DNA of 34,711 nt, taken from contig JAUTCR010000006.1 in assembly GCA_030673895.1 (NCBI GenBank), positions 1 through 34,711 of the forward strand. Direction: 5' to 3'. The notes beneath the pieces are model-generated. The model saw nothing but the letters and a program-made list of their open reading frames with translations, was not told the DNA's origin and made no database searches. Shown in pieces: positions 1 through 34,711 of this stretch (position 1 is its first letter; every line of letters starts with the position of its first letter). The DNA is from Verrucomicrobiota bacterium JB023 (GTDB lineage Bacteria > Verrucomicrobiota > Verrucomicrobiia > Verrucomicrobiales > Akkermansiaceae). The position numbers were made by a program, and so were the translations under genes.

Positions 1-69
1 TGGCGGACGGTGCTCGTCCTGCTCGGGCTTTCTCTTCTTGGCGCGCTCATCCTCTTCTTCACCTCATGA
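1..69 (+). CDS. C-terminal end of a membrane protein (partial)
   Basis: The open frame entering from the left edge gives 22 residues and a TGA stop. Apart from a short WRT start it is almost entirely hydrophobic (LVLLGLSLLGALILFF), so it is the last membrane helix of a protein whose body lies outside the window. Its stop overlaps the ATG of the PepSY gene in an ATGA junction, which indicates one operon with translational coupling. Small membrane proteins often precede PepSY-type iron-regulated proteins, but this one cannot be named from 22 residues. Confidence 0.6.
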   Translation, partial: WRTVLVLLGLSLLGALILFFTS

Positions 70-1568
70 ATGCGAAAAAGCGTAATCGCTTCTGGCAGCT
101 GCACTCTCTCCTCGGGATCACGCTTGGGCTGCCGCTTTTTGTCATCTTCCTCGCGGGCACGCTCGCTCTCTTCGAGCCCGAGGCCATCAATTGGACCCAG
201 CCTCAATTCGATGGCTCCACGCCAGCAGAGAACCCCTTGAACCCGGTGCTCAACGAGCTGCTCGCCAAGCATCCTGGCACGGACGAGCTCTCGGTGGTGC
301 TCGCCTCGGACAGGCATCCAGTCACAGATGTCTATCTCGAGGAGGATCATCATCCTACCCACTACTGGATCGATCCCCGGGACCTGACGGTCAGCGAGGC
401 CACGGGGCATGAGGCCGACCTCTTCCACTTCTTCGTCGATCTCCACTACTTCGAGTTTCTTCCCTATGGCATCCAAATCTCCGGAGCGATTGCCGCCCTC
501 TTCTTTGCCATCATCCTCAGCGGGCTGGTCTATCAGTGGCGAACAATGCGACAGGACCTGAAACTCAAGAACCTCTCGCTGAAGGGAGCCAGCCGGTGGA
601 AGAAGGTCCACCGCTTCACCTCCCTCTTCACCCTGCCATTCCAAATTGCCTACTCGGTGACGGGGGCCTCACTGGCTCTCGGGCTCTTTCTGGCCGCACC
701 GGCGGTGAGTGTCTTCTTCGATGGCGATCAGGCTGCGCTTAATGAGACGCTCTTCCCCGAGCACATGGCGATGGCGGAGCCTGTCCATGAGGAGCCGACC
801 TATCCCGTTGATGAGGCTCTCGCCCTGGCGAGTGCCCACTGGGGGCCCGGCGTCGAACCTCTCATCGTCCACATTGCCCGCGAGGAGGCCCACGATGATC
901 ACCCCGCCTCGCACACGATCCTAGTTCAAGGGAAAGAGAGAGGGCTGCACTTCGTAGGCACCTCCTCGCTGACCCTCGATGAGGACCTTAACATTCTCCA
1001 CGACCAGACTCCGACCTCCCACTTGGGCCCGATGATGATTGAGGCCTTGGTTAATGTCCACTTCGCCACCTTCAATGGCTTTCTCATCAAGGTCCTCTTC
1101 GCCCTGCTCGGGCTCATTGTCACCCTCTCCATCGCGGCCGGAGTTTACATCCTCGTGCAGCGGAGGCGGCAAGGAGCGGAGCGGGATAGCCGCATGACCA
1201 AATTCCTCGTCACCACCACGCACTGGCTTCTCGGAGGCCTCCCTCTCGCGTGTGCGCTTTCCCTGCACGCGGCCCAGCTCAGCCCGGGTCTTCCGGTCGT
1301 GCTCTTCTGGATTGTTTTGGTGGCCGCCCTGCCGCTGACTCTTCTTCTCAAGGACGGGCTTGGCAAGGTCACGACGGCATCTGCGGTGGCCTTCTCTCTC
1401 CTTCCCCTCGCCTTCCTCATCGCGCAGAGAGAAAGCCCGCTACAAGTCGGCAATACCCATGCGGTAATGGTAAGCTTCTTCAACTTGTTCTTCCTCCTTA
1501 TGGGCATCGCCATCTGGCAGCTGGTGCGTCAGATCAAGGAGAATGAACTAACAGCCAAGGCGAGGTGA
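66..1568 (+). CDS. PepSY-associated TM helix protein (iron-regulated membrane protein family)
   Basis: This 500-residue inner-membrane protein has the layout of the PepSY_TM/PiuB family. An N-terminal helix at about residues 13-36 is followed by a periplasmic PepSY-like stretch. A second helix lies near 137-157, then the conserved RWKKVHRFTSLFTLPFQ segment at about 177-193 leading into helix three. A second periplasmic domain follows, then a helix near 340-365 and three to four helices in the last 110 residues. The central conserved His and the HHPTHYWIDP segment fit the family. Members are commonly iron-repressed and sit beside siderophore receptors; some are thought to reduce ferric siderophores. 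Here it converges on a TonB-dependent receptor, which supports an iron role. The start is the ATG that overlaps the preceding stop. Molecular function is inference. Confidence 0.85.
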   Translation: MNAKKRNRFWQLHSLLGITLGLPLFVIFLAGTLALFEPEAINWTQPQFDGSTPAENPLNPVLNELLAKHPGTDELSVVLASDRHPVTDVYLEEDHHPTHYWIDPRDLTVSEATGHEADLFHFFVDLHYFEFLPYGIQISGAIAALFFAIILSGLVYQWRTMRQDLKLKNLSLKGASRWKKVHRFTSLFTLPFQIAYSVTGASLALGLFLAAPAVSVFFDGDQAALNETLFPEHMAMAEPVHEEPTYPVDEALALASAHWGPGVEPLIVHIAREEAHDDHPASHTILVQGKERGLHFVGTSSLTLDEDLNILHDQTPTSHLGPMMIEALVNVHFATFNGFLIKVLFALLGLIVTLSIAAGVYILVQRRRQGAERDSRMTKFLVTTTHWLLGGLPLACALSLHAAQLSPGLPVVLFWIVLVAALPLTLLLKDGLGKVTTASAVAFSLLPLAFLIAQRESPLQVGNTHAVMVSFFNLFFLLMGIAIWQLVRQIKENELTAKAR

Positions 1569-1605
1569 CCTCGCTCAACGTTTCGTAGTCGAGAGAGCGA
1601 GGATC

Positions 1606-1631
1606 AAAAAAACCGGCGAGGTCCGCCGGTT
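1606..1631 (-). terminator. Intrinsic terminator for the minus-strand iron operon
   Basis: An 8-bp perfect stem (1611-1618 with 1624-1631, AACCGGCG/CGCCGGTT) encloses a 5-nt loop. Read on the minus strand it is followed directly by a run of Ts (complement of the A-run 1606-1612), the standard intrinsic form. On the plus strand only GCTTTGCC follows, so it suits the minus-strand receptor better, although it may also stop the PepSY transcript. It lies about 230 bases past the receptor stop codon. Confidence 0.7.
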
Positions 1632-1857
1632 GCTTTGCCTGGTTATCGGAAGGCGAACCGCCTACCGAATTGGGTTATTAAGGTGAGGGCTTCCTTTGCG
1701 AATCATCAGATAACTTTGGGAAAGATACTGTGCATTCCTTCCCGATGGCTCCGCCATTTGTTAGACGCCTGTCCCGCCTGGAGGTCTTGCCCACCAGCCC
1801 ACCTTCGTGGTGGGCCAATGGGAACAAGGGAAGAACGGTCGGAAGCTGCCGGAGAAG
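1632..1857. other. Non-coding gap between convergent genes, with one hairpin
   Basis: I see no convincing gene in these 226 bases between the PepSY gene and the end of the receptor gene. The only structure is a 7-bp inverted repeat at 1797-1815 (GCCCACC, loop TTCGT, GGTGGGC) without a T-run on either side. It would form part of the 3' untranslated end of the receptor mRNA. Confidence 0.5.
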
Positions 1858-4014
1858 TTAGAAACTGTAGGTCGCGACCACGTTGACCGAGCGGTCTTGA
1901 CCAAGGAAGGCGTTGGTCACATCCGTGCCAAGAAGTTCCGAGGTCTCCGTGGTCTGAATGTATTGCCGGTCGAAGAGGTTGGAGACATTCAGCTGGATAT
2001 CAAAGTCTTCCCACTGATAGCCGACCATCGCGTCCATCAGGGTGTAAGACTCCGTCTTGATGGCATCGCGGCCGTCCCAGCGGTCGCCGGTGTAGCGCAC
2101 GCCCAGACCCGCCCGGAAGTTTTCCAAGGGCCCAGCTAGTGGCTTGTAGGTCAACCAAGCCGACGCCTGATGCTCCGGCACCCCGGAGAGGCGGGGAGAG
2201 CCCTCGATATCATTATTCTCGGTATCCAGATAAGTGTAGGCCGTCTGGATGGCGAAGTCCCCCATGCGCTGCTGGTAGGAGAACTCAGCCCCCTGGGTAT
2301 CGACGCTGGATTGCTCCTGGCTCAAGGCACCCGAGCCGATCACGCGGTTGTCCTCCTTGATGTCGAAGACGGAGGCCACCACGAGGGTCTCCTCATTGGG
2401 CATCCACTTCACCCCGAGTTCATGCTGGGTGCCGGTCTTGGGCTTGAAGGCCTCACCGGTGAAATCATTGATGCCCTGCGGCTCAAAGGACTCAGCATAC
2501 GAATAGTAAGGAGAAATCCCGTAGGCCGCCTGATACATCACGCCCGCGTCGAAGGTCCAGTTGTCCTGCTTGTCGGTCGCGAAGTTCGTGGACTCGAGGC
2601 TGTAATCATCGAAGCGGGTGCCCATCGTGACGATGAGGTTATTCCACTCAACGCGATTGCTCAGATAGACGCCAAAGAGCTCCTCGGTGAACTCATCCAG
2701 CTCGGTGCGGTCGGGCAGAGCGACGGCCATGGCTCCGTAGTTGGGATTGGTGAAGTCGAGGAAGCCGCCGTAGGCGTAGTTGAGACCGAAGAGGCCGGGA
2801 TTGGCCGGCAAGGTGTAGCGCTCCCTCTCGGAACGAGTGGCATCGATGCCGAACTGGACGTTGTGCTTCACGTCCGCAGTCTCGAACTTGGCATTCAGAA
2901 CCACGTTCCCCGAAAAGACATCCGTCTCGTGGTCGGAACCGTAGAGCAAGCGATGGAAACTGCCCTCGGGCAAGGGTGCGATGAAAGCATTACCAATCGC
3001 GGGAGGCACGATGGTGTGCTCAATGTAATCGGCAGATGACTTCAGGTAGCGAAGCGTCGAGTTGACGCTGAAGATGTCGTTGATCTGATGCTCGAGGAGG
3101 AAGGTGACACTCGTTTGTTCGGTATCATATCGATCGAGACTCGGCTCGCCGGCATAGAGCTCGTTCCTCAGGGTGAAGCCATCGATTTGCGCGGCCTCGT
3201 AGGGATAGAACTGGAGGGACGGGCGGCTGTCATTCTCCTGATGGTGGAAGAGGAAGCTCAGGGAAGTGTCCTCTGTGGGCTGCCAGGTGATGGAGGGTGA
3301 GATGAACCAGGAATCATCGTTCACGAAGTCGACATAAGTCTCGGACTCCCGATAGTAGCCGACGAAGCGCAGGAAGACCGTTTCGGCTTCGTTGACCGCC
3401 ATATTGTAATCGAGGCCAAACTGCATGCGGTCCTCCGTTCCGTAGCCTGCCATGATTTCGTTTTCGACGCCGGGTCCGGCAATCTTGGACGAGGTGTTGA
3501 CCGTGCCGCCCACCGAGCCACGGCCGAAGAGGAGAGAGGCAGGCCCCTTGACGAAGTCAACCTGCTCGACCGCGTAGGCTTCCTGCGGGGTGTTGTTGTA
3601 GAAGTTGAAATTGTACTGCAGACCATCGCGATAATTCAGCGTGCTCTGCCCCCGCATGCGGATGAAGTCCTGGCGATTGTCCAAGCCATAGTAGCCGCTC
3701 TGCACGCCGGAGAGATAGCGGGCTGCTTCTTCGAGGTTTTGCGCGCCGCGCTCGGTGAATTCCTCGCGCGTCACCGATTCCACGCCGCGCGGGGTCTCGA
3801 AGATTGTGTAAGGCAACTTGCCGCCCAAGGCCGGTGAAGGGTTAATCACCGGATCGGAGGCCGGCTCTTCCCCGCTCTCGCGCTCTGAGGTGACCAAAGT
3901 CGGGTCGAGGGTGAAGTCTCCCGAGTTCGTGGTCTGGGAAAGACCAACCTGCCCTAACAAAAGCCCTGTTGTCAGGCAGGTTGGAAAAATCAATGCGTGT
4001 GACTTAGCAATCAT
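1858..4014 (-). CDS. TonB-dependent siderophore receptor
   Basis: This 718-residue outer-membrane protein starts with a signal peptide (about 1-26). A plug domain follows, containing the typical TonB-receptor segments PYTIFETPRGVESVT (69-83), FIRMRGQ and FVKGPASLLFGRGSVGGTVN (about 155-174). The remainder is a long beta-barrel region with alternating aromatic strands. The barrel ends in a typical C-terminal strand, VNVVATYSF, with terminal Phe. The order and the VEQVDFVKGPAS plug motif fit the siderophore-receptor (FhuA/FoxA-like) subgroup rather than the SusC subgroup; the ligand cannot be told, and haem is possible given the neighbours. It is the last gene of a minus-strand run, 91 bases after the NADH dehydrogenase. 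The start codon is preceded by a pyrimidine-rich stretch, as in many genes here. Confidence 0.92.
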   Translation of the reverse strand: MIAKSHALIFPTCLTTGLLLGQVGLSQTTNSGDFTLDPTLVTSERESGEEPASDPVINPSPALGGKLPYTIFETPRGVESVTREEFTERGAQNLEEAARYLSGVQSGYYGLDNRQDFIRMRGQSTLNYRDGLQYNFNFYNNTPQEAYAVEQVDFVKGPASLLFGRGSVGGTVNTSSKIAGPGVENEIMAGYGTEDRMQFGLDYNMAVNEAETVFLRFVGYYRESETYVDFVNDDSWFISPSITWQPTEDTSLSFLFHHQENDSRPSLQFYPYEAAQIDGFTLRNELYAGEPSLDRYDTEQTSVTFLLEHQINDIFSVNSTLRYLKSSADYIEHTIVPPAIGNAFIAPLPEGSFHRLLYGSDHETDVFSGNVVLNAKFETADVKHNVQFGIDATRSERERYTLPANPGLFGLNYAYGGFLDFTNPNYGAMAVALPDRTELDEFTEELFGVYLSNRVEWNNLIVTMGTRFDDYSLESTNFATDKQDNWTFDAGVMYQAAYGISPYYSYAESFEPQGINDFTGEAFKPKTGTQHELGVKWMPNEETLVVASVFDIKEDNRVIGSGALSQEQSSVDTQGAEFSYQQRMGDFAIQTAYTYLDTENNDIEGSPRLSGVPEHQASAWLTYKPLAGPLENFRAGLGVRYTGDRWDGRDAIKTESYTLMDAMVGYQWEDFDIQLNVSNLFDRQYIQTTETSELLGTDVTNAFLGQDRSVNVVATYSF

Positions 4015-4072
4015 GGAAGGCGCGAAAGGTAGGCCAAAGCCCCCCTCGCGCAGTAACGCTCAATTGCCATTC

Positions 4073-4084
4073 TTTAGCGCTAAA
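4073..4084. promoter_or_regulatory. Perfect palindrome upstream of the receptor gene
   Basis: TTTAGCGCTAAA is a perfect 12-bp palindrome in the 91-base gap upstream of the receptor start (4014). The related half TCTTTAGCGC recurs 38 bases away at 4109-4118, over the end of the NADH dehydrogenase gene. The placement suits an operator or mRNA hairpin for the receptor. It does not match the classical Fur box, and the regulator is unknown. Confidence 0.25.
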
Positions 4085-4105
4085 TTGACAAATGACGCCC
4101 GATTA

Positions 4106-5440
4106 TCACTCTTTAGCGCCATCTTCTCCCGCTGGCTTTTTGCCATCACCGCGGATGGCATCAGGGACTTCGCCCTCCGAGCTGGCCGTCGTGAAAACCC
4201 GCGTGCCTGGCACGTTCTTCACGTAGGCCCAGAACCAGTGAATGAGGACACCGAGCTTGTTCCGGAAGTCGACGAGGAAGAGAACGTGGACGAAGAGCCA
4301 CATCATCCACCCGAGCCAGCCCTTAATCTTGGAGTCCTTCACCTCGACCACGGCAGAGCCCTTGCTCACAATGGCCATCTTACCCTTGTCGTTGTACTTG
4401 AAGGGATGGTTCCTCTTTTGATCGAGCGGGGTCGTCGCAATCAGCCGGGCCACGTGCTCGCCCGCCTGCACCGCTGCAGGTGCCACGCCGGGCACGCGCT
4501 CGCCGTCACTGACCATCGAGGCACAGTCACCAATGACGAAGGCCGAAGGATAGCCAGGAATCGAAAGGTCAGGGTCCACCTTCACCAGGCCCGGTCCGAC
4601 CAGTTCGGGAGCGGGCTTGATCTGGCGCGTCAAGGCCGTGGCCTGGACTCCGGCCGCCCAGATGATGGTAGCGGCCTCCAGCTCTTCCTTGCCATCGAGG
4701 ATCACCTTGCCGGGCTGGATATCCGAGACCAGCGAACCGGTGCGGACCTCGACGCCAAGCTTGGTCAATTGCTCCTCGGTGTATTGGCTCAGCTCAGGAC
4801 TATACGGGGTCAGGAGACGATCCTGCCCCTCAACGAGAATGATCTTCTGGCGATTCGTATCGAAGCGGCGGAAGTGCCGCTTCATGTTCCGCTTCACCAA
4901 ATCACAGAAGGCACCTGCCAGCTCGACACCCGTGGGACCACCTCCTACGATAACGACCGTAGCAAGCTTCTCCTGCTCCGGTCCGCTGCATTGATCAGCA
5001 AACTCGAGATTCCGCAGGACATGCTTACGGATCCCAATCGCATCATTGAGCGACTTGAGCTCATGGACGTGCTCGGCCCAATGATCATTGCCAAAGAAAG
5101 AAGTCCGCGCCCCGGTGGCCATCACGAGGACGTCGTAGTCCAAGACATTGCCCGAAGCCAATGCGACCGTCTTCTCGTCCAGATCGATTCCGCAAGCTTC
5201 ATCATAGAGGGTTTCCACCCAATCCTTGTCCCCGAACATTCCCCGCAAGGAGCGGGCGATATCCGGCGCGGTCAAGGTGGCCGTGGCCACTTGATAAAGC
5301 AGGGGCTGGAACAAGTGGTGATTCCTCCGGTCAATCAGGGTCACCCGAAATTGTTCTCTCCTCGACAACTGCTTCGCACAGGCCAAGCCTCCGAATCCTC
5401 CGCCAATAATGACGACATGTTTGACTGTTTCTGAACTCAT
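4106..5440 (-). CDS. ndh: NAD(P)/FAD-dependent oxidoreductase, type II NADH dehydrogenase family
   Basis: The 444-residue protein has the two dinucleotide-binding folds of NDH-2: FAD-binding VVIIGGGFGGLA at residues 9-20 and NADH-binding VVIVGGGPTGVELAG at about 162-176. The ATG loop DVLVMATGARTSFFG lies near 103-117 and the second FAD motif AFVIGDCA around 300. A hydrophobic C-terminal stretch (about 375-410) would anchor it to the membrane. NDH-2 passes electrons from NADH to quinone without pumping protons. Its ATG overlaps the flavodoxin stop by 4 bases (ATGA), so the two are co-translated. In this iron/haem operon it may instead, or also, reduce the flavodoxin or a ferric substrate; that is inference. 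Confidence 0.88.
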   Translation of the reverse strand: MSSETVKHVVIIGGGFGGLACAKQLSRREQFRVTLIDRRNHHLFQPLLYQVATATLTAPDIARSLRGMFGDKDWVETLYDEACGIDLDEKTVALASGNVLDYDVLVMATGARTSFFGNDHWAEHVHELKSLNDAIGIRKHVLRNLEFADQCSGPEQEKLATVVIVGGGPTGVELAGAFCDLVKRNMKRHFRRFDTNRQKIILVEGQDRLLTPYSPELSQYTEEQLTKLGVEVRTGSLVSDIQPGKVILDGKEELEAATIIWAAGVQATALTRQIKPAPELVGPGLVKVDPDLSIPGYPSAFVIGDCASMVSDGERVPGVAPAAVQAGEHVARLIATTPLDQKRNHPFKYNDKGKMAIVSKGSAVVEVKDSKIKGWLGWMMWLFVHVLFLVDFRNKLGVLIHWFWAYVKNVPGTRVFTTASSEGEVPDAIRGDGKKPAGEDGAKE

Positions 5441-5934
5441 CTCTCAACGTCGGCACCCAGCGCAACCGCCTGCCGGCTTGAGAATAACGCGAGAAGCTGA
5501 TCCCGCCAACTCTCAACCTCGTCCTCATACCAGACGTCGCAATCGACGCGGGGCAGCATCGGCTTACCCCCGTGGCGAAGCAGCTCACGCTCAAGAATCT
5601 TTCCGCATTCGCAAAATTGATCATAGCCAGTGTCGCCCAGGCCAAGCACGGCGAAGGGCATCCCGCCCAATCCCATGGGCTCAGCCTGACTAAGATTGTC
5701 AAAGAATGGCACCGCATCATCAGGTGGCTCGCCATCCCCCCAAGTGCTGACGACACCCAGGATGCAATCAGCCTCCTCGAGGACAGTGATATCCTCGTGC
5801 AGGGAAAGGTCGAGCAATCGGACCGGCAGAGACCGATCACACAGGTGATCATGAAGTTCCGCAGCCACGTCCTCCGCATTGCCCGTCATACTCGCAAAGA
5901 CGATCAGTATCTCCTTCATCTCTCGAAATGGCAT
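5437..5934 (-). CDS. Flavodoxin-like FMN protein
   Basis: About 160-165 residues, a single flavodoxin domain. The FMN phosphate loop is FASMTGNAEDVA (13-24), the isoalloxazine loops are VSTWGDGEPPDDA and GLGDTGYDQFCECG, all like the FMN domain of sulfite reductase flavoproteins. It is a small one-electron carrier with no reductase domain of its own. The listed start forms a TAATG junction with the stop of the HemS-like gene. An internal ATG at 5919 (MKEILIVFAS) is a natural flavodoxin start and equally possible. It sits between a HemS-like gene and an NDH-2-like gene, so it may carry electrons between them (inference). Confidence 0.88.
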   Translation of the reverse strand: MPFREMKEILIVFASMTGNAEDVAAELHDHLCDRSLPVRLLDLSLHEDITVLEEADCILGVVSTWGDGEPPDDAVPFFDNLSQAEPMGLGGMPFAVLGLGDTGYDQFCECGKILERELLRHGGKPMLPRVDCDVWYEDEVESWRDQLLALFSSRQAVALGADVER

Positions 5935-6749
5935 TAGTCGCAGAGTGGCTCAAGACGCTCGAACGAACGCAGCTCGACGCCCTCGGGCTGCACCAATGAT
6001 AGAGCGGGGCGATTATCCTTGGTGAAGAAGGAGGCAATGTGCCGGTCACCCGAGCGCACCAAACGAGCGTGATGATAGCCATCCGGGTGGATGGTCATGT
6101 GATTCCCGCCACTCGAGAAGGCCAACCAACATCCTGCGGGTTGTTCGGCCTCTGCCCTGAGGGAGTCCCAGGTGGATTGACTTCGGTGCGGCAGGATGAG
6201 GCCCAGTTCGGCACCTTTCTCGATCGCCTCCCGTTGGATTCTTTTGAGTAGAGGAAGAAAGTTTGTCTTCCGGCCCTCGGAAGCCCGGAGAGGACGGCAA
6301 TGCATCACATTGGCTCGACGGAGATGGAGGATATCCCAAGCATCTCCCTCACCTACGATGAAGCTCTCTAACATCTTCCTGTCCTTCTTCGCGTGATGCG
6401 CATCCCGATAGCAGAGCTTGAAGAGCCCGCGACCCTGCTCGTCCGCAATCTCGAGGCAAGGCAGCATCTTCCCGAAGCGTTCTTCCTCATAGAGCCAAGC
6501 TTCCGACCAATCGGCCAGACTCAAGGTGACGCCACGAAATCCCCGGCTCTGCACCGCATGCCGGGAAACGATCTCCACCGAGGGGAAGGCCCCGGCCTGG
6601 CAATGAATGGCATGCGTTCCGCGATACACCGTCGCGGAGGTGCGCAAGCGGGGTAACAGGGTGACCAGCTTCTCCCAGTCGGGTCTCAGCCGGAAGACTC
6701 GTCCGGCCGACTGGGGCTGAAAAGGTTCGATATCAGATTCAGGGTGCAT
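5934..6749 (-). CDS. HemS/ChuX-like haem-utilisation protein
   Basis: The protein (271 residues) resembles the two-repeat HemS/ChuS family. Its first half has the order expected for that domain: LVTLLPRLRTSATVYRG, HAIHCQAGAFPSVEI, a strand-rich part, a W/aromatic-Glu segment (DWSEAWLYEEE), then LEIADEQGRGLFKLCYRD, which corresponds to the FDAQGDAVHKVYL region. The second half contains GCWLAFSSGGNHMTIHPDG, comparable to the GNRGCIQIHTG segment. Family members bind haem in the cytoplasm and release iron from it. It is somewhat short for HemS (usually near 345). I chose ATG 6749; a GTG at 6791 would add 14 residues. It heads the operon with flavodoxin, NDH-2 and a TonB receptor, in keeping with haem or siderophore use. 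The assignment rests on recalled patterns only. Confidence 0.6.
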   Translation of the reverse strand: MHPESDIEPFQPQSAGRVFRLRPDWEKLVTLLPRLRTSATVYRGTHAIHCQAGAFPSVEIVSRHAVQSRGFRGVTLSLADWSEAWLYEEERFGKMLPCLEIADEQGRGLFKLCYRDAHHAKKDRKMLESFIVGEGDAWDILHLRRANVMHCRPLRASEGRKTNFLPLLKRIQREAIEKGAELGLILPHRSQSTWDSLRAEAEQPAGCWLAFSSGGNHMTIHPDGYHHARLVRSGDRHIASFFTKDNRPALSLVQPEGVELRSFERLEPLCD

Positions 6750-6876
6750 CAGTTTGTTAGCGTTAGATTCATTCTTGAGAAATGATGCCACCTCTCGCGC
6801 ACTCCGACTATCGGGAGAATGTTATCTCTTGATGGTCGATTGCTACTTCGCGCATCCGCAATGGAAGGGTGAAAGA

Positions 6877-6904
6877 AAACACCCGGCACGAGGGCCGGGT
6901 GTTT
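6877..6904 (-). terminator. Intrinsic terminator between the two HemS-like genes
   Basis: A perfect 11-bp stem (6877-6887 with 6894-6904, AAACACCCGGC/GCCGGGTGTTT) surrounds a 6-nt loop. On the minus strand the stem runs into TTTTCTTTC, giving a proper terminator for the gene ending at 6968. The plus strand has only TTTAATT. It separates the gene at 6968-7978 from the haem operon that begins near 6749. Confidence 0.75.
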
Positions 6905-6967
6905 AATTGGAGCTCGAGTTGCGAGGGGTCGAGCCCTGGGCAGGAAAAGGAAAGAAAGTGTGAGGCC

Positions 6968-7978
6968 CTACCCCTCAAGATTGGAATAGGAACCTTCGCC
7001 ACCCTGCGACGATCCCCAGTAGCCACTTCGCGGATCAGCAAGAAAGCCCTCCCAACGCTCCGCGACCAATTTCTCTGGAGCCGAAAGCGTGGCCACCACC
7101 TCGCCATGGGTATTGAGAAGATGCACATCCAGATTCGCCACTCCGTCAACCTGACTCCGCCCCGTGACGAAGGCATGCAGAGACCGCGCCTTGACCGTTA
7201 CCTCCGCATCGTCACCTCCGGCGATGATGGAGCCCGCCCTGATATGCACGCGGGTAGGCAGCACACTGCTCAAGAAACTCGCGCCCGGCCGACGCACCCC
7301 GACGAGCAGCCTGATCCTGCGGTCCAAGGCATCGGTAAGCATCCGGGTGATTGGGTTGAAGTGACTCCGCATCGCCCGCCGCTCTCCCCGCTCCACGCAG
7401 CAGGGGCACATGGGGGGCTCGATCAGCTTCCGCTCCTCGCGACGCTTGGCTGTCTCGACGACCATCTCATAGCCAAACGTGCAGGAGAAATTATTGAAGA
7501 CCCTCAGGTCGCTGCATTCGAGCGTCGACATTGCCAGTCGGCAGCGGCGGCTTGCGAAGTCGATTTCCAGAGCAGGCACATCCCTCGCCGAGGGCTCGAC
7601 GGCATGAATCCCGCTCACCTCTTGGGTGGCGATGCTCAGGCTATGCTGCGGGACGAAAAATCGGCCCGACCGCTGGAGAAGGGAGGAGGAGAGATCGATC
7701 ACACTGCGGAATGACACCGTGGGATCATCAAAGTGGACACCCATCTTCCCCAAGACCGCCAATCCGCGCCAGAGCCCCGGACTGGGCGGCTCGAATTCAT
7801 GCAGCCACCGTCCCTCTTGCTCACCCCGGGGGGTGGAGCCCGGGCGAGTAACCCTCCAGCTTTCTCCTCTCCGAGCGTCGCCAGCAACGCCTCGCGGAGG
7901 CATTGGCAATGACGTCTCGCGAAAGCCCCCACCCTTGCTCGGGCCAGACCGTGCCGCCTTCTTGTCCGATTCGTTCAT
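6968..7978 (-). CDS. Hypothetical protein, possibly HemS/ChuX-like
   Basis: The frame gives 336 residues from ATG 7978 (MNESDKK). The first 60 residues are Gly/Arg/Pro-rich and look unlike folded protein; the rest has alternating beta-type hydrophobic patterns. Two segments recall the HemS domain: SIATQEVSGIHAVEP with ALEIDFAS in the first half, and SLHAFVTGRSQ with ANLDVHLLNTHGEVVATLS in the second, the latter fitting the end of a HemS repeat. A CPCC motif lies between them. It is separated from the haem operon by a terminator and divergent from the nitrate transporter. The overlapping minus frame at 7699-7932 encodes REALLATLGEEKAG, so the true N-terminus may lie there through a frameshift. 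Coding is likely; function is uncertain. Confidence 0.45.
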   Translation of the reverse strand: MNESDKKAARSGPSKGGGFRETSLPMPPRGVAGDARRGESWRVTRPGSTPRGEQEGRWLHEFEPPSPGLWRGLAVLGKMGVHFDDPTVSFRSVIDLSSSLLQRSGRFFVPQHSLSIATQEVSGIHAVEPSARDVPALEIDFASRRCRLAMSTLECSDLRVFNNFSCTFGYEMVVETAKRREERKLIEPPMCPCCVERGERRAMRSHFNPITRMLTDALDRRIRLLVGVRRPGASFLSSVLPTRVHIRAGSIIAGGDDAEVTVKARSLHAFVTGRSQVDGVANLDVHLLNTHGEVVATLSAPEKLVAERWEGFLADPRSGYWGSSQGGEGSYSNLEG

Positions 7979-8114
7979 ACCGGCACCGTGGCGGAAAACC
8001 ACCTGCCCGAGCTGCCGCCCGATTGCCGATTTCTAGCGAGCGATTGCCCTCCCAGCCGGCTGAACCGCTTCTGTAGCCCTCTCTTACCCGCCGCTATTTT
8101 CTCAATTCGAGCCG

Positions 8115-8136
8115 ATTCATGAGCGCCATTCATGAA
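8115..8136. promoter_or_regulatory. Paired ATTCATGA palindromes upstream of the nitrate operon
   Basis: ATTCATGA occurs at 8115-8122 and ATTCATGAA at 8128-8136; each core, TTCATGA(A), is self-complementary. They lie about 45-65 bases upstream of the sigma-54-like promoter, where an activator site could be. They do not match the enteric NtrC consensus, and no regulator gene is in view. Confidence 0.25.
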
Positions 8137-8182
8137 AACCGACAGCCACCGTCCGCTTTTATTTATCAATCTGACTATCGGG

Positions 8183-8198
8183 TGGCACGGCTACCGCT
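8183..8198 (+). promoter_or_regulatory. Sigma-54 (RpoN)-type promoter for the nitrate importer operon
   Basis: TGGCACG-N4-CCGCT has the complete -24 element TGGCACG and the GC of the -12 element. The GG (8184-8185) and GC (8196-8197) are exactly 10 bases apart, as the sigma-54 consensus needs; the TT of the -12 element is replaced by CC. Transcription would start near 8209, leaving a leader of about 19 bases to ATG 8228. This also argues against an upstream start at 8132. Sigma-54 control is common for nitrogen assimilation genes. Confidence 0.45.
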
Positions 8199-8227
8199 CT
8201 CTTTCCCCCGAACCCTCGCTTCCCGCC

Positions 8228-9877
8228 ATGGCAGATTCCACCAAAGACAAAATCAAGTATGGCCTTCTCAAAGGCATCGATGTCAGCGGCTTCAAAGTCC
8301 TCGATCCTCCCGTGCGCCTTCTCTTCGGGGAAGAGCCACAGAAGCAAATTCGGGATATTGCCAAGTACATGCTCCTCCCCATCCTCTTCGTGCTCTGCTG
8401 CATCCTGCTCTGGAGCGTCGTGGCGCCCAATCACAAGACGCGCTCCGGCGAGGTGCCGGGCCCGAGCAAGGTGCTGACCGCCTACTCCGATAGCAAACGC
8501 TTCGAGGAGCGGCAGAAGGAAAAAGCCAGTGACTTCAAACTCGAGGGCCAGGAACGCTTGGCGATGGTCAAGGAAGTGGAAACCGAGCTGGCCAGCCTCG
8601 AGGCCAAAGCAGCTGAACTCTCAGAGGAAGCAGCCAAGATCGAGGCGCTCGCCCAAGAAAAGATGGCCGCTCGAATCGCGCCAATCCAGAGCAAGCTCGA
8701 CGCGCTCAAGGCGAAGCACAAGGCGGCAGAAGATGCCCGCGACGCACAACTCGAGGCCTTGGCCGGGGAGGCCGTCGCCGGTGAGGTCAGCTCCGACACC
8801 TTGGTCGCCTTCATCCGTGAGACGGAAGCCATCGAGGAGAAAGCGGACGCCGCCGAGGACGTCTATGAGGAGCAGCTTGAGGAGATTCGCTCCAATCCTC
8901 CCTCCGAAGTGAAGGACGCTCAATTGGCGGCCAACCGGGTCGCCGACGAGGTTCAGCATTACAAGAAGCGTCTGGCCATCCTCACCAAGGAGAACCGCAA
9001 TGTCAAAGAAGCCGAGTATCTCGCCAAGATTGCGGAAGATAAGGAACAACTCGCCGCAGCCAGCACGGCTGGGGATGTCGTCAAGGAAGCCAAGGCCATC
9101 GCGCGGAATACCGAGCGCGCGGAAGACGTCGGCAGCCAGACCTATCCCCGCACGGCCACCATCTTCTGGCAGACCAAGCGCTCTCTCGCCACCGTCTTCG
9201 TCGGCTTCATCATCGCCGCCGCCATCGCCATCCCCGTCGGCATCATGTGCGGGCTCAATCGCATCTTCATGGCCTGCATGACGCCCATCATCTCGATCTT
9301 CCGACCTGTTTCTCCCGTAGTTTGGCTCCTCATCTTCCAGATCATCATTGGCGCCTTCTTCCCCGATCCGGAGAATCATCCCCTCTTCGTCACTCTCAAT
9401 CAGGACAAATTTTTCGGATGGATTGCCAATCCCATCGCCTTCCTCGGCACGAACCCCGCCATGATTTTCTCCGCTTGCACGGTAGCGATGTGCGCCCTCT
9501 GGCCCGCCTTGGTCAATACGGCCCTCGGCGTCTCCTCGGTAGACAAGGATCACATGAATGTGGCCAAGGTTCTTCGCCTCGGCTTCTGGTCCCGCCTATT
9601 CAAGATTGTCGTTCCGGCCTCGCTGCCTCTCGTCTTCGCCGGCCTTCGCATCTCCCTCGGCGTCGGTTGGATGGTCCTCATCGCGGCCGAAGCTCTCTCC
9701 TCATCCGATGGCCTCGGCAAGTTCGTGTGGGATGAATACCAGAATGGCTCCTCCCAATCCTTCGCCAATATCATCCTCGCCTGCTTCGTGGTCGGCATCA
9801 TCGGTTTCTTCCTCGACCGCATCATGGTCTTCCTCCAGCGACTCGTCTCCTTCGATGACGGCTCGGCAACAGCGTGA
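8228..9877 (+). CDS. nrtB: NrtB-type ABC transporter permease with long coiled-coil insertion
   Basis: A 549-residue inner-membrane permease of the nitrate/sulfonate/taurine family (BPD_transp_1). Helix one is at 47-66, then the short family motif PGPSKV (77-82, LPSP-like). The usual linker is replaced by about 210 Lys/Glu/Ala-rich residues (90-300) with heptad-like periodicity. The permease core starts near 310 ([15 protein letters not shown]) and carries the EAA loop [17 protein letters not shown]. NrtB proteins are normally about 280 residues. By topology the insertion should be periplasmic. It is co-transcribed with two ATPase genes, in a cluster with nitrate and nitrite reductases, which is why nitrate is the likely substrate. 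No periplasmic binding protein is encoded nearby. The ATG follows TTCCCGCC, identical to the leader at 27122; an upstream ATG (8132) lies ahead of the promoter. Confidence 0.82.
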
Positions 9878-9897
9878 ACCAGCAACCTCTTTCTACT

Positions 9898-10797
9898 ATG
9901 TCTTTCCTCACATTGGACAACGTCTCAGTCGCCTTCGGACCGGTTGGCAATCGCACTGAGGTGCTCTCCAACATCAATCTGTCAGTCAAGGAGAACGAGT
10001 TCGTCGCCGTTATCGGCTTCTCCGGCTCGGGCAAATCGACCTTGATGAATCTCCTCTCCGGCTTGGAACCACCCACCGAGGGCAAGGTCATCATGGATGG
10101 CAAGGAGGTCACCGCACCCGGACCCGAGCGGGGGCTCATGTTTCAGAACTACTCCCTTCTCCCCTGGCTATCGGTTAATGAAAACGTCGGCCTCGCGGTG
10201 AAGACAGCCTTCCCCAAGCTCTCGAAGTCGGAGGTTGCCGACAAGGTCCACCACTACGTCAAGATGGTGAAGCTCGACCACGCGGGAGAGAAGAAGCCGC
10301 ATGAGCTCTCCGGCGGGATGCGCCAGCGCGCGTCGCTCGCGAGGACTCTCTCCCTTGATCCCCAAGTGCTCCTCCTCGATGAGCCCCTCTCCGCCCTCGA
10401 TGCCCTGACCCGTTCCGAGCTGCAGGACCAAATCCTCAACATCTGGGAAAAGGACCGCCGCACCGTGGTCATGATCACCAATGATGTCGATGAAGCCGTC
10501 CTCATGGCCGACCGCATCGTCCCCCTCACCATGGGTCCCAGGGCCACCCTCGCCGAGGACTTCGTGGTCAACATGCCCCACCCGCGTGATCGCCACACCC
10601 TCAACGACCACCCGGAATACATGCGCCTCAAGTCGGAGATCACCTCCTTCATGATGCAGCTCAACAAGGAGTCGAAGGCCTCGGCGGCCAACAAAATCGT
10701 CCCCATGCCCGACGTGCGTCCCAAGGACTTCTCCCTCCCAGTCGCCTCACCACGACTTCGGAACAAATCACCTCAACCATCATCCGCAGCATCATGA
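9898..10797 (+). CDS. nrtC: ABC transporter ATP-binding protein, NrtC-like (ATPase domain only)
   Basis: A 299-residue ABC ATPase with Walker [10 protein letters not shown] (40-48), Q-loop Gln83, signature LSGGMRQR (137-144) and Walker B VLLLDEP (157-163). The H-loop reads MITNDVDEA, so Asn195 stands where His is usual; as I recall, the same wording is typical of cyanobacterial NrtC. The segment [13 protein letters not shown] that follows also fits NrtC. Cyanobacterial NrtC carries a C-terminal binding-protein domain; this one stops after the ATPase and a short tail, so no binding domain is supplied. I prefer ATG 9898, which follows a CTCTTTCTACT stretch. A GTG at 9874 would overlap the permease stop (GTGA) and add 8 residues. 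It energises nitrate import together with the next gene. Confidence 0.85.
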
Positions 10798-11714
10798 GCC
10801 TCCAAGTCTACGAACCAGTGGAAGAGCCTAGCCTATCCAAGTTTGTCGAGATCTCGAATCTCGTTAAGGAATACCCTAATCCCTATGGAGATGACTTCCG
10901 CGTCGTTGAGAACTTCAACCTCAACATCCGGCAGGGTGAATTCATCTCCCTCATCGGCCACTCCGGTTGCGGGAAGTCCACCGTCCTCACCATGCTGGCC
11001 GGCCTCAATGAGATTTCCGATGGAGGCATCATCGTGGGTAATCGAGAGATTGACGGCCCTGGCCCTGACCGTGCCGTGGTCTTCCAAGCCCCCTGCCTGA
11101 TGCCTTGGCTCACCGCCTTCGGCAATGTCATGCTCGGCGTCAAAAGCGTCTATCCGCATGCCGATAAGGCGACCCAGACTCAAATCGTCGAGCACTCCCT
11201 CTCCGTCGTGGGTCTTGCCGATTCGATGAAAAAGTATCCCCGCGAGATGTCCGGCGGCATGCAGCAGCGTGTTGGCATCGCCCGCGCCATCGCGCTCCAG
11301 CCCAAGGTGCTTCTACTAGACGAACCCTTTGGCCGCCTCGACTCTCTCACCCGCATGGAGCTTCAGGATGTCATCATCGACATCCTTGCCCGCGAGAAAC
11401 TCACCGCCATGATCGTGACCCACGATGTGGATGAGGCCGTCTTCATGGCCGACCGCTGCGTGATGATGTCGAATGGCCCCAAGGCCACTTGCGCCGAGAT
11501 CATGGAGATCTACTTCCCCCGCCCTCGCGACCGAGAGGAAGTCTTCAATGACCCCGCCTTCTTCCAATACCGCGAGCACCTCCTCGCCTTCCTCGAGCAA
11601 CGCTCTCACATCAAGGGAGACACCCGCATCCACAATCGATCCAACCTCATCGGCTATCTCGACAAGCCCGCTCTCACCAATCTCGAAAACAAACTCTCCG
11701 TCGCCGTGGCCTAA
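10794..11714 (+). CDS. nrtD: ABC transporter ATP-binding protein, NrtD-like
   Basis: The second ATPase of the importer, 306 residues. It has Walker [10 protein letters not shown] (55-63), Q-loop Gln98, signature MSGGMQQR (152-159), Walker [13 protein letters not shown] (172-183) and an intact H-loop His210 in [15 protein letters not shown]. The two ATPases would pair as NrtC-NrtD, one with an Asn and one with a His switch residue, so they are probably not equivalent. The ATG overlaps the previous stop (ATGA), which shows coupling. The C-terminal tail of about 60 residues is family-specific. The substrate is inferred from the adjacent nitrate/nitrite reductase genes. Confidence 0.87.
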
Positions 11715-11743
11715 CCCACCCTCGCTCCCCCCCAAAAGCTCTC

Positions 11744-11813
11744 CCGATAGAAATACCTCGCCCAAACAACCGCAACGCTCAAGCCCCTCGGTAGGAATGT
11801 CTCGCCGAGACAT
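11744..11813 (+). repeat. Short palindromic intergenic repeat, copy A, with a degenerate copy before it
   Basis: Copy A at 11789-11813 reads CGGTAGGA followed by the palindrome ATGTCTC-GCC-GAGACAT (11797-11813, 7-bp stem). A degenerate, half-length copy, CGATAGAAATACCTCGCC, lies at 11744-11761. The same element recurs at 13708 and 25731, always between genes and in this orientation. It lies between the transporter operon and nirA and would form a small hairpin in a read-through transcript. Confidence 0.7.
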
Positions 11814-11858
11814 CCGCAAAGCCAAAGGAAAATCCCAGCCAAAGCCACCCACAACAGT

Positions 11859-11918
11859 CAGCCACCAGCCACCAGCCACCGGACTGAAAACTGAAAACTA
11901 ACAATCTAACAATCTAAC
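11859..11918 (+). repeat. Cluster of 7- and 8-base tandem repeats upstream of nirA
   Basis: Three unrelated tandem arrays follow each other directly: CAGCCAC three times (11859-11879), ACTGAAA two and a half times (11883-11899), and AATCTAAC twice (11903-11918) with a partial copy before it. They end 12 bases before the nirA ATG and so form its leader. There is no Shine-Dalgarno site. Such heptamer arrays can change length by slippage and may tune expression; that effect is inference. Confidence 0.75.
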
Positions 11919-11930
11919 AAACTTCCCCTC

Positions 11931-13703
11931 ATGACTCCCGCCTTCACACCCGAGCAAACCGCCTACCTTTCCGGCTTCATGGAAGGCTTCAAGCAAATGC
12001 AAGCTGAAGGCCTCCTCTTCCTTGGACAAAACGCCAGCGGCCAATTCACCCACGATCCCGCACAGGCCGAACCCCAGGAAGAAACCGTCCACGGAACTCC
12101 CATCGACGACCTCTCCAAGGAAGAGCGCGTCAAGTATGAGCAGAACGGCCTCGACTGCTACGACACCATTCTCGAGCGCGCCGCCGAGAACAAATTCGCT
12201 GACGGTGGTGATGTCTTTCGCTTCAAGTTCTACGGCTTCTTCTACGTCGCCCCCGCACAGGACTCCTACATGCTGCGCTGTCGCATCCCCGGCTGCGTCC
12301 TGACCGCCCACCAGCTTCGCGGGCTTGCCGAGATTTCGCGCGATTGGGGATGTGGCAACTGCGATATCACCACCCGGGGCAATATCCAGATTCGCCAGCT
12401 CATGCCGGAGTCCCTCCCCAAGGTGATGACCAAGCTCTACGACCTCGGCCTCACTGCCAAGGGCTCGGGCGCTGACAACGTGCGCAACATCACCGCCACC
12501 CCCACCACGGGATTCGATAAGGACGAACTGCTCGACGTCCTCCCCCTGGCGAAGTCGATGCACCACTACATTCTCAACAATCGCGATCTCTACGGTCTTC
12601 CTCGTAAGTTCAACATCTCCTTCGACTCCGGCGGCGCCATCTCCGTCTGTGCCGATACCAATGACATCGCCTTCTACGCCGTCCGCCTCACTGAAGAGAC
12701 CGACGGCCTCGCCCCGGGCGTTTACTTCCGCATGCAGCTCTGCGGCATCACCGGGCACAAGCAATTCGCCACCGACTCCGGCGTTCTACTTACCGCCGAG
12801 GAAACCATCCCCGTCGCTGCCGCCATTCTCCGCGTCTTCATCGAGCATGGTGACCGGACCAATCGCAAAAAAGCCCGCCTGAAATACCTCGTCGACAAGT
12901 GGGGCATCCCCAAACTCCTTGAAGAAACGGAGAAGAAGCTCACCTTTCCCCTCCGCCACCTCCCTCTCGATTCCTGCGAGGTCCCCATGCCCAAGGTCAA
13001 GCATGGCCACTACGGCATCCATAAACAAGCCGACGGACGCAACTACATCGGCGTCGTCATTCCCGTCGGTCGCACCCCCGTCGACAAGGTCGATCAGCTC
13101 TGCAAAATCGCGGAGAAGTACGGCGATGGCGACATCCGCCTCACGGTCTGGCAGAACCTACTCATCCCCAACATTCCCGACGAACATCTCGAAGAAGCCA
13201 AACTCGCCATTCTCCGCACCGGCTTCAGCTTCGATTCCACCAACATTTCCGGCGGCCTCGTCGCCTGCACGGGCAACCTCGGCTGCAAATACGCCGCCGC
13301 CAACACCAAGGGACATGCGACTCAACTCGTCGAATATCTTGAGCCCCGCGTCGAGCTCGACCAGCCCATCAATATCCACCTCACCGGCTGCAACCACTCC
13401 TGCGCCCAGCACTACATCGGTGATATCGGCATGATGGGCGTTCCGGTCAAACTGGAGTCCGGGGAGAAAGTCGAGGGCTACAACATCGTCCTCGGAGGCG
13501 GAGTGGACGACGACCAATTCGTCGCCAAGGAAGCCTGGAAGGGCATCCCATTTACCGACATCCCCCCCCTTATCGAGTCCCTTCTCAAAACGTATCTTTC
13601 CCATCGCAAGGGAACCGAATCCTTCGCACACTTCACCCGCCGCCTCGACATCGAGACCCTCCATTCCCTCATCGCGGACTCCGCCTCCGCCAAAGCAGCC
13701 TAA
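11931..13703 (+). CDS. nirA: Sirohaem nitrite reductase, NirA family
   Basis: A 590-residue nitrite/sulfite reductase with two repeated half-domains. Residues 115-157 contain the first ferredoxin-like half with the conserved GCGNCDITTRGNIQIR region. The [4Fe-4S]-sirohaem ligands are Cys446 and Cys452 (ACTGNLGC) and Cys487 and Cys491 (TGCNHSC). The enzyme reduces nitrite to ammonium with six electrons from a ferredoxin or flavodoxin in the cytoplasm. The N-terminus, FTPEQTAYLSGF (5-16), resembles that of the flavodoxin two genes on (FTPEQIGWLNGY), which suggests a common docking helix. Assignment to nitrite rather than sulfite rests on the neighbouring nitrate reductase and transporter. Repeat copies lie on both sides of the gene. 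The start is the first ATG, after CTTCCCCTC. Confidence 0.88.
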   Translation: MTPAFTPEQTAYLSGFMEGFKQMQAEGLLFLGQNASGQFTHDPAQAEPQEETVHGTPIDDLSKEERVKYEQNGLDCYDTILERAAENKFADGGDVFRFKFYGFFYVAPAQDSYMLRCRIPGCVLTAHQLRGLAEISRDWGCGNCDITTRGNIQIRQLMPESLPKVMTKLYDLGLTAKGSGADNVRNITATPTTGFDKDELLDVLPLAKSMHHYILNNRDLYGLPRKFNISFDSGGAISVCADTNDIAFYAVRLTEETDGLAPGVYFRMQLCGITGHKQFATDSGVLLTAEETIPVAAAILRVFIEHGDRTNRKKARLKYLVDKWGIPKLLEETEKKLTFPLRHLPLDSCEVPMPKVKHGHYGIHKQADGRNYIGVVIPVGRTPVDKVDQLCKIAEKYGDGDIRLTVWQNLLIPNIPDEHLEEAKLAILRTGFSFDSTNISGGLVACTGNLGCKYAAANTKGHATQLVEYLEPRVELDQPINIHLTGCNHSCAQHYIGDIGMMGVPVKLESGEKVEGYNIVLGGGVDDDQFVAKEAWKGIPFTDIPPLIESLLKTYLSHRKGTESFAHFTRRLDIETLHSLIADSASAKAA

Positions 13704-13707
13704 CATC

Positions 13708-13737
13708 CGGTAGAGATGCCTCGCCGAGGTCTCCTCC
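13708..13737 (+). repeat. Short palindromic intergenic repeat, copy B
   Basis: CGGTAGAGATGCCTCGCC then GAGGTCTCCTCC. It starts 4 bases after the nirA stop. The stem is imperfect (CCTC/GAGG core plus GAGA/TCTC with a two-base bulge). With copy A it brackets nirA in the same orientation. Confidence 0.65.
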
Positions 13738-13780
13738 AGGGCTCGAGCCTTGCCCACTCTCAAACCGCAAACTCCCTCTC

Positions 13781-14365
13781 ATGATCAACCTCCCACCATC
13801 CGCGCCTTTCACGCCCGAACAAATCGGTTGGCTCAACGGCTACCTGGCCGCTCGCATGCAGGCGACCGGGGCTCCCGCACCGGGACCACCGACCGAGGCC
13901 ACTCCTCCCTCCGGGGTCCCCCTCACCATCCTATGGGGATCACAAACCGGAAATTCCGAATCCCTCGCCAAGAAGGCGGCCAAGACGCTCACCGGCCAGG
14001 GCCACCAAGTCACCGTCACCGACATGGCTGATGCCGACCCCGCCGCCCTCTCCGCTATCGAAAATCTCCTCATCATCACCTCGACGTATGGAGATGGCGA
14101 ACCACCTGACAACGCCGCGGACCTTCACGAAGCCTTGACTGGCGACTGCGACCTCAAGCTCGACAAGACGAGCTACGCGGTTCTCGGTCTTGGCGATTCC
14201 GAATACCCCGACTTCAATCAGTGCGCCAAGGACTTCGATAACGCGCTAGAAAAACTGGGGGCCACCCGTCTTTGCGAACGAATCGAGAGCGATGTCGATT
14301 TTGATGATCCTTTCGCCACTTGGCTCAGCCAAGTCACCGAAAGCCTCGCCAAGCTGGAGTCCTGA
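13781..14365 (+). CDS. Flavodoxin (sulfite-reductase-type FMN domain)
   Basis: A 194-residue protein with one FMN domain. The phosphate loop is WGSQTGNSESLA (52-63), followed by ITSTYGDGEPPDNA and the third loop VLGLGDSEYPDFNQCAKDFD. It resembles the FMN half of CysJ but lacks the FAD/NADPH-binding half, so it needs a separate reductase. Residues 10-21, FTPEQIGWLNGY, match the N-terminus of the nitrite reductase; this kind of segment precedes the FMN domain in CysJ-type proteins. The most likely role is electron donor to NirA. It follows nirA by 77 bases that contain repeat copy B, and precedes the ferredoxin/DmsC fusion gene by 26 bases. The ATG follows CTCCCTCTC. Confidence 0.88.
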   Translation: MINLPPSAPFTPEQIGWLNGYLAARMQATGAPAPGPPTEATPPSGVPLTILWGSQTGNSESLAKKAAKTLTGQGHQVTVTDMADADPAALSAIENLLIITSTYGDGEPPDNAADLHEALTGDCDLKLDKTSYAVLGLGDSEYPDFNQCAKDFDNALEKLGATRLCERIESDVDFDDPFATWLSQVTESLAKLES

Positions 14366-14391
14366 TTGCCAAGCGACCCAACCCTGCGACC

Positions 14392-15918
14392 ATGTCCGGC
14401 CTCCCTCCAGAGAAGACCTTGATCGACGACCTCCTCGCTGATCAGAAGAAGCTCTTCACCCCCGTAGCGGATTTCGCGGATCGTCACGAGCGCGAGCCGG
14501 ACCTCGCCGGGCACTACCGCAATCTCATCCCCCTCTCCAAGCCAGGCCCCGGCGAGCAATACGCCTTCGAGGTGGCCTTGGACAAATGCACTTCCTGCAA
14601 AGCCTGTGTAGCTGCCTGCCACAGCCAGAATGGGCTCGACGAAAATGAATCCTGGCGCGACGTCGGTCTCCTCCTGGGAGGCGACGAAGCCCCCGGATGG
14701 CAGCAGACCATTACGACTGCCTGTCACCACTGTGCCGACCCCGAGTGCCTCAATGGCTGCCCCGTGCAAGCTTACGAGAAATCCAGTGAAACAGGCATCG
14801 TCCGTCACCTCGATGACCAATGCATCGGGTGCTCCTACTGCATCTTCAAGTGTCCCTTCGACGTCCCGAAATACTCCAAGAAGCGCGGCATTGTTCGGAA
14901 ATGTGACATGTGCCACGATCGGCTTGCTGAAGGCGAGGCACCGGCCTGCGTTCAAGCCTGCCCGACCGAGGCGATTAAGATTGTTAAGGTCAATGTGGCT
15001 GAGAAAGCGAAGCTCGGCTCCCGTGACATGGGCTGGCTCAATGGCGCTCCACCGGCCTCCATCACCCAGCCTACCACCCGTTACACCGGCCGCGAGGTTC
15101 CCACCTCCGCGCATGCCGCGGACCACGACGATCTCACCCCCGAGCACGCCCATTGGCCCTTGGTCATCATGCTCACCCTCACCCAGGCCGCCGTCGGCCT
15201 TTTCCTAGGCTCCCTCTTTCTTTCACCAGAGACCCGCGCCCACCTCACCTTCTCCGCCCTCTCACTGGCCTTGTTCAGCATCGGCCTCGTCGCTGCCACC
15301 TTGCATCTGGGGCAACCTCTCAAAGCCTGGCGCTTCTTCCTCGGCCTACGCACCAGCTGGCTCTCCCGCGAACTGCTCGCTTTCACTATCCTCGGCGGCT
15401 TCCTCACCGCGCCCCTTCTCAATCACGTCCCTCTGCCACCCCCACTGGGCTTTCTACCCTCCATCATTAATCACCCCGCCTTCTTGGCCTTCTCAGCGGG
15501 CACCGCCCTCGCCGCCGTTTTCACCAGTGTCAAGATCTACCAAACGACCAACCGCCGCCTATGGAAGTCCGCCATCACCTTCCCTCGCTTCTACGGCACG
15601 GTCACCCTCTTTATTCTCCTCACCTTGGCCACGATATCTCCCGTAGCATCCTTTGGGTTTGTCCTGGCCATCATTGGCAAGCTGGCCCTGGATCTCATTC
15701 AACTCCGTGTCCCCTCATTGGCGAGAGAGCGAACCATCGTCACCACCGCCCTCCGCCCGATCTCCCTGCTCAGAGTAGTAGGAGTCCTCGGTGCCGCGTT
15801 GCTGCTCCCTTTCTCACCCTTGGCCGCGCTTCCGGTTCTCCTTCTCTCCGAACTGGCCGAACGCACTCTTTACTTCAAGGCGGTGCGTCCCCTCAAGATG
15901 CCGGGCTTTTTGCCTTAA
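14392..15918 (+). CDS. Four-cluster ferredoxin fused to DmsC-type quinol-oxidising membrane anchor
   Basis: A 508-residue fusion. Residues 60-200 form a DmsB-like ferredoxin with sixteen cysteines in four sets: 66/69/72/76, 111/114/119/123, 144/147/150/154 and 171/174/186/190. From about 255 to 505 there are roughly eight hydrophobic helices of the DmsC/NrfD-like anchor type. In DMSO reductase these are two subunits that take electrons from menaquinol and pass them to the molybdenum subunit. Here the fusion lies 15 bases upstream of nasA, so it probably feeds NasA. NasA has no export signal, and a cytoplasmic ferredoxin part would be needed; that orientation is inference. The start is ATG 14392, since the frame runs back into the flavodoxin gene. 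Confidence 0.85.
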   Translation: MSGLPPEKTLIDDLLADQKKLFTPVADFADRHEREPDLAGHYRNLIPLSKPGPGEQYAFEVALDKCTSCKACVAACHSQNGLDENESWRDVGLLLGGDEAPGWQQTITTACHHCADPECLNGCPVQAYEKSSETGIVRHLDDQCIGCSYCIFKCPFDVPKYSKKRGIVRKCDMCHDRLAEGEAPACVQACPTEAIKIVKVNVAEKAKLGSRDMGWLNGAPPASITQPTTRYTGREVPTSAHAADHDDLTPEHAHWPLVIMLTLTQAAVGLFLGSLFLSPETRAHLTFSALSLALFSIGLVAATLHLGQPLKAWRFFLGLRTSWLSRELLAFTILGGFLTAPLLNHVPLPPPLGFLPSIINHPAFLAFSAGTALAAVFTSVKIYQTTNRRLWKSAITFPRFYGTVTLFILLTLATISPVASFGFVLAIIGKLALDLIQLRVPSLARERTIVTTALRPISLLRVVGVLGAALLLPFSPLAALPVLLLSELAERTLYFKAVRPLKMPGFLP

Positions 15919-15933
15919 CCCTCCTTCCTCCCC

Positions 15934-18153
15934 ATGACCATTTCCAATAAGCCGAAGGCGATCTCCGACCTCGTCAAGCAGCACACCCAGCTTCATGCCC
16001 GCACCGGCCCCTTCACCGAGGAGCTTCTCCGTCAACCCGGCAAGTTCGGGCTCGGCCAAGTCCCTGCTCACCTTACCCCGGATTCCACAACGTCATCCAT
16101 CTGCGGCTACTGCTCGACCGGCTGCCGCCTCAAGGTCCACCTCAAGGATGGTCAAGCCGTCAACCTCACCCCGGCCACCAATTACCCCGTGAATCTGGGC
16201 ATGGCCTGCCCCAAAGGCTGGGAGGCCCTTGCGGTGCTCGACTCACCCGACCGGGCCACCACACCCTTGTTAGAAGGTCGTCCCGTGGATTGGAATACGG
16301 CGCTCGATTCCTTCTGCGATAACTTCAAGTCCATCCAGAAGCAGCATGGTCAGGAGTCCGTCGCCTTTATCTCCACGGGTCAGATCACTATCGAAGATTT
16401 CTTCCTTCTCGGCACCTTTGCCAAGTTCGGCATGGGCATTAAGCATGGAGACGGCAACACCCGGCAGTGCATGGCCACGGCAGTCACCGCCTACAAGCAG
16501 TCCTTCGGCTTCGACGCCCCACCCTACACCTACGCTGATTTTGAAGAATCCGATGTCCTTGTCTTCATCGGTGCCAATCCTGCCATCGCTCACCCCATCA
16601 TGTGGCAGCGCGTGATGCGCAATCAGCGCAATCCTGAAATTGTCGTCATCGACCCCCGGCGCACCGAGACCGCCCAAGTGGCCAGCCGTCATGTCGACCT
16701 TGCTCCCAAGTCTGATCTTCCTCTGCTCTACGCCCTCGCTCATTGCATCATCCGCGATGGGCGTATTGACGCCGACTCCCTCGCCCGGACCGAGGGATTC
16801 AGCGAATTTAAGAAATTCCTCAAGAGCTACTCTCCGGAAGCGGTTTCGCTCAAATGCGGACAAACGGTTGCCCAGATTGAGTCCCTCGCCCGACTCGTCT
16901 CGGAGCCCGGCAAGCGCGTCTCCTGGTGGTGGACCATGGGCATCAACCAGAGCTACGAGGGAACTCGTACAGCGCAAGCAATCATCAACCTCTGCCTGAT
17001 GACCGGCAACATCGGCAAACCCGGCACCGGGCCCAACTCCATAACCGGCCAGTGCAATGCCATGGGCACCCGCCTCTACGGAAATACGTCTTCCCTAGTA
17101 GGTGGCCACCTCTTCAACAAGCCCGAGCACCGGGAGAAGGTCGCCAAAATCCTCAACATCGACGAAAGCCGCATCCCCACCGAACCCGGCTGGGCGTATG
17201 ACCAGATCATGGACGGCATCGACCGTGGAGACATCAAGGGCCTCTGGATCATCGCCACCAACCCCAACCACTCCTGGGTCGCGCAAAAAAACTTCGCCCG
17301 CCTCCGTGAGAAGCTCGACTTCCTCGTGGTGCAGGACATGTATCACAACACCGAGACCGCCAAGCTCGCCGACCTTGTTCTCCCCGCTGCGGGATGGGGG
17401 GAAAAAGACGGCACCCTCATCAACTCCGAGCGCCGCCTCGGCGTCATCCGCCAAGTCAAGCAAGCCCCTGGACAGGCCCTCACCGACTACCGCATCATTC
17501 AAGCCCTCGCCGACCGATGGGGAGACTGCGAGTTCGTCAAGCAATGGCCGACCCCCGCCGACGCCTTTCAGACCATCAAAAAAATCAGCGCGGGCCAGCC
17601 CAGCGACATCACCGGCATCCGGGACTATGACCACCTCGAACAAGCCGGAGGCATTCAATGGCCATGCTCAAAGGAGCAAATCGCCGACGCAGAATCCCCG
17701 CTACCTTCCGAACGCCGCCTCTTCTCGGACGGAAATTACTATACCCCCAGTGGGAAAGCGATTTTCCACTTCGACCACCCTTCCCCTCTCGCCGAACCGA
17801 CCTGCGAGGATTATCCATTCATTCTCCTCACCGGGCGTGGCACAAGCAGCCAATGGCACACCCAGACCCGCACCGCCAAGTCGGCCATCCTCCGCAAGCT
17901 CTACCCGCAGGACTGCTACATCGAGATCAACCCTGACGACGCCAATCGCCTCGGCATCGCCGACCGCCAGACTGTCACCATCTCCAGCCGCCGTGCCAGC
18001 ATCGAGGCCCTCGCCTACCACGCCCCCACCGTGAAGCCGGGCCAACTCTTCATCCCGATGCACTACCCCGATGCCAACAAGCTCACCCACGCGAGCTTCG
18101 ACCCCCACTCCCGCCAGCCCAGCTATAAGTATTGCGCTGTTCAGGTCGGATAG
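15934..18153 (+). CDS. nasA: Assimilatory nitrate reductase, molybdopterin catalytic subunit
   Basis: A 739-residue molybdopterin oxidoreductase. The N-terminal [4Fe-4S] cluster is bound by Cys57, Cys60, Cys64 and Cys92 (CGYCSTGC and MACPKG). Cys179 in [13 protein letters not shown] is the expected molybdenum ligand. The C-terminal molydopterin-dinucleotide-binding domain begins near 620 ([17 protein letters not shown]). There is no twin-arginine signal, so it is cytoplasmic, which together with the nirA context argues for the NasA/NarB group rather than periplasmic NapA. It lacks the extra C-terminal 2Fe-2S domain of some NasA proteins. It reduces nitrate to nitrite, probably with electrons from the ferredoxin/DmsC fusion encoded just upstream. 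The ATG follows CTTCCTCCCC. Confidence 0.9.
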
Positions 18154-18207
18154 AGCCAGCATCGAACGCCAGCCATCGACCGGATGCCTTGAACGGTAGC
18201 CACAGAT

Positions 18208-18225
18208 CGCCGCATTCGCACGGCG
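18208..18225 (+). terminator. Weak hairpin terminator after nasA
   Basis: A 5-bp stem (CGCCG/CGGCG) with an 8-nt loop is followed by TTTACCTTTAAT, 54 bases past the nasA stop. The stem is short and the T-run broken, so this is only a candidate end for the nitrate operon. Confidence 0.35.
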
Positions 18226-18288
18226 TTTACCTTTAATCCCAGCGGAGACTACCCCTTTGGACAACCCACCGCGAGAGGCGTCAACTCA

Positions 18289-18317
18289 TTGACAGCCTCA
18301 GCCCGTCGGCGCGTAAT
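18289..18317 (+). promoter_or_regulatory. Sigma-70-type promoter predicting a leaderless mRNA
   Basis: TTGACA (18289-18294), a 17-base spacer and CGTAAT (18312-18317). The ATG at 18324 starts exactly 7 bases after the -10 element, where transcription itself should begin. The mRNA of the cytochrome c/propeller gene would then have no 5' leader. The -35 is perfect; the -10 matches 4 of 6. Confidence 0.5.
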
Positions 18318-18323
18318 GTCGGC

Positions 18324-21026
18324 ATGTTCAAGAGTTTGGCACTGCATCCAATCCTCATTCTCATCGGTTCCGTGCTCCTTCCTGCTTTGGCTCAGGCGGA
18401 AGAATTTGCCATCTTCGACCATGAACGGGCCACGGAAGAGCTGAAACGCTTCGGCGACGCCGAGTTCGAGTCCGGCAAGGCGCTCTACCAAAAAGTTTGC
18501 GCAGTCTGTCACGGGGATCTGCAGAAGCCAGCCATCAACGATACCGTTCGCCGCTTCCACGAAGTCCCCTTGGAGAACGGATCCACCCCTCTCGACATCT
18601 ATGGGACCTTGACCTATGGCTATAAGACGATGGCGCCCCAGCCCTGGATGGATGCGCGGCAAAAGTATGAGGTCATCCACTACATCCGGGAGGAGTTCTT
18701 CAAGGAGCACAATCCTTCCCAATATGTCACCTTGGACGATGACTACACGCAATTCCTCTGGAGCCGGCCCGATGCCAGCCTCCGCTTTCCTTGGCCGGAG
18801 AGCACCGCGCCCGATGCCGCTCCCTCCCCGCATAGCGAGGTGGACAATGGGCCAGCCCTCTTCGGGCATTTCGAGGTCAACCCCAGTCACTATGTGCCTA
18901 AGGGGCTCATCATTTCTCTCGACCCAGAGAATCGCAATGTCTCCAGCTCGCAGCACAATGCCCTCTATGATCTGGATACAGGCCGCCTGGCTGCCTTCTG
19001 GCAAGGAGGCCCGGTCACTTGGACCGATATCGTCTATGATGGCCAACACTCGCAGAACGCTCGGGTGAAGGGGGAGGTCATCTTCGAGAGCCCCATGGGC
19101 ATTGCCTGGACCAAGAAGCAGGAAGTCACGCCGGGCAAGCACATTGACTTCCGCGATCCCCGCGAGCAGGGACTCGATGGCCGCAGCTACGGTCCCCTTC
19201 CCAAGGACCATCTGCGCTACAAGGGCCTTTTCCTGAACGGAGACCAACCCGCCATCCACTTCGAGGTCAATGGGATTGACGTCATCGACAAGCCCTGGCT
19301 CGCAAGGGTCGGAGAGATTGATTACTACGTTCGCAGTATCACCGTCGCGCCCCACGAGCACGAGATGTATCTGCGCTTGCAAGGGAAGATCGAAGCCATT
19401 GCCACCAAGACCTTCTTCGGCAGCTCCGGCGATTTGTTAGGCAGGGGGAACATCAATGACGGCATCGCCCGCCTGTCGCCTGCCGACAAGCCCCTCACCT
19501 TCCACTTCGTAGCAACCCATCCGAAAAACATCGAGCAACTGGGCGCGCTCGAGCGTGAGGACCTACTCTACGAGGGCCAGCCTCTCGCCCAGAACTTCCC
19601 TTGGCCCGAACTGCCCGATGGCAGCGGCACCTCCTACCTCCGCAAGGACTACTCGCAAGCAGTTTCCATGGAGGCCGATTACCAAAAGGGCGAAGCCACC
19701 GGAGCCTTCAAGGTGGACACCATCCAACTTGCGCAAACCTCCAAGAATCCTTGGAAGACCCGCATCCGCCTCTCCGGCATCGACTTCATCGACGAGGACA
19801 CGGCGGCTCTCTGCTCTTGGAGCGGCGACGTCTTCATTGCGGAGAACATTCAGGGGAAGGATGGCCAGCCGGTCATTCTCTCCCGAATCGGAGCCGGCCT
19901 GCACCAGCCTCTCGGCCTTGTGGTCAGGGACGGTGAGATCTTCGTGGGATGCCGGGGTCAGATCATGCGTCCCCACGATCTCGATGGCGACGCGGTGGCC
20001 GACTACTACGAGGCCTTCAATACCGACCACGTCGTGACGATGCACTTCCACGACTTCTCTGCCGGATTGGATACTGACCAACATGGCAACTTCTACTATG
20101 CGAAGTGCTCTCAACACTGGGGCTCGGCGGTGCACAAGCGGCACGGCACGCTCATCCGGGTCTCCGCCGATGGCTCCAGCTCGGAGATTATCGCGACGGG
20201 GCTACGCTCGAACAACGGCATGTTCGTCGAAGATGACGAGACCATTTGGCTCACCGACCAAGAGGGCTTTTGGAACCCACAGAACAAGATCCTCCGGGTC
20301 AAGCTCGGCGGTTTCCACGGCAACATGCTGGCCTGGCACGACAACACACAAATCTCAGCCTCCGATGACGACATGGAGGAGCCCATGATCTGGGCGCAAA
20401 AGAGCTTCTCGAATTCACCTTCCGAGGTTTTTCGCTTCCCGGCGGAGGGCTGGGGCAACCTCAATTCCAAGCTGGGCTACTTTGGCTACGGTCGGGGCCA
20501 TCTCATGATCATCGCGAATGAGGAAAAGGGCGACGTCTTGCAGGGCTTCACTCAGCGACTCGATCTCCCACCCTTCCCCACCGGCATCATGCGGGGGGAG
20601 TTTCATCCCTCCGACCACTCGCTATTCGCCTGCGGTCTCTTCGGCTGGGGAAGTAATCGGACGGAATGGGGAGGACTCTTCCGCATCACCCCGACGGAGC
20701 ACCCTTCGTATAGCCTGACGGGGATCGAGACCGCCCCCGGCAAACTCTCCTTCACCTTGAGCGATGCCATTGAAGGCTCCGAGCTCAAGCCCGCCGATAT
20801 CACCCTCACCACCTACTCGATCGAGCGCTCGGCGCGCTACGGCTCCAAGCTGAAAGACGAGAACCCGATAGCTATCGAGACCTTGGAAGTCTCGGAGGAC
20901 GGTCAAACGATCACCTTGGGAGTGCCCGATCTCGCGCCCGCGCGCATCGTGATTCTCAGAGCGGAACTTCCCACCGGGTCGGGCGTTCAAGTCCGCGAAT
21001 TCCAAGGCTCGCTCTACGAGCTGTGA
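18324..21026 (+). CDS. Secreted cytochrome c / beta-propeller protein (DUF6797-type)
   Basis: A 900-residue exported protein. A signal peptide (1-25, ending ALAQA) is followed by a cytochrome c domain with haem motif CAVCH (59-63) and a likely Met ligand in GYKTMAPQPW. Residues about 170-470 are a strand-rich region of the DUF6797 kind. From about 490 to 810 there is an NHL/sugar-dehydrogenase-like propeller with motifs such as GLHQPLGLVVRDGEIFVGCRGQ in part, DLDGDAVADYYE and GLRSNNGMFVEDDETIWLTDQEG in part. Proteins of this design are numerous in planctomycetes and verrucomicrobia and are thought to oxidise carbohydrates or alcohols in the periplasm, passing electrons to the haem. The substrate is unknown. 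It has its own promoter and is separate from the nitrate operon. Confidence 0.8.
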   Translation: MFKSLALHPILILIGSVLLPALAQAEEFAIFDHERATEELKRFGDAEFESGKALYQKVCAVCHGDLQKPAINDTVRRFHEVPLENGSTPLDIYGTLTYGYKTMAPQPWMDARQKYEVIHYIREEFFKEHNPSQYVTLDDDYTQFLWSRPDASLRFPWPESTAPDAAPSPHSEVDNGPALFGHFEVNPSHYVPKGLIISLDPENRNVSSSQHNALYDLDTGRLAAFWQGGPVTWTDIVYDGQHSQNARVKGEVIFESPMGIAWTKKQEVTPGKHIDFRDPREQGLDGRSYGPLPKDHLRYKGLFLNGDQPAIHFEVNGIDVIDKPWLARVGEIDYYVRSITVAPHEHEMYLRLQGKIEAIATKTFFGSSGDLLGRGNINDGIARLSPADKPLTFHFVATHPKNIEQLGALEREDLLYEGQPLAQNFPWPELPDGSGTSYLRKDYSQAVSMEADYQKGEATGAFKVDTIQLAQTSKNPWKTRIRLSGIDFIDEDTAALCSWSGDVFIAENIQGKDGQPVILSRIGAGLHQPLGLVVRDGEIFVGCRGQIMRPHDLDGDAVADYYEAFNTDHVVTMHFHDFSAGLDTDQHGNFYYAKCSQHWGSAVHKRHGTLIRVSADGSSSEIIATGLRSNNGMFVEDDETIWLTDQEGFWNPQNKILRVKLGGFHGNMLAWHDNTQISASDDDMEEPMIWAQKSFSNSPSEVFRFPAEGWGNLNSKLGYFGYGRGHLMIIANEEKGDVLQGFTQRLDLPPFPTGIMRGEFHPSDHSLFACGLFGWGSNRTEWGGLFRITPTEHPSYSLTGIETAPGKLSFTLSDAIEGSELKPADITLTTYSIERSARYGSKLKDENPIAIETLEVSEDGQTITLGVPDLAPARIVILRAELPTGSGVQVREFQGSLYEL

Positions 21027-21042
21027 CGCCGCCTTTCTTGCT

Positions 21043-21072
21043 CGTTGCCAACCCATTGTCAGGTTGGCAACG
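21043..21072. terminator. Strong hairpin between convergent genes
   Basis: A perfect 11-bp stem (21043-21053 with 21062-21072, CGTTGCCAACC/GGTTGGCAACG) with an 8-nt loop. It lies between the stop codons of two convergent genes (21026 and 21081). There is no T-run on either side, so it may act as a bidirectional barrier or RNA stabiliser. Confidence 0.5.
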
Positions 21073-21080
21073 GGCCTCAT

Positions 21081-22124
21081 TCACCCCGCTTTCTCCTCTT
21101 CCTCGGGCTCCAGCTTGCGGGAAAGAATCTCGACGCCGAGAATCAGGAGCGCCCCCGCAATGATGGCGACGATGGCCACCCAGTCCCCACCGCTGCCGAG
21201 GTGCGGCAGGCTCCAGTTACCGTAGCCTTCGACGACGAGTTCTTCGTCCCCGACGAGCCCCGCCTTGACCTCGGCGAGAGTGCCCGGGCGGGCTTCCAGG
21301 GCGCGTTCCTCGGTCTTCACTAGCAAGTGCCCCCCGTCATTGCGAGCTGGCATCTCTTCCTTCCAAGGCCAAATCACGACCAGGGAACCGACAACAAAGC
21401 CGGTAATCATCCCGACCGCCTCGTCATGGAAATGCTTGAAGAGCCAGGTCAGGAACCGCGAAAGAGCAATCAGCCCCACCACCGCCCCGATGCCGACCGG
21501 GATGAGGATGGGCAGGGCTTCACCCAGCTTCAGCTCAGAAAGCGAACTGATGGAATCCAGCATGATGAGCTTATAATTCCCCATCAGAACAAGAACGAAC
21601 GAGCCACTCAGCCCCGGAATGATCATGCTGCAGACCGCGACCACCCCGCAAAGGCCGAGGTAGATAACGTTGGTGTTCTCCTGCGCTGGACGAAGGAAAA
21701 CGAGGACCACCGCAATCGCACAGCCCAGCAGAGCCAGCGCGATGGTGCGCCCGCTCCACTTACAGATCATCTTGCCCACCAAGGGGATGGACGCGGCGAT
21801 GAGGCCGAAAAAGAAGGCCCAGACCTGCAGGGGGTAATTCTCGAATCCCGCCTTCAGCACCTTGGCCAAGGTGAGTAAGCTGAGCACCGCGCCGATCCCG
21901 AGCGACGAGAGGAACCACAGGTCAACGCGCTCGGCAGCGGCCTTGAACTGGCCGCTCAAGGCGAGTTTGGCCGTCTCGGCATCAAAGCTTTTGAGCGCCC
22001 GAATGAGGCGCTCATAGATTCCGGTGATGAACGCGATGGTGCCGCCGGAGACGCCCGGGATGACATTGGCTGCTCCCATGGCAAAGCCCTTCATGGCGGT
22101 GAGTAGATGCTCCTTCACGCCCAA
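21081..22124 (-). CDS. DUF368 family membrane protein (polyprenyl-phosphate transporter family)
   Basis: A 347-residue integral membrane protein with about eight to nine helices. The family's two repeated loops are plain: GAANVIPGVSGGTIAFITG at 17-35 and a second copy, SMIIPGLSGSFVLVLMGNY, near 165-183. DUF368 proteins have been identified as undecaprenyl-phosphate transporters (PopT) that bring the lipid carrier back across the inner membrane for reuse in envelope synthesis. A periplasmic or cytoplasmic insert of about 55 charged residues (255-315) precedes the last helix, and the C-terminus is Glu-rich. The next gene upstream on this strand encodes a small membrane protein 78 bases away; the two may share a transcript. 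Confidence 0.88.
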   Translation of the reverse strand: MGVKEHLLTAMKGFAMGAANVIPGVSGGTIAFITGIYERLIRALKSFDAETAKLALSGQFKAAAERVDLWFLSSLGIGAVLSLLTLAKVLKAGFENYPLQVWAFFFGLIAASIPLVGKMICKWSGRTIALALLGCAIAVVLVFLRPAQENTNVIYLGLCGVVAVCSMIIPGLSGSFVLVLMGNYKLIMLDSISSLSELKLGEALPILIPVGIGAVVGLIALSRFLTWLFKHFHDEAVGMITGFVVGSLVVIWPWKEEMPARNDGGHLLVKTEERALEARPGTLAEVKAGLVGDEELVVEGYGNWSLPHLGSGGDWVAIVAIIAGALLILGVEILSRKLEPEEEEKAG

Positions 22125-22202
22125 TTTCTTCCGTTAAAAAGCCGCAGACAGCAAGCCTTAGCCAAGGACTGGATGACAATTCATCCGCAGGCGAGCGCCG
22201 CC

Positions 22203-22754
22203 CTAGTTTTTCTGCTTATCGAGCTCACGCAGTTTCGCCAGAACTCCCCGCACTTGGTTCGGGTCGGAGCGCAAATGAGCCAAGCGAAGCCTCTGCTGGA
22301 GGACTTCCCGGCTCTCAAGTTCCTCCGGGGACAGCTCGAACAAGAGCCGCGCGGCCAAGTCGTCATCGTTCATATCCAGAGCGCCCTCGATGGCCGCGAG
22401 CATCTCGTCACCCGAGGGCTTCGCTGGTTCTTCCGTGAAGGTCACCGAGCGTGACCCTGCCGGCAGGCGAGTGGCCTCGGGCCCTTCGACGGCTTCGAGA
22501 TAAACAAGCTCCGGCCCAACCTTCCTCCGGCGGTAGTCATTGAGAATCAGAATCGCAAAGAGCCCCATGATGAAGAGGAGCGGCTCCATGATGAGCGGCG
22601 TCATCAGCCATCCACGGATGAGCGCGAAGACGATGCCAATCGGCTTGGGGAGAAAGCCTAGCAAAAAGATCAGCAAATAGAGGCCGGAGAAGGCCAGGAG
22701 CACCCCCAGCGCTGCTCGCAAGGCGGGCCATTGGGATTTATCAGGCAAGGTCAC
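22203..22754 (-). CDS. Hypothetical membrane protein with two TM helices
   Basis: 183 residues, not recognised. Two hydrophobic helices at about 15-34 and 50-71 are followed by an RRRK stop-transfer patch. A soluble tail of about 105 residues is acidic and helical (DEMLAAIEGALDMNDDDLAARLLFELSP, given in part), rather like a pair of helix-turn-helix repeats. By the positive-inside rule the tail is cytoplasmic. The only usable start seen is GTG 22754, preceded by GGGG. It may be co-transcribed with the DUF368 gene. An inverted repeat GGATGA-CAAT-TCATCC at 22171-22186 lies just past its stop. Confidence 0.6.
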   Translation of the reverse strand: MTLPDKSQWPALRAALGVLLAFSGLYLLIFLLGFLPKPIGIVFALIRGWLMTPLIMEPLLFIMGLFAILILNDYRRRKVGPELVYLEAVEGPEATRLPAGSRSVTFTEEPAKPSGDEMLAAIEGALDMNDDDLAARLLFELSPEELESREVLQQRLRLAHLRSDPNQVRGVLAKLRELDKQKN

Positions 22755-22822
22755 CCCCGTAAGGTGGCACGAATGGGGAAAAAAGAAAATGGCCGAGTGT
22801 CCCTGAGTTGTTAAGCAGAGCC

Positions 22823-24268
22823 ATGTCGCGACCGGGAGTCAGCATTGAAGCCAAGGCCCGCTCCCGGGGCCAGCTGCCCGGGAGGATGAGGAATTGGACC
22901 CTGCGGCGCCAAGTGGTCTCCCTCGCCCTCTGGCCCTTTCTTGAGCAGGTGCTGGGATTTCTCGTCGCCACCGTGGACCTCGTGCTCACCGGTCGCATGG
23001 CGGAGGGCGACCTCCGCGTGGCCATGCTGGATGCGATGGGGCTGGGAGGCTACACCGCCTGGCTCCTGATGATTCTGCAGAGCTCGGTAGGCACCGGAGT
23101 CATGGCTCTCGTCTCGCGCGCCACAGGGGCGAACGACCGCCCCTTGGCCAAGCGGGGCTTGGCGCAGGGGCTGATCCTCGGCCTCGGCACCGGCCTGGTC
23201 GTCTCCACCCTCATCTTTCTTCTCCTCCCGACGATTATCCGGGCCTTTGGGCTCGATGGAGAGAGCGGTCGCCAGGCGATGGCCTATCTCGGCACCCTCG
23301 TGTGGAGCGCTCCCCTCATCGGCATCATGTTCGCGGCCTCCAATGCCCTGCGCGGCAGTGGCGATACCCGCACCCCGTTCTTCGCGATGGTGGTGGTCAA
23401 TCTCGTCAATGCCAGCCTGAGCTGGCTCTTCGTCTTCGGCCCCGGTGACTGGGGCGGCCGGGGCGTGCAAGGTCTCGCCCTGGGCACCCTCTTCGGCTGG
23501 GCCTCGGGAGCCTTCCTCATGCTCACTTACCTCTTCTTCCACCGTCGGGCCGAGGATGGGGAGAATCTCGTGCTCTCTCTGCGCGGATGCCGCCTACTTC
23601 CGGAGCGGGAAATAATCCAGCGGATCATCAAGGTCGGCATCCCCCAGGCCATGGAGATGGGCGGCATGTGGCTGATCCAGGCGGTCATGGTCTCCTTCAT
23701 CTCCGGTCTGCCGCAGGATGGGACACTCGGTGCCCACATGATCGCGATTCGTGTGGAGTCGATGAGTTTCTTGCCCGGATTCGCCATCGGTACTGCGGGG
23801 GCCGCCCTCGTCGGGCAGTATCTGGGCGCGCAAAATCCAGAAATGGCAGCCAAGACGGCACGGCTCTGCTGGCGCTACGCAGCCACCTTCATGGGCCTGC
23901 TCGGCATTCTCTTCCTCGTCTGGCCGCGCGAGCTGATCGGCCTCATCGTGCCCGAGGGACCTGATTCCGAGCTATTCAAGGACCTCTCCAGTCCACTTCT
24001 CTTCCTTTGCGGCCTTTCCCAGCCTTTCCTCGCCACCTGTCTGGTCATGAAGACCACCATGCGGGGCGCCGGAGCCACCAAGCTGGTGATGCGCTACGCC
24101 TTCTCCTCGATGATCTTTTACCGCGTCCTCGTCGTCCCCATCGGGGTCACCTACTTCGGCATGAATCTCACCGGCATCTGGATCGTGATGTTCATGGACA
24201 TCATCACCCAGGCCATTCTCTTTTCCCGCCTGCATTTTCAGGGTCAATGGCTGAAGGCCAAGGTCTGA
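22823..24268 (+). CDS. MATE family efflux transporter
   Basis: A 481-residue transporter with twelve predicted helices in two homologous halves. MATE features include LALWPFLEQVLGFLVATVDL near 33-52, GSGDTRTPF around 180, and the matching second-half GAGATKLVMRY near 415. The family exports drugs and cationic compounds by Na+ or H+ antiport; no substrate can be assigned. An N-terminal extension of about 25 basic residues precedes helix one. I chose ATG 22823 over an in-frame TTG at 22808. The gene stands alone between a minus-strand gene and the promoter of tatA. Confidence 0.88.
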   Translation: MSRPGVSIEAKARSRGQLPGRMRNWTLRRQVVSLALWPFLEQVLGFLVATVDLVLTGRMAEGDLRVAMLDAMGLGGYTAWLLMILQSSVGTGVMALVSRATGANDRPLAKRGLAQGLILGLGTGLVVSTLIFLLLPTIIRAFGLDGESGRQAMAYLGTLVWSAPLIGIMFAASNALRGSGDTRTPFFAMVVVNLVNASLSWLFVFGPGDWGGRGVQGLALGTLFGWASGAFLMLTYLFFHRRAEDGENLVLSLRGCRLLPEREIIQRIIKVGIPQAMEMGGMWLIQAVMVSFISGLPQDGTLGAHMIAIRVESMSFLPGFAIGTAGAALVGQYLGAQNPEMAAKTARLCWRYAATFMGLLGILFLVWPRELIGLIVPEGPDSELFKDLSSPLLFLCGLSQPFLATCLVMKTTMRGAGATKLVMRYAFSSMIFYRVLVVPIGVTYFGMNLTGIWIVMFMDIITQAILFSRLHFQGQWLKAKV

Positions 24269-24338
24269 GCCGCCCCCTTGTGGTCCGGAATCCCCGGAGC
24301 GGGCCGAAAGAAGCCGAACGAGCTCGTCGTTAATTGTT

Positions 24339-24367
24339 TTGCAAACGAGATGGCCACACCCTACTTT
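24339..24367 (+). promoter_or_regulatory. Promoter of tatA predicting a leaderless mRNA
   Basis: TTGCAA (24339-24344), a 17-base spacer and TACTTT (24362-24367), followed by exactly 6 bases and the ATG of tatA at 24374. The arrangement is the same as at 18289-18324. Both elements are imperfect, so the case rests on spacing and on the repeated geometry. Confidence 0.4.
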
Positions 24368-24373
24368 ATCCAC

Positions 24374-24643
24374 ATGAACATTCCTGCATTCATTGGCGGC
24401 CTCGGCGGCCAGGAAGTCATGATCATCTTCCTGATCGTGCTGCTTCTTTTTGGCGCCAAGAAGATCCCCGAACTTGCTCGCGGCCTCGGCAAGTCGATGG
24501 GTGAATTCAAGAAAGCCCGCGACGAATTCGAGCGCGAAATCATGACCGCCGAAAGCGAGGCTATGGATGACGAGCCTAAGGCCAAGAAGAAGGACGAAGA
24601 GAGAGCGCCTGCTCCCGCTGAATCCCAATCCCGCGAAAGCTAA
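24374..24643 (+). CDS. tatA: Sec-independent protein translocase subunit TatA
   Basis: An 89-residue protein with the TatA plan: a short N-terminus, one membrane helix (about 12-26, [14 protein letters not shown]), the FG hinge, then the amphipathic helix [20 protein letters not shown] (27-46) and a charged tail of Lys, Glu and Ala. TatA forms the pore for folded twin-arginine proteins. Length and the sequence after the hinge fit TatA/E better than TatB. No tatB or tatC gene is nearby. The start at 24374 gives the family-like [12 protein letters not shown]; an ATG at 24350 would add 8 residues. The next gene begins directly after the stop. Confidence 0.92.
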
Positions 24644-25660
24644 ATGAACCACCGCCATCCGATTTTCTCTAAGAACGCGCCCCGCTTGGTTGGCGCGTTT
24701 TTTTTCATGCTCCTGCTCGGAGCTTGCAAGGCCGAGCCAGCTCAAACTCCGGACTGGACGGAGGCCACTTCTCCCCCACCAGCCGAGGCGCCCGCTACCG
24801 AGCAGCAGCCGGTCGAGCCTGAGAAGAAAGAAGCCCCCTCCCCGATTGAGGGCGAGGGCGTTCGCTTCATGGCCTACAACGTCTATAACTACCTGACGAT
24901 GAGACGAGGCCAGACCGAGGCGCCTAAGCCGGAGGAAGAAAAGGCCGCGCTTGTGAAGATCATCGTCGCCGAACGTCCCGATGTCCTCGGGGTTTGCGAA
25001 ATCGGCTCCCGGGCCGACCTGATGGATTTGCAAGAGCGATTGAAGGAAGCAGGACTCCCCTTGGCCCACGCCGAGCACATTTGCGGCTCGGACGGCACCC
25101 GCTGCCTCGGCCTGCTTTCCCGTTTCCCCATCACCGCCACCAATTCCCAAGACAACCTCAGTTATGAGCTGCAAGGCATCACCTGGGGGCTGCGCCGCGG
25201 CCTGCTGGATGCCACCGTCGATACCGGTGACCGCAAGCTCCGCTTCGTCGGCTGCCACCTCAAGTCCAAGCGGGAAATTAAAGACGCCGACCAGGAGCTC
25301 ATCCGACAGAGCGAAGCCCAATTGGTTCGCGACCATGCCGAGCAAATTCTCGCGCAGAATCCTGATGAGATGCTCCTCGTGTATGGCGACTTCAACGACA
25401 CCATCAAGACGAAGTCCCTCTCCATTCTCAAAGGGCATTACAAGGCCCGCAATCACTTGGCGGACTATTATTTTACCGACTCACGGGGCGAACTTTGGAC
25501 GCATTTCTGGAACTACCAAGACGTTTACTCTCGCTTCGACTACATCCTGCATACCCGCAATCTTCGGGCGCTCATCGACGGGGAGAACTCCTACATCGTG
25601 GATCATGAGGACTGGCGAACCGCCTCCGACCATCGCGCCCTCCTGATGACGATTAAGTAA
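24644..25660 (+). CDS. Lipoprotein with endonuclease/exonuclease/phosphatase fold
   Basis: A 338-residue protein. The signal peptide ends in lipobox LGAC with Cys28, so it is a lipoprotein. A Pro/Glu/Ala linker runs to about 70. The EEP domain follows: FMAYNVYNYL (74-83), catalytic Glu in GVCEIGS, GDFND (about 248-252) and the C-terminal SDH (328-330). All expected metal and catalytic residues appear present, so it should be an active phosphodiesterase, nuclease or phosphatase at the cell envelope; the substrate is unknown. Its ATG abuts the tatA stop (TAAATG). A terminator-like hairpin with eight Ts lies inside codons 11-21, so the polyphenylalanine of the signal peptide is encoded by the T-run. 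Confidence 0.85.
   Translation: MNHRHPIFSKNAPRLVGAFFFMLLLGACKAEPAQTPDWTEATSPPPAEAPATEQQPVEPEKKEAPSPIEGEGVRFMAYNVYNYLTMRRGQTEAPKPEEEKAALVKIIVAERPDVLGVCEIGSRADLMDLQERLKEAGLPLAHAEHICGSDGTRCLGLLSRFPITATNSQDNLSYELQGITWGLRRGLLDATVDTGDRKLRFVGCHLKSKREIKDADQELIRQSEAQLVRDHAEQILAQNPDEMLLVYGDFNDTIKTKSLSILKGHYKARNHLADYYFTDSRGELWTHFWNYQDVYSRFDYILHTRNLRALIDGENSYIVDHEDWRTASDHRALLMTIK
24674..24705 (+). terminator. Terminator-like hairpin inside the lipoprotein signal-peptide codons
   Basis: An 8-bp perfect stem (24674-24681 with 24692-24699, AACGCGCC/GGCGCGTT) with a 10-nt loop runs into eight Ts (24698-24705). It begins 31 bases past the tatA stop, where a tatA terminator is expected, yet it lies within the first 21 codons of the downstream lipoprotein gene. 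It could limit read-through unless ribosomes cover it. Confidence 0.65.
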
Positions 25661-25730
25661 TCACCTGCTTCCAAAAGGACCGGTAGAGGATGGACCAACG
25701 CCGGCAGGAAGCCCCCGCCCATCAAGCGGT

Positions 25731-25757
25731 CGGTAGGGATGCCTCGCGGAGGCATCC
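25731..25757 (+). repeat. Short palindromic intergenic repeat, copy C
   Basis: CGGTAGGGATGCCTC-GCG-GAGGCATCC, with a perfect 9-bp stem at 25737-25757; the best palindrome of the family. A truncated relative, CCGGTAGAGGATGG, lies at 25680-25693, and CCTACGA at 25787-25793 may be the inverted outer end. It lies in the 194-base gap between two convergent genes; nothing else is seen there. Confidence 0.7.
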
Positions 25758-25854
25758 GCCATTCAAGCCAAAGTGACCTTCCTACGATAAAGCAGAAGGC
25801 CCGCTCCACGAAGACCCCCACTCACCTCAGCTCGCAACAGGCTGCGACGCAAGC

Positions 25855-26979
25855 TCATCGCTGGGCAACCTTTTTGACGAAGGCTTCCATCTCGTCCTGG
25901 CTCCCATCAATTTTCTCAGCGAGCTTAAGCTGGGTGCGAGCGCGGTCGAGATTCTGCCCCTCCCGCCTGGTGCGGAAGTAGTTATCCCCATTCAAATAAT
26001 CAGCAAGGAAGCGCATGCCCAGCTCGAGCGCGATCACCTTGCCCGACTGAGCCAAAAGCGACACCTCCTCATCAGTCAAAACCGCCCCTGCGGAATTGAG
26101 GAATCCCTCCACCAGAGCCTCAAAGATCGGCATCCGCATCTGAACGCGGTCAAGATCGCGCTCATCCTCCTCGGCAGGATTGACCGCCGTACGAACCAGA
26201 TCACCAAAGTCATAAAGCGAAAGCCCGGGCATCACCGTGTCCAAATCGATCACGCAGACCGCCTGATCGGTCTCGATGTCGAAGAGGACGTTGTTGATCT
26301 TGGTATCATTATGAGTGACGCGAAGAGGCAGCCGTCCCTCGCGGTAGCGGCGCACCAGGCGACTCATGTCCCGCTCCAGATCGCAGATGAAGTCGAGCTC
26401 CGGCCGGACTTCACCCGCGCGGCCCACGGGATCCTTCTTCACGATCTCCATCAGCTGCTCAAAGCGCTTGGGTGTATTGTGGAAGTCCGGAATCACTTCC
26501 ACAATCTCATCGGGAGCCAAGTCACTCACCAAATCCTGAAAGGCTCCAAAGGCGTGAGCCGCTTGATAGGCCTGCCGCGTATTTTCCACCACGTCGTAGG
26601 TGCGACATCCCTCGATAAAGTTGTAGCAACGCCAGATGCCACCCCCCGGGTCCTGGACGAAACTCTTGCCACCCCGCCCGGGATAGAGATTGAGCGTATG
26701 GCCCCCGGCATCCTTCTTGACCCGTAGCACCTTCCAGTTGATGTGCCGCGTCACGCACTCCACATTACGCATCACCTCAAGCGGCTCGCCGAAGACAGTC
26801 TCATTGATTCGCTGGAGAATGTAGCGGTTCTGCTCGCCACAATCGCGCTCGTAGGTGACCAGCCACGTGGTGTTGATCAGCCCGGTTTCCACTTCTTCCG
26901 CGCGAAGAAATTCGCCCTCAATGGCGAAGAGATTTGAGACTCCTTCCAGGTTGGCGGCACAGTATGGCACAAAGGTCAT
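25855..26979 (-). CDS. Phosphotransferase of APH fold, N-acetylhexosamine kinase-like
   Basis: A 374-residue kinase of the aminoglycoside-phosphotransferase fold. The catalytic loop is THNDTKINN (222-230; Asp225, Asn230) with His223-Asn-Asp in place of the common HGD. The metal-binding motif is VIDLDTVMPG (243-252). The N-terminal TGLINTTWLV and ILQRIN segments correspond to the nucleotide-binding lobe. HND with IDLDT and the TGLIN opening are, as I recall, typical of NahK-like anomeric kinases that make GlcNAc- or GalNAc-1-phosphate. The acceptor is therefore likely an amino sugar, but this is family inference. I chose ATG 26979; a TTG at 27015 would add 12 residues. It is divergent from the IscU-like gene. 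Confidence 0.82.
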   Translation of the reverse strand: MTFVPYCAANLEGVSNLFAIEGEFLRAEEVETGLINTTWLVTYERDCGEQNRYILQRINETVFGEPLEVMRNVECVTRHINWKVLRVKKDAGGHTLNLYPGRGGKSFVQDPGGGIWRCYNFIEGCRTYDVVENTRQAYQAAHAFGAFQDLVSDLAPDEIVEVIPDFHNTPKRFEQLMEIVKKDPVGRAGEVRPELDFICDLERDMSRLVRRYREGRLPLRVTHNDTKINNVLFDIETDQAVCVIDLDTVMPGLSLYDFGDLVRTAVNPAEEDERDLDRVQMRMPIFEALVEGFLNSAGAVLTDEEVSLLAQSGKVIALELGMRFLADYLNGDNYFRTRREGQNLDRARTQLKLAEKIDGSQDEMEAFVKKVAQR

Positions 26980-27078
26980 TCGCCCGACCAAACCAACAAT
27001 TCCGCTTTTTGACAATACCCGAAATAGTCAGTGCCTTTTCGGTCAAAAGACGACATCCTATTCTTGGGACCTTGCCCT

Positions 27079-27096
27079 AATTTTCAATTTTCAATT
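27079..27096 (+). repeat. Heptamer tandem repeat (AATTTTC) upstream of the IscU-like gene
   Basis: AATTTTC is present twice with a partial third copy, ending 25 bases before ATG 27122. It resembles the complement of the ACTGAAA array upstream of nirA, so the two may be one class of heptamer repeat placed in gene leaders. Confidence 0.55.
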
Positions 27097-27121
27097 CGTC
27101 AAACTCCCTTACCTTCCCGCC

Positions 27122-27592
27122 ATGAGCGATTTCGAGGACAAAGCCCGCGCAGCCCTGTCCAATCCCCAAAACGTCGGCGAGATGCCGGATGCCGACTCGG
27201 TCGGGACCGTTGGCTCTCCCGATTGCGGAGACATGGTCAGGATGTGGCTAAAATTTACAGACAAGGACGGCAAGAAGGTCATCGACCGCGCCTCCTTCCA
27301 GGCCTTCGGCTGCCAGACGGCCATCGCTGTCGCCTCGATGGCGACCCAGCTCCTCAAGGGAAAAACTGCGGAAGAGGCCGCCAGCCTGAAGCCGGACGAA
27401 CTTACGGGCGACCTCGGTCCCCTCCCCCCGATGAAGATCCACTGCGGTCAATTGGTCGAGAATGCACTCAAGAACGCCCTCGATGGGAGCGCTCCCGCAA
27501 CTCCTGCCCCGGCGAGCGGCGAGACGCTTGCCTCCTCTATCAATCAAGCCAAACCCAAGGGCTCCATCCGCATTGTTCCCTTGGAGAGCTAA
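27122..27592 (+). CDS. IscU/NifU-like iron-sulfur cluster scaffold protein
   Basis: A 156-residue protein with the NifU N-terminal domain. Three cysteines are spaced as in scaffolds: Cys35 with Asp37 (GSPDCGDMV), Cys64 (AFGCQTAIAVAS) and Cys108 (KIHCGQLVENAL). They would hold a nascent Fe-S cluster. The tail (about 121-156) is Ala/Pro-rich and lacks the C-terminal Nfu domain. It lies 63 bases upstream of sufT, a common pairing in bacteria that use SUF-type assembly. The start is ATG 27122, after CTTACCTTCCCGCC. TACCTT at 27110-27115 lies 6 bases before the ATG and could be a -10 element of a leaderless promoter. Confidence 0.88.
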   Translation: MSDFEDKARAALSNPQNVGEMPDADSVGTVGSPDCGDMVRMWLKFTDKDGKKVIDRASFQAFGCQTAIAVASMATQLLKGKTAEEAASLKPDELTGDLGPLPPMKIHCGQLVENALKNALDGSAPATPAPASGETLASSINQAKPKGSIRIVPLES

Positions 27593-27655
27593 GCCCGGTG
27601 AGCTGAAAAACGCTCGCCCATCCCCTCATCCTCAAGCAAACAGAAGAAGACTCAC

Positions 27656-28204
27656 ATGAACGAAGAAATTGCCCTCGCCCGGGAAGTCCAAGCTATCCAG
27701 ATCCCATCCGGTGACTCCATCACCCTGCCCGCCGGCACGCCCGTCGTCATCACCCAGACCCTGGGTGGCACCTACACGGTGGCAACCTCAGCCGGCTTGG
27801 CCCGCATCTCCTCCAATGATGCCGATGCCCTCGGCGTAGATGAAGCCGATAAGGAGAAGAAAGCCGAAGAAGCGGAGAAGCTGGCCAATGCCACCCTCGA
27901 GGAGCAGGTCTGGCACCAGCTCAAGCAAGTTTACGATCCAGAGATCCCCGTCGACATCGTCAATCTGGGGCTGGTGTATGATTGCTCGCTCGACGAGACC
28001 GACCCCGAGAACGTCAAAGTGGCTGTGAAGATGACCCTCACCGCGCCCGGCTGCGGGATGGGCCCCGTCATCGCCGCCGATGCCCAAGCCCGCATCATGA
28101 CCCTCGACAATATCGAGGAAGCCAACGTCGAACTCGTCTGGGATCCTGCCTGGAACCAGGACATGATCTCCGATGAGGGCAAGATGAAGCTAGGCATGAT
28201 GTAA
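27656..28204 (+). CDS. sufT: Fe-S cluster assembly protein SufT (MIP18/DUF59 family)
   Basis: A 182-residue protein. The MIP18 core carries DPEIPVDIVNLGLVYD (94-109) and the TAPGCGMGPVIAADA segment with conserved Cys133, then the VWDPAWNQDMISDEGK region near 160-175. The extra N-terminal domain (1-60) with the conserved Gly/Thr-rich loop TLPAGTPVVITQTLGGTYTV in part identifies the SufT long form. SufT helps Fe-S protein maturation under high demand for clusters, which fits a genome with many Fe-S enzymes such as those in this window. Residues 62-85 form a short charged helix joining the two parts. Two tandem terminators follow the stop. Confidence 0.9.
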   Translation: MNEEIALAREVQAIQIPSGDSITLPAGTPVVITQTLGGTYTVATSAGLARISSNDADALGVDEADKEKKAEEAEKLANATLEEQVWHQLKQVYDPEIPVDIVNLGLVYDCSLDETDPENVKVAVKMTLTAPGCGMGPVIAADAQARIMTLDNIEEANVELVWDPAWNQDMISDEGKMKLGMM

Positions 28205-28224
28205 GGCTGCCTGCCTTTTTTTTT
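28203..28224 (+). terminator. First terminator after sufT
   Basis: A 5-bp stem (AAGGC/GCCTT) with a 5-nt loop runs into nine Ts (28216-28224). The stem is short, but the T-run is long and directly abuts it. It overlaps the last base of the stop codon. Confidence 0.5.
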
Positions 28225-28227
28225 ACC

Positions 28228-28268
28228 GGCGTTATCCTCCCAGCGAGGATAGCGCCTTTTCTTTTCTC
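28228..28268 (+). terminator. Second, strong terminator after sufT, overlapping the convergent gene
   Basis: A 12-bp stem with one G-T pair (28228-28239 with 28245-28256) and a 5-nt loop is followed by TTTTCTTTTCTC. It stops the sufT transcript. The stem covers the last codons and stop of the minus-strand ATP-grasp gene (stop at 28232). Confidence 0.8.
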
Positions 28269-29251
28269 TCCTTGGCGAAGGGCGTGAGGACATGCCGGGA
28301 GAACTCGATGCGCTCCTCCACAGAGGCACTTCCCTTCATGCGCATGGCTTCTTCCTGCACCCGCTCGAAGCGCCGCCGCAGACCCTCCGCATTCGCCAGC
28401 TGGATGGCGAGCCCGGGCCTCGCATTGACCTCGATGAGCATGGGGCCTGTCTGGCATCCGATCATGATATCCGCCCCGAGATAGCCCAGCCCGGTCATCT
28501 CGTAGCAGAGAGCGGCCAACTTGAGGACCAGCTCCCATTGCGGAATTTGCTGACCGATGAGCGGGCAGTCGAGGTCCGGATGTATCTCAACGGGACGACC
28601 GTGACATACCGCGTGGTGGGAGAGCCCAGTCTCCAGATCGATACCGACCCCGATGGCGCCCTGATGGAGGTTCGCCCGCCCATCGGATTCCTTCGTCGCC
28701 AGACGTAGCATCGCCATCACAGGGTAGCCGTGGAGCATCACCACGCGGATATCCGGCGCTCCCCGATAGCTCAGACCCATGACATCTTGGGAGCATTGGA
28801 TGAATTGCTCCACCATGGCCACATCACGCCGCCCGCCGAGGCTGAAGAGTCCTCCCAGGATATTATCCGCATGGAAGCGGACATCGCTCAATGTCAGGGA
28901 GCTGCCACTCCCTTTTAAAAAGAAGTCCCCCTTGCGACCCGTGACCACCAGCACCCCCTTGCCCCCGCTCCCGCGGGCAGGCTTGATGACGAACGACTCA
29001 TGCTCATCCAGCAGCTTGCCAATGTGGCGCAATTCACCCGGACTACTAAAGGTTCCGTAGAGCTTCGGAGTGGGAAGCCCCATCTCGAATGCGAGTTCCT
29101 TCGTCCTCACCTTGTCGTCAACCGAGCGGTAAAGACGCCTCGGATTGTTCGGGAGAAGATAACGGCCATTGCGAGCATTCAGCCCGACGACGCCGAGCTT
29201 GCTCAGCTCGCCGGGAGTCACTAACCATCGATGCCACCACCTACGCTTCAT
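28232..29251 (-). CDS. Alpha-L-glutamate ligase-like ATP-grasp protein
   Basis: A 339-residue ATP-grasp enzyme of the RimK-related family that accompanies inactive transglutaminase/7TM proteins. The ATP-binding loop is FVIKPARGSGGKGV (87-100). The metal-binding end, MLIEVNARPGLAIQLAN, lies near 285-301. RimK-type enzymes add glutamate or another amino acid to a carboxyl group using ATP; the acceptor here is unknown. The start is ATG 29251, which overlaps the stop of the upstream transglutaminase/7TM gene in ATGA. The frame extends further upstream, but only inside that gene. It is the last gene of a three-gene operon. Confidence 0.88.
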   Translation of the reverse strand: MKRRWWHRWLVTPGELSKLGVVGLNARNGRYLLPNNPRRLYRSVDDKVRTKELAFEMGLPTPKLYGTFSSPGELRHIGKLLDEHESFVIKPARGSGGKGVLVVTGRKGDFFLKGSGSSLTLSDVRFHADNILGGLFSLGGRRDVAMVEQFIQCSQDVMGLSYRGAPDIRVVMLHGYPVMAMLRLATKESDGRANLHQGAIGVGIDLETGLSHHAVCHGRPVEIHPDLDCPLIGQQIPQWELVLKLAALCYEMTGLGYLGADIMIGCQTGPMLIEVNARPGLAIQLANAEGLRRRFERVQEEAMRMKGSASVEERIEFSRHVLTPFAKERKEKALSSLGG

Positions 29252-30774
29252 TTTCCTACAAAGCTCCGGAATCGAATCAACTCGCTGGCACGATAGCCCG
29301 TGTAACGCCCTATCAAGAGAATACCCGCGAGCAGTAGGAGAAGCAGCTCCGGAAAATACTGTGCCCAATAATTCACCTCACGAATGATCATGATGAGGTA
29401 AGCCGCAAGGGCTGCCGCCAAGCTCCCCGCGACTTGCCAAAGAGCTGCGGAAGCCCCTTCCTCATCCCAGAGCAAGGACATTCGCTCGATCGTCCAGGCC
29501 AAGACAATCATGGGGAAGACCGTCACCCGCAGGCCATCCATCATGCCGAGCTTAAAGCTGATCAATCCCAGCGCGATCATCAGCAAGGTCACGACCACCA
29601 CACAAGCCGCCACCCTGGGGACGACGAGGAGATTGAGCTTTGTTAGGAAGAAACGGAAGGACAAGCCTGCCGCCAGGATCAAGGCGAACATCACCAGGGC
29701 CGGCCGCAGCGGAATCTCCAGAAAGGAGAGCGACAGAAGAACGGGCATGAAGGTCCCCAGCATTGAGAGGCCGACCAGATTGCGAAGCACCACAATCACG
29801 AATGCGCCCACCGGGATGAGCGAAATGTAGCGGAAGACGTTCCTCTCCTTCACCGGTAACGATGCGATGGTGCCAACCCAGAAGGGCGCATCCTGCAGTG
29901 AGAGGGTCGCTTCAAGCGGAGCCACATTCTTCTCCACAAAGAAGAACACTTCCGAGCTTCTTCCCCCACGGACATCCAAGAGAGCATCTCCCCTGGCCCA
30001 GACGGCGAGTTTGCCGGGCTCACGGGCGGGCGAGCTCTCCGAGGAGCGCCAAAAGTAGCCATCATAATACTCGACCATCTCGATCGGCCGTTGCGGCCCC
30101 AGCTCGTCATTGAGGATCACCCCCCAAGCTCGGCGAGTGGGGATGGCCTCGGCAGCCAGGAGCTCGGTGAGAAGGATCTGCCCCCACCCATCACCGTAGC
30201 GCTTCTGGTAGGAGCGCTTGAGAATGGCCGCGTCCTGGGAAGTGATCTCCCCCCACAGACGAGCAGTCAACTGGGCGACAAAGGTCTCGGCATCCGAGGA
30301 CAAGTCGCGACACTCGTCCAACAGACGATTAGCAGCGGCAATGACGGAGTTGGCCCCGCCAATTGGCATTGCTTGCATCGCGCTGGCTTCCCCGCGTTGT
30401 TCGCGAGTCGAGAGCAGCAGCTCCTCCCGGACATGGATCTGATAGTAGAGATTTTGCAAGCCGCTCCGATTCCGCGCGCTCCATCGCCCGATGCGGCTCT
30501 GACCTCGCTCGACCACCTCGGTATACCCATAGCCTTCTGAGGCCACTTGCTGCCGTGGGAGGTCCGGCACCTCGAAGTCTGGCAAAGCCAACTCCACCCG
30601 GACAGGACGCCCCTCAGCTTGGAAGCGCACCTGCGCCTCCACCACCCAGCTCTCCACCTTATCGCCGGGGAAGAAGGGAATCCCCAGCTGGTATCGCTTG
30701 TAGATTGACAGATAGAGGGCGGTGCCAAAGAGAGCCAAAACCACCACCCACAAGAGGGCACTTTTTCTTTTCAT
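29248..30774 (-). CDS. Inactive transglutaminase fused to seven TM helices
   Basis: A 508-residue membrane protein. A signal anchor (7-23) is followed by a periplasmic transglutaminase-like domain (about 40-260) without an obvious Cys-His-Asp triad, although YGDGWGQILLTELLAAEAIPTRRAW in part keeps the fold. Seven helices lie from about 315 to 500, with the conserved segment GTFMPVLLSLSFLE. This is the architecture of the inactive-transglutaminase/7TM family, always found with a retropepsin-like protease and an ATP-grasp gene, as here. The family has been linked to envelope or osmotic-stress functions in gammaproteobacteria; the exact role is unresolved. It begins 7 bases after the protease gene and overlaps the ATP-grasp gene by 4. 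Confidence 0.88.
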   Translation of the reverse strand: MKRKSALLWVVVLALFGTALYLSIYKRYQLGIPFFPGDKVESWVVEAQVRFQAEGRPVRVELALPDFEVPDLPRQQVASEGYGYTEVVERGQSRIGRWSARNRSGLQNLYYQIHVREELLLSTREQRGEASAMQAMPIGGANSVIAAANRLLDECRDLSSDAETFVAQLTARLWGEITSQDAAILKRSYQKRYGDGWGQILLTELLAAEAIPTRRAWGVILNDELGPQRPIEMVEYYDGYFWRSSESSPAREPGKLAVWARGDALLDVRGGRSSEVFFFVEKNVAPLEATLSLQDAPFWVGTIASLPVKERNVFRYISLIPVGAFVIVVLRNLVGLSMLGTFMPVLLSLSFLEIPLRPALVMFALILAAGLSFRFFLTKLNLLVVPRVAACVVVVTLLMIALGLISFKLGMMDGLRVTVFPMIVLAWTIERMSLLWDEEGASAALWQVAGSLAAALAAYLIMIIREVNYWAQYFPELLLLLLAGILLIGRYTGYRASELIRFRSFVGK

Positions 30775-30781
30775 ACTGACC

Positions 30782-31489
30782 TCACTTCAAGAGGGTCTTT
30801 TCCGCCAAATCGACCCGGCTGCAATCCAGGTAACCCATGTGGCGAAGAGCATTGCGGCCAATCAGCACCGGGCAGGTCAATCCGGTCCGATCGTTCAGGG
30901 TGAACTCCTCTCGCATCTGCCGTTTCCCAATCTGGAAATTCAACTCCACGACAAAACGCCGCTCCAGCGTCCCATCGGTATTCTTCACCTTGGCGATACG
31001 CTCGACGGGAGCCTTGATCAGCACCCGCTTTGAGTCCGGCTGATTGGGATGCAGCAGAACGAACTGCACCCACTGCCGTCCATCCCGCTCGAATTCCTCG
31101 ATGCCCTCGGCATGGAGGGAAGAGGTGCGCGCCCCGCTATCCAGCTTTGCCCGCATCAGATCGGCCTTGGTGCCGATGCGGACCCACTCCTTCCAGCCAT
31201 AGACTTGCTTCTGGCCGCTCTCGGTAGGAGCCTCCCGGTCGCGCGCTTCCTCAGCCGCCTCCTCCTTGGCCTCATCGGCAGGAGCCTCATCCTCGGGGGG
31301 GGCCTGGGCCGCCCCCGGACTCGCCTCAGCCTCGATTACCGCGCCTTCTCCAACCCCGGCGGCAGCCTCCTGCCCGGTCTCACCAATACCCTCCTGAGCA
31401 GGCGAATCTGCGGAAAAGACGAGAGACCAAGAGGCGAAAATGAGGAGAAGAATCAGGTTCTGGGATTTTTGATGAAACGAAGGGAACAC
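30782..31489 (-). CDS. Retropepsin-like aspartic protease (RimB/'ATP-dependent zinc protease' family)
   Basis: A 235-residue exported protein. From the GTG start it has a signal sequence (h-region NLILLLIFASWSLVFS), then about 65 residues rich in Glu and Ala, then a retropepsin-like domain. The catalytic motif is AKLDSGARTSSLHA with Asp117; a second family signature, CPVLIGRNALRHMGYLD, is near the C-terminus. Members were once annotated as zinc proteases but are single-Asp proteases that dimerise. It is the first gene of the operon with the 7TM transglutaminase and ATP-grasp proteins. The start is uncertain: TTG 31525 would add 12 residues and overlap the divergent NodT gene, so I prefer GTG 31489. 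Confidence 0.82.
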   Translation of the reverse strand: MFPSFHQKSQNLILLLIFASWSLVFSADSPAQEGIGETGQEAAAGVGEGAVIEAEASPGAAQAPPEDEAPADEAKEEAAEEARDREAPTESGQKQVYGWKEWVRIGTKADLMRAKLDSGARTSSLHAEGIEEFERDGRQWVQFVLLHPNQPDSKRVLIKAPVERIAKVKNTDGTLERRFVVELNFQIGKRQMREEFTLNDRTGLTCPVLIGRNALRHMGYLDCSRVDLAEKTLLK

Positions 31490-31519
31490 AGCCCTCGTAT
31501 CTGCCCGATCAACGCGAAA

Positions 31520-32908
31520 ATGCAAATCATATCGCCGGAAACCTGCCGCAAAATCCTGGCCGCCACCGCGCTGTCAATCGCGTCTTGCCAATCGATCGGC
31601 GAGCGTCCGGTGGCCACCACCACCTTCGACCTTCCCGCCACCTTCGCCGCCGCCTCCTCACGCCAGAATCAGCAGATTGCTACCGGCTGGCTTTCCTCCT
31701 TTCGTGATCCCGCACTCAGCTCAGTCGTCCGGGAGGCCTTGGCCAATAATCCCAATCTGCAAGCCACCGCAGCCAACCTCAAGAGCGTGCGCGAGGGCAC
31801 CATCACCGCGCGGGCCGCTCGCCTCCCCTCCCTCTCCGCCAGCGGGCGCTCCTCCCTCTCACGCGCCGATGGAGAGAACGCGGACTCCTATAGCCTCTCG
31901 CTCAATGCCTCCTGGGAGCCCGATGTCTGGGGCCGCCTGCGCGACCTTGAGGCCGCCTCCTTCGCGGATTTCCAAGCTGCGGTAGCCGATTTCCGCTCCG
32001 CCCGCCTTTCCCTGGCCGCCAATACAGCCAAGGCTTACCTGAACCTCATCACCGCTCAGCAGCAGCTCACCTTGGCCGAGCAAACCCTGGAATCCTACGA
32101 GGAAAACTACCGCATCATCGAGCGAGGCTACCAGGCCGGCACCCTCCGCGCCATCGATGTCAACTTCGGCCGCAACAACGTCGCCTCCGCGCAACGCTCT
32201 CTGGCCTCCCGCCGTCTCTCCCGCAATGAGGCCGCCCGCTCCCTGCAATTACTGCTGGGCACCTATCCTGATGCCCGCATCCTGTCGCGCTCGACCCTCC
32301 CCGATCCAGACCTCGATATCCCGGCCGGGCTTCCCTCCTCGCTTCTCGAGCGCCGCCCCGACCTCGCCTCTCGGCGCGCGGACCTCTTCGCCTCAGCGAA
32401 ACGTGCAGACGCTTCGCGAAAAAATCTTCTCCCTGATTTTTCTCTAAGTGCCTCCTCCGGAACCAGCTCCTCCGAGCTCTCGCAATTGCTTGACCCCTCC
32501 GAGCTCGCCAGCTCCTTGGCAGCCTCTGTCGGCCAAACCCTCTTCTCCGGAGGACGACTATCCGCCCAAGCAAGGTCTGCCGTCTATAGCAACCAAGCCC
32601 AGCTGAAGCTCTATACCCGGGACGTCCTGGAGGCGCTTAATGAAGTCGAATCCGCTCTCGATACCGCACAATCGCTGGCCCAGCAGGAGGAATTCCTCGA
32701 GAAGGAGACCAATCAGGCCATCTTGGCCGAGCGACAAGCCGAGCGCGACTTTGTCGAAGGCATTGCCGCCTCAGATGGCTCAGGGATTCTGGAAGTCCTC
32801 GAGGCTCAGCGCCGGGCGCTTTCCGCCCGCTCGACCCTGATTTCGCTTCGCAACCAGCGATTGCAGAACCACCTCGACCTCCTGCTCGCCTTGGGCGGCA
32901 GCTATTGA
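31520..32908 (+). CDS. NodT-family outer-membrane efflux lipoprotein (TolC family)
   Basis: A 462-residue outer-membrane factor. The signal peptide ends at lipobox IASC with Cys23, so it is lipid-anchored as in the NodT/OprM group. Two repeated helical-hairpin and strand halves follow; SSFRDPALSSVVREALANNPNL (part of 46-67) and LNASWEPDVWGRLRDLEAA are typical of the first half, and FSGGRLSAQARSA and the second hairpin of the other half. It forms a channel for RND or ABC exporters. No membrane-fusion protein or pump gene is nearby, so it is an orphan here. The gene is divergent from the protease gene with only about 30 bases between starts. An upstream ATG (31472) would lie inside that gene. 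Confidence 0.85.
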   Translation: MQIISPETCRKILAATALSIASCQSIGERPVATTTFDLPATFAAASSRQNQQIATGWLSSFRDPALSSVVREALANNPNLQATAANLKSVREGTITARAARLPSLSASGRSSLSRADGENADSYSLSLNASWEPDVWGRLRDLEAASFADFQAAVADFRSARLSLAANTAKAYLNLITAQQQLTLAEQTLESYEENYRIIERGYQAGTLRAIDVNFGRNNVASAQRSLASRRLSRNEAARSLQLLLGTYPDARILSRSTLPDPDLDIPAGLPSSLLERRPDLASRRADLFASAKRADASRKNLLPDFSLSASSGTSSSELSQLLDPSELASSLAASVGQTLFSGGRLSAQARSAVYSNQAQLKLYTRDVLEALNEVESALDTAQSLAQQEEFLEKETNQAILAERQAERDFVEGIAASDGSGILEVLEAQRRALSARSTLISLRNQRLQNHLDLLLALGGSY

Positions 32909-32969
32909 GAAACGTCCACTGCTCAACAAGCTTGGCGGACAATGCTCTAATGAGGGCGAGAGCGAGTCC

Positions 32970-33134
32970 TTAGCGGCTCTGCATGGCACCGAACATGCCC
33001 TGGCCTTCGCCGGGTTGCATCCGGTTCCAGGGAAGCTCGCTTTCAGCGCTCTCAGGCAAGACAGGCTTGCGCTCTTCTTCCACCGCACAACTAGCAAGCC
33101 CCATCGCAGCGAGAATCATCAAAAGACCTTTCAT
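32970..33134 (-). CDS. Small lipoprotein, 54 residues
   Basis: A short frame: ATG at 33134, TAA at 32970. Residues 1-16 (MKGLLMILAAMGLASC) are a compact lipoprotein signal with lipobox LASC, Cys16. The mature part of 39 residues is acidic, then ends in LPWNRMQPGEGQGMFGAMQSR in part, which has a Gly-rich pattern. The start is preceded by CTCCTCCCG, the pyrimidine-type leader seen elsewhere in the window. Function is unknown. It converges with the NodT gene and is divergent from the DUF167 gene, with 58 bases between their starts. The complete signal peptide and lipobox make it likely to be real. Confidence 0.7.
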   Translation of the reverse strand: MKGLLMILAAMGLASCAVEEERKPVLPESAESELPWNRMQPGEGQGMFGAMQSR

Positions 33135-33192
33135 CGGGAGGAGAACTAAGCATCAAATCCTCCTACCACAATCTTTCATTTTCCTCCCAGTC

Positions 33193-33453
33193 ATGCAGTT
33201 GCGCGTCAAGGTCACTCCCAATGCGAAATCAAATCAGATCAAGGGCTGGGCCGATCACCCCGAAGCAGGCCGCCATCTCCGCATCCAGATCACCGCGCCC
33301 CCAGTCGACGGCAAAGCAAACAAGGCCCTCATCGCCTTTCTCGCCAAAGAACTCAACCTTCCCAAATCGCAAATCTGCCTGCGCAAAGGCGAAAGCTCGC
33401 GGCTTAAGACCATCGAACTACCCGACAGCACCCTCCTTCCGGATCAGCCGTGA
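33193..33453 (+). CDS. DUF167 (YggU) family protein
   Basis: An 86-residue protein of the YggU/DUF167 family. The family signature runs LRVKVTPNAKSNQIKGW at the start, LRIQITAPPVDGKANKALIAFL (part of about 35-56), then LPKSQICLRKGESSRLKTIEL. Structures of the family are known but its function is not; it often neighbours YggT-type membrane proteins. The start is ATG 33193, preceded by TTTCCTCCCAGTC; the frame extends upstream without likely protein. Length matches the family (about 75-100). Confidence 0.88.
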   Translation: MQLRVKVTPNAKSNQIKGWADHPEAGRHLRIQITAPPVDGKANKALIAFLAKELNLPKSQICLRKGESSRLKTIELPDSTLLPDQP

Positions 33454-33852
33454 GACGCCCCGTGCTTGACTCCCGGGTTTGCCCGTTGACCCGAACAAGC
33501 GAAGAGAGATTCCTCTGGATAACTCACTCCTTTGGAGCCAGCCCCCTCCTTTCAGCAGCATCCGAGGATAACTTGGCTTCTTTTTCGCAGTACTTTCGAC
33601 GCTGTGCCCAATCTCGTCCCAACTCACGACACCCCCTTTTCCTTTCCCTGCTTACCGAGGACCCGCGCATTAATCATCGAGACCGATCAGACAGGGAACC
33701 TCGAGAGCAGCCGGAGCAGCGAGCCAAGACAAAAAACGAAGAATTGCACACAAGAGGCCACAACAGGCTCAGCAACTCACAAGACGAAGAAACTAAGCAA
33801 CACTTAGTTTATCCTTCTGAGGACATTGATGGAACAGAACGCCGAATCGACT
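33454..33852. other. Region without a convincing gene
   Basis: About 400 bases between the DUF167 gene and the promoter of the TPR gene. An open frame runs through on the plus strand (33450-33890), but its product is polar and low in hydrophobic residues, with no recognisable family, and it would cross the promoter at 33853. The one structure seen is a perfect 8-bp inverted repeat, AAACTAAG-CAACA-CTTAGTTT, at 33790-33810. No tRNA or RNA gene was found. The DNA becomes less GC-rich from here on. Confidence 0.5.
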
Positions 33853-33881
33853 TTGACAACACAGCTTCCTCGTCCCAGAAT
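33853..33881 (+). promoter_or_regulatory. Sigma-70-type promoter of the TPR gene
   Basis: TTGACA (33853-33858), a 17-base spacer and CAGAAT (33876-33881); perfect -35 and 4 of 6 at -10. Transcription would start near 33888, giving a leader of about 52 bases that begins with the hairpin at 33898. This excludes the in-frame ATG at 33826 as start. Confidence 0.55.
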
Positions 33882-33897
33882 CTCGCTTGAAAACTTC

Positions 33898-33923
33898 TTA
33901 TTTAAGAGTTTTCTCTTAAATAA
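33898..33923 (+). promoter_or_regulatory. Perfect hairpin in the leader of the TPR gene
   Basis: TTATTTAAGAG-TTTT-CTCTTAAATAA is a perfect 11-bp inverted repeat with a 4-nt loop, AT-rich, starting about 10 bases into the predicted mRNA and ending 16 bases before ATG 33940. It could be an operator for a dimeric repressor placed just after the transcription start, or an RNA structure controlling ribosome access. Confidence 0.6.
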
Positions 33924-33939
33924 CTTGTTCTGCTCAAAA

Positions 33940-34602
33940 ATGGCTCGCGATGATTGGTTTCGACGAACGACATGGTCTCAGGAGGACGAGACCGAGTTCT
34001 TCGCACGTCTGAAGAGATCACGCGGACAATTCCACAAGGCACAGTATCTCCGGATTCAGGCAACCTACCTAGACGACAAGTATCCTGAGACTGCGCTTCG
34101 TCTTCTCGACATGGTGATTGAGGAGTATCCGGAGCCCTTCGAACTCGCGCAGACATACCTTCAGAAGGCTCACTGTCTTATTGCGCTGGGCAGACCGGAT
34201 GAAGCGATCCCATGGTTTCGGAAGGTTCTTGAGCAAGAGGAAGCGAGTTCATCCGCGCCGACCCAAGGGTATTTGGATTTCCCAACGTTCATCGTCGCGA
34301 ACGAGCGCCGAGATCTTTACTTAGAGGCTGATCAGATACTTCGCACGCATGCGGAGCGCCTGATGTTCCCCGTTGATCACTACAGATGGAATTCAGCGTT
34401 GGCCATTATCAGTGAGCATGACGGCGACCTAGGCTCCGCAAGCGCATTTGCAGGTCGAGCACTTGAGGCAGCGGGGCAAGAACACTCGGGATTTCGGTAC
34501 CACCCGAAGGTTGGTCTCGTTAAGAAGCAGGACAAGAGGATTCAAAAGCAACTTGTGAAACTAACAAAGCAGAACAAACCACTGAGGCCAACTGACAAGT
34601 GA
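33940..34602 (+). CDS. Tetratricopeptide-repeat hypothetical protein
   Basis: A 220-residue soluble protein starting MARDDWFRRTTWS. The N-terminus, with WS, then FFARLKRSRGQFHKAQYLRIQA, resembles a group of small TPR proteins found scattered among bacteria; I cannot assign a function. At least two TPR-like helix pairs are seen: ALRLLDMVIEEYPEPFELAQ and LQKAHCLIALGRPDEAIPWFRKVL (in part). A third segment follows near 165-200. The C-terminus is strongly basic (Lys-rich). No signal peptide. The codon use is less GC-biased at third positions than in the rest of the window, which suggests transfer. It has its own promoter and a leader hairpin. The start at 33940 lies after both. Confidence 0.75.
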   Translation: MARDDWFRRTTWSQEDETEFFARLKRSRGQFHKAQYLRIQATYLDDKYPETALRLLDMVIEEYPEPFELAQTYLQKAHCLIALGRPDEAIPWFRKVLEQEEASSSAPTQGYLDFPTFIVANERRDLYLEADQILRTHAERLMFPVDHYRWNSALAIISEHDGDLGSASAFAGRALEAAGQEHSGFRYHPKVGLVKKQDKRIQKQLVKLTKQNKPLRPTDK

Positions 34603-34605
34603 TTT

Positions 34606-34711
34606 TTAGGTAAATTGTTCACAGAGTTTGGGGTGGGTTTTCCTGATAGCCTCAATGGTTTTCAGGAGCGGGCTTCCTGATTTCTCGAGTGCCTTGAGGT
34701 AGCGTTTTTCA
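34606..34711 (-). CDS. C-terminal end of an unidentified gene (partial)
   Basis: The minus strand carries an open frame from the right edge to a TAA at 34606-34608. The 34 residues end EKRYLKALEKSGSPLLKTIE (in part) and then AIRKTHPKLCEQFT; they are basic and helical. The stop lies 3 bases from the stop of the convergent TPR gene. The family cannot be told; a DNA-binding or mobile-element protein is possible but not shown. Confidence 0.45.
   Translation of the reverse strand, partial: EKRYLKALEKSGSPLLKTIEAIRKTHPKLCEQFT

Follow-up and report, generated by a model that had tools for sequence, protein, structure and literature searches.

In Proteobacteria, nitrate assimilation is under the control of NtrC and sigma-54, nasF of Klebsiella being an example. 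Sigma-54 promoters, with the full consensus TGGCACG-N4-TTGCW, stay closed unless an AAA+ activator acts on them, and such activators normally choose their promoters by DNA binding; the enhancer site of NtrC is TGCAC-N7-GTGCA. NasS works with NasT in Proteobacteria. Among the LysR-type proteins, Nac of Klebsiella is a nitrogen regulator made from a sigma-54 promoter and associated with a 15-bp dyad; it activates sigma-70 promoters and has been reported to repress its own sigma-54 promoter. NtcB, a LysR-type regulator of nitrate assimilation in cyanobacteria, is not tied to sigma-54. The LysR-type box has the form of a 15-bp dyad, ATnn-N7-nnAT with T-N11-A, as in the sites of OxyR (ATAG-N7-CTAT) and BenM (ATAC-N7-GTAT). 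To our knowledge, no LysR-type protein has been described that opens a sigma-54 promoter.

The sections of PMC12316311 considered here describe an enrichment of sigma-54 at genes for ammonia permeases and nitrate transporters in Pseudomonadota, and mention Verrucomicrobiota with motility as the subject. For a verrucomicrobial methanotroph, the part of PMC5623727 drawn upon reports a rise of nitrate genes in response to nitrate and includes four ntrC-like genes in its lists; promoters are not among the content of that part. CtcC of Chlamydia, an NtrC-family activator from the PVC bacteria, is presented in the relevant part of PMC7482065 as composed of regulatory and ATPase parts with no DNA-binding domain. 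Among the papers listed in the literature searches, none was seen that describes sigma-54 nitrate promoters with a LysR-type regulator in the bacteria studied here, or an arrangement of the kind proposed below.

The nitrate operon and its -24/-12 element

The window, i.e., the whole stretch of 34,711 nucleotides that was analysed, is the complete contig C6 of the 4.03 Mb genome G000, whose nearest named relatives are Akkermansiaceae and Roseibacillus and which is therefore most likely verrucomicrobial. A nitrate uptake and reduction operon begins at position 8228, with all genes on the forward strand. It encodes a nitrate ABC permease (8228-9877; TIGR01183 ntrB, below its cut-off), two nitrate ABC transporter ATP-binding proteins (9874-10797 and 10794-11714, both over the cut-off of TIGR01184), a NirA-family nitrite reductase (11931-13703; NF007126, over cut-off), a flavodoxin-domain protein (13781-14365), an Fe-S/DmsC-type protein (14392-15918, its start picked by eye inside the ORF 14320-15918), and a molybdopterin oxidoreductase, probably the assimilatory nitrate reductase (15934-18153). 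The Pfam match of the permease is confined to residues 334-536, and matches to close homologs span its whole length; by eye, approximately 250 residues N-terminal to the transporter domain appear coiled-coil-like. Elsewhere in the window, at 66-6791, a PepSY-like membrane protein, a TonB receptor, an NADH dehydrogenase, and a flavodoxin were recognised by eye as a cluster, which also holds a ChuX/HutX-like protein (24.1 bits, just under cut-off) and perhaps serves haem or iron uptake.

For comparison, 145 genomes of the family were searched; including that of the window itself, 35 permease matches over the full length were obtained. Named genomes contributed 43 loci. Upstreams shorter than 120 nt, hits beginning past residue 60, and hits below 26% identity were left out of the upstream table. 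The start codon at 8228, on which the earlier note had settled, is supported by an exactly aligned ATG in 34 of 56 other loci. Because of this alignment, and because the promoter would otherwise fall within the gene, a permease start at 8132 (ORF of 581 aa) was rejected.

The element TGGCACG-GCTA-CCGC (TGGCACGGCTACCGC) is located at 8183-8197 on the forward strand. Its GG and GC are 10 apart and 30 nt separate its C from the ATG, which confirms the earlier observation of TGGCACG with GG-N10-GC spacing 30 bases ahead of the start. The -24 half is exact; the -12 half reads CC where the consensus has TT. In relatives, 53 sigma-54 sites mostly read TTGGCA(C/T)(G/A)-N5-TGCT. Within the window, the -24/-12 pattern matches once versus 0.29 expected, and since 24 of 100 shuffles also reach at least one match, the match taken alone is no evidence.

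Sigma-54 control, as proposed in the earlier note, gains support from the genome and from its relatives. The suggested scan for rpoN located the gene in G000 (PF04552, E 3.7e-58; TIGR02395 over cut-off). Among the 19 permease upstreams (protein identity of at least 60%, window included), 17 carry a site with a score of at least 11.5 within 90 nt of the start, compared to a mean of 0.3 and a largest value of 2 in shuffles; the two upstreams from which the site is absent belong to L015 and L018. With high confidence, we predict that 8183-8197 is the sigma-54 promoter from which the operon for nitrate transport and reduction is transcribed. Judged from the position of the site, transcription would start at 8208-8210 on the forward strand, about 11-13 nt past the -12 GC. 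No sigma-70 promoter was found within 7900-8400 and no Rfam family in 6700-8400. A terminator-like hairpin at 8181-8195 overlaps the -24/-12 site, one of two in the stretch versus 0.6 expected.

Good sigma-54 sites in G000 also precede amtB (TTGGCATGCCCGTTGCT) and a glutamine synthetase (CTGGCATGCCTTCTGCT). At nasS, nirA, and 4 of 11 counted porin upstreams, the -12 GC is followed by the ATG after only 7-16 nt, so that nearly leaderless transcripts are predicted at these genes.

The upstream dyad and its spacing from sigma-54 sites

ATTCATGA occurs at 8115-8122 and 8128-8135, with a third copy in the window at 64-71 on the minus strand. Where the earlier note saw two palindromic boxes, both copies are indeed present; ATTCATGA itself is no palindrome, however, and the copies form the two arms of a single dyad, TTCATGAGCGCCATTCATGAA (TTCATGA-N7-TCATGAA; 8116-8136, not assigned to a strand). 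Its core ATGA-N7-TCAT at 8119-8133 (ATGAGCGCCATTCAT) fits the 15-bp ATnn-N7-nnAT form with T-N11-A and is proposed as a LysR-type box. From the end of the core to the TGG of the -24 element there are 49 nt. The core pattern is found in 48 of 100 shuffled windows and is not significant alone.

The assignment of the boxes as NtrC enhancers is not supported, as the dyad has the LysR form and no NtrC-type site with up to two mismatches lies within 700 bp. At this tolerance, TGCAC-N7-GTGCA has three matches in the window versus 12.6 expected by chance, the nearest at 7392-7408.

In relatives, the exact ATGA-N7-TCAT box is found at a gap of at most 65 from the site in 13 of the 19 permease upstreams. 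Planctomycete nrtA upstreams (n = 10; loci L046-L063) have a sigma-54 site in eight cases, e.g., TTGGTACGCATGTTGCT, and the exact dyad within 300 nt in none of the ten. Searching G000 for the dyad followed by 36-60 bases and a -24/-12 site revealed three matches, as opposed to none with the reversed control: the window, a porin adjoining lysR, where the span is likewise 79 bp, and a gene on contig C58. The last match (G000:C58:32445-32516) lies upstream of a protein of more than 480 aa.

A pattern with shorter gaps gave 34 matches in 30 of the 145 family genomes and none in the control. Thirty of these matches were fetched as loci, and one more was added later (L217). Eighteen of the 30 precede amtB (13 loci), a glutamine synthetase (at L142), permease, nasA, nirA, or lysR. 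For the other 12 no link to a nitrogen gene was found, which points either to a wider regulon or to chance matches being commoner than the control shows. The boxes, which the earlier note suggested seeking at other nitrogen genes of the genome, stand in relatives upstream of amtB, glutamine synthetase, nasA, and nirA.

A set of 60 distinct exact boxes was compiled within 200 nt of nasS, permease, porin, nrtA, lysR, and nirA, with each promoter entering once and the pattern-fetched loci (L133-L162) excluded. Downstream of the box, a sigma-54 site scoring at least 11.5 follows in 41 of the 60 cases, versus a mean of 1.6 and a largest value of 7 in shuffles; as elsewhere in our box and promoter counts, related promoters are included. 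This enrichment, together with the conservation of the promoter, argues against the view that the boxes and the -24/-12 match arose by chance, a view which the frequency of either pattern in shuffled windows would favour and which we consider barely credible.

The distance between box and site is not arbitrary. Among 40 gaps of at most 70 bp, 34 deviate by no more than 2.5 bp from 7+10.5n, and R at a period of 10.5 bp is 0.70; gaps of 6, 28, 38-40, and 48-50 are the most frequent. For the 23 distinct gene-and-gap pairs the nominal p is 1e-4, which overstates the significance, given the relatedness of the promoters and the fact that these data were also the ones in which the register was first noticed. 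Gaps of 35, 45, and 65 are off the helical series, and so are those of 3 and 13 that occur upstream of some amtB genes. A register kept across several turns favours contact or bending.

The box does not accompany every nitrogen promoter. From 37 places with amtB, 30 became loci, and these 30 upstreams from 20 genomes include 22 with a site scoring at least 11.5 but only three with a dyad paired to the site. The dyad is therefore best understood as an added control rather than as a general feature of nitrogen promoters. Two simpler descriptions were dropped along the way: a box limited to nitrate genes, once the dyad had been found at amtB, and a box on every nitrogen promoter, in view of the amtB counts. 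At divergent amtB pairs (L145-L148, L150), a single common dyad has a sigma-54 site on either side, with gaps of 7 and 3.

Candidate regulators: the lysR gene and the AAA+ activators

The gene of the LysR-type protein of G000 is located at C37:7171-8079, divergent from nasS-nrtA. In many relatives nrtA precedes the permease, whereas in G000 it lies on C37 behind the NasS-like gene. The lysR-nasS intergenic region contains ATGAGCACCATTCAT and the sigma-54-like TTGGTACGGCTCCCGC, the latter ahead of nasS-nrtA, a combination that closely resembles the box and site of the window. A further dyad, ATGAATGGTGCTCAT, shares bases with the -24/-12 site of the lysR gene, the placement to be expected if the protein represses its own gene. 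Besides this locus (L090, G000:C37), lysR stands opposite in strand to the permease and before nasS or nrtA at 14 loci; L041 has its lysR elsewhere.

Across 45 lysR loci (L034 and L104 being the same gene, and L128 left out as too short), the exact dyad is present at 25, often on the start codon, and missing from 20, with 0.36 in shuffles; within one mismatch it is found at 38 of the 45, with 6.1 in shuffles. That the dyad marks lysR genes also speaks against its reading as an NtrC enhancer. The lysR gene of L132 carries the dyad as well, and no divergent ORF was seen nearby. From these comparisons of sequence, the two boxes of the window would form one operator, probably bound by the LysR-type protein of G000:C37:7171-8079. 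For this protein, the Nac model is not among the best 25 of 55 NCBIfam matches, and none of the 25 is over its cut-off.

A LysR match at 1e-40 was obtained in 75 of the 145 genomes. Five genomes of genus g11 (G010, G023, G033, G050, G058) have none at this threshold and nevertheless keep the box 3-4 nt before the sigma-54 site at amtB, which implies that either another protein or a diverged LysR-type protein reads it there. The former possibility may be extended to a nitrogen regulator of another family that reads the dyad everywhere, with lysR as just one of its targets; the box at the glutamine synthetase of L142 would suit this explanation too. No candidate for such a regulator was found, however, and the box has the LysR form and co-occurs with lysR, so that we judge a regulator of this kind to be quite improbable and retain the LysR-type protein as the favoured reader.

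In L090 (G000:C37), the NasS-like and LysR-type genes together occupy 4655-8079, and the two proteins may represent a new sensor pair. ANTAR, the domain of NasT-type antitermination, has no match in G000; the control genomes are silent as well, and the result does not establish its absence.

Six strong PF00158 proteins among 13 matches represent the AAA+ activators of G000. As sigma-54 needs such an activator and six strong ones are present, a DNA-bound activator may still operate at this promoter. Two groups, termed alpha and beta, are common across nine further genomes.

Alpha, the NtrC-like group, is present in G000 (contig C22) and in all eight further genomes with a match to the box pattern. 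In G028 (genus g3) no alpha protein was found, and this genome has neither a box-pattern match nor an amtB match at 1e-30; as support, this single absence is thin evidence. The alpha ortholog L165 has ntrC as its best NCBIfam model, scoring below cut-off, with a match that ends at 424 of 463. All eight complete alpha orthologs have a receiver and an AAA+ domain and none has HTH_8 over its cut-off (22), with weak scores in L163 (17.9 bits) and L169 (12.7); this count excludes the G000 copy, which runs off the contig end and whose own C-terminus is not seen. Given the lack of HTH_8 over cut-off and the end of the ntrC match, alpha looks like an NtrC relative without a working DNA-binding end, a further point against the boxes as NtrC enhancers. 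The NtrC-like protein of C22, acting from solution, is in our opinion the foremost candidate for the AAA+ activator, with slightly less than an even chance of being the right one.

Beta (contig C25), in contrast to alpha, has a full HTH_8 in G000 in addition to receiver and AAA+ domains, and each of the nine further genomes compared has a beta protein. Should the dyad instead be an enhancer, with a changed half-site and an NtrC-family activator binding it via a Fis-type HTH, beta could be its best candidate reader. The 4-N7-4 plan is shared with the NtrC site, the helical register would suit contact between an NtrC-family protein and the polymerase, and in G033 and G058, where the box is kept at amtB, alpha and beta are the only activators at the 1e-30 cut. 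On the other hand, some boxes end 3-7 nt before the -24 element and are closer to it than usual enhancers, lysR genes (including that of L132) go together with the box, beta also occurs in G028 with its missing amtB match, and the best NCBIfam model of beta is AtoC rather than NtrC. An enhancer read by beta or a similar protein is hence unlikely in our estimation.

Proposed mechanism and comparison with known systems

Taken as a whole, a sigma-54 promoter served by an NtrC-like activator from solution and by a LysR-type protein at the box is an arrangement that we consider rather likely from the genome comparisons. Alpha would sense nitrogen shortage and supply the ATP-driven step from solution. 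A nitrate or nitrite signal, perhaps relayed by the NasS-like protein, would reach the LysR-type protein at the box, which would permit or block transcription from its position at the dyad and limit its own gene. The operon would then depend on both inputs, the shortage via alpha and the nitrate or nitrite signal via the LysR-type protein. More tentatively, and with doubts prevailing, we suggest that enhancer function is split in Verrucomicrobiota: a LysR-type protein, bound upstream of sigma-54 promoters and mostly in helical register, may select promoters on behalf of an NtrC-like activator whose own DNA-binding domain has been lost, and may thereby stand in for the enhancer-binding half. 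If true, this would amount to a divided enhancer and would outline a network of nitrogen control in Akkermansiaceae and their relatives that is open to testing.

Compared with the NtrC/sigma-54 system of Proteobacteria, the locus agrees in that nitrate transport genes are preceded by a predicted sigma-54 promoter and amtB is predicted to be under the same sigma factor. It differs in having a dyad of LysR form instead of a nearby NtrC-type site, an NtrC-like protein without the DNA-binding end, and a NasS-like gene beside lysR. Alpha resembles CtcC in build; CtcC is tied to developmental conversion in the part of PMC7482065 considered, whereas alpha is proposed for nitrogen control. With NtcB the locus shares a LysR-type protein as the candidate regulator of nitrate assimilation, here together with predicted sigma-54 promoters. 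Finally, the LysR-type candidate regulator is like Klebsiella Nac in having its own sigma-54 site and a 15-bp dyad; unlike in the case of Nac, the box is mostly in register with the sigma-54 promoters of its targets.
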